Positions 1 to 64,000 of a DNA stretch of 64,000 nt are shown here, in pieces; position 1 is the first letter of the stretch; every line of letters starts with the position of its first letter. Origin of the DNA: Alloalcanivorax marinus (GTDB taxonomy: Bacteria > Pseudomonadota > Gammaproteobacteria > Pseudomonadales > Alcanivoracaceae); NCBI RefSeq assembly GCF_016906305.1, contig NZ_JADDOL010000003.1, positions 62,001 to 126,000 on the forward strand, read 5' to 3'. The translations under genes were made by a program, and so were the position numbers. The notes beneath the pieces are model-generated. The model had not been told where the DNA came from and ran no database searches. It saw only the letters and a list, made by a program, of their open reading frames with translations.

Positions 1-52
1 GGGAAAACGGGAGCATGGTGGATCCTTATTTCGCGGTATGGCTCATTTCGCG

Positions 53-889
53 CTAGGACTTCCGCGCCATCTTCTGGCCGGCCACCATGATGCGCTGGTA
101 GGCCGTGGGCATCAGCCGCTGCATGCTGTCGATGGCGCGCGCGTCGGAGCCGATCAGCACGCGCCGCTTGTTGCCGCGCACGCCCTTGAGAATGGTGCGC
201 GCCGCCTCTTCCGGCGTGGTGCGGAACATTTTCTCGAAGTCCCGGCGGGCCTTTTCCGGATCGCCGGTGATGCGCTCCATGCCGTCCGCCATGCGCGCGT
301 TGCGGGCGATGTTGGTTTTGATCCCGCCCGGATGCACGCTGGTGCAGGACACCCGGCCGCCTTCGATTTCCAGTTCCTGGCGCAGGGATTCGGTGAAACC
401 GCGCACCGCGAATTTGGCGGCGTTGTAGGCGGACTGGGTGGGCACGCCGATCAGGCCGAACACGCTGGAGACGTTCACGATATGCCCTTCGCCAGCGCGC
501 TTCAAATGGGGCAGGAACGCCTTGGTGCCGTACACCACGCCCCAGAAGTTAATGCCCATGAGCCATTCGAAGTCGTCGTAGCTCATGTCTTCCACGGTGG
601 CGCCCAGGGCCACGCCGGCGTTGTTGATCACCAGGTGCACGGCGCCGAAATGCCCGGCCACCCGGTCGGCGAAGCCGTACACCGCGTCCCGGTCGGACAC
701 GTCGAAGACCTCGGTGATCAGGCGGTCCTCGCCGAGGCCCAGTTCCCGGGCGGTGTCCCGCAGGCCGGTTTCATTGATGTCGGAAAGCGCCAGACGGGCG
801 CCCGCCTCGGCCAGTTGATGAGCCAGGGCGCGGCCGATGCCGGAGCCGGCGCCGGTGACCACGGCGACCTTATCGTTGAACTGTTTCAT
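53..889 (-). CDS. SDR family short-chain dehydrogenase/reductase
   Basis: A classical NAD(P)-dependent short-chain dehydrogenase of 278 residues, probably a soluble alcohol/ketone oxidoreductase of unknown substrate. The cofactor motif TGAGSGIG is at residues 12-19, NNAG at 89-92, the catalytic serine near 141-142, and the YNAAK active site gives Tyr155 and Lys159. An in-frame start 22 codons upstream would add a non-homologous tail before the usual N-terminal beta strand (KVAVVTG), so I use the ATG at 889. It is followed only by the window edge. A 13-bp palindrome lies just upstream, between it and the acyltransferase gene on the same strand. Family assignment is firm; the substrate cannot be read from sequence. 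Confidence 0.9.
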   Translation of the reverse strand: MKQFNDKVAVVTGAGSGIGRALAHQLAEAGARLALSDINETGLRDTARELGLGEDRLITEVFDVSDRDAVYGFADRVAGHFGAVHLVINNAGVALGATVEDMSYDDFEWLMGINFWGVVYGTKAFLPHLKRAGEGHIVNVSSVFGLIGVPTQSAYNAAKFAVRGFTESLRQELEIEGGRVSCTSVHPGGIKTNIARNARMADGMERITGDPEKARRDFEKMFRTTPEEAARTILKGVRGNKRRVLIGSDARAIDSMQRLMPTAYQRIMVAGQKMARKS

Positions 890-909
890 TGCGACTTCGT
901 CCGTTGCGA

Positions 910-945
910 TGGAATGGCCGGAGTGTATCGATTCCGGCCATTCCA
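910..945. repeat. 13-bp perfect inverted repeat between plsC-like gene and SDR gene
   Basis: TGGAATGGCCGGA (910-922) is repeated as its exact reverse complement at 933-945 around a 10-base spacer. It lies between two minus-strand genes, after the acyltransferase stop and 21 bases upstream of the SDR start. No T run follows on either strand, so it is either a weak terminator or attenuator, or an operator for the SDR gene. Confidence 0.7.
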
Positions 946-994
946 AACGGGCCAATCACCCTGTGGGCGCTGACCCTGCCGCCGTGGCGCGATG

Positions 995-1735
995 TCAGGT
1001 CGGCTCCAGGCAGCCTTCGGCGGCGACCCCGGCGATGGCCGACCGGCAGCGCGCCAGCGCGGCCTCCAGCGCCGCCTCGTCGTTGCCGTCCACGACCACC
1101 GGCGCGTGCACGGTGAGCGTCGCGCCGCCGGGGTGCATGCGCAGGCTGTCCGGCGGCAGGATCTCGCGGGTGCCGGTGAGGGTCACCGGCAGCAGCGGCA
1201 GATCCAGGTCCCGGGCCATGCGGAAGGCGCCTTTCTTGAAGGGGCGCAGCGTGCCGTCGCGGCTGCGGGTGCCTTCCGGGAAGAACAGAATGCTGGTGCC
1301 GCCCACCAGGCGGGCCTTGGCCGTCTCCAGGCTGGCGATGGCGGCTTGGGCGTCGCCGCGGTCGATAAAGATGTGGCCGAGCAGGGCGCAGCAGGGGCCG
1401 ATCACCGGCACCTTGCGCAACTCGTGCTTCATCACCCAGCGGAAATCCTTGTCCAGGTGCCCGTAGAGTACCCAGATGTCGTACTGGCTGAGGTGGTTGG
1501 CGACGATCACGTAGCTCTGTTCCGGGTCCAGGTGCTCCAGGCCATGGAGGCGGACCTGCACGCCGCTGAGCATCAGGCCCAGGCGCGACCAGGGCACGGC
1601 GGTGAGGCGGCCGGCGCGGCGCGGGCCCAGGAACGGCACCAGCAGGAAACACAGCAGCCCGAACAGCACGGTGGCGGCCAGCATCAGAGGCGCGAAGATA
1701 AACCAGGAGTACACGAAGAAGAGCGCGTTGATCAT
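995..1735 (-). CDS. 1-acyl-sn-glycerol-3-phosphate acyltransferase family protein (PlsC-like)
   Basis: Membrane acyltransferase of 246 residues, expected to acylate lysophosphatidic acid or a related lysolipid at the inner membrane. Two hydrophobic stretches occupy about residues 5-35. The HX4D catalytic motif NHLSQYD is at residues 80-86 and the glycerol-phosphate-binding FPEGTRS motif at 152-158, both intact. The ATG at 1735 starts directly at the first membrane segment; a start 15 codons upstream would place a polar tail before it. Family known; whether it is the essential PlsC or an accessory paralogue (for example for storage or ornithine lipids) cannot be decided here. Confidence 0.9.
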   Translation of the reverse strand: MINALFFVYSWFIFAPLMLAATVLFGLLCFLLVPFLGPRRAGRLTAVPWSRLGLMLSGVQVRLHGLEHLDPEQSYVIVANHLSQYDIWVLYGHLDKDFRWVMKHELRKVPVIGPCCALLGHIFIDRGDAQAAIASLETAKARLVGGTSILFFPEGTRSRDGTLRPFKKGAFRMARDLDLPLLPVTLTGTREILPPDSLRMHPGGATLTVHAPVVVDGNDEAALEAALARCRSAIAGVAAEGCLEPT

Positions 1736-1822
1736 GCCTGTCGACTCCGTCCGGGCGGCGAAAAAAGGAGCGGGGCTCAATAATAGCGGAAGCGTCGCGG
1801 CGCTGTCCGAAAAGGACAGGCG

Positions 1823-2551
1823 TTATTGGGGTTTTGTTACGTTTTCCACCTGCACGGGGCGGCCCGGCCCGCGCAGATCCAGGCCGCTGTAGTAATGCCC
1901 CTGGTAACGGGGTTGACGCACCGCCGCACGCAGCCGCCGCAGGGTGAAATGGGCCGCGTCGCGCAGCAGCAGGCGGGCCAGCCAGGCGGGCAGGTCGCCG
2001 CCCGGGTCCAGCCGCAGGCGGTAGTCCACCTCCACCCGGTCGCCCTCCAGGCGCCGGAACGCCAGGCTGCCGCGCAGCCGGGGCACGCGCACGTAGGCCG
2101 GGTCGGGGGGCAGCAGCCCGGGCCGGTTGCTCAACGCCACGGTGATCTGATCCGCCGAGGCGGGGGCGGGCAGCAGGCGGCTTTCCAGCAGCGCTTCCCG
2201 GTCGCGCAGCGGCCAGGGCAGGCGCGTGGTGAAGCGCAGCCGGCGGCCGCCATCCGGGCTGGCGGCCAGCTCGTCCACCTCGGTGACGAAATGCAGCCAT
2301 TCCGGATAGGCGGCGTAATCCCGCAGTACCGCCACCAGGGCGTACTCGTCGCGCAGCGCGAAGCGGGTGGTGCCGCGGATGGCGAAATCCGGGCCGTCGT
2401 CGTTTTGGCGGAACACCCGTACCTGCTGGCGGTCACTGATCAGGGACCAGAGCGGCGGCGGACCGTCCGGCACCGACACCAGGCCGTCGGCGCTGCCCAC
2501 CAGCAGAGGCAAGAGCAGCACCATGGGCAGTGGCAGGACGCTTTTCCGCAT
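1823..2551 (-). CDS. START-domain (SRPBCC fold) exported protein
   Basis: 242-residue protein with a cleavable-looking signal peptide at residues 1-22 (MRKS, then a leucine-rich core) and a START/polyketide-cyclase-like domain across the rest. Recognisable family features are the 'YPEW' segment followed by an alternating beta pattern, and the C-terminal 'YRLRLDPGG...LPAWLA' stretch. Such proteins bind a hydrophobic ligand in a helix-grip pocket. The ATG at 2551 is chosen because it begins the signal peptide; the longer frame adds 17 charged residues in front. It runs in the same direction as the acyltransferase 88 bases downstream, which fits a lipid-related role, but ligand and function are inferred only. 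Confidence 0.75.
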   Translation of the reverse strand: MRKSVLPLPMVLLLPLLVGSADGLVSVPDGPPPLWSLISDRQQVRVFRQNDDGPDFAIRGTTRFALRDEYALVAVLRDYAAYPEWLHFVTEVDELAASPDGGRRLRFTTRLPWPLRDREALLESRLLPAPASADQITVALSNRPGLLPPDPAYVRVPRLRGSLAFRRLEGDRVEVDYRLRLDPGGDLPAWLARLLLRDAAHFTLRRLRAAVRQPRYQGHYYSGLDLRGPGRPVQVENVTKPQ

Positions 2552-2747
2552 ATCGTCTGATCCGAACGTCTTAGGAGGTCGCGGCCATGATAGGCCCATC
2601 ATCTGGTAAGGGGTGGGCCGTTGGTCCGATTTTCAAGCGCGTCGGGCGGTCCGGCCGAGGCCAAACGCGGCCGGCCGGTGTTAGACTCGGCGATCTTGAC
2701 CGCAACGCAGCCATAAATGACAACGCAACAATGAGACGCCCGCGACT

Positions 2748-4049
2748 ATGACGAAGCGTTTCCCGCCCCGATGGACGCATCGGTGGCCGCATTGGGTGGT
2801 AGGGGTGATGTTGGTGGCGGCCTTTCTGGTGACGCTGCCGGAACACGAGGAACGGGTGGACGAGCCCGCTTTCCGTACCGACTACGTGCGCGGCCACGAC
2901 AACCTGGACGGCCGCTGGCAAATGCGGTTCGCCTCCGACGCTGAAACTCCCCTGGTGCACGCCGCCTCCATGGTGGAATTGCCCGATGGCCGGCTGCGGG
3001 CGTTCTGGTTCGCCGGCTCCGCCGAGGGCGCCGAGGACGTGGGCATTCACTCCGCCGTCTTCGACCCGCGCCGGTCGCGCTGGAGCGAGGAGGAGCGGGT
3101 GGTCACCCGCGAGCAGATCCGCCGGCAATGGGGGCGCCACGTGCGCAAGCTCGGCAACGCCGTGCCGGTGCTCGACGACGACGGCCGCATGCGCCTGTTC
3201 GTGGTGGCGGTGAGCTTCGGCGGCTGGGCGGCCAGCCGGCTGGTGGTGTTGGACTCCCACGATCTGGGCGCCACCTGGACCTTCGACGAAGCGCTTACCA
3301 CCAGCCCGTTCCTGAACATCAGCACCCTGGTGAAAACCCCGCCGATCCACTACCAGGACGGCACCGTGGGATTGCCGGTCTACCATGAGATGGTGGGCAA
3401 GTTCGGTGAAATCCTGCGTCTGGACCGCGACAACCATATCGTCGACAAGGAGCGCATCGGCCACGGCCGCAAGGCGATCCAGCCGCTGGTTCTGGTGGAC
3501 GGGCCGAAGCGCGCCACCGCCCTGCTGCGCAACGAGAGCGAGGACGACCAGGGGCGTCTGTACCGCAGCGACACCGGCGACGGCGGCAATGACTGGACGC
3601 CGTTGTACGGGTCCAAGCTGATCAATCCGTCGGCGGCGGTGGGCGGTGTGGTGCTGTCCCCGGGCCATTGGTTGGTGGTGGCCAACTGCAACGCCTACGA
3701 GCGCGACGACCTGTGCGTCCACGAGACCTTCGACAGCGGCCGCACCTGGAGCGACCGGCTGTTCTTCCATAACCGCGAAGCCTGGCGCGAGGGCCGGGTG
3801 GAGGAAACCGCCTTCCTCGGCATGATCGACGAGGAAGTGGCGGACACCCTCAATGCCGAGAACCCGGCGCTGCTGCGTCGCCGCGTGGACCACAACAAGT
3901 GCGCCCGCGACGGCTGTGAGTTTCAGTACGACTATCCCTATGTGCTGCAGGCCAGCAACGGCGACGTGCACATTCTCTATACCTGGAACAAGACCGCCAT
4001 TCGCCACGCCTGGCTGCCCGCCGGTGACGGCCAGGGGGACAAAGGATGA
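2748..4049 (+). CDS. Membrane-anchored sialidase-fold (BNR/Asp-box) protein
   Basis: 433 residues with a short basic N-terminus and one membrane segment (about 17-33), then a beta-propeller sialidase domain. Asp-box-like motifs are visible as SHDLGATW, SDTGDGGNDW and TFDSGRTW. The N-terminal anchor and exported orientation suggest it acts in the periplasm or at the cell surface. A cysteine-rich insertion (CARDGC) lies near the C-terminus. Its stop overlaps the ATG of the next gene by 4 bases, so the two are translationally coupled. The sialidase fold is seen; true sialidase activity is not shown, because many Asp-box proteins act on other glycans. Confidence 0.75.
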   Translation: MTKRFPPRWTHRWPHWVVGVMLVAAFLVTLPEHEERVDEPAFRTDYVRGHDNLDGRWQMRFASDAETPLVHAASMVELPDGRLRAFWFAGSAEGAEDVGIHSAVFDPRRSRWSEEERVVTREQIRRQWGRHVRKLGNAVPVLDDDGRMRLFVVAVSFGGWAASRLVVLDSHDLGATWTFDEALTTSPFLNISTLVKTPPIHYQDGTVGLPVYHEMVGKFGEILRLDRDNHIVDKERIGHGRKAIQPLVLVDGPKRATALLRNESEDDQGRLYRSDTGDGGNDWTPLYGSKLINPSAAVGGVVLSPGHWLVVANCNAYERDDLCVHETFDSGRTWSDRLFFHNREAWREGRVEETAFLGMIDEEVADTLNAENPALLRRRVDHNKCARDGCEFQYDYPYVLQASNGDVHILYTWNKTAIRHAWLPAGDGQGDKG

Positions 4050-4684
4050 TGATGCCGGAACTGATCTGCGCGCTGGTGCTGGTGGCGGTGGCCCTGCGCC
4101 TGGGCGCGCGCCTGCCGAGGCCCGCCCGGGCGGTGCTGGCGGCGCTGGCCCTGGTGGCGGCGCTGTTGCCGTTTCCCTACGGCCTGAGCGGCTGGGTGCT
4201 CAGCTACCTGAGCCATTTCAGTCTGTCGTCCGGGCTGCTGGCCCTGGTGGCCATCCAGCATCGGCTGACCGGCCACTACTGGCTGCCGGTGCGGGAACTG
4301 CGCGCCGCCTGCCTGTTGCTGGTGGGGCTGGCGCTGTGGTTCTACCCGATGAGCCTGGGCTCCAGCTACGCGGACCCCTATGCGCTGGGCTTCGGCGATA
4401 CCCTGTTCAGCGCGGTGCTGCTGCTGGTGGGGGTGTTCGCCTGGCTGAACCGGGCCTACGCCAGCTGCGTGGTGCTGGTGGTGGCCCAGCTTGCCTACGG
4501 CGCCAACGTCCTGCACTCCGACAATCTCTGGGACTATCTGATCGACCCCTGGCTGGTGTTCTGGGCGATTGGCTGGCTGGTCCGCGACCGTCTGCTGGTG
4601 CGCCGCGCCCAGCGGCTGCCGGCGGCGCAACCGTCGCTGGACGCCCCCGCCCCGGCGGCGGCGCGGGTGGCCGGCCAGCGCTGA
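4046..4684 (+). CDS. Polytopic membrane protein coupled to the sialidase-fold protein
   Basis: 212-residue, very hydrophobic protein with roughly six predicted membrane helices and a proline/alanine-rich cytoplasmic tail (about the last 30 residues). It begins inside the stop of the sialidase-fold gene (ATGA overlap) and ends one base before the convergent symporter gene. I recognise no family. The tight coupling suggests that it works with the upstream exported protein, for example as its membrane partner or in providing its substrate; that is inference. Two further ATG codons follow the first, so the exact start could be 1 or 2 codons later. Confidence 0.75.
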   Translation: MMMPELICALVLVAVALRLGARLPRPARAVLAALALVAALLPFPYGLSGWVLSYLSHFSLSSGLLALVAIQHRLTGHYWLPVRELRAACLLLVGLALWFYPMSLGSSYADPYALGFGDTLFSAVLLLVGVFAWLNRAYASCVVLVVAQLAYGANVLHSDNLWDYLIDPWLVFWAIGWLVRDRLLVRRAQRLPAAQPSLDAPAPAAARVAGQR

Positions 4685-6205
4685 TCAGCGGGCCCGGCGC
4701 GGCCAGTACAGGGCCGCGCCATAGCCCACCACAAACATCACCAGATTGCCGATCAGGCCGGTGTAGTAGAGGTCGAACGGCGCGCTCAGCGTCGCCGGCA
4801 ACATCCCTTCGTTGGTCAATACCGTCCAGGACGTGAACAGCAGGGTGGCGACGATGCCCCACCAGGCCGCCCGCGCGTCCCCCCGCCGGCTCAGGAAACC
4901 GAGCAGATACAGCCCCAGCATGCCGCCGCCGAACAGCGACACCAGAATGGTGGAGGTGTCCTGCAGGGTGTGGGTGTCGGCGCCGTTCAGCCAGAGGGCG
5001 CCGACGATCATCAGCACGGTGACGGCGGTGGCCACCCAGCGCGCCGAGCGCAGATAGTGGCGGTCGTCCAGGCCGGTGCGCAGATGGCGCCGGTAAAGGT
5101 CGACAATGGCCACCGTGGCCACCGAATTGATGCTGGAGTCCAGGGAACTCATGGCCGCCGCCAGCGCCGCCGCCACCACCAGCCCGGCCACGCCGGCGGG
5201 CAGGTACTCGGTGATGAACCAGGGCACGATGGTCTCGGCCTTGGCGGTACCGGCCAGCACCGCCTCGGCCACCGGATCCGGGTGATGCTGGAAGAACACC
5301 CACAGGGCGGTGCCCAGCAGCATGTAAAAGGCCCACACCGGCAGCGCCGTAAACAGGTACACCCACAGCCCCCGGCGGGCTTCCCGGGTGGAGCGCGACG
5401 CGCAATAGCGCTGCACCGTGTTCTGATTGCTGGAATATTCGGTGAGCCAGTTGGTGAGGCCGATGAACAGCATCATGGTGGCGGTCTTCTCACTCAGCGA
5501 CAGCCCCCAGCGCACCGGCTGCGGTTCGCCGTCCCGCCATTCCGACAGGGCGAACTTGCCGGCGGCGCCGGCTTCCCGGAACACCTGGCCGAGCCCGCCG
5601 GGCAGGGCCTCCACCACCACCCACACGCACAGCAGGCCGCCGAGCAGCAGCACCAGGGTTTGCAGCACATCGGTCCAGATCACCGCGTCGATGCCGCCGA
5701 CCACCGTATAGAGCCCCACGAACAGACCGGCGGCGATGATCGCCGTGGTCGGCGAGACTTCCACCAGTTGCAGGATCAGCAGCGACAGCAGCCACAGGAT
5801 CATGGCCAGGCGCACCAGTTGGGCGACGATAAAGGCCACCGCCCCGTACACCCGCACGCTGGGCCCGAAGCGCAGCTCCAGAAACTCGTAGGCGCTGGTC
5901 ATGTTGCCGCGCCGGAAGAACGGCAGGAACACCCGCGCCGCCATCACCAGCGCCAGCGGCAGGGCCAGGTTGGGCAGGTAGCGCAGCCAGCCGGTTTTGA
6001 AGGCGTCGGCGGGGTAGGCGAGAAAGGTAATGGAACTGATCGAGGTGCCCACCAGGGACAGGCCGATCACCCAGCCGCGGAAGCGGCGCCCGCCCACGAA
6101 GTATTCCTCGGTGCTGGTGTTGCGCCGCGCGAACCAGAAACCGATCAGCAGGACCACCGCCAGATAGGCCAGCAGCACCGCCCAGTCCAGGGGCGCCAGG
6201 GTCAT
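4685..6205 (-). CDS. Sodium:solute symporter (SSS family)
   Basis: 506-residue transporter with about 13 membrane helices spread over the whole length and the SSS-family pattern in the first helices (DWAVLLAYLAVVLLIG, then WVIGLSLVGTSISSITFLAYP). It should import an organic solute with sodium at the inner membrane. The substrate is not evident: members related to sugar, nucleoside and sialic-acid symporters look alike in this region. The convergent neighbour on the other strand is a sialidase-fold operon, so transport of a released sugar acid is a tempting but unproven idea. The start overlaps the stop of the upstream gene by 4 bases (6202-6205), indicating a two-gene operon. Confidence 0.85.
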   Translation of the reverse strand: MTLAPLDWAVLLAYLAVVLLIGFWFARRNTSTEEYFVGGRRFRGWVIGLSLVGTSISSITFLAYPADAFKTGWLRYLPNLALPLALVMAARVFLPFFRRGNMTSAYEFLELRFGPSVRVYGAVAFIVAQLVRLAMILWLLSLLILQLVEVSPTTAIIAAGLFVGLYTVVGGIDAVIWTDVLQTLVLLLGGLLCVWVVVEALPGGLGQVFREAGAAGKFALSEWRDGEPQPVRWGLSLSEKTATMMLFIGLTNWLTEYSSNQNTVQRYCASRSTREARRGLWVYLFTALPVWAFYMLLGTALWVFFQHHPDPVAEAVLAGTAKAETIVPWFITEYLPAGVAGLVVAAALAAAMSSLDSSINSVATVAIVDLYRRHLRTGLDDRHYLRSARWVATAVTVLMIVGALWLNGADTHTLQDTSTILVSLFGGGMLGLYLLGFLSRRGDARAAWWGIVATLLFTSWTVLTNEGMLPATLSAPFDLYYTGLIGNLVMFVVGYGAALYWPRRAR

Positions 6206-6804
6206 TCCAGGATTTCCACCTGATCGGCCTGCTCACCGCGCTCGGAGTGGCGGGTGACGAAGCGCACCGGGGTGCCCGCCCGCAGGCTGCGACGGCCGCC
6301 GTCCAGCACCGCCTTGAAATGGACGAAGATCTCCTCGCCGTCCTCGGCGAGAATGAAGCCGAACCCCTTCTTGGGATTGAACCACTTCACCTCGCCCCGG
6401 CGGCGCCCGTCGTTCTCCGCCGCCGACGGCAGCCGGGGTGCGGGCAGGCGCCCCCAGGGCAGCAGGGCCAGGGCGTACAACAGCACCGGCACCCACAGCC
6501 AGGCGGCGGCGCCGAAGGCGGCCTCGCCGTGGCTGGCCACCAGGCCGATCAGGTACACCAGCACCGCCGCGTGCAGCGGCCGCCGGGTGGCGCCGCCGGC
6601 CAGGCACACCAGATTGACCGCCGCCGCCAGCAGCAGGCCCAGGCCGGTTTGCTGGGACAGCAGCGGAGAGATCATCAGCACCTGCTCGCCACCATGGACC
6701 AGCAGCACGAAGCGGTCGGGGGCGAACAGCAACCCGGCGCCGGGCAGCGCCAGCAACAGGACGGCCAGAGCGTACACGGCCGCCAAGGGTTTGGAGACTT
6801 TCAT
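6202..6804 (-). CDS. Integral membrane protein with C-terminal cold-shock domain
   Basis: 200-residue fusion. The first 120 residues hold about four membrane helices and a proline-rich linker. Residues about 136-199 are a complete cold-shock domain with WFNPKKGFGFI (RNP1 KGFGFI) and EIFVHF (RNP2). This places a single-stranded RNA/DNA-binding domain on the cytoplasmic face of the membrane. CSD-membrane fusions with the domains in the opposite order (CSD first, DUF1294 last) are familiar; I do not recognise this N-terminal part. It is the first gene of an operon with the downstream symporter (4-base overlap). The ATG at 6804 gives a clean start at the first hydrophobic segment. Confidence 0.8.
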   Translation of the reverse strand: MKVSKPLAAVYALAVLLLALPGAGLLFAPDRFVLLVHGGEQVLMISPLLSQQTGLGLLLAAAVNLVCLAGGATRRPLHAAVLVYLIGLVASHGEAAFGAAAWLWVPVLLYALALLPWGRLPAPRLPSAAENDGRRRGEVKWFNPKKGFGFILAEDGEEIFVHFKAVLDGGRRSLRAGTPVRFVTRHSERGEQADQVEILE

Positions 6805-6979
6805 GGAATCGGCTTACCTTTTTTCGAAGCAAGTAGGTCGCGGAACGGGTGGGAGGCTTGAAACCGGCCTCTCTGATTATCGCCGCGCATTTTGTTGCCG
6901 CGAATTGTAACGAAGCGGACACGCAATCTCATGTCCCGTGACTCTCGCCGCCGCGCGCCACGGCCAGTATCATGCGGAA

Positions 6980-8095
6980 ATGCGCTTTCCCTTTCTTACC
7001 GACGCCTTCCTGGGCGCCCTGGAGGACACCGGCGCCGCCACCCCGGAGCGCGGCTGGACCCCCTGTCATTTACGAAACGGCCCTGTAAAAGATAGCCCTC
7101 CGCAAGAGGGCGACGCTTTTCTGCCGCTGTATGCCCGCGACGGCTCCCGGGGCGAATACGTGTTCGATTTCGCCTGGGCGGACGCCTACCAGCGCCACGG
7201 GCTGCCCTATTACCCCAAACTGGTCACCGCCATTCCCTTCACCCCGGTGGTGGGGCCCCGCTGGCGCGGCGACTGGCGGGCCGACGACCTGTGGCGGCGG
7301 GTGCGCGAGCGGGTGCGGGAGCAGGGCGCCAGCGGCTGGCATCTGCTGTTCCCGGACCGCCCGGCCCGGGAGGCGCTGGCCGAGCTGCCGCTGATCGAGC
7401 GCCAGGCCTGCCATTTTCGCTGGTTCAACCGGGACTACGCGGACTTCGAGGCGTTCCTGGCCACTTTCAATTCCCGCAAACGCAAGAGCGTGCGCCGGGA
7501 GCGCCGCCGGGTGGCGGAGCAGGGGCTGACCGTGGAGCGGCTCACCGGCGCCGACATCGGGCCGGAAAGCTGGCGCTTCTTCTACCATTGCTACGCCAAC
7601 ACCTACCTGGTGCGCGGGCAGCTGCCCTATCTGAGCGAGGCGTTTTTCCTGCGGCTGGCGGAGCGCCTGGGCGATCAGCTTCTGCTGGTGCTGGCCAGCC
7701 AGGGCGATGAGCCGGTGGCGGCGGGGCTGTATCTGTTCGACGACCGGGCGCTGTACGGCCGCTACTGGGGCAGCGTGCGGGAGTACGACGCCCTGCATTT
7801 CGAGGTCTGCTATTACCAGGGCATCGAGTTCGCCATTGAACGGGGTCTGTCGGAGTTCGACCCGGGCGTGCAGGGCGAGCACAAGATTCTGCGCGGCTTC
7901 GAGCCGGTGCTCACCTATTCGCTGCACTGGCTGGCGGAGCCGGCGTTCCATGAGGCGGTGGCGGATTTCTGCCAGCGCGAGGCACGTCAGGTGCTGGCCT
8001 ACCGGGACGAGGCGCGCACCTTGCTGCCCTATCGGGCGGATCAGGCCGGCACGGTCACCGGCGCCGGGTCCGGGGACGGCGCCAGCCCGCGCTGA
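6980..8095 (+). CDS. COG3146/DUF482-family protein (GNAT-like peptidogalycan-type acyltransferase)
   Basis: About 371 residues from the ATG at 6980; an in-frame GTG at 6938 would add 14 residues and is an equally possible start. The protein shows the GNAT-like fold of the 'peptidogalycan biosynthesis' family: an N-terminal FLTDAFLGALE...GWTPCHL element, a basic RKRKSVRRERRRV segment in mid-protein, and the family's C-terminal half with 'GSVREYDALHFEVCYYQGIEFAIE' type residues and FDPGVQGEHK. The family is related to FemAB-type transferases but its reaction is not established. Its 3' end overlaps the 3' end of the convergent 130-residue gene by 55 bases. Confidence 0.85.
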   Translation: MRFPFLTDAFLGALEDTGAATPERGWTPCHLRNGPVKDSPPQEGDAFLPLYARDGSRGEYVFDFAWADAYQRHGLPYYPKLVTAIPFTPVVGPRWRGDWRADDLWRRVRERVREQGASGWHLLFPDRPAREALAELPLIERQACHFRWFNRDYADFEAFLATFNSRKRKSVRRERRRVAEQGLTVERLTGADIGPESWRFFYHCYANTYLVRGQLPYLSEAFFLRLAERLGDQLLLVLASQGDEPVAAGLYLFDDRALYGRYWGSVREYDALHFEVCYYQGIEFAIERGLSEFDPGVQGEHKILRGFEPVLTYSLHWLAEPAFHEAVADFCQREARQVLAYRDEARTLLPYRADQAGTVTGAGSGDGASPR

Positions 8096-8433
8096 ATCAT
8101 CAGCGCCATGGTCACCGGGTCGCGGGGATCGGTGCGCGGGTGGGTGGGGCATTTCGGCCCCAGGGCGCCGGTCACGTCGTCCAGGGTATCGTCGTCGCTG
8201 TCGTCCAGATTCACCAGGTATTCCAGCACCCGGCCGCCGCCGTCCACCAGGGTGCCGGTGTACATGCGCTCGTCGCAGCGGCAAACCAGAGCGAACACGC
8301 TGTCGCCGACGGTCACCCCCTGGGCGGCCAGCCAGGCGGTCAGGCCCGGGTCCAGTTCGCCGTCGCGGATAAGGCGGGTGCGATCACAGACCGCCTGCCA
8401 GGTATTACGATGACTGATCTTGGTCAGCTCCAT
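8041..8433 (-). CDS. Small conserved-looking protein of unknown function
   Basis: 130 residues, no signal peptide or membrane segment, with an acidic stretch in the second half (DDSDDDTLDD) and a CRC motif. I recognise no domain. It follows the M48 peptidase gene on the same strand after a 53-base gap and overlaps the convergent acetyltransferase-like gene by 55 bases at its 3' end. A perfect CRP-type palindrome (TGTGA-N6-TCACA) ends 20 bases upstream of the ATG, so a separate, cAMP-responsive promoter is possible. The frame has coding-like composition through its full length, but the reality of the gene rests mainly on that and on the start context. Confidence 0.6.
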   Translation of the reverse strand: MELTKISHRNTWQAVCDRTRLIRDGELDPGLTAWLAAQGVTVGDSVFALVCRCDERMYTGTLVDGGGRVLEYLVNLDDSDDDTLDDVTGALGPKCPTHPRTDPRDPVTMALMIQRGLAPSPDPAPVTVPA

Positions 8434-8452
8434 CCCTCATTCCCCCATTCCC

Positions 8453-8478
8453 CAATTTGTGAACGGTATCACAAATTG
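8453..8478. promoter_or_regulatory. CRP/Vfr-like palindrome upstream of the 130-residue gene
   Basis: CAATTTGTGA (8453-8462) and TCACAAATTG (8469-8478) form a perfect 10-bp inverted repeat around ACGGTA. It contains the canonical CRP core TGTGA-N6-TCACA with A/T-rich flanks. It stands between the M48 peptidase stop (8487-8489, minus strand) and the ATG of the 130-residue gene (8433). That position is close to the start codon, so repression or a short-leader promoter are both possible. A simple hairpin terminator is the alternative, but no T run follows. Confidence 0.55.
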
Positions 8479-8486
8479 TAAAATGT

Positions 8487-10277
8487 TCAAATATTGGCCA
8501 GGGAGGACCGGAACAGCGGTGGCATGGGGCAATCCAGCAGCGCGCCCAGGGCGCGCAGCAGCTCGGCTTCCGCCACCTGAACCTGGCCATCGGACAGCAC
8601 CAGGTCGGCGGCGGCGTCGATCAGCGGCGCTTTGAGCAGCGGCGTCAACCGGTTGAGCCGGTCCACGGCGGTCTGCAGCCGGGCCGGGCCGCAACGGTCC
8701 GGCGGCAGCAGCAGACGACCGGGCGGCAGCAGCCCGTGGGTGGCGCGCTGAAAGCCGGCCAGAGCGGTGGTGCGAGCGGAATCGCCGGCCCAGGCCAGCA
8801 CCGAGAACACCACCTGGATTTCGTTGGCCACCGCGCTCAGACGGTGGATCTCCCGGCCCGGCAGGCGCCGTTTCGTCGGCGTCAGCGCCTGACGCGCGAT
8901 GGCCGACAGCGCCCGGCAAAGCAGATCCTGCTCACCCCGATGCCGGGTAATCGCCTGCAACTGGGCGACGATCACCGGGCGGCGGCGCTCCGGCGCCTGG
9001 CGCAGGGTGGCCACCGCCAGATCCAGCAGCGGCAGACGCAGTCGCGTGCCCAGGCCGCGCACCTGCTCCACCAGGGCGCCCCGGCGGCCGCCGCGCAGGG
9101 CCGGTGGCGGTGGCGTATCGCCCAGCACCAGCGCGTAGAGCACGCATTCGGCGCCTTCCTGGGTGTGCAGCGCCCGCTGCAGGTCCACGGGAATGCTGGC
9201 CAGCAGCGAGCGGGCATAGCCCAGATTGGCCGCGTCCAGATGACCCACCCGGGTGGACGCCGCCGACGACGGCGCCCGGGCCTGGCGGGTGCGCACCCGG
9301 GCCCGCACCGGCCAGTCCGCGCCCAGGGCGCGCAGCCGCTGGTCCAGGCTCGGATGGGTGGCCAGCAGGCGCCGCCAGCGCAGGCCCAGGGTTTCGGCGA
9401 AGGCCATGTGGCTGAGGTCCTCCGCGTGCAGGCTGTGCAGGTGCGAGCCCTCCTGGCGAATCTTGATCAGGGCGCCGGCCAGGCCGGCGGGCTGGCGGGT
9501 GAACTGCACCGCGCTGGCGTCCGCCAGCCGTTCCCGCTGGCGGGAGATGGCGGCCTTGATCAGCCGCCCGAAGAACAGGCCGGCGAAGCCGATCGCCATC
9601 AGCAGCGCGCCGCCCAGGGCGAACAGCGGCAGGCCCCGGCGGTGGCCGTCGCCGGCGGTGGCGTGCAGCAGGAACTCACCCACCTTGCCGATCGCCAGCA
9701 CCCCGGCCAGGGCGGCCAGCAGGCGCAGGTTCAGGCGCATGTCCGCGTTCAGAATATGGCTGAATTCGTGGGCCACCACGCCCTGCAGTTCGTCGCGGCT
9801 GAGCCGCTCCAGGGCGCCCCGGGTCACCACCAGCACGGTGCTGGAGGGCGTCAGCCCGGCCACCAGGGCATTGATGCCGTCCTCGCGCTCCAGCACGAAG
9901 CTGCGCGGCGGCACGGTGCCGGCGGCCAGGCTCATTTCTTCCACCACCCGCAGCAGGCGCCGTTGGCGGGCGTCGCCGGGCTGGGCGGGCACTTCCCGGG
10001 CGCCCAGCAGCCGCGCCAGGGCCGGGCCGCCGTCGCGCAGCTGCCAGGCCTTGCGCAGGGACCCGCCGATCAGCACCGCCAGGGTGGCGGCGGTGAGCCA
10101 CAGGCCGGCGTCGCTCAGCAGCCAGGCGCGCCAGGACAGGTCCGGGTGCAGCCAGTGGCCGATCAGCCAGGCACAGACATTGACGGAGGCGGCCACCGCC
10201 GCCAGCGCGGCCAGGAAATACCCCACCAGCAGCACCGTGCGCCGCCGGGCCCGCGCCTGATGATCGAAGAAGTCCAT
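8487..10277 (-). CDS. M48-family membrane metallopeptidase (HtpX-like)
   Basis: 596-residue zinc peptidase. Two membrane helices lie at residues 15-40 and 55-75, the zinc-binding HEFSH motif at 170-174 (His170, Glu171, His174), and two further hydrophobic segments follow at about 185-205 and 220-240, as in HtpX/Ste24-type enzymes. The C-terminal 250 residues (charged, arginine/alanine rich) go beyond the HtpX core and are of unknown role. It starts 10 bases after the LemA gene, and the LemA-M48 pair is a recurrent gene pair in proteobacteria, pointing to membrane-protein quality control or regulated proteolysis. Substrates are unknown. Confidence 0.9.
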   Translation of the reverse strand: MDFFDHQARARRRTVLLVGYFLAALAAVAASVNVCAWLIGHWLHPDLSWRAWLLSDAGLWLTAATLAVLIGGSLRKAWQLRDGGPALARLLGAREVPAQPGDARQRRLLRVVEEMSLAAGTVPPRSFVLEREDGINALVAGLTPSSTVLVVTRGALERLSRDELQGVVAHEFSHILNADMRLNLRLLAALAGVLAIGKVGEFLLHATAGDGHRRGLPLFALGGALLMAIGFAGLFFGRLIKAAISRQRERLADASAVQFTRQPAGLAGALIKIRQEGSHLHSLHAEDLSHMAFAETLGLRWRRLLATHPSLDQRLRALGADWPVRARVRTRQARAPSSAASTRVGHLDAANLGYARSLLASIPVDLQRALHTQEGAECVLYALVLGDTPPPPALRGGRRGALVEQVRGLGTRLRLPLLDLAVATLRQAPERRRPVIVAQLQAITRHRGEQDLLCRALSAIARQALTPTKRRLPGREIHRLSAVANEIQVVFSVLAWAGDSARTTALAGFQRATHGLLPPGRLLLPPDRCGPARLQTAVDRLNRLTPLLKAPLIDAAADLVLSDGQVQVAEAELLRALGALLDCPMPPLFRSSLANI

Positions 10278-10287
10278 GTTGGGAGGG

Positions 10288-10875
10288 TCAGAAGGCGACG
10301 TGAACCGCGCGGCGCGCTTCCGGATTCTCGATGTCCAGCAGGGCGGCTTCCTTGAACGGCCCGAAGAAGCCGCTCACCGCGTTGTGGGGGAACTGTTCCC
10401 GGTAGGTGTTGTAGCTCATCACCGCGTCGTTGAACGCCTGGCGGGCGAAGCCGATGCGGTTCTCGGTGGCGGCCAGCTCCTCCATCAGATCGGCCATGGT
10501 GCGGTCGGCCTTCAGTTCCGGGTAGTTCTCGCTGACCGCCAGCAGCCGCGACAAGCTGCCGGAGAGGATCGATTCGGCGCGCCCCAGGCGGTCCATGACG
10601 GCGCCGTCGTCCGGCCGTTCGGCGGCGTCGCGGCGGGCGCCCTCGGCCTGGTTGCGCGCTTCGGTGACCCGCGTCAGGGTCTCGCGCTCATGGTCCAGAT
10701 AGGCCTTGGCGGTGCTCACCAGATTGGGAATCAGATCGTGGCGGCGCTGCAGCTGCACGTCGATCTGCGCGAAGGCGTTTTTGAAGCGGTTGCGCAGGCT
10801 GACCAGGCGATTGTAGATCGCCACCAGATAGATCAGCCCGGCGATGATAACGGCGAAGAACAGCCAGGTACCCAT
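10288..10875 (-). CDS. LemA family protein
   Basis: 195-residue protein with a single N-terminal membrane helix (about residues 4-22) and the LemA domain: YNRLVSLRNR, then AQIDVQLQRRHDLIPNLV, and the later 'YPELKAD' and 'NRIGFARQAFNDAVMSYN' helices. LemA proteins are membrane-anchored four-helix proteins of unclear function, often beside M48 peptidases. It is the promoter-proximal gene of the pair with the peptidase. A second LemA, a lipoprotein form, lies at 40226-40816 in a different context. Confidence 0.92.
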   Translation of the reverse strand: MGTWLFFAVIIAGLIYLVAIYNRLVSLRNRFKNAFAQIDVQLQRRHDLIPNLVSTAKAYLDHERETLTRVTEARNQAEGARRDAAERPDDGAVMDRLGRAESILSGSLSRLLAVSENYPELKADRTMADLMEELAATENRIGFARQAFNDAVMSYNTYREQFPHNAVSGFFGPFKEAALLDIENPEARRAVHVAF

Positions 10876-10965
10876 GTTTCCCCCTTTCCCCTGCCGGGTC
10901 GGCTTGACCGTGCTTAACGTTACTGCAAGCGGCGGCCCCTGGCTATTGGCGCGATGACGATCGCA

Positions 10966-11904
10966 TCACGGTTGCAGCGGGTGCAGGGGCAGGTAGTGGT
11001 CCACCAGCAGGGCGGTGAACAGCACGAACAGATAGACGATGGAATAACCAAAGGTTTTCATCGGCAGTTTGGGGTTGCTGCTGAAGCGCAGCCGCACCGC
11101 GTGCACCAGGAAAATGCCGCTGAGGATCACCGCGCTGACCAGATAGATCAGCCCGCTCATGCCGGTCAGGTAGGGCAGCAGCGAGCAGATGAACAGCAGG
11201 ATGGTGTAGTACAGCACCGACTCCCGGGTAAAGGGGATGCCGTGGGTCACCGGCAGCATGGGCACGTCCGCCTTGGCGTACTCGTCGGCGCGATGGATGG
11301 CCAGCGCCCAGAAGTGCGGCGGTGTCCAGACGAAGATGATCAGCACCAGCAGCCAGGCGTAGGGGTCCAGGGAATTGGTCACCGCCGCCCAGCCAAGCAG
11401 CGGCGGAATGGCGCCGGCGATGCCGCCGATCACGATGTTCTGCGGCGTGGCGCGCTTCAGATAGAGCGTATAGACGAAGGCATAGCCGACGAAGCCGAAC
11501 AGGGTCAGCCCGGCGGTCAGCGGGTTGACCAGGAAATAGAGCATCGCCATGGAGGCCAGCGCCAACAGCACCGCGAAGGTCACCGCCGCCTTCGGCGAAA
11601 TCTTGCCGGCCACCAGCGGGCGCTTCTCGGTGCGCTTCATGATGGCGTCGATCTTCTGATCCATGATCTGGTTGATCGCCGCCGACGCCATCATCGCCAG
11701 GGACAGCCCCACGAAGGCGGGGATGAAGATGTCCAGGGGCACCATGCCCGGCGGGTCGGTGGCCAGGAACATGCCGGCCACGGCGGTGACCATCAGCAGC
11801 ATCACCACGCCGGGCTTGGTCAGCGCCAGATAGTCGCGCCAGCCCGGGGTCGGGCGTTCACGCGACTCCGGCGGGGCGCTCATGGTCTTGTCGTTCGCGC
11901 TCAT
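10966..11904 (-). CDS. cyoE: Protoheme IX farnesyltransferase (heme O synthase)
   Basis: 312-residue UbiA-family prenyltransferase that adds farnesyl to protoheme to give heme O, the precursor of heme A for the oxidase encoded upstream. About nine membrane helices are visible; the two aspartate-rich regions are present as NQIMDQKIDAIMKRT (N-x3-D-x3-D) and, in the second half, the ADEYAKADVPMLPV segment. The ATG at 11904 has the Shine-Dalgarno GAGGGAG 6 bases upstream and is preferred to the ATG seven codons later. It is the last gene of the oxidase-biogenesis run, 28 bases after ctaA. Confidence 0.95.
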   Translation of the reverse strand: MSANDKTMSAPPESRERPTPGWRDYLALTKPGVVMLLMVTAVAGMFLATDPPGMVPLDIFIPAFVGLSLAMMASAAINQIMDQKIDAIMKRTEKRPLVAGKISPKAAVTFAVLLALASMAMLYFLVNPLTAGLTLFGFVGYAFVYTLYLKRATPQNIVIGGIAGAIPPLLGWAAVTNSLDPYAWLLVLIIFVWTPPHFWALAIHRADEYAKADVPMLPVTHGIPFTRESVLYYTILLFICSLLPYLTGMSGLIYLVSAVILSGIFLVHAVRLRFSSNPKLPMKTFGYSIVYLFVLFTALLVDHYLPLHPLQP

Positions 11905-11931
11905 GGTGGCTCCCTCTCGGCCTGATCTGGA

Positions 11932-13011
11932 CTAGTCCCGGGGCGGCCCGTCCGGGCCCCGCGGATGACGGGCCGCGCATTTTACGTTGATGGCGCGGAT
12001 AAAGAGTACCAGCGATATCAGCAGCAGCACCGCCACGAAGTTGTGCGATACCGCCACCCACAGCGGCACCGAGAACACCACATTGCTGATGCCCAGGGTG
12101 ATCTGCAAGGCCAGCAGGCCCAGGATCACCAGGCCGAAGTTGCGGAAGAACACGCTGCGCGCCCGGGTCAGGATGCGTCCCACCAGCAGCAGGACCATCA
12201 GAGTCACCAGCAGGGCGCCGAAGCGGTGCAGCACATGGATGGTGGTGCGCGCGTCGTTCTGCAGCACGCCGAACTCGTAGTCCGGCTTGTCGTGCTCGTG
12301 GCCCCAGAACACGAAGGCGTCCTCGAAATTGATGTGCTCCACCCAGCCGTCCTCGCAGATCGGCAGTTCGGTGCACACCACCGCGGCGTAGTTGGCGGTG
12401 GTCCAGCCGCCCAGGGCGATCTGCAGCACCACCGCCGCCAGGCTCAGCCCGCCCAGGGTCTTCAGGCTGCGCACGTCGCAATCATTGAGAAAGCGCGGCC
12501 AGCGGTAAAGACGGGCGGTGAGCAGGGCCAGCAGGGTGAAGGTGGTGAAGCCACCCAGCAGATGCAGCATGACGATGGTGGGCTGCAGCCCCATGGTCAC
12601 CGTCCACATGCCCAGGATGCCCTGGAAGATCACCAGGGCCACCAGGAACAGGGGCAGCTTGAGCGGCTGCTTCTCGCGCTTGCGGTTGACCAGGCTGAGG
12701 CCGGCGACGATCAGGATCAGCAGGCCCAGGGTGGAGGCGAAATAGCGGTGCACCATCTCCGGAACGGTTTTGTGGGCCTCGCGCAGGGCCCCCGGGGAGC
12801 TGGCATTCTGTTCGTTGACGTGCTCGATGGCCTTGCGCACGTCCAGATGCCCGTAGCAGCCGGGCCAGTCCGGGCAACCCAGACCGGCGTCGGAAAGCCG
12901 GGTCCAGGCGCCCAGGATGATCACGCCGGCGGCCAGGATCAGCGCCAGCACGGCCACGCGACGCAGCCAGATTTGCGAGGAAGTCAGAGGTTGCCGGGGT
13001 TCGGGATGCAT
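11932..13011 (-). CDS. ctaA: Heme A synthase
   Basis: 359-residue COX15/CtaA-family membrane protein that oxidises heme O to heme A. Eight membrane helices are visible, with the conserved GAWTRLSDAGLGCPDWPGC segment near residue 45 and the histidines of the paired heme sites (EMVHRYFAS, MLHLLGG, VLHRFGALL, SHNFVAV). A cysteine pair is present in a periplasmic loop (VVCTELPICEDG). It sits between the CxxxC assembly protein and cyoE in the same order as in Pseudomonas oxidase clusters. Confidence 0.95.
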   Translation of the reverse strand: MHPEPRQPLTSSQIWLRRVAVLALILAAGVIILGAWTRLSDAGLGCPDWPGCYGHLDVRKAIEHVNEQNASSPGALREAHKTVPEMVHRYFASTLGLLILIVAGLSLVNRKREKQPLKLPLFLVALVIFQGILGMWTVTMGLQPTIVMLHLLGGFTTFTLLALLTARLYRWPRFLNDCDVRSLKTLGGLSLAAVVLQIALGGWTTANYAAVVCTELPICEDGWVEHINFEDAFVFWGHEHDKPDYEFGVLQNDARTTIHVLHRFGALLVTLMVLLLVGRILTRARSVFFRNFGLVILGLLALQITLGISNVVFSVPLWVAVSHNFVAVLLLISLVLFIRAINVKCAARHPRGPDGPPRD

Positions 13012-13044
13012 GTGTCGAAACCTGTAGGGGTAGCGGGCGCCGCC

Positions 13045-13656
13045 TCAGATCAGCGAGCCCTTCAAGGTACGTTCAAGATCCAGGCGGATGTTTTCCGCCT
13101 CCTCCAGAGTGGCGTCCATGTCCTCGTGGGTGGGGTAGCGCAGAAAGATCTGGCCGTCCGGGCTGACCACGAAAATGTCGCCGAGGGCGTCGCCGCCGGC
13201 GTCTTCGTAGACCGGTGCCAGCGCCGCCTTGACGGTGCCGGCGTCGCCACGGGTTTCCACCATGCCGGCGGCCTGATCGTCCAGAAAGCCGCGCAGGTCC
13301 TCGGACGCCGGCGCGGTGAGGACCACCACCCGGCGCAGCCGTTCCATGTTCTCGCCCAGGGTGCGTTGCACCTGGCGCATCTGATAGTAAAGGCCGTTCT
13401 TGCAGGCCCGTGCGCAGTCCGCGCCGGCCACGTACAGCAGGCTCCAGCGGCCCTCGGTGTCGGCCTGATCGTAGGGCTCGCCGTTGGCGTCGCGCAGCGC
13501 CAGGGCCGCGATCTGCACGTGGGGAATGATCAGCTGGCCCTTGTTCTCCCGGGGCAGCGACCAGGGGTCCACGAAATAGCGTCCGGCGATGAAGAACACG
13601 ATAAAGGGGCCGACGATGGCCAGCAGGGTCAGCCTGTTTTTGAGACGTGGCGACAT
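13045..13656 (-). CDS. Oxidase-cluster membrane protein with thioredoxin-like CxxxC domain
   Basis: 203 residues: one membrane helix near the N-terminus (about 10-28), then a periplasmic domain with a SCO-like fold pattern, 'LLYVAGADCARACKN', carrying a CARAC (CxxxC) pair that could bind copper or exchange disulfides. The later 'DIFVVSPDGQIFLRYP' segment also recalls Sco proteins, although the conserved SCO histidine is not obvious. It lies between SURF1 and ctaA, 6 bases after the SURF1 stop, and an equivalent unnamed gene sits in that place in related oxidase clusters. A role in copper or heme insertion into the oxidase is inferred. Confidence 0.8.
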   Translation of the reverse strand: MSPRLKNRLTLLAIVGPFIVFFIAGRYFVDPWSLPRENKGQLIIPHVQIAALALRDANGEPYDQADTEGRWSLLYVAGADCARACKNGLYYQMRQVQRTLGENMERLRRVVVLTAPASEDLRGFLDDQAAGMVETRGDAGTVKAALAPVYEDAGGDALGDIFVVSPDGQIFLRYPTHEDMDATLEEAENIRLDLERTLKGSLI

Positions 13657-13662
13657 GATGTT

Positions 13663-14394
13663 TCAGTGATCCGGTCGGGGGCGCCGGCGGAAATGGGCGA
13701 CCAGGTACATGATCAGGGCGGCCAGACCCAGCCCCAGCCACTGCAGCGCATAGGCCTGGTGACGTTCCGGGCTGATCGCCGCCGTGATGTCCTGCCAGGG
13801 CCTTGGCAGTACGGGGGCGTCGCCCAGGGGCTGTTCGGGCGGCACCCGAATCTCGAAGGGCGCCAATTCTACCCCAAGTCGGCGCCCGATGGCTTCAAAA
13901 TCCACCTTTTGCACCCGCAGCGGCCATTGGTGTTCCGCCAGCGGTGTGTCCTTGAGCACCAGGGCGCGGGCGTCCGGCTGATACAGCGGGCCGCTTACCG
14001 TGATTGCGCCGCGCACCGGCGCCACCTCGGGCAGCGTGCCGCGGTCGGCGCCGCGGGGCAGCCAGCCCCGGTTGATCAGCACCCAGCGGCCGCTTTCGTC
14101 GCGCAGCGGGCTGAGCAGGTAATAACCGGCCACGCCCTGGTAGGTGCGATTGTCCAGCAGCACCGGATGGTCGTTGTCGATCTTCCCGCGCACCCGCACC
14201 GGCAGGTGCTGGCGGTCATCGCGGCGCAGCGCCTCGGCCAGACCCACCGGGGCGGCGTGGGCCTTGGCCGCCTGATCGGCCAGCCAGGCGCGTTTCTCGC
14301 CGGCGCGCTGCCATTGCCACCAGGACAGGCTCAGACACGCCGCGACCACCAAGAGCGTGAGCAACAGGCCAAGGGGGGAAAAGCGCCTCTTCAT
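13663..14394 (-). CDS. SURF1-family cytochrome oxidase assembly protein
   Basis: 243 residues with the SURF1 layout: an N-terminal helix (about 10-27), a large periplasmic loop containing RGKIDNDHPVLLDNR and GYYLLSPL, WVLINRGW at mid-protein, and a C-terminal helix after 'RHQAYALQWLGLGLAALIMY'. SURF1 proteins help insert heme a into subunit I. The gene is divergent from the small DUF2909 gene, with about 100 bases between their starts, and heads the minus-strand group SURF1 - CxxxC protein - ctaA - cyoE. Confidence 0.93.
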   Translation of the reverse strand: MKRRFSPLGLLLTLLVVAACLSLSWWQWQRAGEKRAWLADQAAKAHAAPVGLAEALRRDDRQHLPVRVRGKIDNDHPVLLDNRTYQGVAGYYLLSPLRDESGRWVLINRGWLPRGADRGTLPEVAPVRGAITVSGPLYQPDARALVLKDTPLAEHQWPLRVQKVDFEAIGRRLGVELAPFEIRVPPEQPLGDAPVLPRPWQDITAAISPERHQAYALQWLGLGLAALIMYLVAHFRRRPRPDH

Positions 14395-14494
14395 CTTTCA
14401 CTCGCTGGGGTGGCGGCTACAATGGGCGCGTATTGTACCCGACCGGGTTCGCACGTCGAGGCAATGCCGCCCGACGTTGGCTGAGGAGAAATAT

Positions 14495-14743
14495 ATGTGG
14501 TGGGTGAAGCTGATCGTCATCGTGCTGTTGATCGCGGCGGTGATCTCCCTGGGCAAGGCCCTGATGTCGCTGGTGCGCGGCCAGGGCAAGGACGGCAAGA
14601 CCATGCGTGCCCTGGCCTGGCGGGTGGGGTTTTCGGCGGCGGTGTTCCTGTTCATTCTGCTGAGCATGATGATGGGCTGGATCCAGCCCCACGACGTCAA
14701 CCCGGGCCAGCGCTACGGTGAGCCCATCGAACAGACGCAATAA
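14495..14743 (+). CDS. DUF2909-type twin-transmembrane small protein
   Basis: 82 residues with two membrane helices (about 4-24 and 45-63) separated by a basic loop (RGQGKDGKTMR), the pattern of twin-transmembrane DUF2909 proteins that accompany cytochrome oxidase genes. The ATG at 14495 has a good ribosome site (GAGGAG, 6 bases upstream); reading further upstream would add 46 residues of unlikely composition through the promoter region. It is the only plus-strand gene inside the oxidase block and ends just before a strong bidirectional terminator. Probable accessory factor of the oxidase by position. Confidence 0.8.
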   Translation: MWWVKLIVIVLLIAAVISLGKALMSLVRGQGKDGKTMRALAWRVGFSAAVFLFILLSMMMGWIQPHDVNPGQRYGEPIEQTQ

Positions 14744-14750
14744 AGGCGGA

Positions 14751-14789
14751 AAACAAAAAGCCCCGGCTTTTGACCGGGGCTTTTTGTTT
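14751..14789. terminator. Bidirectional rho-independent terminator
   Basis: A perfect 16-bp inverted repeat (14751-14766 and 14774-14789) with a 7-base loop. The GC core AGCCCCGG/CCGGGGCT is flanked by A-rich and T-rich tails, so each strand ends in a T run. It separates the convergent DUF2909 gene and the coxB-coxA-ctaG-ctaE operon. Confidence 0.92.
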
Positions 14790-14807
14790 CCAGGGTGGTC
14801 GGCGGGG

Positions 14808-15689
14808 TTACAGCCAGTACACCACCACGAAAAGGAACAGCCAGACCACGTCCACGAAGTGCCAGTACCAGGCCCCCGCCTCCCAGGCGAAATTGTTTTC
14901 CGCGTCGAAGTGGCCCTTGATCACACGCAGCAGCGTGACGAACAGGAAGATGGTGCCGATGGTCACGTGGGCGCCGTGGAAGCCGGTCAGCAGGAAGAAC
15001 AGGCTGCCGTAGATGCCGGCGTGCAGGGTCAGCCCCATTTCCACGTAGGCGTGGTGGTATTCCCAGGCCTGCAGGCCCAGGAAGATCGCGCCCAGCAGCA
15101 CGGTGGCCGCCTGGAAACCGATCAGCTTGCCGCGCTTGCCTTCCAGCAGAGCGTGGTGGGCGATGGTCAGGGTGATGGAGCTGGTCAGCAGGATGGCGGT
15201 GTTGATCGCCGGCAGACCCCAGGCGCCCATGGCCTGGGTGGTGGTGCCGTCCGGGGTCTTGATCAGCGGCCACATGGCCTGGAAGTCCGGCCACAGCAGC
15301 TCATGGGTCATGGCGTTGCTGCCGGCGCCGCCCAGCCACGGCACGATCAGCCAGCGGGTGTAGAACAGGGCGCCGAAGAAGGCGCCGAAGAACATCACTT
15401 CGGAAAAGATGAACCACAGCATGCCCTGGCGGTAGGAGATGCCCAGCTGCTTGCTGTGCAGGCCGCCCACGGATTCCTTGATGGTGTCACGCCACCAGAT
15501 GGCGATCACCAGCCACAGGGTGGCCAGGCCGAAGAAGAACAGCGGCATCCCCCAGCTGCCCTCGAACTTGTCCGGGGCGGTGCTCTGCTGGATAAAGTGG
15601 GCGCCGCCCACGGCGGTCATGAACAGCCCCACCGAAGCCGCCAGGGGCCAGGGGCTGCTCTCGGGTACGTAATACTTTTCAGTAGCCAT
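14808..15689 (-). CDS. ctaE: Cytochrome c oxidase subunit III
   Basis: 293-residue integral membrane subunit of the terminal oxidase, with seven membrane helices. Characteristic segments are 'WFIFSEVMFFGAFFGALFYTRW' in the middle, the acidic-residue helix with 'AWEYHHAY', and the C-terminal 'GFHGAHVTIGTIFL' and 'AWYWHFVDVVWLFLFVVVYWL'. It is the last gene of the oxidase structural operon, 30 bases after ctaG and just upstream of the terminator. Confidence 0.96.
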   Translation of the reverse strand: MATEKYYVPESSPWPLAASVGLFMTAVGGAHFIQQSTAPDKFEGSWGMPLFFFGLATLWLVIAIWWRDTIKESVGGLHSKQLGISYRQGMLWFIFSEVMFFGAFFGALFYTRWLIVPWLGGAGSNAMTHELLWPDFQAMWPLIKTPDGTTTQAMGAWGLPAINTAILLTSSITLTIAHHALLEGKRGKLIGFQAATVLLGAIFLGLQAWEYHHAYVEMGLTLHAGIYGSLFFLLTGFHGAHVTIGTIFLFVTLLRVIKGHFDAENNFAWEAGAWYWHFVDVVWLFLFVVVYWL

Positions 15690-15719
15690 TTTGAAGAAGT
15701 CTCCTGTACAACCGGGCCG

Positions 15720-16304
15720 TTACTTGGCGACCGTATTGTTGTTCATCACGGTGTCGTTGTTGGCGGCGACCCGATCGGTCACGTCGAATATCGTGTACGA
15801 CAGCGTCAGCGTGGTGATGTGCTCCGGCAGCTCCGGGTCCAGATAGAAGATCATCGGCATTTCCTTGCGCTCGCCGGCGCCCAGGGTCTGCTGGTCGAAG
15901 CAGAAACACTGGGTTTTGTGCAGGTAGCGCGCCGCTTCCCCGGGGGTCACGGACGGAATGCTCTGGGTGACGATCTCGCTGGTCTTCGGATTGCTGGCGT
16001 AGAAATTCACCAGGGTGATTTCCCCCGGATGCACCTTCACCCGGCGGGTGGCGGACATGAAGTCCCCGTTCACGCCCTGGCCCCGCTGGGTGATGAATTC
16101 CACGGTCACGGTGCGGTCTTCCACGGTCCGTGCCGGGCCTTCGGTGCTCGCCGTCGACGAGGTCTTTCCATTCAAGCCGGTGATGTCACAGATCACGTCG
16201 TAGAACGGCACCATGGCGAACGCGAAGCCGAACATCGCCAGCGCCCAGATCAGGAGCTTGCGCAGGGTGCGCTTGTTGCGATGTTCGAGGCTGTCGTGAC
16301 TCAT
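15720..16304 (-). CDS. ctaG: Cytochrome c oxidase assembly protein Cox11/CtaG
   Basis: 194 residues: one N-terminal membrane helix (about 18-36) and a periplasmic immunoglobulin-like domain. The copper-binding pair is in 'KTQCFCFDQQTL' (CFC), the family's signature, followed by 'MPMIFYLDPELP'. The protein delivers copper to the CuB site of subunit I. It lies between coxA and ctaE in the standard order. Confidence 0.95.
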   Translation of the reverse strand: MSHDSLEHRNKRTLRKLLIWALAMFGFAFAMVPFYDVICDITGLNGKTSSTASTEGPARTVEDRTVTVEFITQRGQGVNGDFMSATRRVKVHPGEITLVNFYASNPKTSEIVTQSIPSVTPGEAARYLHKTQCFCFDQQTLGAGERKEMPMIFYLDPELPEHITTLTLSYTIFDVTDRVAANNDTVMNNNTVAK

Positions 16305-16325
16305 GGCGCCGTGATCCGTGATCCG

Positions 16326-17927
16326 TTATTTCACCACCGGGGGCGTTTCAAAGGTATGGAACGGGGCCGGTGAGGGCACTTCCCATTCCAGACCCTCGGC
16401 GCCGTCCCAGGGACGGGCCGCGGCCTTCTCGCCTTTCTTCATGGCGCACAGCAGACAGACCGCCAGGAAGAACAACTGGGACAGACCGAACCAGAAACCA
16501 CCGATGGAAATCCAGAAGTTGTAGTCCGCGAACTGCAGGGCGTAGTCGGCGTAGCGACGCGGCATGCCGGCCAGGCCCACGAAGTGCATCGGGAAGAACA
16601 GCAGGTTCACCGACAGCAGGGAGCTCCAGAAGTGCAGCTCACCAAGCAGCTTGTTGGGCATCACGCCGGACCACTTGGGCAGCCAGTAGTAGGCGGCGGC
16701 GAACATGCTGAATACCGCGCCGGTCACCAGTACGTAGTGGAAATGCGCCACCACGAAGTAGGTGTCGTGGTACTGGAAGTCCACCGGGGTGATCGCCAGC
16801 ATCAGACCGGACAGACCGCCGCAGGTGAACAGGATCACGAAGGCGATGGCCCACTTCATGGGCAGCTCGAAGGTCATTGAGCCGCGCCACATGGTGGCCA
16901 CCCAGTTGAACACCTTCACGCCGGTGGGCACCGAGATCAGCATGGTCATGTACATGAAGAACAGGGTGCCGGCCAGCGGCATGCCCACGGTGAACATGTG
17001 GTGGGCCCAGACCACGAAGCTGAGCAGCGCGATGGAAGCGGTGGCGTAGACCATGGAGGCATAGCCGAACAGCTGCTTGCGCGCGAAGGTCGGAATGATG
17101 GACGACACGATCCCGAACGCGGGCAGGATCATGATGTACACCTCGGGGTGCCCGAAGAACCAGAACACGTGCTGGAACAGCACCGGGTCACCGCCGCCGG
17201 CGGCGCTGAAGAAGCTGGTGCCGAAGTGACGGTCGGTGAGCATCATGGTCACGGCACCGGCCAGTACCGGCATCACCGCGATCAGCAGGAAGGCGGTGAT
17301 CAGCCAGGTCCATACGAACAGCGGCATTTTCATCAGGGTCATGCCCGGCGCGCGCAGGTTGAACACGGTCACGATCACGTTGATCGCGCCCATGATCGAG
17401 GAAATCCCCATCATGTGCACGGACAGGATGAACAGGTCGGTGGAGGCCGGGCCGTACTCGGTGGAGAGCGGCGCGTAGAAGGTCCAGCCGAAGTTCGGCG
17501 CGCTCGGGTGGCCGGCGCCGAAGGCGCTCATGAACACCGAGCTCAGCAGGATCAGGAACGCGAACGGCAGAATCCAGAAGGACCAGTTGTTCATGCGCGG
17601 CAGCGCCATGTCCGGCGCGCCGATCATCAGCGGAATCATCCAGTTGGCGAACCCGACGAAGCCCGGCATGACGGCGCCGAACACCATGGCCAGGCCATGG
17701 ACGGTGGTCATCTGGTTGAAGAATTCCGGGTCCACGAACTGCATGCCCGGTTCCAGCAACTCGGTACGGATCACCATGGCCAGCAGGCCACCGACCAGGA
17801 ACATGATGAAGCTGAACCACAGGTACAGCGTGCCAATGTCCTTATGGTTGGTGCTGAACAGCCAGCGTTTCAGGCCGGTCGGGGCGTGGTGATGATGGTC
17901 ATCGTGTGCAGCGGCAGCGGTACTCAT
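16326..17927 (-). CDS. coxA: Cytochrome c oxidase subunit I
   Basis: 533-residue catalytic heme-copper subunit with 12 membrane helices. The N-terminus is histidine rich (HDDHHHH). The CuB/Tyr region 'WFFGHPEVYIMILPAFG' carries the His-Tyr crosslink motif, 'VWAHHMFTVG' the CuB histidines, and 'DTYFVVAHFHYVLV' the heme a and a3 ligands. The ATG at 17927 has the Shine-Dalgarno GGAGGGGAGAG immediately upstream; an ATG six codons earlier lies inside that site. It follows coxB by 14 bases. Confidence 0.97.
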   Translation of the reverse strand: MSTAAAAHDDHHHHAPTGLKRWLFSTNHKDIGTLYLWFSFIMFLVGGLLAMVIRTELLEPGMQFVDPEFFNQMTTVHGLAMVFGAVMPGFVGFANWMIPLMIGAPDMALPRMNNWSFWILPFAFLILLSSVFMSAFGAGHPSAPNFGWTFYAPLSTEYGPASTDLFILSVHMMGISSIMGAINVIVTVFNLRAPGMTLMKMPLFVWTWLITAFLLIAVMPVLAGAVTMMLTDRHFGTSFFSAAGGGDPVLFQHVFWFFGHPEVYIMILPAFGIVSSIIPTFARKQLFGYASMVYATASIALLSFVVWAHHMFTVGMPLAGTLFFMYMTMLISVPTGVKVFNWVATMWRGSMTFELPMKWAIAFVILFTCGGLSGLMLAITPVDFQYHDTYFVVAHFHYVLVTGAVFSMFAAAYYWLPKWSGVMPNKLLGELHFWSSLLSVNLLFFPMHFVGLAGMPRRYADYALQFADYNFWISIGGFWFGLSQLFFLAVCLLCAMKKGEKAAARPWDGAEGLEWEVPSPAPFHTFETPPVVK

Positions 17928-17941
17928 CGCTCTCCCCTCCC

Positions 17942-19150
17942 TCACTCTTGTTCGTAGACGTCTTCGGGTTGAATCAGGTCGCCGGTCTCGTTACCCCAGG
18001 CGTTACGCTCGTAGGTAATGACGGAGGCGATCTGGCGCGGTGACAACTGGGCGGCGAAAGCGGGCATGGCGCCGCGGCCTTCCACCAGCACGTGGATGTG
18101 CTCTTCCAGATGTTCTTTCTTGGTGGCGAAGTCGCTGCCCGCGAACGGCAGGCCCACACCGCCTTCCCCATTGTTGCCATGACACACGGCGCAGTTGCCG
18201 GCGTAGGTCTGCTGGCCGAGCTCCATGGCTTCGTCCAGATCGGCGAACGGGGTCAGGTCCGGCGCGGCGGCGGCCTCTTCCTTCTTCTGCGCCAGCCAGT
18301 CGGCGAATTCGGCCTGGCTCACCACCTTGGCCTCGATGGGCATGAAGGCGTGGTTCTTGCCGCACAGCTCGGCGCACTGACCATAGTAGGTGCCTTCCTT
18401 GCCTTCGGGAACCTTGGCCCAGGTCTCGTTGACAAAGCCGGGGATGGCGTCCTTCTTGCCGCCGAAGTCCGGCACCCAGAAGGAGTGGATCACGTCGGCG
18501 GAGGTGATCAGGAAGCGCACCTTCTGGCCGGAGGGCAGCACCAGCGGGCTGTCCACTTCCAGGTTGTAGTTGGCGCCTTTCTCGGGGAACTCGTTACCCA
18601 CGGCGTCCTGGGCGGTGCCGTAGGGGAACAGGCCGCCGGCGAGTACCGGGTTGTTGATCTGTTCCGGCGGGGTGGCGATGTTGGACATGAAGGACACGCC
18701 GATATTGTTGTCGTCGGCGTAGGTGAGGTACTCGTACTCCCACTTCCAGCGATGGCCGGTGACCTTCACGGTGAGTTCCGCGTCGGAGGAGTCATCCAGC
18801 TCGATCAGCACCCGGGTGGCGGGCACCGCCATGGCGATCAGGATGACGAACGGAATCACCGTCCACAGCACCTCCAGGAACACGTTCTCGTGGAACGTGG
18901 CCGGGTTCGGATGGCGGGAACGGCGGTGACGGATCATGGAGATCAGAATCAGGCCGAACACCAGCAAGCCGATGATGGTGACGATCCAAAGGATGGTGGT
19001 GTGAAGATCGTACACTTCCTGGCTGACCGCGGTGACCCCGGGCCGCAGGTTGTGGTCGGAACGTTCAGTCCAATCGCTGGCCACGGTCCAGCCGCTGATC
19101 ATCAGCGAAATGAGACCGACCGCCGCGCGGTGGAACAGAGTTGACTGCAT
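17942..19150 (-). CDS. coxB: Cytochrome c oxidase subunit II with fused cytochrome c domain
   Basis: 402 residues. A signal peptide (about 1-25) precedes two membrane helices (about 50-72 and 92-115) and the CuA cupredoxin domain: His222, Cys259, Cys263, His267 and Met270 are all present (HSFW...GQCAELCGKNHAFM). After a lysine/alanine linker (288-298) a mono-heme cytochrome c domain follows with CAVCH at 320-324 and a methionine in 'GAMPAFAAQL'. The heme domain marks a caa3-like oxidase, where electrons arrive through the built-in cytochrome. The ATG at 19150 has the ribosome site AGGGAG. First gene of the operon. Confidence 0.96.
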   Translation of the reverse strand: MQSTLFHRAAVGLISLMISGWTVASDWTERSDHNLRPGVTAVSQEVYDLHTTILWIVTIIGLLVFGLILISMIRHRRSRHPNPATFHENVFLEVLWTVIPFVILIAMAVPATRVLIELDDSSDAELTVKVTGHRWKWEYEYLTYADDNNIGVSFMSNIATPPEQINNPVLAGGLFPYGTAQDAVGNEFPEKGANYNLEVDSPLVLPSGQKVRFLITSADVIHSFWVPDFGGKKDAIPGFVNETWAKVPEGKEGTYYGQCAELCGKNHAFMPIEAKVVSQAEFADWLAQKKEEAAAAPDLTPFADLDEAMELGQQTYAGNCAVCHGNNGEGGVGLPFAGSDFATKKEHLEEHIHVLVEGRGAMPAFAAQLSPRQIASVITYERNAWGNETGDLIQPEDVYEQE

Positions 19151-19551
19151 GCGTTAGCTCCCTGTTTTCCCCAGCGAGTCCCCCCGGAACAAGGGGCACG
19201 CCTTTTCTTTTGCCGTCACCGGCACCTGGAAAGCGAGTTTCAGGATAAGATGCCGTGGAGCCCTGCCGGGGCCCTGCCCGGAAGGGCGGGGGCGGCCAAG
19301 GGGGTGGCCGAAAACCCGCCTTATTATTGAGAAAATCGCCTTAGAACAATCACTTACGAAAAGTGAGGGAAAAGGCGGCGGTCTCCCAGGGTGCGGCAAA
19401 ATGCCCCACGGCATTGTGGGCCGTAACTCTAGTCATTCAAAGGGGCAAAGTCCAGCCGCAAGGCCCGCAAAACAGAGGCTTGCGGGGGGTGCCGGGCGGT
19501 CAATCTGTGCTAGACTGCGCGCCCGTTTCAGGCACTCATACCTCCCGGATC
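19151..19551. other. 401-base intergenic region between coxB and the DUF1820 gene
   Basis: Divergent promoter region. I see no gene in it. An A/T-rich pocket around 19318-19350 is the likely place of the minus-strand cox promoter, and next to it is a 6-5-6 inverted repeat TCACTT/AAGTGA (19350-19366) that could be an operator. On the plus side TGCTAGACT just upstream of the DUF1820 gene resembles an extended -10 element. None of these is strong. Confidence 0.4.
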
Positions 19552-19884
19552 ATGTCGAAAAGCCGTCAAATCTATCGGGTTATTTTCCTCAACCAGGGCC
19601 AGATCTACGAGATCTACGTGGGTCAGATCTACGCCAGCGACCTTTATGGCTTCATCGAAGTGGAGGAATTCCTGTTCGGTGAGCGCGCGCAGATGGTGGT
19701 GGACCCCTCCGAGGAGAAGCTCAAGAACCAGTTCGCCGGGGTACAGCGTTCCTTTATTCCCATGCACGCGGTGATCCGCATCGACGAGGTGGAGAAGGAA
19801 GGCGTGGGCAAGATCACCGAGGCGGGCAGCAACGTCACCGCCTTCCCCCTGCCGTTCGGCCCCGGTGGCGGCAAGAAGACCTGA
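19552..19884 (+). CDS. DUF1820 family protein
   Basis: 110-residue soluble protein of the DUF1820 family, recognised from the start MSKSRQIYRVIFLNQGQIYE, the 'YASDLYGFIEVEEFLFGE' element and the 'FIPMHAVIRIDEVEKEG' segment near the middle. Function is unknown. The ATG at 19552 is chosen because the family begins there; the frame stays open for 63 codons upstream through the promoter region without family resemblance. It is transcribed divergently from the oxidase operon. Confidence 0.9.
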   Translation: MSKSRQIYRVIFLNQGQIYEIYVGQIYASDLYGFIEVEEFLFGERAQMVVDPSEEKLKNQFAGVQRSFIPMHAVIRIDEVEKEGVGKITEAGSNVTAFPLPFGPGGGKKT

Positions 19885-20227
19885 TCCCTTATGGCACGGC
19901 AAAAAAGAAGGGCGTCAGCCTGACTGTACGCCCGGAGGGTTGCCTGATTGTATTGGGAGACTCATTGGGTTAGTGCCGTATCGGTGGAAGAAGTTCCCCA
20001 CCTGGCGTTCCCGTCCCGATAAATTTTCGAATCAGCGCTTCGTATTCGGCCGACCGCGCCGGCGGAGCGCATGCGTCCTTGCTCCCTGGCCCTCCCTGAT
20101 GGCCTTGCGCCCACCAACAATCGCGCCGTCGGTATGCAGTCAGAGCCCGCCATCCGGGGGGCGTTCCTGGCCCGGCGCGGAACTGTGAACGACCTCACGC
20201 CGGTTTTTCGGATTTAACCTTTCGCGG
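19885..20227. other. 343-base intergenic region, no recognisable gene
   Basis: Convergent space between the DUF1820 gene and a small minus-strand secreted-protein gene. Only a weak hairpin, GGGCGT...ACGCCC (about 19910-19933), is visible after DUF1820 and could act in termination. Short open frames on both strands have no start context or recognisable product. I see nothing else. Confidence 0.5.
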
Positions 20228-20422
20228 TCAGTCCTGGCGGTCCCGGTCGCTGGCGGGAACCAGCAGCACCGGGCTGTTTTCCGCCACTTCGTCGCTCACC
20301 GAGCGCGCTTCGCCGGACTGGTCGCCGCCGCTGCTCCACACCGAGCGGGACAGATCGGCCTGGGCGGGCAGCCACAGGGCGGAGGTAATGGCGATCAGAC
20401 CCTGGATGGCCAGTTTGGTCAT
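20228..20422 (-). CDS. Small secreted protein of unknown function
   Basis: 64 residues with a convincing signal peptide (MTKLAIQGLIAITSALWLPAQA, cleavage after about residue 22) and a short serine/acid-rich mature part. The ATG at 20422 has AGGAG 8 bases upstream. No family recognised. It follows the CigR/RcnB-like gene on the same strand, separated by 91 bases, so the two may be co-transcribed envelope proteins. Confidence 0.6.
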   Translation of the reverse strand: MTKLAIQGLIAITSALWLPAQADLSRSVWSSGGDQSGEARSVSDEVAENSPVLLVPASDRDRQD

Positions 20423-20513
20423 GGCGAGCGCTCCTGAATGGCGAATGATTTCCATTTTTGAGAGTCGCCCGCCCGGTTCGGTTCCGTGGAACGTCCGTTA
20501 ATGAGGCGTCGGC

Positions 20514-20954
20514 TCAGCGGTTGAGTCTGAAAATGTCCATGATCACCTGGGTGGCATCCAGAATGCGGACCACCTCGTTGTCGATCACCACGTCCGAGTA
20601 GCCATCCGGGGTGCGGTAAACCGACTCGGGCAGACGGTAGCCCTGATAGTAGAGGTCGTCCGGCAGGCGCCGCCCTTCTCGCAGTTTGTCCCGCCAACCC
20701 GGAGGCAGATCGCCCCCCCGGGCCACTTTCTTACGCAGCCCGGGCGGCAGATCGTCGCCGCGGTAGCGATCGCCGTAGCGGCGCAGGGCGTCTCGTTCCC
20801 GGTCGCTGAACAGATGCGCGTCGCGCTGCGGTGTTTCCGTACGCGCGCCGCCGGCCTTTCCGTTACCGGCCCAGGAGGGTGGGTTTGCCTGGACGGTCAG
20901 TGGCAGGGCCGCCAAGCCGGCGGCGAGCAGCATATGGGAGAAGCGGGTTTTCAT
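20514..20954 (-). CDS. Exported RcnB/CigR-like protein
   Basis: 146-residue exported protein: signal peptide at about 1-22 (MKTRFSHMLLAAGLAALPLTVQA), then an arginine- and glycine-rich mature region containing two related repeats, 'DDLPPGLRKKVARG' and 'GDLPPGWRDKLREG', and a C-terminal 'VVIDNEVVRILDATQVIMDIFR' strand-helix element. This layout is that of the RcnB/anti-virulence regulator CigR group of periplasmic proteins. In other bacteria such proteins affect metal homeostasis or virulence; here the function is open. The ATG at 20954 begins the signal peptide. Confidence 0.75.
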   Translation of the reverse strand: MKTRFSHMLLAAGLAALPLTVQANPPSWAGNGKAGGARTETPQRDAHLFSDRERDALRRYGDRYRGDDLPPGLRKKVARGGDLPPGWRDKLREGRRLPDDLYYQGYRLPESVYRTPDGYSDVVIDNEVVRILDATQVIMDIFRLNR

Positions 20955-21089
20955 GGTCGGCCTCCTTTGATGGGCTTTCGGGCCCATGAAAGCGAGATAA
21001 GGGTGAAAGCGCCATGATGCGCTTCCGATTCATTGCGGGGGTAAGGTAACGAAGTGTTTAATGGCGGGCGCTTTGACCGGGAGAAACGC

Positions 21090-21815
21090 ATGAGTGATAT
21101 CGTCAATCAGGCCATCGACTACGAGGTGGATGGCCAGACCTTCCAGGGCCATCTGCTCTATCTGCGCGGCGCCACCCCCAGCCGGGCCTTGCTGATGGCT
21201 CCCAATTTCTTCGGCATCAGCGACGCCGCCATCGCCCAGGCGGAACGCCGCCTGGACAACACCCGGGCGATTTTCGTGCTGGACCCGTTCGGCAAGGACG
21301 TGCGCCCGCAAACCCCGGAGCAGGCCATGGAGGCCATGGGCGCGGTGCGAGCGGATAATGCCGCCCTGCGCGCGCGGCTGCGCGGCGCCCTGGCGGTGCT
21401 GGAGCGGGAAGCCGGTGAACTGGGCATCGCCCGGGACCGGCTGGCCATGTTCGGCTTCTGTTTCGGTGGCGCCTGTGCCCTGGAACTGGCCCGCGACGGC
21501 GCCGACCTGCGCGCCTTTGTCAGTTTCCACGGCCTGCTGGATACGCCGGCGCCGGCCTCCGGCCCGGTGAAGGGCAGCGTGCTGGTACTCAACGGCGCCG
21601 ACGATCCCATGGTCAGTGAGGACTCACTGAAGGCGTTCAAGCAGGAAATGGACGGGGCCGGCGCGGACTGGCAGCTCACCCATTTCGGCGGCGCGGTGCA
21701 TTCCTTCACCGACCCGGGGGCGAACATCCCCGGCCGCTCGGTCTACGACCCGAAAGTGTCTCGCCGTGCCTTCGCCGCCATGGATGATTTGCTTAACGAG
21801 GTATTTGGCGCCTGA
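21090..21815 (+). CDS. Dienelactone hydrolase family protein (cytosolic)
   Basis: 241-residue alpha/beta hydrolase without signal peptide. The nucleophile is a cysteine in GFCFGG (Cys124), the acid is in NGADDP and the histidine in GGAVHSFTD, the Cys-Asp-His triad typical of dienelactone hydrolases. The ATG at 21090 (MSDIV) follows a GGGAG ribosome site; an ATG 12 codons earlier is less likely. The natural substrate could be a dienelactone or another small ester. A secreted paralogue is at 37527-38300. Confidence 0.88.
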   Translation: MSDIVNQAIDYEVDGQTFQGHLLYLRGATPSRALLMAPNFFGISDAAIAQAERRLDNTRAIFVLDPFGKDVRPQTPEQAMEAMGAVRADNAALRARLRGALAVLEREAGELGIARDRLAMFGFCFGGACALELARDGADLRAFVSFHGLLDTPAPASGPVKGSVLVLNGADDPMVSEDSLKAFKQEMDGAGADWQLTHFGGAVHSFTDPGANIPGRSVYDPKVSRRAFAAMDDLLNEVFGA

Positions 21816-21820
21816 CAGCC

Positions 21821-21876
21821 ATCGCGGCTAAAGCCGCTCCTACGGAGCCCCTTGTAGGAGCGGCTTTAGCCGCGAT
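21821..21876. repeat. REP-like inverted pair 1
   Basis: Two perfect 23-base arms (21821-21843 and 21854-21876) in inverted orientation around a 10-base loop; each arm is the GTAGGAGCGGCTTTAGCCGC type REP sequence known from Pseudomonas and relatives. It lies between the convergent hydrolase and carboxylesterase genes and would form a very stable hairpin in either transcript. Two further pairs occur at 46581 and 60261. Confidence 0.92.
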
Positions 21877-21881
21877 AGCCG

Positions 21882-22532
21882 TTAATCGAAGACCCGCGCC
21901 AGAAACGCGGCGATGTCCTGGATCTCTTCCAGGCACACCGCGTGCTCCATCGGGTAGGTCTTGTACTCGGTGGGGTAGCCCTTGGCGCTCAGGGCGTCCG
22001 CCGCCCGGCGGCCGCCCTGTTCCGGCACCATCGGGTCGAAGGTGCCGTGGGCGATGAACACCGGCAGGCCGGCGTTGGCCTCGCTGAACGCCACGCTGTC
22101 GGCGGTGGCGAAATAGGTGGACAGCGCCATCAGCCCGGCCAGCTTTTGCGGGTGCCGCAGGGCCGCTTCATAGGCCACCGCGCCGCCCTGGGAAAAACCG
22201 GCCACCACGATGCGGTCGGCGGGCACGCCGCGCTCGATTTCCCGCTCGATCAGGGCATCCACCTGGGCGGCGGAACGGCGGATGCCGTCCTCGTCCACCG
22301 GGCTGGTGCCGCCCAGGCCGGCGATGTCGTACCAGGCCGGCATCACCATGCCGCCGTTCACGGTCACCGGGATTTGCGGCGCATGGGGAAACACGAAGCG
22401 GGTGCGCTTGCGACCCAGCTCCGGCACCACCGGCTCGAAGTCGTGGCCGCTGGCGCCCAGGCCGTGCAGCCAGATCACGCTGGAATCGGCGGGCTGTGAC
22501 GGCTCGATTTCGACGCAGGGCAGGTAATCCAT
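21882..22532 (-). CDS. Carboxylesterase/lysophospholipase-type alpha/beta hydrolase
   Basis: 216 residues of the phospholipase/carboxylesterase (acyl-protein thioesterase-like) family. 'VIWLHGLGASGHDF' is the oxyanion-hole strand, GFSQGG holds the nucleophile Ser114, the aspartate is in GTFDPMVP and the histidine in MEHAVC. Such enzymes hydrolyse short-chain esters in the cytoplasm. It begins 11 bases after the rapA stop and so is probably co-transcribed with rapA. Confidence 0.92.
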   Translation of the reverse strand: MDYLPCVEIEPSQPADSSVIWLHGLGASGHDFEPVVPELGRKRTRFVFPHAPQIPVTVNGGMVMPAWYDIAGLGGTSPVDEDGIRRSAAQVDALIEREIERGVPADRIVVAGFSQGGAVAYEAALRHPQKLAGLMALSTYFATADSVAFSEANAGLPVFIAHGTFDPMVPEQGGRRAADALSAKGYPTEYKTYPMEHAVCLEEIQDIAAFLARVFD

Positions 22533-22543
22533 GCTGTTCTCCT

Positions 22544-25423
22544 TCAGTTGCCAGCGACGATGACGCGCACCGCCTCCAGGCGGAAGCGGGCATCGCCGAT
22601 GCGCTCTTCCAGGGCTTCGGTCTGCTGTTCCAGGTAAGTGATTTCCTCCTCCCGGACCAGCGGATTCTTGTCACGCAGGGCGCGCAGCCGGCGCAGCGCC
22701 TGGTCCTGGCTGTCGCGCATGGCGGTCAGGGCCTGGTCGATCACCGCCCGGGCCTGGCTGGCGGCGTTCTGCTCGTCGTCCTTGAGCAGCTGCTCCAGCA
22801 GCCCTTTCTGGCTGGCCACGATCTTGCGCGCCAGCGGCTTCTCCAGCTTGTGGCACTGCCGGCAAAGGGCATCGTGGGTGATCGCCGAGGACAGGTCGCG
22901 GCCGTTGGCGTCCAGCAGCCGGCGCACCGTGGTCACCGGCAGAAAGCGGTCCGCCTGCAGGTGCCGGGGCGCTACCGGCTCCACCGTATAGACCGCCTCC
23001 ACCAGCAGGGTGCCGGCCTTGATCTTGGGATTCTTGAGCAGGCTCACCGAGGCCTTGCCGCGGTGCTCGTCGAGAATCAGATCCAGGGCGCCGCCCACCA
23101 GCGGATGCTCCCAGGTGAGGAACTGCATGTCGTCCCGGGCGATGGCGGTGCCGCGCCGGTCGGTGACGGTGACGCCTTCCTCGGGCAGGTGCGGGAACGG
23201 CTCGCGCAGGTGCGGGCCGGGCTTGAGAATCCAGGCGTCGTCGGAGTGCTCTTCCTGGTCCACGCCGTAGTGGTCGAACACCCGGGTCATGAACGGCCAG
23301 GGGCTGTCGGCGTCGGCGGCGGCCAGTTGTTCCTTGAGGGTCTCCGCCCGGGCAGGGTCGAAGGAGGCCAACTCCAGCAGCCGGTCGCGGCCCTGTTCCA
23401 GGCGCTCGCGCAGGGCGCCGGCCTCGCGGCGGGTAAGGCTGACCAGTTCGTCCAGCAGGGCGCCGTCGTCCGGCTTGGTGAGCGCGGCCTCCAGGGCCTG
23501 GCCGGTGCGCTGGCGGATTTCGTGGCCGGCGGGATTGGTGTGCTCGAAGGCGTTCATGCCCTGGTGGTACCAGTGGAACAGCACCTCCTGGGCGTGGCCC
23601 TGGAAGTAGGGCACATGGATTTGTACGTCCTCGCTCTGGCCGATGCGGTCCAGGCGGCCGATGCGCTGCTCCAGCAGGTCCGGGTCCAGGGGCAGGTCCA
23701 TCAGCACCAGATGGTGGGCGAACTGGAAGTTGCGGCCCTCGGAGCCGATCTCCGAACAGATCAGCGCCTGGGCGCCGTCCTCGTGGTCGGCGAAATAGGC
23801 GGCGGCCCGGTCGCGCTCGATCAGGTCCATGCCTTCATGGAACACCGCCAGGTTCATGCCCAGCTTGTAGCCGCAATGGGCGTGCAGGTCGATGGCGGTG
23901 TCGCGGCGGGCGCAGATCACCAGCACCTTGTCGCCCCGGTGCTCCTTGAGAAAACGCTCCAGCCAAGTGACGCGCGGGTCCTCGCCGCACCAGCGGTCGT
24001 CGCCGAAGCCGGCTTCCGGGTACAGGCGCAGGGCCAGTTCCTCGTCCGCGTCCACCCGGTAGTTGTCCGGCAGCGCCAGCGGTTCGCCGTGCACCTGGCG
24101 GGCCGGAAAGCCGGCCACGTTGTGGCGGGTGTTGCGGAACATCACCCGGCCCGGGCCGAAGCGGTCCAGCAGCTCGGCCAGCACCGCCTCGCGGTGGGCT
24201 TCGTCCACGGTCTCGTCGGGCAGCAGCGCGGCGGCGCGCCGTTTCAGGTCCGCCGGCCAGCTGTCCTGGTCGTGCAGCTCGCCGACCAGTTCCGCCACCT
24301 CCCGGTAGTGCGCCTGTTCGGCCACGAAGGTGTCCAGGTCCGGATAACGGTCCGGGTCCAGCAAGCGCAGGCGGGCGAAGTGGCTTTCCAGGCCGAGCTG
24401 TTCCGGGGTGGCGGTGAGCAGCAGCAGGCCGCGGCTGGCGCCGGCCAGTTGCTCCACTCGCCGATAGGCCTCGGAGGGCGCGTCCGGCGACCAGCGCAGA
24501 TGGTGGGCCTCGTCGACGATCACCAGATCCCAATCCGCCGCCGCCAGGCTGTCGATGTCGCAGCCTTCCAGGAAGGCGGTGCTGCACAGCACCAGCTGCT
24601 CGGAAAGGAAGGGGTTGTCGTCCATCTCCGGCGCGTCGCCTTCGCCCTCCGCTTCGGCGAACAGGTCCGCCAGCATTTCCTTGACCTCGTCCACGCTGGG
24701 ACGGGACAGGGCGTTGAGGCGCTCCTCGTCGAAGATGGAAAAGCGCAGATTGAAGCGGCGCGCCATTTCCACGAACCACTGGTGCACCAGGGCGTCGGGC
24801 ACCACGATCAGGGCGCGGCGGGCGCGGCCGGTTTCCAGCTGCTGGTGCAGGATCAGACCCGCTTCGATGGTCTTGCCCAGGCCCACTTCGTCGGCCAGCA
24901 GCACCCGGGGCGCATAGCGTCGCGCCACCTGATCGGCGATGTGCAGCTGGTGGCCGATCAGGTCGATGCGCGGGCCGCGCAGGCCCTGGATCGGTGAGCC
25001 CTCGCGGCGGGCGCGGGCCTGCAGCGCGGCCACCCGCAGCTCGAACCAGCGGTTCGACGACAGCTGATTGGTGAGCAGCCGGTCCAGGGCGCCGCTCAGG
25101 CGCAGCCGGTGGCCCAGCAGGGACTCCGGCACCGGTTGCACGTTGTCCGGCTCGTCGGCGGGGTAAGCGTGATAGACCACCAGGCCGTTGTGGTCCTCCA
25201 CGTCCTTGACCACCAGGTCCAGGCCGTCGCCGGTGGTCAGGGTGTCGCCCACGTCGAAGGTAATGCGCGACAGCGGCGCGTTGTTCTTCGCGTAGGTGCG
25301 TTCTTCTTCCACGGCCGGGTAACTGACCGTCACCAGACGGTAGTCCACCTCCTTGATCAGTCCGAGCCCCAGTTCGGTCTCGGATTCGCTGAGCCAGCGC
25401 TGGCCGGGGGTAAATTCGGTCAT
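22544..25423 (-). CDS. rapA: RNA polymerase-associated ATPase RapA (HepA)
   Basis: 959 residues, close to the 968 of E. coli RapA. It begins with the RapA N-terminal domains (FTPGQRWLSESETELGLG), followed by a SWI2/SNF2 helicase core: Walker A ADEVGLGKT (GLGKT at 181-185), Walker B VIVDEAHH, LLLTATP (motif III), and the C-terminal lobe with 'RIGRLDRIGQ' (motif VI). RapA recycles stalled RNA polymerase after transcription. The ATG at 25423 with AGGA upstream matches the family start; 36 upstream in-frame codons do not. Confidence 0.96.
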   Translation of the reverse strand: MTEFTPGQRWLSESETELGLGLIKEVDYRLVTVSYPAVEEERTYAKNNAPLSRITFDVGDTLTTGDGLDLVVKDVEDHNGLVVYHAYPADEPDNVQPVPESLLGHRLRLSGALDRLLTNQLSSNRWFELRVAALQARARREGSPIQGLRGPRIDLIGHQLHIADQVARRYAPRVLLADEVGLGKTIEAGLILHQQLETGRARRALIVVPDALVHQWFVEMARRFNLRFSIFDEERLNALSRPSVDEVKEMLADLFAEAEGEGDAPEMDDNPFLSEQLVLCSTAFLEGCDIDSLAAADWDLVIVDEAHHLRWSPDAPSEAYRRVEQLAGASRGLLLLTATPEQLGLESHFARLRLLDPDRYPDLDTFVAEQAHYREVAELVGELHDQDSWPADLKRRAAALLPDETVDEAHREAVLAELLDRFGPGRVMFRNTRHNVAGFPARQVHGEPLALPDNYRVDADEELALRLYPEAGFGDDRWCGEDPRVTWLERFLKEHRGDKVLVICARRDTAIDLHAHCGYKLGMNLAVFHEGMDLIERDRAAAYFADHEDGAQALICSEIGSEGRNFQFAHHLVLMDLPLDPDLLEQRIGRLDRIGQSEDVQIHVPYFQGHAQEVLFHWYHQGMNAFEHTNPAGHEIRQRTGQALEAALTKPDDGALLDELVSLTRREAGALRERLEQGRDRLLELASFDPARAETLKEQLAAADADSPWPFMTRVFDHYGVDQEEHSDDAWILKPGPHLREPFPHLPEEGVTVTDRRGTAIARDDMQFLTWEHPLVGGALDLILDEHRGKASVSLLKNPKIKAGTLLVEAVYTVEPVAPRHLQADRFLPVTTVRRLLDANGRDLSSAITHDALCRQCHKLEKPLARKIVASQKGLLEQLLKDDEQNAASQARAVIDQALTAMRDSQDQALRRLRALRDKNPLVREEEITYLEQQTEALEERIGDARFRLEAVRVIVAGN

Positions 25424-25457
25424 GGCTATCCTGTGGCCGATCAATTGGGGAGCGGGA

Positions 25458-26270
25458 TTATACGGGTTCGGCCGCGTCGGCGCGATGAAAGCGCCCGCCG
25501 GCCGCTTCGAAAAAGGCGCGGGTGGCGTCATCGGCGGGGAAATAATGCTCGATGCGCAGCTCCTCCATGATCACATCCATGGCGGTGCCGAAACTGGCGA
25601 GGGTGGAGAAGGTGGTCAGGCGCTGGCCGCCCACCATCATCTGCAGGGTCAGCATGGGTTCCACGCTGACCGGCGTGGCGCCCAGCAGGGCGGGCACATC
25701 GGCCAGGTCCTCCAGGCGCCGGTACAGGCGCTGCAGCTGCGGGTCCGGGCGCAGGTCCAGGTCCCGGCGCAGACGACGCAGCAGCGCCGAGGCCACCAGT
25801 TCCCAGTTGAGAATAAAAGGTTTGAAGCCTTCCGGATGAAAGACCAGCTCGACCAGATTGCCGGTGGCCGGCAGCGGGCCGCCTTCGGCGACCATGGCCT
25901 GGATCAGCCCTTGCAGGGCGGGGTTGGCCAGCAGCAGGTTCCAGTGGGCATCGAGCACGCCGGCCGGGTAGGGCAGATGGTTGTCGAGCATCACCTCCAG
26001 GGCCTCGCGCACCGGCGCCATGGCCGGCTCGTCCAGGCGCGTCTCGCCGTACACCGGCGCGTGGCCGGCGGCCACCAGCAGCTGATTGGTGTCGCGGCAG
26101 TTGAGGTCCAGGGCCGCCGCCAGCCGCCGCAGCAGGCCGGCGCTGGGCCGGGCGCGGCCGGTTTCCACGAAACTCAGATGGCGGCTCGACACCGCCGCCC
26201 GGCCGGCCAGCTCGAGCTGGCTGAGGCGGCGCGTCTTGCGCCAGTCGGAAAGCAATTCGCCCGGTTCCAT
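25458..26270 (-). CDS. XRE-family regulator with MmyB-like C-terminal domain
   Basis: 270 residues. An N-terminal helix-turn-helix (about 5-62, 'LSQLELAGRAAVSSRHLSFVETGR') is followed by a MmyB-like, PAS-related ligand-binding domain (about 95-250; 'YPAGVLDAHWNLLLANPA', 'NLVELVFHPEGFKPF'). These regulators often control divergent oxidoreductase or membrane genes, and MmyB-type domains can bind fatty acids. The ATG at 26270 has GGAGCGGAG directly upstream. It is divergent from the small membrane protein at 26392, with an inverted repeat between them, suggesting that it regulates that gene and itself. Confidence 0.88.
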   Translation of the reverse strand: MEPGELLSDWRKTRRLSQLELAGRAAVSSRHLSFVETGRARPSAGLLRRLAAALDLNCRDTNQLLVAAGHAPVYGETRLDEPAMAPVREALEVMLDNHLPYPAGVLDAHWNLLLANPALQGLIQAMVAEGGPLPATGNLVELVFHPEGFKPFILNWELVASALLRRLRRDLDLRPDPQLQRLYRRLEDLADVPALLGATPVSVEPMLTLQMMVGGQRLTTFSTLASFGTAMDVIMEELRIEHYFPADDATRAFFEAAGGRFHRADAAEPV

Positions 26271-26315
26271 CTCCGCTCCCTTTGAAGAGCCGGCTTTTGA
26301 GGTGCGTGCCCGGCC

Positions 26316-26332
26316 ATTACCCACCAGGTAAT
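26316..26332. promoter_or_regulatory. Inverted repeat in XRE/membrane-gene divergent promoter
   Basis: ATTACC-N5-GGTAAT, 6-bp arms, lies midway between the divergent XRE-type regulator (start 26270) and membrane-protein gene (start 26392). Position and symmetry fit an operator for the regulator. The arms are short, so this could be chance. Confidence 0.4.
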
Positions 26333-26391
26333 TGTTTCACTTCCCCGGCGTGACGATGCTGACTCTACCAGAAACGACGAGGAGAAAGACC

Positions 26392-26805
26392 ATGCCCTGG
26401 CAATCCCTGAAGCACGCGCTTTGGTTCAACGCCGTCGGCACCGCCCTGCTGGGTGTCGTCCTGATCGCCGCCGCCGGGCCCCTGGCGGGCCTGTTCAGCG
26501 CCTACCCCGGCGCCGTGCCGCCGCTGCTGATGACCGGCGCCGGGGTAGTCTGCCTGCTGTTCGCCGTGGATCTGGCCTGGGCCGCCCGCCGCCACGGCGA
26601 CCGCCCCGGCCTGGCGCGCCTGCTGACCCTGGCGGACGCCGGCCTGGTGCTGGCGCTGCCGGTGGTGATGCTGGTGGCCGCGCCCCGGTTGTCGCTGTGG
26701 GGCCAGCTGCTGCTGGCGGACCTGGCCCTGATCACCGCCTTTCTGGTCGGGTGCCAATGGCGGGGCCTGGGCGCCGCCACGGTGGCCCTGGACGCCCGGC
26801 GATGA
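26392..26805 (+). CDS. Small four-helix membrane protein
   Basis: 137 residues with about four membrane helices and no recognised domain. The ATG at 26392 is preceded by GAGGAGAAAG, a strong ribosome site, and is preferred to an ATG 20 codons earlier. Its stop overlaps the start of the next membrane-protein gene (ATGA), so the two are coupled. Divergent from an XRE-type regulator that probably controls it. Confidence 0.75.
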   Translation: MPWQSLKHALWFNAVGTALLGVVLIAAAGPLAGLFSAYPGAVPPLLMTGAGVVCLLFAVDLAWAARRHGDRPGLARLLTLADAGLVLALPVVMLVAAPRLSLWGQLLLADLALITAFLVGCQWRGLGAATVALDARR

Positions 26806-27155
26806 GCGCGCTGATGCCGGTGGCGCTGGCCTTCCTGGCCATGGGGGCGGTGGCCATCGCGGCCCCCGACCGGGTGCTGGCCCTGGTGGATGTGCCGCGC
26901 CTGCCGTGGGCGGCCCGCAGCGAGGTGCGGGCGGTGTACGGCGGTTTCGGCCTGGCGGTGGGCGGCCTGTTGCTGGCGGCGCCGGCCCTGCCCGCCTGGC
27001 GGGCCGGCATCGTGGTGACGGTGGCGGTGGCCCTGCTGGGCATGGCCGGCGGGCGGCTGGCCGGCCTGTTGCTGGACCGGCGCTTGCCGGCCTGGCCGGC
27101 GGGCTTTCTGGCCACGGAATTGCTGCTGGCGGCACTGTTGCTGAGTACCCTTTGA
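26802..27155 (+). CDS. DUF4345-like small membrane protein
   Basis: 117 residues, about four membrane helices. The segment 'RSEVRAVYGGFGLAVGGLLLAA' resembles the core of DUF4345 proteins (R-x-E-x-R-A-x-Y-G-G). It overlaps the preceding gene by 4 bases, and the two have the same size and topology, so they may be partner subunits or an old duplication. Role unknown. Confidence 0.7.
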   Translation: MSALMPVALAFLAMGAVAIAAPDRVLALVDVPRLPWAARSEVRAVYGGFGLAVGGLLLAAPALPAWRAGIVVTVAVALLGMAGGRLAGLLLDRRLPAWPAGFLATELLLAALLLSTL

Positions 27156-27213
27156 CACCGGCCCCCGCCGGTTGCGGTATTCTTGGGGCGGGTAAGTCAA
27201 TCAAGGTGATACG

Positions 27214-27393
27214 ATGGGCGAGATCGTTCCGTTCAAAAAGCCGGCCCGTAAAAAGCCCAAAAAGGGACTGTGCCAGCACGGCTTCCACAAGTGGAAGGTG
27301 GTCAAGAACACCCGCTTCGACAGCCAGCGCGGTAAGCTGGTGACCCGCTATCAATGCGAACGTTGTGGTAAACGGAAGGTGGAGGCGCACTGA
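27214..27393 (+). CDS. Very small basic zinc-ribbon-like protein
   Basis: 59 residues starting MGEIVPFKKPARKKPKKG, strongly basic, with a Cys/His set that could bind zinc: C and H in 'LCQHGFHKW' and a C-x2-C pair in 'YQCERCGKRK'. The spacing suggests a split zinc ribbon and nucleic-acid binding, but no family is recognised. An A/G-rich ribosome site (AAGG) lies about 8 bases upstream. The stop is 1 base before the ATG of the DUF1272 gene, forming a tight operon of small cysteine-rich proteins and a hydrolase. Confidence 0.65.
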   Translation: MGEIVPFKKPARKKPKKGLCQHGFHKWKVVKNTRFDSQRGKLVTRYQCERCGKRKVEAH

Positions 27394-27394
27394 C

Positions 27395-27580
27395 ATGCTG
27401 GAAATGAAAGGCCACTGCGAACACTGCCAGCAGACCCTGGCCGAGGACGGCGAGGCCTACATCTGTTCCTACGAGTGCAGCTTCTGCGTGGACTGCTGCA
27501 CCGCCTTCAGCGCCACCTGCCCCAACTGCGCCGGGGAGCTGGTGCGCCGGCCCCGTCGCGCCACGGACCCCGCCGAATGA
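27395..27580 (+). CDS. DUF1272 family zinc-binding protein
   Basis: 61 residues of the DUF1272 family: start MLEMKGHCEHCQ, then 'AYICSYECSFCVDC' and 'TCPNCAGELVRRPRR', giving four cysteine pairs that fit a RING-like/treble-clef zinc fold. Function unknown. The ATG at 27395 is the family start, 1 base after the preceding stop, and the stop overlaps the ATG of the following alpha/beta hydrolase (ATGA). Confidence 0.88.
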   Translation: MLEMKGHCEHCQQTLAEDGEAYICSYECSFCVDCCTAFSATCPNCAGELVRRPRRATDPAE

Positions 27581-28428
27581 ACGGCGAGCCGTTCAGCGTC
27601 GACAACGGCGCCGGCTACCGGGTGCCCCTGAGCTGGTACCCGGCCGCCGCCGGCGCACCGATCCTGCTGGTGCTGCCGGCCCTGGGCGTGTCCGTGCGCT
27701 TCTACGACAAGTTGGCGGCGGCGCTGGCGGCGCGCGGCTTCAGCGTGGCGCTGATGGAGCAGCGCGGCCAGGGCGACAGCGCCCTGCGCCCGTCCCGGAA
27801 CAGCGACTGGGGGTTCGCCGAGGTGCTCGACCGGGATTTGCCGGCGGTGCTGGACTGGCTGCGCGACCATCACCCGGAAGCGCCGCTGTATTTGCTGGGC
27901 CACAGCCTGGGCGGCCACTTCGCCGCCCTTACCGCCGGGCGCCTGCCGGCGCGGGTGGATGGCCTGGTGCTGGTGGCCACCGGCAGCCCCTGGCTGAACG
28001 CCTTCGCCGGGCCCATGCGCAAGAAGATACGGCTGCTGACCCGGCTGATACCGGTCTGCAATCTGGTGCTGGGTTATTACCCCGGCGACCGCATCGGCTT
28101 CGGCGGCCGGGAGGCGCGTACCCTGATGGCCGACTGGCGCGGGCTGGCGCTCACCAACCGCTACCGGGCCCGGGGGCTGGACCAGGACCTGGACGCCGCC
28201 GTGGCCGCCTACCCGGGCCCGGTGCTGGCGATCCGCCTGGCGGACGACGCCTTCGCGCCGGCGGATTCGGTGCACGCGGTCACCGACAAATTCCGCGCCG
28301 CCCGTCTGATCGAGGAAACCGTGAACGCCAGCCAGCTCGGCGACAAGGCGGACCACTTCCGCTGGGCGCGCCAGGCCGACACCGTGGCGGAACGGGTGCG
28401 CATCTGGCACGGCGCCCCGGCGGACTGA
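27577..28428 (+). CDS. Alpha/beta hydrolase (serine aminopeptidase S33-like)
   Basis: 283 residues with an alpha/beta hydrolase fold: 'LVLPALGVSVRFYD' strand, 'MEQRGQGDS' loop and nucleophile elbow GHSLGG (Ser110); 'GPVLAIRLADDAFAP' supplies the acid and 'KADHFRWA' the likely histidine. Cytosolic, no signal peptide. Probably a lipase, esterase or monoacylglycerol-lipase-like enzyme. It overlaps the DUF1272 gene by 4 bases and ends about 110 bases before murI. Confidence 0.85.
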   Translation: MNGEPFSVDNGAGYRVPLSWYPAAAGAPILLVLPALGVSVRFYDKLAAALAARGFSVALMEQRGQGDSALRPSRNSDWGFAEVLDRDLPAVLDWLRDHHPEAPLYLLGHSLGGHFAALTAGRLPARVDGLVLVATGSPWLNAFAGPMRKKIRLLTRLIPVCNLVLGYYPGDRIGFGGREARTLMADWRGLALTNRYRARGLDQDLDAAVAAYPGPVLAIRLADDAFAPADSVHAVTDKFRAARLIEETVNASQLGDKADHFRWARQADTVAERVRIWHGAPAD

Positions 28429-28537
28429 GCGGGCCTTTGTCCCCGGGCCCCGGGGGCGGTACTCTTAGCGGCCAGAACCCGTCAGTGAAGCGCCGCCGAT
28501 CCGAGTGGCCGGGTCCCTGGAACACCGTCCGGAAACC

Positions 28538-29356
28538 ATGCCCTTGCCCACCCCAGCGTCCGAGCCGTCCATTACCACCGATCCCGTGCTGATCTTCGAT
28601 TCCGGCGTCGGCGGCTTGTCCGTGGTGCGCGCCCTGCGCGCACAGCTGCCCGGCGTGCCGCTGGCCTATGTGTGCGACAACGCGGCGCTGCCCTACGGCA
28701 CCAAGGCGGACGACTGGTTGGTGGCGCGCATCGTGGCGGTGTGCGCGGCGGCGGTGGCGGCCAGCGGCGCCCGCGCCCTGGTGGTGGCCTGCAACACCGC
28801 CAGCACCCTGGCCCTGGAGGCGTTGCGTGACCGTCTGGCGATCCCGGTGGTGGGCACGGTGCCGGCGATCAAGCCCGCCGCCGCCCTCAGCCACAGCGGC
28901 GTGATCGGCCTGCTGGCCACCTCGGCCACCGTGTGCCGGCCCTACACCGACCGCCTGATCGCCGACTTCGCCGCCGGCCGCACGGTGGTGCGGGTGGCCG
29001 CCGACACCCTGGTGGCCCAGGCGGAACGCCTGATCGCCGGCGAGCCGGTGGATCCGGCGGCGCTGGACCGGGGCCTCGCGCCGCTCTGGGCGAACCCGGC
29101 CCTGGATACGGTGGTGCTGGGCTGCACCCATTTTCCCCTGCTTGAGGGCGTGCTCGCCGAGCGCGCCCCGCGCCCGGTGCAATGGGTGGACTCCGGCGCC
29201 GCCATCGCCCGCCGGGTGGCGCAGGTACTCGATCCCCTGCCGCCCGCCGACGCCCAGGCCGATGACCCGGCCTGGGCCACCGGGCCCGTGTCGCCGGGTC
29301 TGACACGGGGCTTCGCCGGCTTCGGTTTCGGCGCGCCCGGGTTGTTGGTGCTCTGA
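28538..29356 (+). CDS. murI: Glutamate racemase
   Basis: 272-residue enzyme that converts L- to D-glutamate for peptidoglycan. The first catalytic region is IFDSGVGGLSV (Asp21, Ser22), the first cysteine is in ACNTAST (Cys85) and the second in LGCTHFPLL; the histidine follows it directly. An in-frame GTG 11 codons upstream is possible; I use the ATG at 28538. It is convergent with the carboxylase gene, 42 bases apart. Confidence 0.95.
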   Translation: MPLPTPASEPSITTDPVLIFDSGVGGLSVVRALRAQLPGVPLAYVCDNAALPYGTKADDWLVARIVAVCAAAVAASGARALVVACNTASTLALEALRDRLAIPVVGTVPAIKPAAALSHSGVIGLLATSATVCRPYTDRLIADFAAGRTVVRVAADTLVAQAERLIAGEPVDPAALDRGLAPLWANPALDTVVLGCTHFPLLEGVLAERAPRPVQWVDSGAAIARRVAQVLDPLPPADAQADDPAWATGPVSPGLTRGFAGFGFGAPGLLVL

Positions 29357-29369
29357 TCCGGGCCGGATC

Positions 29370-29385
29370 GCGGTCGGACGACCGC
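29370..29385. terminator. Short GC hairpin between murI and the guanidine operon
   Basis: GCGGTCG (29370-29376) and CGACCGC (29379-29385) form a perfect 7-bp inverted repeat in the 42-base convergent gap, next to a 10-bp direct repeat CCGCGCCTAT (29382-29391, 29393-29402). No T run follows, so it would be a weak terminator at best. Confidence 0.4.
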
Positions 29386-29398
29386 GCCTATACCGCGC

Positions 29399-32300
29399 CT
29401 ATGGGGCGCCGATCACCATCACCGCCTGGCCGGCGTTGATCTGCTGGCCCTCCTGGCGGGCCACGTGGACCACCTTGCCGGCTTCCGGGGCGGCCACCTC
29501 GATCTCCATTTTCATGGCTTCCAGGATCGCCACGGGCTGGCCTTCGCTGACCGTGTCGCCTTCCTTCACCAGCAGCTTCCAGATATTGCCGGCCGTGGGC
29601 GCTTCCACCGGGGTGCCGTCGGGCAGGCCGTCGGCGGCGCCGGCGTTCAGGTCCTGCTGGGATTCGAAATGCAGCTGGCCGCTCTCTTCCCAGCGTTGCA
29701 GTTCCTCGTCGAAGGCCCGGTTGCGGGCCTCGGTGAAGTCGCGGATGGACCCTGCGTTGTGTTCCAGAAAACGCTGGTATTCGCCCAGGTTGAAGGTGGT
29801 GTCCTCCACCTTGAACGGGTAGCGGCCCTTGGGGAAATCCCGGCGGATTTGCTGTAGCTCCTCGGCGGAGACTTCATAGAAGCGGATCTGGTCGAAGAAG
29901 CGCAGCAGCCAGGGCTGGCTGAACGCCTCGGTGCGGTGAAAGCGGTTCCACATTTGGAAGGTGCGCCCCACGAACTGGTAGCCGCCGGGGCCTTCCATGC
30001 CGTACACGCACAGATAGGAGCCGCCGATACCCACCGAGTTTTCCGCGGTCCAGGTGCGCGCCGGGTTGTACTTGGTGGTCACCAGCCGGTGGCGCGGGTC
30101 GTAGGGGGTGGCCACCGGCGCGCCCAGATAGACGTCGCCCAGGCCCATCACCACGTAACTGGCCTCGAACAGAATCCGTTTCACCTCGTCGACGCTGCTC
30201 AGGCCGTTGATGCGGCGGATGAACTCGATATTGCTCGGGCACCAGGGGGCGTCCTTGCGCACCGACTGCGTGTATTTCTCGATGGCCAGCCGGCAGGCCT
30301 CGTCGTCCCAGCTCAGCGGCAGATGGACAATGCGCGAGGGCACTTCCAGATCGTCCTGTTTGTCCAGGGTCCGCTCGGCGTCCTTGAGCAGAGCCAGCAG
30401 CTCCGCCCGGGGCAGCACCGCGGGGTCGAAATGCACCTGCAGGGAGCGGATGCCCGGGGTCAGTTCCAGCACGCCGTCCAGGTTCTTCTCCTGCAGCCAC
30501 AGCATCAGGGCGTGGGCGCGGAAACGCAGCCGCAGGTCCAGCTCCAGCGGGCCGTATTCCACCAGCACATAGCGGTCGCCGGCGGCCCGGTAAACCACCG
30601 CCGGGCTCTCCGCCTGTTCCTCCAGCCGGCCCAGCACCGGCGTGGTCACCGCCGCCGGTGTCACGGTGCGGGCCGGGGCGCTCAAGGTGTCGAGGCAGCG
30701 GTCCTGTTCGGCGGCCAGGGCGTCCGCGTCGTCCAGGCTTACCGGCACGAAGCGCAGGGTGTCGCCGGCCTTCAACTGGCCCAGCTTCCAGCGGTCCGCC
30801 CGGATCACCGTGGCCGGGCAGACGAAGCCGCCCAGGGAGGGGCCGTCCGGGCCCAGGATCACCGGCATGTCGCCGGTGAAATCCACGCTGCCGATGGCAT
30901 AGGCGTTGTCGTGAATATTGGAGGGGTGCATGCCCGCCTCGCCGCCGTCCCGGCGTGCCCACTGGGGCTTCGGGCCCACCAGACGCACGCCGGTGCGGCT
31001 GGAGTTGTAGTGCACCTGCCAGTCGGCGCTGAAGAAGGTCTCGATGTCCTGGTCGGTGAAGAAGTCCGGCGCGCCGTGGGGGCCGTAGATCACCCGCAGT
31101 TCCCAGCGGTCGCCGAGGGCGGGCTTCAGCGCCTCCGGCACCGCCGGTGACGTCGCGCCATCGGTGGGCTCGCCCAGATGCAGCACGTCGCCGGTGCGCA
31201 GCGCGCGACCACCGTGGCCGCCGAACTGCCCCAGGGTGAAGGTGCTGCGCGAGCCCAGATAGGGCTGGCACCGCAGGCCGCCGGCCACCGTCAGGTAGGC
31301 GCGGGCGCCGTGGCCGCTTACCTTGCCGAGCTTGAGGGTCTGGCCGGCGCCGACCGCGATGGCCTGGTAGGCGTCCACCGGCTCGCCGTCCAGGGTGGCG
31401 TTCATATCGGCGCCGGTGAGGGCGACGCGGGTGGCGCGATTAAAACGCAGGGTGGGGCCGTTGAGGGTGAACTCCAGGCCGGCGGCGGTTTCCTGGTTGC
31501 CCAGCAGCCGGTTGCCGAGCCGGAAGCTGAGGGCGTCGAAGGGCCCGGACGGCGGCACCCCCACCGGCCAGTAACCCTGGCGGCCAGGGTAATCCTGCAC
31601 CGTGGTCAGGGTGCCGCCGGCCAGCACGTCCAGGGTGTCGGGCACATAGTGGAACTGGTTGAGATAGCGGGTGGTCATCTCGCCGTTCCGGAACACCGGG
31701 TCGGCCAGCACCGCGCCCAGGTACTGACGGTTGGTCTCGATGCCCTCGATCAGAGTGTGCTCCAGGGCGTCTTCCAGGGCCGCCAGCGCGGCGGCGCGGT
31801 CCGCCCGGTGAACAATCACCTTGGCCAGCATGGGGTCGAAAAACGGCGACACGGTCAGGCCCGGTTCGATCCAATGGTCGATGCGCAGCCCTTCCGTTCG
31901 CGGGGCGGTGTCGGGAAAGGCCACGGCGGTGAGCAGGCCGGCGCAGGGCTGGAAATCCTTGTTCGGATCCTCCGCGTACAGGCGCGCCTGGATGGCGTGG
32001 CCACGGGGCCGCAGCGGCGCCGCCATCGCCGTCAGGTCGTCCAGCTCGCCGGCGGCCAGGCGCACCATCCAGTCCACCAGATCCACCCCGTAGACCGCCT
32101 CGGTGACGCCGTGCTCCACCTGCAGCCGGGTGTTCACTTCCAGAAAATAAAAATCGTTGCTGTCCTGGTCGACGATGAATTCCACGGTGCCCGCGTTGCG
32201 GTAGCTGACCGCCGCCATCAGCCGGCGGGCGGTGTCGTGCAGGGTGGCGCGCACGGCGTCCGGCAGATGCGGCGCCGGGGTTTCCTCCAGCACCTTCTGG

Positions 32301-33001
32301 TGTCGGCGTTGCGCGGAGCAGTCGCGCTCGCCCAGGGCCACGGCGGTGCCCCGGCCGTCGCCGAATATTTGCACCTCGATGTGCCGGGCCCGCTCGATGT
32401 ATTTCTCCAGGAACACGCCGTCGTTGGAGAAATTGTTGGCGCTGAGCCGGCGCACCGTGTCCCAGGCTTTCGTCAGTTCGTCGTCGTCGCGGCAGATCTG
32501 CATGCCGATGCCGCCGCCGCCGGCGGTGCTTTTCAGCATCAACGGGTAGCCGATCCCGGCGGCGGCCCGGCGGGCCGCGTCCAGATCGTCCAGCAGGCCG
32601 GTGCCGGGCAGCAGGGGCACGGCGTTGGCCTCGGCCAGCGCGCGGGCGGTGTGCTTGAGGCCGAAGTCGCGCATCTGTTCCGGGGTCGGCCCGATAAAGG
32701 CGATGCCGTTGGCCTCGCAGCGCTCCACGAAGCCCGGGTTCTCGCTGAGAAAGCCATAGCCGGGGTGCACCGCGTCGATGCCGTGTTCGGCCATCAACGC
32801 GAACAGCTTGTCCTGATTCAGATAGGTTTGCGCGGCGTTGCCCTCACCCAGGCTCAGGGCCAGATCGGCCTCGGCCACATGGCGGGAGTCCGCGTCGGCT
32901 TCGGCGTACACGGCCACGCCGGTGACGCCCAGGGCACGCAGGGTGCGCAGGATTCGGGTGGCGATGGCGCCACGGTTGGCGATCAGTACCTTCTTGAACA
33001 T
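29399..33001 (-). CDS. Biotin-dependent guanidine carboxylase (urea carboxylase family)
   Basis: 1200 residues with the full urea-carboxylase domain order: biotin carboxylase (about 1-450; VLIANRGAIATRI, ATP-grasp glycine loop 'STAGGGGIGM', 'ERDCSAQRRHQKVLEE'), carboxyltransferase parts of the allophanate-hydrolase-like type KipA/AHS2 (about 470-790; 'TTVQDYPGRQGYWPVGVPPSGPFD') and KipI/AHS1 (about 830-1040), and a biotinyl domain with EAMKM (biotin Lys1164). The ATG at 33001 is chosen; 14 codons upstream lack similarity. Family annotation would say urea carboxylase, but the guanidine-I riboswitch and two DUF1989 genes in the same operon indicate guanidine as substrate, giving carboxyguanidine. 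No allophanate hydrolase gene follows. Confidence 0.92.
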   Translation of the reverse strand: MFKKVLIANRGAIATRILRTLRALGVTGVAVYAEADADSRHVAEADLALSLGEGNAAQTYLNQDKLFALMAEHGIDAVHPGYGFLSENPGFVERCEANGIAFIGPTPEQMRDFGLKHTARALAEANAVPLLPGTGLLDDLDAARRAAAGIGYPLMLKSTAGGGGIGMQICRDDDELTKAWDTVRRLSANNFSNDGVFLEKYIERARHIEVQIFGDGRGTAVALGERDCSAQRRHQKVLEETPAPHLPDAVRATLHDTARRLMAAVSYRNAGTVEFIVDQDSNDFYFLEVNTRLQVEHGVTEAVYGVDLVDWMVRLAAGELDDLTAMAAPLRPRGHAIQARLYAEDPNKDFQPCAGLLTAVAFPDTAPRTEGLRIDHWIEPGLTVSPFFDPMLAKVIVHRADRAAALAALEDALEHTLIEGIETNRQYLGAVLADPVFRNGEMTTRYLNQFHYVPDTLDVLAGGTLTTVQDYPGRQGYWPVGVPPSGPFDALSFRLGNRLLGNQETAAGLEFTLNGPTLRFNRATRVALTGADMNATLDGEPVDAYQAIAVGAGQTLKLGKVSGHGARAYLTVAGGLRCQPYLGSRSTFTLGQFGGHGGRALRTGDVLHLGEPTDGATSPAVPEALKPALGDRWELRVIYGPHGAPDFFTDQDIETFFSADWQVHYNSSRTGVRLVGPKPQWARRDGGEAGMHPSNIHDNAYAIGSVDFTGDMPVILGPDGPSLGGFVCPATVIRADRWKLGQLKAGDTLRFVPVSLDDADALAAEQDRCLDTLSAPARTVTPAAVTTPVLGRLEEQAESPAVVYRAAGDRYVLVEYGPLELDLRLRFRAHALMLWLQEKNLDGVLELTPGIRSLQVHFDPAVLPRAELLALLKDAERTLDKQDDLEVPSRIVHLPLSWDDEACRLAIEKYTQSVRKDAPWCPSNIEFIRRINGLSSVDEVKRILFEASYVVMGLGDVYLGAPVATPYDPRHRLVTTKYNPARTWTAENSVGIGGSYLCVYGMEGPGGYQFVGRTFQMWNRFHRTEAFSQPWLLRFFDQIRFYEVSAEELQQIRRDFPKGRYPFKVEDTTFNLGEYQRFLEHNAGSIRDFTEARNRAFDEELQRWEESGQLHFESQQDLNAGAADGLPDGTPVEAPTAGNIWKLLVKEGDTVSEGQPVAILEAMKMEIEVAAPEAGKVVHVARQEGQQINAGQAVMVIGAP

Positions 33002-33084
33002 GGGGTCGCTCGCTGGCTGGGCGGGCCGTCCCGCCGTGGTCACGGATCACCGGGGTCGTCCCCGGCGCGGCGCGCGGGCGCCGG

Positions 33085-33723
33085 TCAGTGCCAGATCAGC
33101 ACTTCGATGGGCGTCGGGTCGTAGCCGTTGCAGGGGTTGTTGAGCTGCGGGCAGTTGGAAATCAGCACCAGGGTGTTCATCAAGGCCTTCATTTCCACGT
33201 ACTTGCCCGGCGCGGAGATGCCGTCCGCGAAGGTCAGGCCGCCCTCGGCGGTGACCGGCACGTTCATGAAGAAATTGATGTTGTGGGCGATATCGCGCTT
33301 GTCCAGGCCGTACTCTTCGTGTTCGTTGATGGCCAGCATCCAGCTGTCCCGGCAGGCGTGCATGCAGCGCTTTTTCAGGTCGTAGCGCACCGTGTTGCTC
33401 TCGGTGGCGCAGGCGCCGCCCAGGGTGTCGTGACGGCCGCAGGTGTCGGCGGTGATTTCCAGCATCGGCCGGTTACGGTTGGAGCGCAGCACGGAGCCGG
33501 CGGTGAGATACACGTTGCCCTGCTCACGCACCGTGTCCTGCGCGCTGTAGCGCTCGGCGGTGTCGTCGGCGTTGTAGAACAGGGTGTCGGCGGCCTGGTT
33601 GCCTTCCAGGTCGAGAATGCGGAAGGTCTCGCCGGCGCGCACCACTTTCAGGAAGTAGTCCCCGGCGGGCACCACCTGGCGGAAGGCGGCGTCGTCGGGT
33701 TTAAACGGACTTTCCTTGATCAT
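33085..33723 (-). CDS. DUF1989 protein, carboxyguanidine deiminase subunit (UAAP2 type)
   Basis: 212 residues, DUF1989 family (urea amidolyase-associated protein 2). The conserved blocks '[17 protein letters not shown]', '[14 protein letters not shown]' and 'CMHACRDSW' supply cysteine and histidine ligands for a metal site. In characterised bacteria the two DUF1989 proteins of such operons form a heteromeric carboxyguanidine deiminase (CgdA/CgdB) that turns carboxyguanidine into allophanate and ammonia. The ATG at 33723 has AGGAGGAG 8 bases upstream. It lies between its partner and the carboxylase. I do not assign which of the two is CgdA. Confidence 0.9.
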
Positions 33724-33739
33724 CGTCGTTCTCCTCCTC

Positions 33740-34456
33740 TCAGGCGCCCAGGTAATACAGGCGGTTGTTCTCGAAGGCGCGGGCGTTCTCCGGGCGGAAG
33801 TTGAGGCAGTAATCGTCCTCGGTGACCGGCTCCGCCTTGAGCATCTCCACCCGGACTTTTTTCTTCGGGTAGGCCGGCGCCGGGTTGAGCGGGTGCGGGC
33901 AGGTGTGCAGCAGCACCAGGGTGTCCATTTCGAAACGCAGGGTGACCCGGGCGCCGGCCTTGGCCGCCGTGGGGTCGAAGCGCAGGGCGCCGTCGTCGCC
34001 GCTGACCACCTTGCTGAACACATTCAGGTTGGCGGCCAGGTCGCGCTCGGTGAGGCCGTACTTGGCCATCTCCACCAGAAAGCTGTCGTGGCCGCTCAGG
34101 TACCAGCCGTTGCGGTGTTCCTGGTAGCCGTGCTCGCCGTACTTCGCCTTGAGCGCGTCCGGGTGCAGATTGCCGCACACGGTGTCGTGCCAGCCGAAGT
34201 CGTCCTCGACGATGGAGGCGAACACCCGGCCCATGTCGGAGTACAGGCAGTTGCCCCGGGTCAGTTTGAAGGTGTGCTGGCCCTTGAGGGTGTCCGGCGC
34301 GTTGTAGCGTTCGCGTTTTTCTTCCGGGTTGTAGAACAGCAGGCCCACGTTGGCGCCGCCGTCCAGGTCGGTGAGGCGCAGGGCGGTGCCGCGACGCATC
34401 CGGAACGACCAATGGGCGCCGCCGGGCATGGTGTATTCATACAGCGGTTCGGTCAT
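33740..34456 (-). CDS. DUF1989 protein, carboxyguanidine deiminase subunit (UAAP1 type)
   Basis: 238 residues, DUF1989 family (urea amidolyase-associated protein 1). Visible landmarks: [17 protein letters not shown] at the start, '[23 protein letters not shown]', the metal-site-like '[13 protein letters not shown]' and '[14 protein letters not shown]'. It would pair with the next gene to deiminate carboxyguanidine. The ATG at 34456 overlaps the stop of the transporter ATPase gene by 4 bases and has AAGGAG upstream, so transport and catabolism are translationally linked. Confidence 0.9.
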
Positions 34457-35247
34457 GGCGTGGCTCCTTGTAGCAAACGGGAGGTGTCGTGCACGTTGCG
34501 GGCGATGGCTTGCAGGGTGCCCTTCTTGCTGTCGCCCACGGGCAGGTCGTAGGTGAGGCGGGCGCCGTAGCTTTCCGGCGACTGGGCGTCCCGGCGCACC
34601 TTGTCGAGCACCCACAGGCGGGTGCCCAGATAGAAGCCCTCCGCCAGATCGTGGGTGATCATGAACACGGTGAGCCCCTGTTCGCGCCACAGGTCCAGCA
34701 CCAGCTGGTGCATGTCCCGGCGGATGCCCGGGTCCAGGGCGCCGAACGGTTCGTCCAGCAGCAGAATGCGGGGTTTCTTGATCAGCGCCTGGGCCAGGGC
34801 CAGGCGTTGTTGCATGCCGCCGGACAGCTCGTGGGGGTACTTGTCCAGGGCGGCGCCCAGGCCCACCGCCTCCAGCATTTCCACGGCGCGGGCGCGGATC
34901 GCCTTGCGGGTGGCGCCAAAGGCGCGCCCCAGCCAGCGGTTGGCGTCCAGCTCGCCGCACAGGCTGGCGTTCTGCAGGGCGGTGAGGTGCGGCAGCACCG
35001 AGTAGCGCTGGAACACGATGCCGCGGGTTTCGTCCGGCTCGTCGGGAATCGGCGTGCCGTCCAGCAGCAACTGACCCCGGCTGGGCCGTTCGGTGCCCAG
35101 CAGCATTTTCAGCAGGGTGGTCTTGCCGCAGCCGGAGGCCCCCACCACGGTGATGAACTCGCCTTCTTCCACGCGGGCGTTGAGGCGTTCCAGTACCACC
35201 TGGTCGCCGTACTCCTTCCACAGATTGTTCAGTTCGATGATGGCCAC
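34453..35247 (-). CDS. ABC transporter ATPase (NitT/TauT type), guanidine operon
   Basis: 264-residue nucleotide-binding subunit. Walker A GASGCGKTT (36-44), Q-loop 'GIVFQRYSVLPHL', ABC signature LSGGMQQRLALAQAL, Walker B LLLDEPFGALD and the switch histidine in MITHD are all intact. Energises import through the permease encoded 10 bases upstream. The family includes taurine, nitrate and cyanate importers; in this operon the substrate is probably guanidine or a compound that yields it. Confidence 0.93.
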   Translation of the reverse strand: MAIIELNNLWKEYGDQVVLERLNARVEEGEFITVVGASGCGKTTLLKMLLGTERPSRGQLLLDGTPIPDEPDETRGIVFQRYSVLPHLTALQNASLCGELDANRWLGRAFGATRKAIRARAVEMLEAVGLGAALDKYPHELSGGMQQRLALAQALIKKPRILLLDEPFGALDPGIRRDMHQLVLDLWREQGLTVFMITHDLAEGFYLGTRLWVLDKVRRDAQSPESYGARLTYDLPVGDSKKGTLQAIARNVHDTSRLLQGATP

Positions 35248-35257
35248 GGTTCCCTCC

Positions 35258-36073
35258 TTAACGGGCCTGGTGGAACCAGGGGTAGCGCCAGCGGGAATAG
35301 CGGGCCAGCGCGAAATCGATGGCGAACGCCAGGAAGGTGATCCAGGCCACGTAGGGCAGAATCACGTCCATGGCCAGATAGCGCCGCACCAGGAAGATGC
35401 GATAGCCGAGCCCGTCGGTGGCGGCGATGGCCTCGGCGGCGATCAGGAACAGCCAGGCGGACCCCAGCGACAGCCGCACCGCGCTGATCAGGCGCGGCAT
35501 CACCTGGGGCCACACCAGCCGAAGAATGATCTGCCAGGTGTTGGCGCCCAGGGTCTGCATCTTGATCACCTGCTCGGCGGGAATTTCCTCGGCGCGCTGC
35601 TGCAGATCGCGGATCAGGAACGGCGTAATGCCGATCACGATCAGCACCACCTTGGCCAGCTCGCCCAGGCCGAACACGATGAACAGGATCGGCAGCACCG
35701 CCAGGGGCGGCACCAGCGACAGGCCGGTGACCAGCGGCGCGATGCCGGCGCGCACCAGCGGCAGGGCGCCGGTGGCGATGCCCACCACCAGCCCGATGGC
35801 GGCGCTGATGGCCACCCCCAGGGCCAGCCGGGTGAGGCTGGCCAGGGTGTCCTGCCACAGCAGGTACTCGCCGGTGCGTTTGCTGGGCTCGAAGGCCATG
35901 CGCTGGATGGCGTCCACGAAGCTGGCCAGATCCGGCAGCAGCTTGTCGTTGGGGTTGGCCGCCAGGCGCGCGTCGGAGGCCACCAGATAGAGCACCACCA
36001 GGATCACGAACGGCAGCAGCCCCAGGGCCCAGCGGCCCACCGGCCCGGCTTGACGGTTGATCAGCTTCTTCAT
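35258..36073 (-). CDS. ABC transporter permease (NitT/TauT type), guanidine operon
   Basis: 271 residues with about six membrane helices and the EAA-type cytoplasmic loop 'KMQTLGANTWQIILRLVWPQ' that contacts the ATPase. A basic N-terminus (MKKLINRQ) precedes the first helix. It stands between the binding-protein and ATPase genes, 25 and 10 bases apart. Confidence 0.93.
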   Translation of the reverse strand: MKKLINRQAGPVGRWALGLLPFVILVVLYLVASDARLAANPNDKLLPDLASFVDAIQRMAFEPSKRTGEYLLWQDTLASLTRLALGVAISAAIGLVVGIATGALPLVRAGIAPLVTGLSLVPPLAVLPILFIVFGLGELAKVVLIVIGITPFLIRDLQQRAEEIPAEQVIKMQTLGANTWQIILRLVWPQVMPRLISAVRLSLGSAWLFLIAAEAIAATDGLGYRIFLVRRYLAMDVILPYVAWITFLAFAIDFALARYSRWRYPWFHQAR

Positions 36074-36098
36074 GACGGCTCCCGGCCGGCGTCGTGGA

Positions 36099-37169
36099 TC
36101 AAAGCTCGCCGTCGGCGGCCATCTTCATGTAGGTCGGGTCGAAGCGCAGTTTCACGTTGCCGTCGCTGCCGAACACGCCGGAGGGGGTTTCCACGCCCAC
36201 GAAGCCGGCGTCCGGGGCGCCTTCGCCCAGCAGACCGTGCTTGAAGGAGAACTCCGCCACCCGCTGCATGGTGGTTTTCACGTCCGGACTGTTGACGAAG
36301 TTCACCGCCTCGCTGGCGTCGTAGAACACGCGGGTGGCCTTGAGCTGGGCCTCGAATCCGGCCCGGTCGGTGCCGGCGATCTCGCCCATGGCGGCACGGG
36401 CCTGCTTACCGGTTTCTCCGTCATCGCGCATGTCCGCCATGATCTCGTACCAGGCGCCGGCCAGGGCCTTGCCCAGTTTCGGGTTGGCCTTGAGGGTGTC
36501 GGTATTGACCACCATCAGGTCGATGATCTCGCCGGGAATTTGTGAGGAGTCGAACACCTGATGGGCGCCGGGCTGTTCGGTGATGGCGCTGAGCAACGGG
36601 TTCCAGGTGACCACCGAGGTGACATCGTCGGTTTGATAGGCCGCCACCAGATCCGCGTCGGAGGTGTTCACCACGGTCACGTCGCGCTCGCTCATGCCCA
36701 CGGTTTCCAGGGCCCGGGCCAGCAGATAGTGGGAAACGGACAGCTCCACCAGATTGACGTTCTGCCCTTTGATGTCGGCGAGCCGGGTTTTGTCCTTGAG
36801 GACGATGCCGTCGTTGCCGTCGGAAAAGTCGCCGACGATCAGGGCGGTGGTGTCCACGCCGCCGGCGGCGGGAATGGTCAGCGCGTCCATGTTGGTCATG
36901 GTGCAGCCGTCGTACTGGCCGGCGGTGTACTGGTTGATGGACTCGATGTAGTCGTTGATCTGCACCACGTCGATGTTGATGCCGTACTTGTCGGCCCATT
37001 TGTCGACGATGCCCTGGGCGGCGCCGTACTGCCAGGGAATCCAGCCCACGTAGATGGACCAGCAGACTTTGAAGTCATCCCGTTGGCCGGCGGCCAGGGC
37101 AGGTTTGGGCAGGGTGGAGAGAGCCAGCAGCGCGGCCGCGGAAAGGCAAGCAGTCAGAATACGGGTCAT
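36099..37169 (-). CDS. ABC transporter substrate-binding protein, guanidine operon
   Basis: 356 residues with a signal peptide (about 1-26, ending ALAAGQ) and an NMT1/TauA-like periplasmic binding fold: 'CWSIYVGWIPWQYGAAQGIVDKWA', 'GQYDGCTMTNMDAL' and 'TDDVTSVVTWNPLL'. It delivers the substrate to the permease. First structural gene of the operon; the ATG at 37169 has AGGAGG 8 bases upstream. It is preceded by an 11-codon leader ORF and a guanidine-I riboswitch. Confidence 0.93.
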   Translation of the reverse strand: MTRILTACLSAAALLALSTLPKPALAAGQRDDFKVCWSIYVGWIPWQYGAAQGIVDKWADKYGINIDVVQINDYIESINQYTAGQYDGCTMTNMDALTIPAAGGVDTTALIVGDFSDGNDGIVLKDKTRLADIKGQNVNLVELSVSHYLLARALETVGMSERDVTVVNTSDADLVAAYQTDDVTSVVTWNPLLSAITEQPGAHQVFDSSQIPGEIIDLMVVNTDTLKANPKLGKALAGAWYEIMADMRDDGETGKQARAAMGEIAGTDRAGFEAQLKATRVFYDASEAVNFVNSPDVKTTMQRVAEFSFKHGLLGEGAPDAGFVGVETPSGVFGSDGNVKLRFDPTYMKMAADGEL

Positions 37170-37185
37170 GTCGACCTCCTTCAGG

Positions 37186-37221
37186 CTATGACGGTGAGGA
37201 ATCCAATGACACTGTCGTCAT
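37186..37221 (-). CDS. 11-residue leader ORF between riboswitch and binding-protein gene
   Basis: ATG at 37221 opens an 11-codon frame (MTTVSLDSSPS) ending with TAG 16 bases before the binding-protein ATG. Its Shine-Dalgarno GGGAGGAGA is the 3' edge of the riboswitch aptamer, 4 to 8 bases from the ATG. The ATG lies in a hairpin, CCATGAC/GTCATTGG with a 6-base loop, which extends through GAGGA/TCCTC pairing and could hide both the ribosome site and start. It may be a translated leader coupling the riboswitch to the operon, or the hairpin may be the expression platform and the ORF accidental. Confidence 0.4.
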   Translation of the reverse strand: MTTVSLDSSPS

Positions 37222-37225
37222 GGTG

Positions 37226-37317
37226 TCTCCTCCCGGGCTTTTGTCCCGCCGTGTAACCTTGCAAGAAGGTCGATCGCTCTCGGACCAGTCGTGGGCGAGG
37301 CCCACCGGAACCCTAGC
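37226..37317 (-). ncRNA. Guanidine-I riboswitch (ykkC class)
   Basis: Read on the minus strand, the leader contains the conserved blocks of the guanidine-I aptamer in order and with normal spacing: CTAGGGTTCCG, a variable hairpin (GTGGGCCTCGCCCAC), ACTGGTCCGAGAG, a second hairpin (ACCTTCTTGCAAGGT), then ACACGGCGGGACAAAAGCCC and GGGAGGAGA. These are the signature bases of the P1-P3 core that bind guanidinium. It lies 57 bases upstream of the ABC binding-protein gene, so it should switch on import and breakdown of guanidine. No typical intrinsic terminator follows, which suggests translational control. Confidence 0.95.
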
Positions 37318-37372
37318 GATCCATTTTTCCGGATTGTGCGAGTCGTGATGGCCACAGACGCCATTCGATTCC

Positions 37373-37388
37373 TGCGTGGGTCCACGCA
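37373..37388. promoter_or_regulatory. 7-bp inverted repeat overlapping the operon promoter
   Basis: TGCGTGG-N2-CCACGCA (37373-37379, 37382-37388) overlaps the -12 part and probable start point of the sigma-54-like promoter. It could be an operator or a hairpin at the 5' end of the leader RNA. Confidence 0.4.
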
Positions 37389-37400
37389 AGTCCGATGCCA
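37384..37400 (-). promoter_or_regulatory. Sigma-54-like (-24/-12) promoter of the guanidine operon
   Basis: Minus-strand CTGGCAT-N5-TTGCG (CTGGCATCGGACTTGCGT) keeps the invariant GG and GC exactly 10 bases apart and matches TGGCAC-N5-TTGCW except for two positions. Transcription would begin near 37371, about 55 bases before the riboswitch. This fits nitrogen control of a nitrogen-source operon. I find no clear paired NtrC sites upstream. Confidence 0.6.
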
Positions 37401-37492
37401 GTCCGGGCAAGTGGCTGATTCAAAAGGGGGAAGGCGGGCGGGGCGGGCCAGGGCGTGAGCGTTAATGGGGCTTCGGGTGGGCCGCGATGGTG

Positions 37493-37519
37493 CGCCGTGC
37501 CCCGGAGTGGGGCACGGCG
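37493..37519 (-). terminator. Strong GC hairpin after the secreted dienelactone hydrolase gene
   Basis: Perfect 11-bp stem CGCCGTGCCCC/GGGGCACGGCG with a 5-base loop, 8 bases beyond the stop of the minus-strand hydrolase gene. There is no T run. It separates that gene from the guanidine-operon promoter 93 bases away and may also mark an upstream activator region. Confidence 0.55.
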
Positions 37520-37526
37520 GGCGAGG

Positions 37527-38300
<774 letters not shown>

Positions 38301-38366
38301 GGTGGGCTCCTTCACGGAAAACGGAATCAATGGACGGGAACGAACGGCGGAGAGCCGGACCGGTGT

Positions 38367-38690
38367 CTAGTCTTCCCAGACCCAGCGCAGCGGCTCACCG
38401 AAATCATCATAGACCAGTTTGCGGCGCGGGCCGCGTCGGGCGGAGGCCGGGCGGCGGGTGCGGCGGGCTTTTTTGCGGGCATCGATGGTGGCCGCCACCT
38501 GGGACAGGTCGGTGCGGGTGGCCGGCGGGCCCTGGGTAAACGGAAAGGAACGCCGCTCGCGGGGCTGGTCCGGGGCATCGCCGGTGGTGCCGCTGGGCAC
38601 TTCCTCGATACGCCCGCCCCGGGAAAGGAACCGCTCCATGTCCCGGCGCAGGCGCTGGCGTTGTTGTTCCTTGCTGTTGCGCACTTTCAT
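38367..38690 (-). CDS. Small basic protein with SutA-like motif
   Basis: 107 residues, highly charged, with no membrane part. The segment 'RRDMERFLSRGGRIEEVPSG' near the N-terminus resembles the conserved core of Pseudomonas SutA, a small RNA-polymerase-binding regulator (EEFLSRGGKVQEI). The central part is disordered-looking and rich in arginine, and the C-terminus (KLVYDDFGEPLRWVWED) is acidic/aromatic. A regulatory role is only suggested by the motif. Upstream is the glutathione peroxidase gene on the same strand, 69 bases away. Confidence 0.65.
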   Translation of the reverse strand: MKVRNSKEQQRQRLRRDMERFLSRGGRIEEVPSGTTGDAPDQPRERRSFPFTQGPPATRTDLSQVAATIDARKKARRTRRPASARRGPRRKLVYDDFGEPLRWVWED

Positions 38691-38759
38691 GGGACTGTGG
38701 ATGGCGGTGGCGAGCCTTCAACCATAGCAAGGCCGTGCCCGGGGGGCCAGCCGGGCCGG

Positions 38760-39317
38760 TCAGAGCGCGGCGCGCACGGCCTCTTCCAGTTCGCCGTCCA
38801 GGGGCCTGGCCGAGGACGGGTAGTGTTTGATCACGGTGCCGTCGCGATCCACCAGATATTTGTTGAAGTTCCAGCGCGGTTCGCCGGCGTCCTGGTTGAG
38901 GCTGCGAAACACCGGGTTGGCGGCGTTGCCGCGCACCGGCGAGGTGGCCATCATCGGGAAGGTGACGCCGTAGTTGATGTAGCAGACCTTGGCGGTCTGC
39001 CCCTCATCGTCCAGCTCCTGGCGGAAATCGTCGGAGGGGAAGCCCAGTACCACCAGGCCCTGGTCCCGGTACTTCTTGTACAGCGCCTCCAGACCCTCGA
39101 ACTGGGGCGTGAAGCCGCACTGGCTGGCGGTGTTGACCACCAGCACCACCTTGCCGGCGGTGGCCGCGCACAGGTCCAGGTCGTCCTGACTGTGCAGCTT
39201 GCGCACCTCATGGTCGAAACGGGCCGCGCACTCGTCGGCCCGGGCCTTGGTGGTCAGCGCCAGGCTGAACACACTCAGCAGCAATACGAAGGCAAAGCAC
39301 CAGCGTAGATGGATCAT
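38760..39317 (-). CDS. Glutathione peroxidase family protein, exported
   Basis: 185 residues with a signal peptide or N-terminal anchor (about 5-28) and the thiol peroxidase fold. The peroxidatic residue is cysteine (Cys67 in NTASQCGFTPQ), not selenocysteine; the glutamine is replaced by the usual downstream context 'VLGFPSDDF', and the tryptophan-asparagine pair is in 'PRWNFNKYLVD'. An extra cysteine 'AKVCYINYG' could be the resolving one. It reduces peroxides in the periplasm, probably with thioredoxin-like partners rather than glutathione. Confidence 0.9.
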   Translation of the reverse strand: MIHLRWCFAFVLLLSVFSLALTTKARADECAARFDHEVRKLHSQDDLDLCAATAGKVVLVVNTASQCGFTPQFEGLEALYKKYRDQGLVVLGFPSDDFRQELDDEGQTAKVCYINYGVTFPMMATSPVRGNAANPVFRSLNQDAGEPRWNFNKYLVDRDGTVIKHYPSSARPLDGELEEAVRAAL

Positions 39318-39366
39318 CGGAGGTTCCTCGGTATCCGATATCTGTATTGATCAGACACTACTATCC

Positions 39367-39390
39367 GGCGCCGCCGGTCAAGGCGGCGCC
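39367..39390 (-). terminator. GC hairpin after the 137-residue membrane-protein gene
   Basis: GGCGCCGCC/GGCGGCGCC, 9-bp perfect arms with a 6-base loop, 30 bases beyond the stop of the minus-strand gene at 39420. No T run follows, so termination strength is uncertain. Confidence 0.5.
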
Positions 39391-39419
39391 AAGACTCTCG
39401 AGCTCGGCCGGCGGCCGCC

Positions 39420-39833
39420 TTACAGCGGCGTGCGCGGGCCGTCGGGAATGGCGGTGCCGCTGGTGCCGCCGTTGCCGGCGCGCAGCGGGTTGCAGTTCTT
39501 GATCACCACCTGGCCTTCCAGCAGGTTGCCGCGGGAGTATTCGCGGAAGACGCAGCGGTTGGTTTCCGGGTCGTAGTTCTCGATCCACAGGTTGTCGCCT
39601 TTCCAGGTGGCGGCGATGTGCTGCTGGCCCTGGGGCACTTCCAGGTTCATGGTCCCGCCCAGACGCTTGACGAAAATCTGTTCCAGCCAGAAGTAGTAGA
39701 GCAGGGTGCCGGCCAGCCAGATGATCACGGCGATGATCAGCGCCGGCTTCCATTTGCCCATGCGCACGCCGATCCCGAACAGCGCCGCGAAGATGACCAG
39801 CGCCAGTACCAACCAATACAAATAGGTGATCAT
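39420..39833 (-). CDS. Two-helix membrane protein of unknown function
   Basis: 137 residues: two membrane helices (about 5-22 and 30-50), then a soluble domain with 'ENYDPETNRCVFREYSRG' and a cysteine in 'VIKNCNP'. Ends in a glycine/proline-rich tail. The ATG at 39833 has AGGGAG 7 bases upstream. No family recognised. Divergent from the GIY-YIG gene. Confidence 0.75.
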   Translation of the reverse strand: MITYLYWLVLALVIFAALFGIGVRMGKWKPALIIAVIIWLAGTLLYYFWLEQIFVKRLGGTMNLEVPQGQQHIAATWKGDNLWIENYDPETNRCVFREYSRGNLLEGQVVIKNCNPLRAGNGGTSGTAIPDGPRTPL

Positions 39834-39905
39834 GCGAAACTCCCTGTTTCAGGCTATTGTTTACCGCACGATGATAGCAACTTGATCGCAAGGAGATGTA
39901 AAACC

Positions 39906-40229
39906 GTGAAACAGGGCACGGGCTGGTGGGTTTACATGCTGCGCTGCGCCGACGGCTCGCTGTACACCGGCGTCACCACCGATGTGCTGCGCCGCTGGAA
40001 GGAGCACAACGGCGGCCCGCGGGGCGCCCGTTACACCCGGGTGCGGCGCCCGGTGGCCCTGGTGCTGTGCGTGGAAGTGCCCGACCGGGCCCGCGCCGGC
40101 CGCCTGGAAGCGCGCCTCAAGGGGCTCACCCGGGCGCGCAAGGAACGCTTGATCCGCGCCGTCACGGTTGCCAACGGCGCCGGGAGTTGCTTGACTGCCG
40201 ACACTTCTGAACAGGAGATTCTTGCATGA
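39906..40229 (+). CDS. GIY-YIG nuclease-domain protein (UPF0213 type)
   Basis: 107 residues. The GIY-YIG core is 'WWVYMLRCADGSLYTGVTTDVLRRWKEHN' split as VYMLRC...LYTGVT, followed by 'ARYTRVRRPVALVL' and a basic helix, as in YhbQ/UPF0213 proteins. Begins with GTG at 39906, with AAGGAG about 10 bases upstream; no ATG gives the full domain. The stop overlaps the ATG of the LemA lipoprotein gene (ATGA). Members are single-domain nucleases of uncertain role in DNA repair. Confidence 0.9.
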   Translation: MKQGTGWWVYMLRCADGSLYTGVTTDVLRRWKEHNGGPRGARYTRVRRPVALVLCVEVPDRARAGRLEARLKGLTRARKERLIRAVTVANGAGSCLTADTSEQEILA

Positions 40230-40816
40230 ACCTTTGGCGCGCCTTCGTGCTGGCCTGGCTGGCCATGACTCTGGCCGGCTGTGGCATCAACAACATCCCC
40301 ACCTACGACGAGCAGGTCAAGGCGGCCTGGTCCCAGGTGGAAAACCAATACCAGCGCCGCGCCGACCTGGTGCCCAACCTGGTCAACACGGTGAAGGGCT
40401 TCGCCGCCCAGGAGCGGGAGGTGCTGGTGGAAGTCACCGAGGCGCGCGCCAAGGTGGGCTCGATCCAGGCCGGCGAGGACATCCTCAACGACCCGCAGAA
40501 GTTCAAGCAGTTCGAGCAGGCCCAGAATCAGCTGGGGTCGGCCCTGCAGCGACTGATGGTGGTGGTGGAACGCTACCCGGAGCTGAAGTCCAACCAGAAC
40601 TTCCTGGCGCTGCAGTCGCAGTTGGAAGGCACCGAGAACCGCATCGCGGTGGCGCGCCGGGACTACATCGAGGCGGTGCGGCAATACAACACCGAGATCC
40701 GGACCTTCCCCGGCCGCATCTGGCACAGCCTGCTGTACAGCGAGCTGGAGCCGCGCGAGAACTTCGAAGCCACCACGGAGAACGCCGAGCAGGCGCCCTC
40801 CGTCAACTTTGAATGA
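40226..40816 (+). CDS. LemA family lipoprotein
   Basis: 196 residues with a lipoprotein signal (lipobox LAGC, lipidated Cys19) and the LemA domain: 'NQYQRRADLVPNLVNTVKG', 'VVVERYPELKSN' and 'ENRIAVARRDYIEAVRQYN'. It is followed by two TPM-domain genes, a well-known arrangement (LemA - TPM - TPM). Probably works in the envelope with them. The second LemA of the window (10288-10875) has a membrane helix in place of a lipobox. Confidence 0.93.
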   Translation: MNLWRAFVLAWLAMTLAGCGINNIPTYDEQVKAAWSQVENQYQRRADLVPNLVNTVKGFAAQEREVLVEVTEARAKVGSIQAGEDILNDPQKFKQFEQAQNQLGSALQRLMVVVERYPELKSNQNFLALQSQLEGTENRIAVARRDYIEAVRQYNTEIRTFPGRIWHSLLYSELEPRENFEATTENAEQAPSVNFE

Positions 40817-40835
40817 ACCGGATCGTGAGTAAACC

Positions 40836-41576
40836 ATGACGCTGACGCGACACGGGCTGGCCGTGCTGCTCGGGCTGCTGCTGACCGCGGCGGCCTGGGC
40901 GGCGCCGGACTTTCCCGCCCTCACCGGCCGGGTGGTGGACAACGCCAACCTGCTGACAACCGCCCAGGAACAGGCGCTCACCGAAAAGCTGGCCGCCGAG
41001 GAGCAGCAAACCTCCAACCAGGTGGTGGTGGTGACGCTGCCCGACCTGCAGGGCCTGACCATCGAGGAGTACGGCTACCAGCTGGGCCGCGAATGGGGCA
41101 TCGGCCAGGAGGGCAAGGACAACGGCGTGCTGCTGATCGTCGCCCCCAACGAGCGCCGCATTCGCATCGAGGTGGGCTACGGCCTGGAGGGCGCGCTCAC
41201 CGACGCGCTCTCCTCGGTGATCATCCAGCGGGAAATCCGCCCGGCCTTCCGCACTGGCGACTTCGCCGGCGGCATCAATGCCGGCGTGGACGCGATCCGC
41301 GCCGCCATCGCCGGCGAGTACCAGGCGGAGCCGGCCAAGAAGGGCGGCGGGCAACTGGGCACGGTGCTGATCTATTTGATGGTGCTGGTGTTCATCACCA
41401 TTTTCCTGGGGCTCGGCGCCCTGGGCGGCGGTGGCCGTGGCGGTCGCGGCGGCGGCGCCGTGTTCCTGCCCATGGGCGGGGGCTTCGGCGGCGGCGGAGG
41501 CGGAGGTTTTGGCGGCGGCGGCTTCGGTGGCGGCGGCGGTGGTTTCGGCGGCGGCGGTGCCTCGGGAGGCTGGTAG
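40836..41576 (+). CDS. TPM-domain (YgcG-type) exported protein with glycine-rich tail
   Basis: 246 residues: signal peptide (about 1-19), TPM/Repair_PSII_Psb32 domain (about 25-160; 'LTGRVVDNANLLT', 'NQVVVVTLPDLQGLTIEEYGYQLGREWGIG', 'RIRIEVGYGLEGALTDA'), one membrane helix (about 173-193) and a C-terminal tail made almost only of glycine and phenylalanine (last 55 residues). The tail is likely flexible. The family is linked to photosystem repair in plants and of unclear function in bacteria. Ends directly before the next TPM gene. Confidence 0.92.
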   Translation: MTLTRHGLAVLLGLLLTAAAWAAPDFPALTGRVVDNANLLTTAQEQALTEKLAAEEQQTSNQVVVVTLPDLQGLTIEEYGYQLGREWGIGQEGKDNGVLLIVAPNERRIRIEVGYGLEGALTDALSSVIIQREIRPAFRTGDFAGGINAGVDAIRAAIAGEYQAEPAKKGGGQLGTVLIYLMVLVFITIFLGLGALGGGGRGGRGGGAVFLPMGGGFGGGGGGGFGGGGFGGGGGGFGGGGASGGW

Positions 41577-42188
41577 ATGTTATTGAACGAAGAGGAACAG
41601 AAACGGGTGGCCCGGGCGATCGCGGCCATCGAAAAAGACACCGACGCGGAACTGGTCACGGTGCTGGCCCGCCAGTCCGACGACTACCGCTACATTCCAC
41701 TGTTGTGGGCGGCGCTGTTGTCGCTGCTGGTGCCCCTGGCGCTGGCGTTCCTGCCGATCTGGCTGAGCGCCCTGGAAACCCTGCTGGCCCAGTGGACCGT
41801 GCTGGTGCTGCTGGGGCTGTTGTTCCGCTGGCCGCCGCTGATGATGGCCCTGGTGCCGCGCCGGGTGAAGCAATGGCGCGCCGCCAACCTGGCCCGCCGT
41901 ACCTTCCTCGATCAGGGCCTGCACCACACCAAGGGTGGCACCGGCCTGCTGATCTTTGTCAGCGAGGCCGAGCATTACGTGGAAATCCTGGCCGACCGGG
42001 GCATCGCCGAGAAGGTCCCGGACGAACGCTGGCAATCCATCGTCGACACCTTCACCGCCCATGTGAAGCAGGGCGAGGTGCTGAACGGCTTCCTGGAATG
42101 CATCGCCTCCTGCGGCGATGAGCTGATCCTCAAGATCCCGGCCACGGAACAGAAGAACGAACTGCCCAACCATCTGGTGCTGCTCTAG
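41577..42188 (+). CDS. TPM-domain membrane protein
   Basis: 203 residues. The TPM domain is interrupted early by two membrane helices (about 38-60 and 65-85); the C-terminal part has 'HHTKGGTGLLIFVSEAEHYVEILADRGIAEKV', the typical second half of the domain. It starts at the base after the preceding stop codon, so it is co-translated with the YgcG-type gene. Third gene of the LemA-TPM-TPM set. Confidence 0.9.
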   Translation: MLLNEEEQKRVARAIAAIEKDTDAELVTVLARQSDDYRYIPLLWAALLSLLVPLALAFLPIWLSALETLLAQWTVLVLLGLLFRWPPLMMALVPRRVKQWRAANLARRTFLDQGLHHTKGGTGLLIFVSEAEHYVEILADRGIAEKVPDERWQSIVDTFTAHVKQGEVLNGFLECIASCGDELILKIPATEQKNELPNHLVLL

Positions 42189-42283
42189 CCTCGGGTCAGT
42201 ATCCGCACTGGTCGTGTGGGTACTGGCGGTGCTAGGCTTTTTGTTATCACAAAAGGCCTGGCATGAATGAAGAGGAGCCCGGT

Positions 42284-42907
42284 ATGGCGCGTTGGCTCGT
42301 GATCCTGGGACTGTGTCTGCTGTTCCCCACCGCCTTTGCTCAACAAAGCCCCGGCGGCGCGCCGGCCGCCGCCGGCAGTTGCGTGGCCTGCCACGGGCCG
42401 GAGGGGCAGGGCTCCGGCGCCTACCCGCATCTGGTCGGGTTGGGCGAAGCCTATATCCGGCGCCAGCTGGATGCCTTCGCCAGCGGTGAGCGGGCCAACG
42501 CCATCATGAAGCCCATCGCCTCCGGCCTGTCCGAATCGCAACGGCAGGCCGTGGCCGTTTACTTCAGCGGCCTGAGCCCGGTGCCCGCCGATGCCGCCGC
42601 CGGCGCGCCGCCCGACGGACCCGGCCGCACGCTGGCGCTGCACGGCCGCTGGCAGCAGGATCTGCCCGCCTGCGTGCAATGTCATGGCCCGGGCGGGCAA
42701 GGCATCGGCGAGGACTTTCCGCCTCTGGCCGGGCAGCCGGCGGCCTATCTGGAAGACCAATTGAAAGCCTGGCGCGCCGGCAACCGGCCGGCGGGGCCCC
42801 AGGGGCTGATGGGGCACATCGCCGAACGGCTGGACGAGGACGACCTGAAGGCGGTGGCGGCGTACTTCGCCGCGCTGCCGGCGGCGGGGGAGGCCGGTGA
42901 TGACTAA
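42284..42907 (+). CDS. tsdB: Diheme cytochrome c (c4 type), probable electron partner of TsdA
   Basis: 207 residues with a signal peptide (1-19) and two class I cytochrome c domains: CVACH at 33-37 and CVQCH at 130-134, with methionine ligands in 'NAIMKPIA' and 'GLMGHIA'. This is the cytochrome c4 layout. The ATG at 42284 is preceded by GAGGAG and is preferred to an ATG seven codons earlier that sits in front of that ribosome site. Its stop overlaps the start of the TsdA-like gene, and such diheme proteins (TsdB) often precede thiosulfate dehydrogenase genes as electron acceptors. The name tsdB is inferred from context. Confidence 0.8.
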   Translation: MARWLVILGLCLLFPTAFAQQSPGGAPAAAGSCVACHGPEGQGSGAYPHLVGLGEAYIRRQLDAFASGERANAIMKPIASGLSESQRQAVAVYFSGLSPVPADAAAGAPPDGPGRTLALHGRWQQDLPACVQCHGPGGQGIGEDFPPLAGQPAAYLEDQLKAWRAGNRPAGPQGLMGHIAERLDEDDLKAVAAYFAALPAAGEAGDD

Positions 42908-43967
42908 GCCCGGAATAAAGAGACCCGCGATGAACCGATCCGTGCTGACCGTGGTGGCGGGCTGCGCCGTGCTGGCCATGGCAGCCTGGCTGCTCGCCAT
43001 GGGGCTCACTGGTGGGCCCGAGGATTACGTGGAGCGTTACGCCGGCCAGTCGGTTACTGCCCGGGACGAGGCCTCCGCCGTGCCGGTAAAACCCTCGGCG
43101 CCCGGCCCCTCGTCCTCGCCGTCTTCGCCGGAATCCGGGCAGGCCGCCGCGCCGGCCCCGGCCAGCGAGCCGCCGCCGCGCAGCGCCATCCCCGACAACG
43201 AGTTCGGCGAACTGGTGCGCCAGGGCGAGCGCATCTTCGCCGACACCGGGCGCTTCGCCGGCGACTGGGTGGGCAACGACCTGAGCTGTCAGAACTGCCA
43301 TTTCGACGCCGGCCGCTACGACAAGACCGCGTCGCTGCGCAGCGCCTGGCCCATGTACCCCGCGTACCGTAGCAAGAACCAGCACGTCAACGATTTCGCC
43401 GAGCGCTTGCAGGGCTGCTTCACCTACAGCATGAACGGCAAGGCGCCGCCCCGGGACGGCCAGGTGATTCAGGCGCTGCAGGCCTACTCGTTCTGGCTGG
43501 CCAAGGGCATGCCCACCGGCGAAGCGCCGGACGTGCGCGGCTACCCGGACGTGGGCGACCCGCCGGAGCCGCCCTCCTTCGCGCGCGGCGAAACCGTCTT
43601 CCAGGAGAACTGTGCCCTCTGCCACGGCGAGGACGGCCAGGGCCGGAAAGCCACCGGCGGGGGAACGGGCTTCCCGCCGTTGTGGGGCCCGCGCTCCTAC
43701 AACTGGGGCGCCGGCATGCACCGCATCAACACGGCGGCGGCCTTTATCAAAGCGGCCATGCCGCTGGGCAAGCCGGACCTGACCGACCAGCAGGCCTGGG
43801 ACGTGGCGCTGTTCATCAACAGCCACGAACGCCCCCAGGATCCGCGGTTCACCGGCTCGGTCCAGGACACTGCGGAGCGCTTCCACCAGCACCAGGGCCA
43901 ATACGGCAAAACCGTCAACGGCCAGGTCCTCGGCGAGCATTCGCCGCCCTCCGGCACGGTACCCTGA
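42900..43967 (+). CDS. tsdA: Diheme thiosulfate dehydrogenase-like cytochrome (TsdA family)
   Basis: 355 residues: membrane anchor or signal (about 12-36), a proline/serine-rich linker (60-97), then two heme c sites, CQNCH at 130-134 and CALCH at 238-242. A cysteine 39 residues after the first heme histidine (Cys173 in LQGCFTYSMNG) is in the place of the TsdA cysteine heme ligand; 'AAMPLGKP' offers a methionine for heme 2. TsdA oxidises two thiosulfates to tetrathionate, or the reverse. Start: the ATG at 42900, after GGGGAGG and overlapping the upstream stop; an ATG at 42930 is an alternative. Family likely, catalytic direction unknown. Confidence 0.72.
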   Translation: MTKPGIKRPAMNRSVLTVVAGCAVLAMAAWLLAMGLTGGPEDYVERYAGQSVTARDEASAVPVKPSAPGPSSSPSSPESGQAAAPAPASEPPPRSAIPDNEFGELVRQGERIFADTGRFAGDWVGNDLSCQNCHFDAGRYDKTASLRSAWPMYPAYRSKNQHVNDFAERLQGCFTYSMNGKAPPRDGQVIQALQAYSFWLAKGMPTGEAPDVRGYPDVGDPPEPPSFARGETVFQENCALCHGEDGQGRKATGGGTGFPPLWGPRSYNWGAGMHRINTAAAFIKAAMPLGKPDLTDQQAWDVALFINSHERPQDPRFTGSVQDTAERFHQHQGQYGKTVNGQVLGEHSPPSGTVP

Positions 43968-43986
43968 AGGACCGTCGCAAACAAAA

Positions 43987-44010
43987 AAGGCCGCCCGGTT
44001 GGGCGGCCTT
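43987..44010 (-). terminator. Minus-strand terminator beside the partial tRNA copy
   Basis: AAGGCCGCCC/GGGCGGCCTT, 10-bp perfect arms with a 4-base loop. On the minus strand it is followed by a T run (TTTTTTG), on the plus strand not. It therefore terminates something read leftward, namely the partial tRNA copy, although it also sits 20 bases after the plus-strand tsdA stop. Confidence 0.8.
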
Positions 44011-44013
44011 CCT

Positions 44014-44043
44014 GAAGAGTGGTAGCAAGGGGCGGACTTGAAC
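44014..44043 (-). pseudogene. Duplicated 3' end of tRNA-Met
   Basis: 30 bases identical to 44150-44179, covering the T-loop, 3' T-stem, acceptor strand and CCA of the nearby tRNA-Met plus 6 bases beyond. The rest of the tRNA is missing. It is followed, like the intact tRNA, by a GC hairpin terminator. It is a remnant of a second tRNA-Met or an att-like duplication. Confidence 0.8.
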
Positions 44044-44124
44044 GGGCAGGCCCTCCTGCGCCGGCCTCAGCACATAAAAAGCGGGGTCGGCCAGATTAAA
44101 TGCGAAGGCAGTGCAGAAACAGAA

Positions 44125-44145
44125 AAGCCGCCCATTGGGCGGCTT
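44125..44145 (-). terminator. Terminator of tRNA-Met
   Basis: AAGCCGCCC/GGGCGGCTT, 9-bp arms and a 3-base loop, just 3' of the minus-strand tRNA; the minus strand continues with TTTTCTGTTT. Similar in sequence to the hairpin at 43987, as expected if the two tRNA-terminator units share origin. Confidence 0.85.
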
Positions 44146-44155
44146 CTCGGAAGAG

Positions 44156-44232
44156 TGGTAGCAAGGGGCGGACTTGAACCGCCGACCCCAGCATTATGAG
44201 TGCTGTGCTCTAACCAGCTGAGCTACCTTGCC
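44156..44232 (-). tRNA. tRNA-Met (anticodon CAT)
   Basis: 77 bases including an encoded CCA. Minus strand: acceptor GGCAAGG pairing CCTTGCT, D-arm AGCTCAGCTGGTTAGAGC, anticodon arm AGCACTCATAATGCT with CAT, variable loop GGGGTC, T-arm GGCGGTTCAAGTCCGCC. The sequence resembles the elongator tRNA-Met of E. coli, lacking initiator features (three G-C pairs in the anticodon stem). A CAT anticodon could also be lysidine-modified tRNA-Ile2, but the general sequence favours Met. Confidence 0.92.
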
Positions 44233-44330
44233 ACAGAGGCCGCGAATTGTCCGCGAGCGTCCCGCGCCTGTCAAGGCGGGGAACCCCCGGTGGGCTTCGG
44301 GCGTCCATTTCTTGTACATTCGTGTTTTAC

Positions 44331-44347
44331 TTGATAATGATTATCAA
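44331..44347. promoter_or_regulatory. Fur-like box upstream of iscR
   Basis: TTGATAAT-G-ATTATCAA, a perfect 8-1-8 palindrome that includes the Fur core GATAATGATTATC. It lies 18 bases upstream of the probable iscR -35 and about 80 bases before the iscR ATG. It suggests iron-dependent control of iscR in addition to autoregulation. Confidence 0.7.
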
Positions 44348-44361
44348 TTATTGTGTCGTTA

Positions 44362-44395
44362 ATACTTGACCGATTTAGTCGGTTTTCACTAGTCT
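44362..44395 (+). promoter_or_regulatory. iscR promoter with IscR type-1 site
   Basis: The stretch 44362-44386 (ATACTTGACC...AGTCGGTTTT) matches the type-1 IscR operator pattern ATAnTTGACn-N5-AGTCGGnTAT with two changes at the right end. TTGACC within it (44366-44371) is a -35, and TAGTCT (44390-44395) an 18-base-spaced -10. IscR binding would block RNA polymerase, giving autorepression when the [2Fe-2S] form is abundant. Confidence 0.65.
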
Positions 44396-44426
44396 ATCGC
44401 GTTAATCACGTACCGAAGGTGTGGGT

Positions 44427-44891
44427 ATGCGTCTGACCACCAAAGGCCGCTATGCGGTGACCGCGATGCTGGATCTGGCTCTGCACGCGGAAGCCGGGCC
44501 CGTCTCCCTGGCGGATATTTCCGAACGCCAGGGTATTTCCATTTCCTACCTGGAGCAGCTGTTCGCCAAGCTGCGCCGCCGCCAGCTGGTGACCAGCGTG
44601 CGCGGCCCCGGGGGCGGCTACCGCCTCAGCCGGGACAGCGAGGAGATCGACGTGGCGGCGGTGATCGCCGCGGTGGATGAATCCGTGGACGCCACCCGTT
44701 GTGGCGGCCAGGGCGACTGCCAGGAGGGCAACATCTGCCTGACCCATCACCTGTGGTGCGACCTCTCCGACCAGATCCAGGATTTTCTGGCCGGCATCAC
44801 CCTGGGTGAACTGGTGGCGCGTCATGAAGTGCGTTCGGTGGCCCAGCGGCAGGATGCCCACCAGAACCGGGTCCCGGTGAGCACGCTCTAG
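44427..44891 (+). CDS. iscR: Fe-S cluster-sensing transcription regulator IscR
   Basis: 154-residue Rrf2-family regulator. Winged helix-turn-helix at about 1-60 ([18 protein letters not shown], '[14 protein letters not shown]', 'GPGGGYRL'). The cluster ligands Cys92, Cys98, Cys104 and His107 are at the same positions as in E. coli IscR. The ATG at 44427 matches the family start; a GTG two codons earlier is possible. It should repress its own promoter with holo-IscR and control the suf operon opposite. It is followed 37 bases later by a cysteine desulfurase gene, but no iscU. Confidence 0.95.
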
Positions 44892-44928
44892 CCCGACGAA
44901 CGCTAACCCGGAACGAAGTCTTTCCATC

Positions 44929-46092
44929 ATGTCGCAAGCGGTTTATCTGGATTACGCCGCCACCACCCCGGTGGACCCCCGGGTGGTGGCGGCGATGACG
45001 GCCTGTCTGGGGCCGGACGCCAATTTCGGCAACCCGGCCTCCCGCAGCCACCTGTACGGCTGGCTGGCGGAGGAGGCGGTGGAAAATGCCCGCCGCCAGG
45101 TGGCCGATGCCCTCAACGCGGACGCCCGCGAAATCGTCTGGACCAGCGGCGCCACCGAGGCCAATAACCTGGCCATCAAGGGCGTGCTGGAGCAAAAAGG
45201 CGGCGGCCATATCATTACCTCCCTCACCGAGCACAAGGCGGTGCTGGACCCCTGCGCCTGGCTGGAGCGCAAGGGGCTGGCCACGGTCACCTGGCTGACG
45301 CCCGGCGCCGACGGGCGCATCGACCCGGCGCACGTGGGCGCGGCGCTGCGCGACGACACCGTGCTGGTGTCGATCATGCACGCCAACAACGAGACCGGGG
45401 TGATCAACGACATCGCCGCCATCGGCGCGCTGTGCCGTGAGCACGGCGCGCTCTTCCATACCGACGCGGCGCAGAGCGCCGGCAAGCTGCCGCTGGACGT
45501 GCGCGCGCTGCCGGTGGATCTGGTGTCGTTGTGCGCCCATAAAATCTACGGGCCGAAAGGGGTGGGCGCGCTCTATGTGCGCCGGCATCCGGACGTGCGC
45601 GTGGCGTCGCAGATTCATGGCGGCGGCCACGAGCGCAATATGCGCTCCGGCACCTTGCCCACCCACCAGATCGTCGGCCTGGGCGAGGCCCTGGCGCTGG
45701 CGATGGCGGACCGCGACGCGGAACAGGCGCGCATCGGCGCCCTGCGGGATCGGCTCTGGGACCATCTGCGCGCCTTGCCCGGCGTGCATCTGAACGGCGG
45801 CGAGGCTCCGCGTCTGGCGGGGCATCTCAATGTGGCGTTCGAGGGCGTGGACGGCGAAATGCTGCTTACCGCTTTGACCGGGGCGGCGGTGTCCACCGGC
45901 TCCGCCTGCACCTCCGCGTCCCTGGAGCCGTCCTATGTGCTGAAAGCCATGGGGCTGAGCGATGGGCTGGCGCAGAGCGCGCTGCGGTTTTCCGTGGGGC
46001 GGTTCACCGACGAGGCCGGCATCGACCGGGCCGGCGAGGACGTGGTGGGCGTGGTCACCCGGCTGCGGGACGCGGCGCGCAGCCGCGCCTGA
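44929..46092 (+). CDS. iscS: Cysteine desulfurase, IscS/NifS type
   Basis: 387-residue PLP enzyme of class I (IscS-like). '[14 protein letters not shown]' opens the protein; the PLP lysine is Lys205 in [11 protein letters not shown] and the persulfide cysteine Cys327 in [14 protein letters not shown], a long mobile loop as in IscS. It delivers sulfur for Fe-S clusters and tRNA thiolation. It is downstream of iscR, but iscU, iscA, hscBA and fdx are not here, so it may serve other sulfur acceptors while SufS serves the SUF scaffold. Convergent with sufE, 9 bases between the stops. Confidence 0.95.
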
Positions 46093-46101
46093 GCGAGGGC
46101 G

Positions 46102-46560
46102 TCAGGCCGCCAGGGTGGCGGCCTCCTGCTTGATGCGGCCGACCATGGCCAGCAGGCCGTTGCCCCGGGTGGGGCTCAGGTGGCGCAGCAGGTCGATGCG
46201 CTCGAAGAAGCCGTCCATGTCGTAGTCGGCCACTTCCTTGGGCGTCTTGCCGTTGAGGGCGGTAAGAATGATCGCCCCCAGGCCGCGCACGATCAGGGCG
46301 TCGGATTCCACCGCCAGATACAGGGTATCCGCGTCGCCGTCATACTCGGTGACCAGCCACACCTGACTCTGACAGCCGCGCACGAAGCGATCCTCGGTGC
46401 GCAGCGCCTCGGGCATGGGCGGCAGCTGCTTGCCCAGATCGATGATGTAACGGTAGCGCTCTTCCCAGTCATCCAGGAATTCCAGGTCCTCGCAAACGTC
46501 CTCGGCGGTCACGTCGCGGCCCAGCTTGATGGCGCGGATATCGAACTCAGTCTGGGGCAT
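46102..46560 (-). CDS. sufE: Sulfur acceptor protein SufE
   Basis: 152 residues of the SufE/CsdE family with the acceptor cysteine Cys63 in RGCQSQVWL and the conserved 'GLGAIILTALNGKTPKEV' helix. It takes persulfide sulfur from SufS and hands it to SufBCD. Last gene of the suf run, separated from sufT by a REP-like pair. An 8-bp hairpin (46104-46124) in its 3' coding end may help to terminate iscS transcripts coming from the other side. Confidence 0.95.
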   Translation of the reverse strand: MPQTEFDIRAIKLGRDVTAEDVCEDLEFLDDWEERYRYIIDLGKQLPPMPEALRTEDRFVRGCQSQVWLVTEYDGDADTLYLAVESDALIVRGLGAIILTALNGKTPKEVADYDMDGFFERIDLLRHLSPTRGNGLLAMVGRIKQEAATLAA

Positions 46561-46580
46561 CGGATGCCTCGTGGTTTGCC

Positions 46581-46635
46581 GTAGGAGCGCTTCAGCCGCG
46601 ATGGAGGGCGTGATCGCGGCTGAAGCCGCTCCTAC
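46581..46635. repeat. REP-like inverted pair 2
   Basis: Arms at 46581-46602 and 46613-46635 in inverted orientation, 10-base spacer. The sequence is the REP of the pair at 21821 with the variant TTCAGCC/GGCTGAA core; the left arm lacks one G. It is placed between sufT and sufE within the operon and could reduce or stabilise the sufE part of the message. Confidence 0.9.
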
Positions 46636-46644
46636 GGGTAAGGG

Positions 46645-47211
46645 TTAAAACAGTCCCAGCTCGAGCTGGGCTTCCTCGGTCATCATGTCGCGGCTCCAGG
46701 GCGGATCGAAGATCAGTGCCACTTCCACCTCGTCCACGTTCGGCACCTTGGCCAGCCGGTCTTCCACGTCGCCCACCAGCACCGGGCCCATGCCGCAGTT
46801 GGGGGCGGTGAGGGTCATGCGTACCTGGACTACGTTCTTTTCATCACGGCGGATCACATCGCAGCCGTACACCAGGCCCAGGTCGACGATGTTCACCGGA
46901 ATCTCCGGATCGAAAATGGTGCCCAGCACCTGCTTCAGATCCTCGTCGCGCACCGAGCCGTCTTCTTCCGGCGCCTCGAAATCCAGCTCCAGCGGGGTCT
47001 GGCCGATGGCGTCGGCGTCGGTGCCGTCGATGCGCGCCATATTGCCGTTCAGGGTCACCGTGTAGGTGCCGCCCAGGGCCTGGCGCAGGTTGACGAAACT
47101 GTTCTTGTGAATGGTGATGCGGGTGCCGTCCGGCACCAGGCGCGCGGGCACGTCGCGGCTCACCACCACGGTCCGCTGCTCGGTGGCACGGCCCCCGGAA
47201 GGGATGTTCAA
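46645..47211 (-). CDS. sufT: SufT-type Fe-S maturation protein (DUF59/MIP18 domain)
   Basis: 188 residues. The C-terminal half (about 95-185) is a DUF59/MIP18 domain with 'LGTIFDPEIPVNIVDLGLVYG', 'MTLTAPNCGMGPVL' and 'IFDPPWSRDMMTEEA'; the N-terminal half (about 1-90, 'ITIHKNSFVNLRQALGGTYTV') is the extension usual in SufT proteins of proteobacterial suf operons. It assists the transfer or maturation of clusters. Located 1 base after sufA. Confidence 0.9.
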   Translation of the reverse strand: MNIPSGGRATEQRTVVVSRDVPARLVPDGTRITIHKNSFVNLRQALGGTYTVTLNGNMARIDGTDADAIGQTPLELDFEAPEEDGSVRDEDLKQVLGTIFDPEIPVNIVDLGLVYGCDVIRRDEKNVVQVRMTLTAPNCGMGPVLVGDVEDRLAKVPNVDEVEVALIFDPPWSRDMMTEEAQLELGLF

Positions 47212-47212
47212 A

Positions 47213-47581
47213 TCAAACCTCGTCCATGTCTTCGACGGTGAAGCTCTCGCCGCAGCCGCATTCGCCGGTGGCGTTGGGGTTGCGGAACTTGAACAGGCTG
47301 TTGACGCCTTCCTTCACATAGTCGATTTGCAGGCCATTGAGCATGGCCAGCCATTTTTCCGGCACGTACAGCACCACGCCGTCCACCTCGAAGCGGCGGT
47401 CGCCGTCTTGCGGTTGTTCGACGAAGTCGAGCTCGTACATATAGCCGGAGCAGCCCGACTCATCCAGGTCCAGACGGATGCCGCCGGCGTTGGCGCGGGC
47501 GATCTCGCGACGGGCCTGGTCGCGGGCGGCGTCGGTCATGTGAATCTCGGCCTGGCCGGGTACGAATGTCTGTACCGTCAT
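47213..47581 (-). CDS. sufA: A-type Fe-S carrier SufA/IscA-like
   Basis: 122 residues of the HesB/IscA family with the three cluster-binding cysteines Cys44 (SGCSGY) and Cys108/Cys110 (GECGCGESF). Carries [2Fe-2S] or [4Fe-4S] clusters from SufBCD to target proteins. Lies between sufS and sufT in the operon, 22 bases after the sufS stop. Confidence 0.93.
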   Translation of the reverse strand: MTVQTFVPGQAEIHMTDAARDQARREIARANAGGIRLDLDESGCSGYMYELDFVEQPQDGDRRFEVDGVVLYVPEKWLAMLNGLQIDYVKEGVNSLFKFRNPNATGECGCGESFTVEDMDEV

Positions 47582-47603
47582 GGTTTGCCTCCAGAAAGGC
47601 GTC

Positions 47604-48818
47604 CTACAAAAAAGTGCGAACCTTCTCCAATGCGCGGAACAGGCTGTCCACCTCTTCCAGCGTATTGTAGATCGAAAACGACGCGCGCACGGTGCCGGGA
47701 ATGCCCAGCCCGTCCATCAACGGCATGCAGCAATGATGGCCGGTGCGCACCGCCACGCCCTGCTGGTCGAGCAGGGTGCCCACGTCCGCCGGGTGGGCGC
47801 CGTCCAGCAGAAAGGACAATACACCGACCTTGGTGGCGGCGTTGCCGATGATTTTCAAGCCGTCGAACGCCTCGGCCTGCTCGGTGGCGGCGGCCAGCAG
47901 GGCGTTCTCGTGGGCGGCCAGGGCGGCGCGGTCCTGCTGTTGCAGCCAGCCCACGGCGATGCCGAAACCGATCACCCCGGCGATATGGGGGGTACCCGGC
48001 TCGAACTTGTAGGGCAGCTGGTTCCAGGTGCTCTTCTCGAAGCTCACCGTCTCGATCATCTCGCCGCCAGTCTGATAGGGCGGCATGGCGTCGAGCCGTT
48101 CGCGGCGACCGTACAGGGCGCCGATGCCGGTGGGGCCGAACAGCTTGTGGGCGGAGAAGGCGTAGAAGTCGCAGCCCAGGGCCTGCACGTCCACCGGAAA
48201 ATGACCCACCGCCTGGGCGCCGTCCACCAGGGTAACGGCGCCCACGTCGCGGGCCGCGCTCAACCAGTCCGCCACCGGGTTCACCGTGCCCAGGCTGTTG
48301 GACACGTGGGACACGGCGACGATGCGGGTGCGCTCGCCCAGCAGCCGGTAAAAGGCCTCGTCGTCGACGCTGCCGTCCTCACGCAGGGGCACCACCTTGA
48401 GGGTGGCGCCGGTGCGCTCGCAGGCCTGCTGCCAGGGCACGATGTTGGCGTGGTGTTCCAGGGCGGTGATCAGCACCTCGTCGCCGGGCTTGAGCTGCTC
48501 GCGGCCGTGGCACTGGGCCACCAGGTTGATGCCCTCGGTGGTGCCCTTGGTCCAGATGATCTCCTCGCGGGCGGCGTTGACGAACTCCGCCACGGTGGCC
48601 CGGGCCGCTTCGAAGGCGCTGGTGGCCTTGTCGCTCAGGTAATGGGCGGCGCGGTGCACATTGCTGTTGCTGCCTTCGTAGTAGTCGCGCACGGCGTCGA
48701 TCACCTGGCGCGGCTTCTGGGTGGTGGCGGCGTTGTCCAGGTACACCAGCGGCTTGCCGTTCACCGTCTGTTCAAGGATCGGGAACTGCGCGCGCAGGGC
48801 CTGTACATCGAAGCTCAT
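47604..48818 (-). CDS. sufS: Cysteine desulfurase SufS
   Basis: 404 residues, class II cysteine desulfurase. 'YLDNAATTQKP' at the start, PLP lysine Lys225 in FSAHKLFGPTG and active cysteine Cys363 (or 364) in RTGHHCCMPLMD; the second cysteine replaces the usual alanine. It needs SufE, which is encoded in the same operon. The ATG at 48818 overlaps the sufD stop by 4 bases. Confidence 0.95.
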   Translation of the reverse strand: MSFDVQALRAQFPILEQTVNGKPLVYLDNAATTQKPRQVIDAVRDYYEGSNSNVHRAAHYLSDKATSAFEAARATVAEFVNAAREEIIWTKGTTEGINLVAQCHGREQLKPGDEVLITALEHHANIVPWQQACERTGATLKVVPLREDGSVDDEAFYRLLGERTRIVAVSHVSNSLGTVNPVADWLSAARDVGAVTLVDGAQAVGHFPVDVQALGCDFYAFSAHKLFGPTGIGALYGRRERLDAMPPYQTGGEMIETVSFEKSTWNQLPYKFEPGTPHIAGVIGFGIAVGWLQQQDRAALAAHENALLAAATEQAEAFDGLKIIGNAATKVGVLSFLLDGAHPADVGTLLDQQGVAVRTGHHCCMPLMDGLGIPGTVRASFSIYNTLEEVDSLFRALEKVRTFL

Positions 48819-50074
48819 GCGGCCTCCTCGTCGGCGCCCGGGCGCCCGCCCAGTTCGGCGGCCAGCCACGGCTGTGCCCAGTCGGCCACCGCCTGATCCG
48901 GCAGACCCATGATCAGCTCGTTGACGAAACCCAGGCTCAGCATGCGCTTGGCCTCGGCGGCGTCGATGCCGCGCGACTGCAGGTAAAACTGCTGCAGGGC
49001 GTCGAGTTGGCCGACGGTGGCGCCGTGGGCGCACTTGACGTCGTCGTTGTAGATTTCCAGTTCCGGCTTGGTGTCGATCTCGGCGCCGGCGTTGAGCAGC
49101 AGGTTCTTGTTGCTCAGCTCCGCCAGGGTGCCCTTGGCGCCCGGATGGATATGGATGCGGCCGTTCAGCACCGCCCGGCCTTTCTCGCCGGCCAGGCCCC
49201 GGTAGACCTGGTTGGAGGTGCAGTCCGGCACCCGGTGCTCCACGCACAGCTGGTTGTCGATGTGGCTGCGGTCGCGGGCCACGAACACGCCCTGCATGTT
49301 CAGCTCGGCGCCGCTCTTGTCCAGGAAGGCGCGCACGTCGTTGCGGCGCAGCCGGCTGCCGGCCATCAGCTGATAACTGTCGATGCGGCTGACGCCGGTC
49401 TGCTGGAACAGCAGGGTGCCGATGTGCAGGCTGTCGCCGGCGTCGGCCTGCAGGCGGTAATGGGTCAGGTGGGCGTTGTCGGCGGCCTGGATGGCGGTGA
49501 CCGCGTTGGTCAGCACCGGGCCACGGGCCAGGTACTGCTCAATGAGCGTCAGGCGGCTGCCGGTGCCCAGGTTCACTTCCAGGCGCACGTTGCAGTGCGA
49601 AGGCGCGTCGCCGGCGGCCACGTGCAGCACCTGGATCGGTGCCGCCACGTCGGTGTTGGCGGCCACCTCCAGGGTCACCGCGTCGTCCAGGGCGGCGCCG
49701 TTGTAGAAGGCGAACGGCGTGGTCAGGCCCTCCAGGCGGCGCGCCGCCCGGCCCAGGGACACGCCCTCGGGCAGGGCGGTGCGGTCTTCATCCAGGCGGC
49801 CGTTGACGATCACCAGCCGGTAGTCGCTCAGCGTCGGCAGGTCCGCCGGCGCGGCGCCCTCGGCACGGGCCGTCAGATGGCCGTCGGTGAGCGCGTACAG
49901 GGAGGTGTATTTCCAGGCCTCGGTTTTGCGGCCGGGAAAGGCGGCGCCTTCCAGGGCGGCCAGGGCGTCCTGGCGCAGCGGCGCCAGCGCCTCCACCGGC
50001 GTCGCCTGGCGGGCGTTGTGCAGGGCCCGGGTCTTCAGGTCCTCGGGCAGGTTCAGGGCGGTGTCGCCACTCAT
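48815..50074 (-). CDS. sufD: Fe-S scaffold subunit SufD
   Basis: 419 residues of the SufBD family, with the beta-helix core ('VQVLHVAAGDAPSHCNVRLEVNLG' type repeats) and the C-terminal 'VKCAHGATVGQLDALQQFYLQSRGI' segment that contains the conserved histidine of the SufB-SufD interface. Partner of SufB and SufC in the scaffold complex. Overlaps sufC and sufS by 4 bases each. Confidence 0.96.
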   Translation of the reverse strand: MSGDTALNLPEDLKTRALHNARQATPVEALAPLRQDALAALEGAAFPGRKTEAWKYTSLYALTDGHLTARAEGAAPADLPTLSDYRLVIVNGRLDEDRTALPEGVSLGRAARRLEGLTTPFAFYNGAALDDAVTLEVAANTDVAAPIQVLHVAAGDAPSHCNVRLEVNLGTGSRLTLIEQYLARGPVLTNAVTAIQAADNAHLTHYRLQADAGDSLHIGTLLFQQTGVSRIDSYQLMAGSRLRRNDVRAFLDKSGAELNMQGVFVARDRSHIDNQLCVEHRVPDCTSNQVYRGLAGEKGRAVLNGRIHIHPGAKGTLAELSNKNLLLNAGAEIDTKPELEIYNDDVKCAHGATVGQLDALQQFYLQSRGIDAAEAKRMLSLGFVNELIMGLPDQAVADWAQPWLAAELGGRPGADEEAA

Positions 50075-50850
50075 GCCGTCTGGTCCTCTTTACCGTTGTC
50101 GCCGTTCTGGCCGCCGGTGAGCCAGCCGTAGCCGTGCTGTTCCAGCTCCAGGGCCAGTTCCTTGCCGCCGGACTTGATGATCTTGCCGCCGGACAGCACG
50201 TGCACGAAGTCCGGCACGATGTAGTCCAGCAGACGCTGATAGTGGGTCACCAGCACGATGCCGCGCTCCGGCCCGCGCAGGGAGTTGACCCCCTTGGCCA
50301 CGGTCTGCAGGGCGTCGATGTCCAGGCCGGAGTCGGTTTCGTCGAGCAGCGCCAGCTTCGGTTCCATCAGCAGCATCTGCATGATTTCGTTGCGCTTCTT
50401 CTCGCCGCCGGAGAAGCCCTCATTGACGCCGCGCTTGAGAAACTGCGGGTCCAGGTCCACCTGCTTGCAGGCTTCGCGGGCCTTGCGCAGCAGGGTCACC
50501 GAGTCCCATTCCTCCTTGCCCTGGGCCGCCCGGGTCGCTTCCAGCGCCGCTTTCAGGAACTCCATATTGGAGACGCCGGGGATCTCCACCGGGTACTGGA
50601 ACGCCAGGAACAGGCCCAGTTGTGCCCGCTCTTCCGGTTCCAGGTCCGCCAGGCTCTTGCCGTCGAACAGCGCTTCGCCGCCGGTGATCTCGTAGTTGTC
50701 GCGCCCGGCCAGCACATTGGCCAGGGTGGACTTGCCGGAGCCGTTGGGGCCCATGATGGCGTGCACCTCGCCGGGTTTGACGGTGAGGTTCAGGCCCTTG
50801 AGGATCGGTTGGCCGGCCACGGAGGCGTGCAGATCGCGAATTTCCAGCAT
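50071..50850 (-). CDS. sufC: Fe-S scaffold ATPase SufC
   Basis: 259-residue soluble ABC-type ATPase: Walker A GPNGSGKST, Q-loop 'LGLFLAFQYPVEIPGV', signature FSGGEKKRNEI, Walker B LALLDETDSGLD and the switch histidine in VLVTHYQ. The ATG at 50850 (MLEIRDLHASV) is the family start; 11 more codons upstream are not conserved. Drives conformational change of SufBD during cluster assembly. Confidence 0.97.
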   Translation of the reverse strand: MLEIRDLHASVAGQPILKGLNLTVKPGEVHAIMGPNGSGKSTLANVLAGRDNYEITGGEALFDGKSLADLEPEERAQLGLFLAFQYPVEIPGVSNMEFLKAALEATRAAQGKEEWDSVTLLRKAREACKQVDLDPQFLKRGVNEGFSGGEKKRNEIMQMLLMEPKLALLDETDSGLDIDALQTVAKGVNSLRGPERGIVLVTHYQRLLDYIVPDFVHVLSGGKIIKSGGKELALELEQHGYGWLTGGQNGDNGKEDQTA

Positions 50851-50902
50851 TAATCGACTTCCAGACAATTCATTCAGATTCAAATCGGGGTTGGACGGTG
50901 GC

Positions 50903-52360
<1,458 letters not shown>

Positions 52361-52403
52361 AGTCACGGGCTCATCGTTGTGAAATACCGGTCTTCACGGA
52401 CGG

Positions 52404-52433
52404 AATACCAGAGTAAATTACTCAGGTATTATA
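52404..52433 (-). promoter_or_regulatory. suf operon promoter with IscR type-1-like palindrome
   Basis: On the minus strand a perfect -10 TATAAT (52428-52433) runs into a 27-base near-palindrome (52404-52430), 13-bp arms AATACCTGAGTAA/TTACTCTGGTATT with one mismatch. It fits the type-1 IscR pattern ATACCTGAnTAA-TTAnTCnGGTAT. The -35 is poor (TTCCCC). A site covering the start point suggests repression by holo-IscR and release under iron or oxidative stress. Confidence 0.65.
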
Positions 52434-52516
52434 GAGGATAAGGCGCCGAGGGGGAATCCGACCGTCATCGCCGGCCATAAGGGGCGCCAACGGTATCATA
52501 ATTCGCCCCGCGTGCG

Positions 52517-52522
52517 TATAAT
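52517..52522 (+). promoter_or_regulatory. ndk promoter -10 element
   Basis: A consensus TATAAT 54 bases before the ndk ATG, with only a weak -35 (TATCAT, 17 bases upstream). It is the best plus-strand promoter candidate in the suf-ndk divergent region. Confidence 0.5.
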
Positions 52523-52575
52523 CCGCCGGCTTCAAAGACCCCAAAGACCTATGCAATTCTGGAGTGATCAGACAG

Positions 52576-53007
52576 ATGGCTGTTGAGCGTACCCTCTCTA
52601 TTATCAAGCCTGATGCCGTGGCCAAGAACGCGATCGGCGAGATCCTGGGCCGTTTCGAGAAAGCCGGCCTCAAGGTCGTGGCCCTGAAGATGCTGCACCT
52701 GAGCCGCGAACAGGCCGAAGGCTTCTACGCCGAGCACAAAGAGCGTCCGTTCTTCGGCGACCTGGTGGCCTTCATGACCAGCGGTCCGGTCACCGTGCAG
52801 GTGCTGGAAGGCGAGGACGCGGTGAAGAAAAACCGTGATCTGATGGGCGCCACCAACCCCAAGGACGCGGAAGCCGGCACCATTCGCGCCGATTTCGCGG
52901 AAACCATCGACGAAAACGCTGTCCATGGTTCTGATTCCACCGAATCCGCCGCCCGCGAGGTGGACTACTTCTTCGCCGACGAGGAACTCTGCCCGCGCAC
53001 TCGCTGA
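52576..53007 (+). CDS. ndk: Nucleoside diphosphate kinase
   Basis: 143 residues, the standard size. [15 protein letters not shown] opens the enzyme and the phosphorylated histidine is His117 in NAVHGSDS. Transfers phosphate between nucleoside tri- and diphosphates. The ATG at 52576 corresponds to the usual family start; an in-frame GTG four codons earlier overlaps the GGAG ribosome site. It starts the plus-strand run ndk-rlmN-pilF-rodZ-ispG-hisS-yfgM-bamB-der. Confidence 0.97.
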
Positions 53008-53036
53008 GTGCCCGGTCATTCCCTGGAGGTAAGCCA

Positions 53037-54220
<1,184 letters not shown>

Positions 54221-54224
<4 letters not shown>

Positions 54225-55018
54225 GCCCTACGCTTCGACAGTTCGTCCTCACCGTTGCCCTGGCCGGCCTGCTCGGCCTGATGGCCGGCTGCGTGACGGT
54301 CACCGAGGGCGGCGACCCCAACGAAGTGAACGTGGACGAGGCGGTGGCCACCCGGGTGGCCGCCGGCATGAAGTACCTGCAGATGGGCAACCCCTCCGAG
54401 GCGCGCCGCCATTTTTCCCGGGCCCTGTCGCTGAACGACAACAGCGCCCAGGCCCACAACGCCATGGCGCTGCTCTACAACTACGAGCGTGACGCCAGGC
54501 AGGAAGAACACCATTACCGCAAGGCCCTGGCCGCCGACCGCGACTACGCGCCGGCGCTGAACAACTACGGCACCCTGCTGTTCTCCCAGGGCCGCTACGA
54601 CGAAGCCCTGGAAAAGTTCAAGCGCGCCGCCAACGACCCTAACTACGAGGGCCGGGCCAGCGCCTTCAATAATATGGGGGCCGCCTACAAGGCCCTGGGT
54701 GAGATGGACCAGGCCCGCGAGGCCTACATCCGCTCGCTGCGTCTGAACCCGGGCAACAGCCAGCTGCTGCTGGAACTGGCGCGGCTGTATTACCAGGACG
54801 ACCGCGCCCGTATCGGCTGGGATTATTACCGCGATTACGAGCGGCGCGTGCGTCCGCAGAGCGCCGAGGCCCTGTGGGTGGGCATCCGCCTGGCCGCCGC
54901 CCTCGGCAAACGTGACCAGCAGGCCAGCTACGAACTGGCGCTGCAGAATCTCTACCCGGGTAGCCGTGAGGTCCGCCTTTGGCGGGCCTGGCGCGACGGG
55001 CAGGAGGGAGCCGAATGA
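54221..55018 (+). CDS. pilF: Type IV pilus biogenesis lipoprotein PilF/PilW (TPR)
   Basis: 265 residues with a lipoprotein signal (lipobox LMAGC, Cys24) and about six tetratricopeptide repeats, such as '[38 protein letters not shown]' type units (positions about 48-230). It is the pilotin for the PilQ secretin of the type IV pilus. Overlaps rlmN and rodZ by 4 bases each, indicating tight translational coupling. Confidence 0.93.
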
Positions 55019-55953
55019 GCGAGGACAACGCAGCCATGCTGCCCGGTGAACGTCTACGCCGGGCCCGTGAAGAGCAGGGCCTGAGTCAGGAAGAAGTGTC
55101 CAAGCAACTGCGCTTGTCGCTGTCCTATCTGAAGGCCCTGGAAGACGACGACTACAGCCGTCTGCCCGAGCCCACCTTCATCAAGGGTTACCTGCGCAAC
55201 TACGCGCGCTTCCTGGGCCTGCCCGCCGAGGAACTGGCGCGGCGCTTCCAGCAGGAAGTGGACCAGCAGCGCGACGCCGAACACGAGCGCGAACAGCAGG
55301 CCCTGGAAGACTCGCCGCGCCGCCGCGAATGGCGGGTGCCGCTGGTGGTGATCCTGGTGGTGGTGCTGGCGGTGGCCGTGGGCTGGTGGCTGTGGCCCCG
55401 GGGCGAGGACGCGCCGGCGCCGGTGGAATCGCCGTCCGAACTGTCGCCGCCCAGCGGGCAGTTTGGCGACCCCGCCCCGGACAATCCGGACCCGGCGCTG
55501 CCCGACGACACCGAACCCATGGCGCCGGCGGACGAGACGCTGACGCCCTCTGGGGACGAGGGCGCCGGGCCCGCCTCCGAAATCGATGCCGGTCCGGAAA
55601 CGCCCCCCGCCGCCGCGCCCGCGCGCCCGGGTGGCGGTAACGGCGGCGAATCCGCCGTGGCCGGGGCCGGCCCGGCGGACGCGAGCGCCCCGGCGCAACC
55701 GGCCGCCGATGGCGTGGACCGCATCAGCCTGTCCTTTTCCCGGGTCTGCTGGGTGCGGGTGGTGGACGCCACCGGCGTCACCCTCAGCCAGGGCCAGCGC
55801 GGCGCCGGCGACACCCTGAACCTGGAAGGCGAGGCCCCGTTTCGCCTGACCGTGGGCGACGCCGCCGCGGTCTCCGCCCTGTCCATCAACGGCGAGTCCG
55901 TGTCCCTGCCCAGCCAGCGCTCCGGCGACGTGGTCCGCGTCACCTTGCCCTAG
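55015..55953 (+). CDS. rodZ: Cytoskeletal protein RodZ
   Basis: 312 residues in the RodZ layout: cytoplasmic helix-turn-helix (about 10-85; '[29 protein letters not shown]', '[14 protein letters not shown]'), a basic juxtamembrane part (DSPRRREWR), a membrane helix (about 108-125), a long proline/alanine/acidic linker (about 130-232) and the periplasmic DUF4115 domain ('[18 protein letters not shown]'). It links MreB to the envelope and supports rod shape. ATG at 55015 overlaps the pilF stop. Confidence 0.93.
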
Positions 55954-56011
55954 GTTCCGCCGGCCACGGCGCCCATACTTCACACAGCTCGAACGTTTCA
56001 GGAAGCAGGTT

Positions 56012-57130
56012 ATGGAACCGGAACTGTCCATTCAGCGTCGCAAATCGCGCCAGATCCATGTCGGCAAGGTGCCGGTGGGCGGTGATGCGCCGATCTCGGT
56101 GCAGAGCATGACCAACACCGACACCTGTGACGTGGACGCCACCGTGGGCCAGATCCGCCGGCTCGAGGACGTGGGCGCGGACATCGTGCGGGTCTCGGTG
56201 CCGACCATGGAGGCCGCCGAGGCCTTCGGCAAAATCAAACGCCAGGTGTCGGTGCCGCTGGTGGCCGACATCCATTACGACTACAAGATCGCCCTCAAGG
56301 TGGCCGACGAAGGCGCCGACTGCCTGCGCATCAACCCCGGCAACATCGGCCGCGAGGACCGGGTGCGCGCGGTGATCGAATCCGCCCGGGACCACGGCGT
56401 GCCGATCCGCATCGGCGTCAACGCCGGCTCCCTGGAAAAGGAACTGCAGCGCAAATACGGCGAGCCCACCAGCGACGCCCTGGTGGAGTCCGCCCTGCGC
56501 CACGCCGAGATCCTGGACCGCTACGACTTCCAGGATTTCAAGATCAGCGTCAAGGCGTCCAACGTCTTCATGACCCTGCAGGCCTACCGCAAGCTGGCCA
56601 GCCAGATCGAGCAGCCCCTGCATCTGGGCGTCACCGAGGCCGGCACCTTCCGCTCCGGCACGGTGAAGTCCGCGGTGGCCCTGGGCGGCCTGTTGCTGGA
56701 AGGCATCGGCGACACCATCCGCATTTCCCTGGCCACCGACCCGGTGGAGGAAATCCGCGTCGGCTTCGACATCCTCAAGAGCCTCAATCTGCGCAAGAAG
56801 GGCGTGAACATCATCGCCTGCCCGAGCTGCTCCCGGCAGAATTTCAACGTGATCGACACGGTCAACGAGCTGGAAGCGCGCCTGGAGGACATCAACGAGT
56901 CCGTGGATCTGGCGGTGATCGGCTGCCTGGTGAACGGCCCCGGCGAAGCCCGTGAGGCGGACATCGGCCTGACCGGCGGCACCCCCAACAACCTGTCCTA
57001 CCTGGACGGCGAGAAGAGCCACCACATCAAACAGGAAGCGCTGGTGGACGAGTTGGAACGCATGGTGCGCGCCAAGGTGGAGAAAATGCGCGAGGACGAG
57101 GCCAAGGGCATCATCGCGCGCAGCGAATAA
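56012..57130 (+). CDS. ispG: 4-hydroxy-3-methylbut-2-en-1-yl diphosphate synthase (flavodoxin)
   Basis: 372-residue [4Fe-4S] enzyme of the MEP isoprenoid pathway that converts MEcPP to HMBPP. The TIM-barrel start is '[17 protein letters not shown]', the cluster cysteines are in '[11 protein letters not shown]' and '[11 protein letters not shown]'. AGGAAG precedes the ATG. Depends on the Fe-S machinery encoded a few kilobases upstream. Confidence 0.97.
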
Positions 57131-57153
57131 CCGTATTGGAACAAGGAGCACCG

Positions 57154-58431
<1,278 letters not shown>

Positions 58432-58443
58432 GGAGAAACCGGG

Positions 58444-59079
58444 GTGGTCGATTACATTCGCGACGAAGAAGAACAGGCCGAACGCATCAAGGAGTGGTGG
58501 CAGAAATACGGCATCGCCACGATTATCGTGATCGTGCTGGCGGTGGGAGCCCTGCTGGGCTGGCGCCAGTGGCAGGAGCACAGCGCCGGCGAATCCGGCA
58601 AGGCCTCGGTGCACTACGAAACCATGATGCAGGCCCTGGCCGCCGGCAACGCCGACCAGGCGCGCGGCGCCGCCACCACCCTGATGGACGACTACGACGG
58701 CACCGCCTACGCCGACTACGCCCGCCTGGCCCTGGCCAAGCTGGCGGTGGACGCCGGTGACCTGAACGCCGCCGCCGACGAGCTCGGCGAGGTGGCCGAC
58801 AACGCCGCCACCCGTGAACTGGAATACACCGCCCGCCTGCGCCTGGCGCGGGTGCAGGTGGCACTGGGGGACCTGGATGCCGCGAACGAGCAGATTTCGC
58901 GCACCTTCCCGGAGGCCTGGCAAGGCCAGGCGCTGGAGCTGAAGGGGGACATCGCCAGCGCCCGGGAGAACTGGGACGCGGCCCGCGCCGCCTACGGCGA
59001 CGCCCTGGAGGCCCTGGACGAAGGGGCCGGCCGGGACCGCGTGCAAATGAAACTCGACGACCTGAAGTCGCAATCGTGA
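58444..59079 (+). CDS. yfgM: YfgM-like membrane-anchored TPR protein
   Basis: 211 residues with a cytoplasmic N-terminus (VDYIRDEEEQAERIKEWWQKYG), one membrane helix (about 24-41) and a periplasmic TPR-like helical domain. This is the YfgM/TPR_21 family, an ancillary SecYEG subunit that hands exported proteins to periplasmic chaperones. Start GTG at 58444 with AAGGAG upstream. Located between hisS and bamB as in many gammaproteobacteria. Confidence 0.93.
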   Translation: MVDYIRDEEEQAERIKEWWQKYGIATIIVIVLAVGALLGWRQWQEHSAGESGKASVHYETMMQALAAGNADQARGAATTLMDDYDGTAYADYARLALAKLAVDAGDLNAAADELGEVADNAATRELEYTARLRLARVQVALGDLDAANEQISRTFPEAWQGQALELKGDIASARENWDAARAAYGDALEALDEGAGRDRVQMKLDDLKSQS

Positions 59080-59089
59080 GTCCGTATTC

Positions 59090-60244
59090 GTGAAATATTC
59101 CTTCTCCACCCCCGCGGCCGCCGTGCTTCTCTGCGTGATGGCGCTGGCCGGTTGCGCCAGCAACCCCAACGCCATCGAGCCCAACCCGCTGCCGGACTTC
59201 GACAAGCGCTTCGACGTGGACCGCCTGTGGCGCTCCGGCGCCGGTGACGGCGTGGACGACACCGCCATGAAGCTGCGCCCGGCGGTCACCGCCCAGCGCG
59301 TGTTCGCCGCCGACATCCACGGCCGGGTCTACGCCTTCAACCGGGAAAACGGCAAGCGCCAGTGGCGCAGCAAAACCGGGGACCGCATCTCCGGTGGCCT
59401 CTACGCCGGCTACGGCCAGGTGCTGTACGGCACCCGCGAAGGCGAAGCGGTGGCCCTGGACGCGGAAACCGGCGACGAGCTGTGGCGCAGCCGGGTCAGC
59501 AGCGAAGTGCTGGCGCCGCCCACCAGCGACGGCCTGCTGGCGATCTTCCAGACCATCGACGGCCACGTGCTGGCGCTGGACGCGGAAACCGGCGAGCCGC
59601 GCTGGGACTACGAAACCACGGTGCCCAACCTGACCCTGCTGGGTGGCACCCAGCCGGTGATCGAGAGCGGCCGGGTCTATGCCGGCTTCGCCAGCGGCAA
59701 GGTCGCCGCCATCGAACTGGAAACCGGCGCGCCGCTGTGGGAGCGCCGTGTCGCCGAACCCACCGGCCGCTCCGAACTGGACCGTCTGGTGGACGTGGAC
59801 TCCAGCCTGCTGGTGGAAAACGGCGGCGTGTTTACCGCCACCTTCCAGGGCAAGCTGGCGGTGCTCGACTGGGAGAACGGCCGCCCCTACTGGGCCAAGG
59901 ACATCTCCACCCATCAGGAAATCAGCTCCTACCTGTCCACCGTGTTCGTGGCCGACAGCGAGGGCCTGGTGCGCGGCGCCGAACAGCGTAGCGGCACCTT
60001 CCTGTGGCAGCAGGACAAGCTCTACGGCCGCCGCCTCACCGGCACCGCCGTCCAGGACGGCCTGGTGGTGGTGGGCGACTTCGAGGGCTACCTGCACTGG
60101 ATGGACAGCGAAACCGGCGAGCTGGTGGCCCGCTACCGGGACAACCGGGACGGCTTCGCCGATACCCCGGTGGTCTACGACGACGTGCTCTACGCTCTGA
60201 GCGCCGACGGCAAGCTGGCCGCCTACAAGATCGAAGAAAAGTAG
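59090..60244 (+). CDS. bamB: Outer-membrane assembly lipoprotein BamB
   Basis: 384 residues with a lipoprotein signal (lipobox LAGC, Cys22) and an eight-bladed PQQ-type beta-propeller. Blades show the recurring 'VYAFNRENGKRQWRS', 'VALDAETGDELWRS', 'LALDAETGEPRWDY' and 'AAIELETGAPLWER' pattern. Part of the BAM complex that inserts outer-membrane beta-barrels. Start GTG at 59090, 10 bases after the yfgM stop. Confidence 0.95.
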   Translation: MKYSFSTPAAAVLLCVMALAGCASNPNAIEPNPLPDFDKRFDVDRLWRSGAGDGVDDTAMKLRPAVTAQRVFAADIHGRVYAFNRENGKRQWRSKTGDRISGGLYAGYGQVLYGTREGEAVALDAETGDELWRSRVSSEVLAPPTSDGLLAIFQTIDGHVLALDAETGEPRWDYETTVPNLTLLGGTQPVIESGRVYAGFASGKVAAIELETGAPLWERRVAEPTGRSELDRLVDVDSSLLVENGGVFTATFQGKLAVLDWENGRPYWAKDISTHQEISSYLSTVFVADSEGLVRGAEQRSGTFLWQQDKLYGRRLTGTAVQDGLVVVGDFEGYLHWMDSETGELVARYRDNRDGFADTPVVYDDVLYALSADGKLAAYKIEEK

Positions 60245-60260
60245 CTTGCAGCTCCCCTTT

Positions 60261-60323
60261 GTAGGAGCGGCTTTAGCCGCGATCACGGCCCTGACCGCCC
60301 ATCGCGGCTAAAGCCGCTCCTAC
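60261..60323. repeat. REP-like inverted pair 3
   Basis: Identical 23-base arms to the pair at 21821, here outward-inverted (60261-60283 and 60301-60323) with a 17-base spacer. Lies between bamB and der on the same strand, where it may shape the mRNA 3' end of bamB. Confidence 0.92.
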
Positions 60324-60426
60324 AGCCGGGTTATTAGACGCGTCGGCGGCTTCCGCCTTGTAGCTAGAATCCCCCCACGCCTGTATCCTGCCCCGTAATC
60401 ACCATTGCCACCCTGATCGAGCCCCA

Positions 60427-61836
60427 ATGAAGCCCGTAATCGCCCTGGTGGGCCGCCCCAACGTGGGCAAATCCACCCTGTTCAACCGCCTGACCCGCAC
60501 CCGCGACGCCATCGTGGCGGACTTCCCGGGCCTCACCCGGGATCGCCAGTACGGCGACGGCAAGCTGGGCGAGCGCCCCTATACCGTGGTCGACACCGGC
60601 GGCATCGGCGAGAGCGAGGAAGGCATCGACCGGCCGATGACCGACCAGGCCCTGCAGGCCGTGGGCGAGGCCGACGTGGTGCTGTTCCTGGTGGACGGCC
60701 GCGCCGGCCTCACCGCCGCCGACGAGCAGGTGGCCACCGCCCTGCGCAAACTGCCCAAGCCGGTGTTCCTGGCGGTCAACAAGACCGACGGCCTGGACCC
60801 GGAAACCGCCATGGCGGATTTCTACGCCCTGGGTCTCACCGACCTGTTCCCGATCGCCGCCGCCCACGGCCGCGGCGTGCGCGCCATGATGGACGCGGTG
60901 CTCAAGGATTTCCCCGAGGCGGAAGAGAGCGATGCCGCCCCGGAAGACCCGGACACCGTGCGCGTGGCGGTACTGGGCCGCCCCAACGTGGGCAAGTCCA
61001 CGCTGATCAACCGTATCCTCGGCGAGGAGCGGGTCATCGTCTACGACCACGCCGGCACCACCCGCGACAGCATCGAGGTGCCGTTCACCCGCCAGCCCCG
61101 GGATGGCGGCGGGGCCCGGGACTACGTGCTGATCGACACCGCCGGCATCCGCCGCCGGGGCAAGGTCCACGAAACCGTGGAAAAGTTTTCGGTGATCAAG
61201 GCCCTGCAGGCGGTGGAAGCGGCCCAGGTGGTGGTGCTGGTGGTGGACGCCCGCGACGGCATCACCGACCAGGACCTGCACCTGATCGGCTACACCATCG
61301 AAGCCGGCCGCGCCCTGGTGGTGGCGGTCAACAAATGGGACAACCTGGAAAGCGACCACAAGGACTGGGTCAAGCGGGAAGTGGGGCGGCGCCTGCACTT
61401 CGCGCCCTGGGTGAAGGTGCACTACATCTCCGCCCTGCACGGCACCGGCGTGGGCGACCTGTTCGCTTTCGTCGAGCGGGCCTGGGACTCCGCCTTCATC
61501 AAGCTGGGCAGCAACGCCCTGACCCGCATGCTGGAAGACATCACCGGCTCGCACCCGCCGCCGCGCAACGGCCGCTTCCGGGCCAAGCTGCGCTACGCGC
61601 ACCTGGGCGGCTCCAACCCGCCCACGGTGGTGATCCACGGCAACCGCACCGACTCGTTACCGAACAGCTACCAGCGTTATCTGGAAAACCGCTTCCGGGA
61701 GCTGTTAAAAATCGAAGGGTCGCCGATCCGCTTGGAGCTGAAATCCGGCGACAACCCGTTCGAGGGCCGCAAGAACACGCTCACCGAGCGGCAAATCAAA
61801 CGCAAACGCCGCATGATGAAGCACGTTAAAAAGTAA
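60427..61836 (+). CDS. der: Ribosome biogenesis GTPase Der (EngA)
   Basis: 469 residues with two tandem GTPase domains and a C-terminal KH-like domain. Both G1 loops read GRPNVGKST (near residues 8 and 180), G3 is DTGG and DTAG, and G4 is NKTD and NKWD. The C-terminal tail ends in the basic '[15 protein letters not shown]'. Essential for 50S subunit maturation. A 9-bp hairpin (61834-61854) covers its stop codon. Confidence 0.97.
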
Positions 61837-61854
61837 GCGGCCCCTGGCCGCTTA
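61834..61854 (+). terminator. Hairpin at the der stop codon
   Basis: TAAGCGGCC-CCT-GGCCGCTTA, 9-bp perfect arms with a 3-base loop, the left arm including the der stop codon. No T run follows, so it may mark an mRNA 3' end by processing or slow ribosomes rather than be a true intrinsic terminator. Confidence 0.45.
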
Positions 61855-61864
61855 GGGGGACTTC

Positions 61865-63991
61865 GTGAGACGCATTGGGGGATGCGCGCTGCTGGCACTG
61901 GGAATGTCGGCGGCGCCGGCCTGGGGGCAATTCGACGACACACCGGGCCCGGTGCCCCGGGTACTGACCCCGGCGCGTCTGGACCAGCCCATTTCCGAAG
62001 TGCCCGCCAGCGTCACCGTCATCGACCGGGAACTGATCCTCGCCAGCGGCGCCCGCGAACTCTATGAAGTGATGCGTCTGGTGCCGGGCATGAGCGTGGC
62101 CAAGACCGACGGCAATCTGCCCTCGGTGGCCTACCACGGCACCCAGGCCCGCGATCAGCGCCGCATGCTGGTGCTGCTGGACGGCCGCAGCGTCTACCAG
62201 CCGGGCTTTGCCCGGGTCAACTGGAACGCCATTCCCGTGGCCCTGGAGGACGTGGAGCGCATCGAGGTCACCCGCGGCCCGGCCTCCGCCGCCTACGGCG
62301 CCAACGCCTTCACCGGCGTCATCAACATCATCACCCGCGACCCCCGTGACGTGGAGGGCCAGCAGGCGCGCCTGCGCGCCGGCAACAACGGCATCCGCGA
62401 CGCCCGCGTGGCCGCCAGCCACCAGTTCGACGGCGGCGCCTGGCGGCTCAGCGTCAACGACCTGCGCGACGACGGCTACGACGCCGATATTCCGCCGCTG
62501 GACACCGGCGACCGTAAACACGTCACCAGCGTCAACGGCCGGGCGGTGTGGGAGCCGGGGGCCCGGGACACCCTGACCCTGCACGCCGGCGGCAGCCGCA
62601 CCCGCCTGGACCGCCCCTACGAAAGCGGCCTGCAGGAACTGGGCGAATACACCGACGAGAGCGTGGAGCGCGCCGACCGGCTGTTCGTGGGGCTGGACTG
62701 GCAGCGCCAGTTTTCCTCCCGCCACCAGCTCAAGGTCAGCTTCTACGCCCAGCACAACGACGAAGACACCAACCTGGACCTGTGCTATTTCGACCCACTC
62801 ACCGGCAACACCGGGCCCGGCGGCGGCCTGTTCTATTCCAAGGAACTGCGCGACCACTTCCTGGCCAACGGCGGCGACATCGGCCAGACCCTGGCCACCG
62901 CCGCCGCCGACCCGGCCGTCCAGAACCGCTATGCCGTTCTGCTGGCCAACGGCGGTGAACCGTTCTGCGGCACCGCCTGGCTGGACGTAAGCGAAACCCG
63001 CTACGACCTGGAGATCCAGGACACCCTGCAATTCAGCGAGTGGGCGCGGCTGGTGGCCGGCGTCAACGTGCGCCACGACCGGGGCGAGTCCCAGGCGTTC
63101 GTGTCCGGCACCGCCGAGAATGTGAGCCGCCGGCTGTTCGCCAACCTGGCCCTGCGGCCCCTGCCGCCGGTGACCGTCAACCTGGGCGGGTTCTGGGAAT
63201 ACGACGACATCAGCGGTGAGCACTTCAGCCCCCGCGCCGGCGTCAACTGGGAGGTGCTGCCCGGCCACACCCTGCGCGCCATCTACGCCCGCGCTCTGCG
63301 CACCCCGGACATTTACGAAGACCAGGCCAACATCAACCTGGCGATCCACGATCTGCCCGCCAGCTACGCGGACCGGGAAGCGCTGCTGGGCTGGTCGCCG
63401 GCCTACTTCTTCGTTAACCAGCAGAGCCCGGGCACCCTCAAACCGGAACGCATCCGCTCCCGGGAACTGGGTTACTACGGGCGTTTCACCGCCGGCGCCC
63501 TGGGTGCCGTGGAACTGGACTTGCGCTACTTCCAGGAAGAGCTCTGGGACCTGGTGAGCGGCGCGCTCAACCCGTTCAATTTCGAACCGACCAACGACGG
63601 CGAGGTGCGCCACCGGGGCACCGAGGCGCAACTGAGCTGGCGGCCGGCGGTCCGCCATCTGCTGCGCCTCACCGGCGCCCACATTCACACCGACACCGAG
63701 CAGGGCGCCGAGCAGCGCTTCGCCGCCCGCGACAGCGCCGGCGCGCTCTGGTACTGGCGCCTGGGCGGCGGCTGGTGGTGGTCCACCGCCTACCATCTGG
63801 CGCGGGATTACAACGATTACCCCTTTGAACGGATCGACGCGCAGCTCGGCCGGCGCCAGCGCCTGGCCGGCACGGAACTGGAATGGCGCCTGCTATTGCA
63901 GCACCCTCTGAACGACGAACCCGTGGTGTTCGAGGAAAACCGGTATCAGGACGATCCACGCTACTGGCTCACGGTCACCGTGAACTTCTGA
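61865..63991 (+). CDS. TonB-dependent outer-membrane receptor
   Basis: 708 residues. A signal peptide (about 1-19) precedes the plug domain (about 37-155; 'VPASVTVIDRELILASGARELYEVMRLVPGM', 'MLVLLDGRSVYQPGF', 'VERIEVTRGPASAAYGANAFTGVINIIT') and a 22-strand beta-barrel ending in an aromatic-terminated strand (YWLTVTVNF). A cysteine pair 'CYFDPLT...PFCGT' may tie an extracellular loop. Start GTG at 61865, ribosome site GGGGA. The ligand (siderophore, cobalamin or other) is not evident; no TonB-linked transporter lies nearby in the window. Confidence 0.9.
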   Translation: MRRIGGCALLALGMSAAPAWGQFDDTPGPVPRVLTPARLDQPISEVPASVTVIDRELILASGARELYEVMRLVPGMSVAKTDGNLPSVAYHGTQARDQRRMLVLLDGRSVYQPGFARVNWNAIPVALEDVERIEVTRGPASAAYGANAFTGVINIITRDPRDVEGQQARLRAGNNGIRDARVAASHQFDGGAWRLSVNDLRDDGYDADIPPLDTGDRKHVTSVNGRAVWEPGARDTLTLHAGGSRTRLDRPYESGLQELGEYTDESVERADRLFVGLDWQRQFSSRHQLKVSFYAQHNDEDTNLDLCYFDPLTGNTGPGGGLFYSKELRDHFLANGGDIGQTLATAAADPAVQNRYAVLLANGGEPFCGTAWLDVSETRYDLEIQDTLQFSEWARLVAGVNVRHDRGESQAFVSGTAENVSRRLFANLALRPLPPVTVNLGGFWEYDDISGEHFSPRAGVNWEVLPGHTLRAIYARALRTPDIYEDQANINLAIHDLPASYADREALLGWSPAYFFVNQQSPGTLKPERIRSRELGYYGRFTAGALGAVELDLRYFQEELWDLVSGALNPFNFEPTNDGEVRHRGTEAQLSWRPAVRHLLRLTGAHIHTDTEQGAEQRFAARDSAGALWYWRLGGGWWWSTAYHLARDYNDYPFERIDAQLGRRQRLAGTELEWRLLLQHPLNDEPVVFEENRYQDDPRYWLTVTVNF

Positions 63992-64000
63992 CAGCGAACC

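Follow-up and report, generated by a model that had tools for sequence, protein, structure and literature searches.

Two guanidine riboswitches in a probable guanidine import and degradation operon of Alloalcanivorax marinus, with a proposed translational mode for the first

The window analysed here, a stretch of 64,000 nucleotides from Alloalcanivorax marinus, which is related to marine bacteria that degrade oil, carries on its minus strand an operon of transporter and enzyme genes headed by a guanidine-I riboswitch. This locus raises two questions: whether genes that are routinely annotated for urea serve the uptake and use of guanidine, and how the riboswitch acts on them. The operon comprises the following elements, given in the direction of transcription.

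37228..37327, minus strand: guanidine-I (ykkC) riboswitch aptamer (RF00442, 93.9 bits, gathering score 63), its helices kept in relatives
36099..37169, minus strand: periplasmic substrate-binding protein of what is probably a guanidine-importing ABC transporter (TIGR03427, 573 bits; NMT1 families)
35258..36073, minus strand: ABC transporter permease (PF00528)
34453..35247, minus strand: ABC transporter ATPase (PF00005)
33740..34456, minus strand: DUF1989 protein UAAP1, probable carboxyguanidine deiminase subunit CgdA (TIGR03425, 342 bits, scored from the second codon onward; PF09347)
33085..33723, minus strand: DUF1989 protein UAAP2, probable carboxyguanidine deiminase subunit CgdB (TIGR03424, 336.5 bits; PF09347)
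33021..33067, minus strand: guanidine-II (mini-ykkC) riboswitch, located 3' of cgdB and 5' of the carboxylase gene (RF01068, 45.5 bits, gathering score 32)
29399..33001, minus strand: predicted guanidine carboxylase, annotated as urea carboxylase, 1,200 aa, with D707 and D956 (TIGR02712)

The original prediction had placed a guanidine-I aptamer on the minus strand, heading the ABC transporter, the two DUF1989 genes, and the urea-carboxylase-family gene, and both the aptamer and the same-strand order of these genes were confirmed. The element itself, proposed at 37226 to 37317, stood, and its ends were moved to 37228 and 37327 by cmscan. The covariance-model search with RF00442 that had been suggested as a check gave a match above threshold, of full model length and with an E value of 9.6e-16 over the whole window, so the objection that there is no covariance-model hit does not apply. 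This is the only guanidine-I match of the 4.05-Mb genome. As to subtype 1 or the ppGpp/PRPP subtype 2, the aptamer stretch matched, up to an E value of 10 and among the families in the library, only RF00442 and, at chance level, mir-46; the gene context of the aptamer is that of guanidine. The guanidine-I helices were paired in 99.6% of 525 cells across 21 distinct sequences, and the covariation was 0.372, compared with 0.150 after shuffling (none of 500 shuffles was as good, and slid versions were also far lower). Eight of the 25 base pairs, within P1, the upper helix of P1, and P2, were changed on both sides. P3 and five core pairs showed no standard change among the 21 sequences and are thus uninformative on covariation.

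The operon genes are spaced by overlaps of at most 4 nt (the UAAP1 ATG overlaps the stop codon of the ATPase gene) or by gaps of 10 to 25 nt, with the exception of 83 nt 5' of the carboxylase gene. This gap contains the guanidine-II riboswitch, which was absent from the original prediction and which consists of two hairpins with ACGR-type loops, ACGA and ACGG. The hairpins were paired in all 206 cells of 19 sequences, and 6 of the 11 pairs were changed on both sides.

Across 293 genomes of the order, guanidine-I was present in 77 and guanidine-II in 73 at E values up to 0.001 (76 and 63, respectively, above the cut-offs), and 51 genomes had both. In 47 genomes, guanidine-II lay downstream of guanidine-I on the same strand and within 15 kb, a count that includes some paired guanidine-II matches and the guanidine-I match of genome G192 that score below the curated cut-off. 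The nearest guanidine-I was 2.7 to 4.9 kb from the paired guanidine-II in these genomes, and no other arrangement of the two within 15 kb was found among the 293. Carboxylase loci were also fetched with the operon carboxylase as the query, and the best 80 of 180, referred to below as the named loci, were searched with riboswitch models built in this analysis. A riboswitch was detected upstream in 69 of these 80: both switches in 32, guanidine-I only in 27 (in 26 of them ~1.5 kb upstream, mostly in Marinobacter), and guanidine-II only in 10. Neither was detected in 11; the upstream sequence was short in 3 of the 10 loci with guanidine-II only and in 6 of the 11 with neither. Guanidine-II started 55 to 117 nt before the carboxylase start in 42 of the 43 guanidine-II matches of this set. 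Of the genomes referred to below, G182 is one that we take to be A. dieselolei B5.

The accessible part of PMC12508155 describes a two-switch layout in Vreelandella boliviensis, together with KD values and growth on guanidine, and the gene order found here (guanidine-I in front, ABC importer, cgdA/cgdB, guanidine-II between cgdB and the carboxylase gene) is of this type. The second switch of V. boliviensis is described there as binding methylguanidine. In addition, V. boliviensis carries mgdH, mgdL, and atzF, whereas in A. marinus a racemase-family gene lies beyond the operon and atzF is on another contig. The operons of Raoultella, Erwinia, and Klebsiella, as far as covered by the accessible text of PMC12186494, are likewise composed of guanidine-I with importer and deiminase genes and guanidine-II with the carboxylase gene downstream, but there the allophanate hydrolase goes with the carboxylase, whereas here it is separate. 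Closer at hand, in Alcanivorax dieselolei guanidine-I precedes a gene for the binding protein of a putative urea transporter, and its guanidine-I RNA was detected by dRNA-seq and ssRNA-seq (PMC9788540). In the accessible portion of that paper, guanidine-II is placed only before a SugE-like gene; in contrast, G182 and G080 (A. xenomutans JC109) show a second guanidine-II ~4.2 kb downstream of guanidine-I. Judged by these partly accessible sources, the two-switch operon layout is already known from V. boliviensis and enterobacteria, and the new part is a translational reading in which an arm of aptamer helix P2 serves as an anti-Shine-Dalgarno (anti-SD) element. No description of such a role for the P2 arm was found in the literature searched, outside which most subscription journals lie. 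The leader elements on which this reading is based are as follows.

37263..37272, minus strand: P2 5' arm of the aptamer, including loop bases; predicted anti-SD element in the ligand-free state
37196..37234, minus strand: hairpin between the aptamer and the SD, GGGAGGAG...TTCCTC with an inner stem
37184..37194, minus strand: predicted anti-P2 element CCGTCATAGCC, which in the OFF state would pair with the P2 3' arm and ACACGG
37175..37180, minus strand: Shine-Dalgarno sequence AGGAGG of the binding-protein gene (from the sequence and pairing tests)

In the absence of guanidine, the SD of the first gene would pair with the P2 5' arm and the P2 3' arm with the anti-P2 element, with the hairpin in between; guanidine binding would hold P2 and P3 and thereby release the SD. 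In the free ensemble, the pairing probability of the window SD with the P2 5' arm was 1.00. The leader hairpin was formed in both modelled states, and its inner stem is kept in 15 aligned leaders. The modelled gap between the ON and OFF states was 7.1 kcal/mol, compared with ~6.2 kcal/mol from the KD of 44 µM of the V. boliviensis guanidine-I riboswitch. In folds of the growing chain, the aptamer formed first and the OFF pairing appeared once the SD had been transcribed; we propose a translational ON switch in which the decision would be made during transcription. When the aptamer was held, the mean unpaired probability of the SD rose from 0.17 to 0.35, with an increase in 35 of 38 leaders, and four of the seven bases of the SD region were still paired in the modelled ON state. 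Since the SD is predicted to be paired with the aptamer's own P2 arm, the ligand would free the SD, and on the basis of this modelling we favour, with moderate confidence, a first switch that acts on translation. The guanidine-II riboswitch would then separately gate the large carboxylase, a role for which the position was observed here and the mode is taken from the literature. When five guanidine-II segments were compared in 28 non-redundant cases, none showed a clear preference for its own SD over those of others; the linker came closest (288 of 5,000).

Two further candidates in the leader were rejected. An 11-codon ORF at 37186-37221 with its own SD might encode a leader peptide, and neither its frame nor its sequence is kept in the aligned relatives. 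The other was a model in which the TTCCTC strand of the hairpin switches partners, pairing with either the aptamer tail or the SD, and which would result in an OFF switch; in folds of the whole leader, the P2-arm pairing was seen instead.

In the family, a first fold of 15 of 18 leaders with some coding sequence (the window and 14 of 17 named loci, with L093, L096, and L152 left out) gave an SD:P2 arm probability of at least 0.62 in 13 of the 15, the failures being L100 (0.11) and L110 (0.06), and an anti-P2 pairing of at least 0.6 in 10. With the leaders cut at the start codon, the SD pairing was at least 0.86 in 17 of 18 and 0.09 in L100; L100 thus failed under both fold forms and L110 under one. 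Shuffling the flanks in the window with the SD core kept lowered the pairing from 1.00 to 0.49, and part of the signal is thus what any strong SD would give against this P2 arm. After shuffling of the middle of the leader, the pairing was still 0.94, so the hairpin and the anti-P2 element are not needed for SD pairing.

Order-wide, 114 guanidine-I occurrences were obtained in 102 loci (six loci known to have a hit, L025, L118, L139, L143, L147, and L153, yielded none), of which 108 had leaders of 40 to 130 nt; reduction to less than 80% identity left 38 leaders. In permutation controls, which only partly remove the relatedness among the sequences, the duplex of the own P2 arm with the SD region was at -15.1 kcal/mol, compared with -11.9 kcal/mol for permuted combinations (0 of 20,000), and the same result (0 of 20,000) was obtained with 15 leaders at less than 65% identity. 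In full folds under the same kind of control, pairing reached 0.5 in 31 of the 38 leaders, compared with 34% of mismatched combinations (0 of 20,000). Sixteen of the 38 leaders could be tested against other SDs of the same locus, and the own SD outperformed their average in 13 and the strongest of them in 8 (p = 0.02). Compared with all non-overlapping aptamer windows, the P2 arm came out ahead of every one in 22 of the 38. A held-out set of 40 new regions, 14 of which were lost by the search pattern, left 26 and then 18 new non-redundant leaders, in which the duplex test gave -12.4 versus -10.2 kcal/mol (2 of 20,000 permutations) and the folding test held in 8 of 18 (270 of 20,000 permutations were as good). 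These models suggest that the translational mode is likely in the family of the window, and that it is present and far from universal across the order.

The alternative that survives best is that the first riboswitch is transcriptional, acting by intrinsic or Rho-dependent termination, and that the SD pairing is incidental. In the accessible parts of the review PMC12186494 and of PMC12508155 and PMC11410670, guanidine-I is described as usually, generally, or presumably transcriptional: PMC12508155 presumes this mode, whereas a translational one is predicted here, and PMC11410670 states it. Termination by Rho also needs no hairpin and can follow blocked translation. However, a simple scan of 36900-37700 found no terminator-like site after guanidine-I, a run of four T occurs in only 5 of 38 non-redundant leaders, and the SD context fits the own P2 arm better than those of others. 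We regard a transcriptional mode as rather unlikely and keep to a translational first switch as the preferred reading.

Some loci carry more guanidine riboswitches than the window. In L089 (genome G061), three of them follow in a row on the minus strand, guanidine-I at 10147-10250 and 11758-11861 and guanidine-II at 5616-5660; two paralogous binding-protein genes each lie behind their own guanidine-I, and guanidine-II then precedes the carboxylase gene. Genome G231 shows spacing like that of L089. Two guanidine-I riboswitches lie upstream of one guanidine-II in G191 (L088) and G025; in L088, one precedes permease and ATPase genes and another a binding-protein gene, and the long plus-strand ORFs between these units make separate transcripts possible. 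L141 has two guanidine-II riboswitches: besides the usual one, another (3578-3625) lies ~1.5 kb farther upstream and directly follows guanidine-I (3368-3474). In Marinobacter loci such as L137 (14186-14299) and L126 (15314-15421), a second guanidine-I lies several kb downstream of the carboxylase gene.

If the P2 arm is the anti-SD, each riboswitch would control its own cistron, and one switch per cistron, as in the L089-type stacks, fits translational control. We consider it somewhat probable that guanidine-I is translational in Alcanivoracaceae and a good part of the order, with the P2 5' arm as the anti-SD and with per-cistron control.

Turning to the genes, NCBIfam gives urea names to the binding protein, both DUF1989 proteins, and the carboxylase, in line with the earlier expectation that routine annotation would point to urea; among the matches listed, none to NCBIfam was above the cut-off for the permease and the ATPase. 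The solved chains nearest to the binding protein bind taurine, sulfonate, and nitrate, and these matches are weak. UAAP1 and UAAP2 are distinct adjacent paralogues, both above the cut-off, and are the sole DUF1989 matches in the genome. Beyond the carboxylase end of the operon lies a convergent racemase-family gene (28505-29356). No Pfam families were found in 26368-27396, 27469-28410, 40034-41062, and 41093-42118, and the window has a tRNA gene at 44159-44232 on the minus strand (70 bits).

Judged from sequence, the ABC transporter is a probable route by which guanidine is brought into the cell. PMC9788540, in its accessible part, reads guanidine-I control in Alcanivorax as export, and an operon for guanidine detoxification or export would accord with the toxicity of guanidine and with a second guanidine-II riboswitch of the genome (L002, G000:C52:98187-98231), which stands apart, 5' of a 103-aa SMR-family gene. 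However, a periplasmic binding protein is the mark of an importer, a route to allophanate follows in the operon, and export is probably the task of the SMR-family gene, whose product is probably a guanidine exporter. With this second guanidine-II before an SMR-family gene, the cell appears to own both an exporter and a catabolic operon. We hold detoxification or export to be an improbable purpose of the operon, of which detoxification may be a by-product, and retain guanidine import and degradation.

The operon carboxylase matched TIGR02712 with 1857 bits (cut-off, 1304). According to the accessible text of PMC11410670, guanidine carboxylases are recognised by Asp residues at two positions in K. 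lactis numbering, 1330 and 1584, the former of which separates them from urea carboxylases; no residue for guanidine/urea specificity was found in the accessible text of PMC5770610. By alignment count, D707 corresponds to position 1330 and D956 to position 1584, and the presence of both signature residues supports the original assignment of this protein as a putative guanidine carboxylase. The urea amidolyase type, urea carboxylase with allophanate hydrolase, is represented in the same genome by a paralogue that is 55% identical and has Asn at the first signature position, the substrate position, whereas the operon carboxylase has Asp. The paralogue gene sits directly after an allophanate hydrolase gene on contig C45, on which no match to guanidine-I or -II was found. 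One genome thus offers a clean internal contrast between guanidine-type and urea-type carboxylases.

Asp was present at the first signature position in 79 of the 80 named loci (best 80 of 180), an agreement that arises partly by selection, since these loci were fetched with the operon enzyme as the query. The exception, L118, has the urea-type residue Asn although both guanidine riboswitches precede its carboxylase gene. All 30 loci from L172 to L201, which represent the highest-scoring carboxylases of the family and include the paralogue of this genome as L185, have Asn, and by their coordinates 28 adjoin an allophanate hydrolase match, the exceptions being L174 and L177. The carboxylase most similar to that of the operon, at 94% identity, comes from a MAG that bears the label Alcanivorax sp. 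ALOHA_A2.5_2, and the nearest named loci are those of Alloalcanivorax and Alcanivorax (both among the best 80 of 180). In L091 (G000:C45), genes for a cyanuric acid amidohydrolase (528 bits) and for a binding protein lie on the other strand from the allophanate hydrolase and the Asn-type carboxylase, possibly forming a cyanurate and urea nitrogen locus.

That the operon is for urea and not guanidine utilisation, as the automatic annotation has it, is very improbable given both guanidine-signature Asp residues, the two guanidine riboswitches, and the separate Asn-type carboxylase beside an allophanate hydrolase in the same genome. Taken jointly, guanidine import and degradation and control by two riboswitches form a reading in which we have high confidence. 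The originally proposed operon for guanidine use is thereby upheld in its identity, by the aptamer and D707/D956, with two qualifications, namely a second riboswitch and a lack of self-sufficiency.

The operon is not self-sufficient because the allophanate hydrolase is encoded elsewhere: no such gene is present within the operon, and the one allophanate hydrolase (AtzF) match above the cut-off in the genome (779.6 bits) is at G000:C45:252925-254574. No urease alpha match was found in the genome. From protein families and published pathways, guanidine would enter via the ABC transporter and would then be carboxylated by the biotin enzyme of the operon, the product would be deiminated to allophanate by the two DUF1989 proteins, and ammonia would be released by the allophanate hydrolase on another contig, beside the Asn-type urea carboxylase.

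In the family, an allophanate hydrolase above the cut-off was found in 38 of 46 genomes and a carboxylase match in 40, with two carboxylase matches in 33. The hydrolase gene and the operon-type carboxylase gene are apart from each other in all 13 genomes of the genus but are neighbours in a few further genera within the family, for example in G223 and G324. Among the best 80 of 180 loci, 31 had a hydrolase match, which followed the carboxylase within 250 nt in 26 loci; the 17 loci from Alcanivorax or Alloalcanivorax had none. In genome G295, a single carboxylase match is accompanied by a hydrolase that was found only as fragments in several frames (G295:C1:3205428-3206669), which could be either a sequencing error or a decayed gene.

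Guanidine uptake and its use as a nitrogen source can now, with high probability, be assigned to Alloalcanivorax, in which the operon bears urea names in current models; the guanidine operon of the genus had been read as export in one genus paper (PMC9788540, accessible part). A translational mode of guanidine-I is a testable proposal in a group for which the papers cited above say transcriptional. If true, per-cistron control would explain stacked loci such as L089, and the translational mode could account for the two or three guanidine switches that loci carry.
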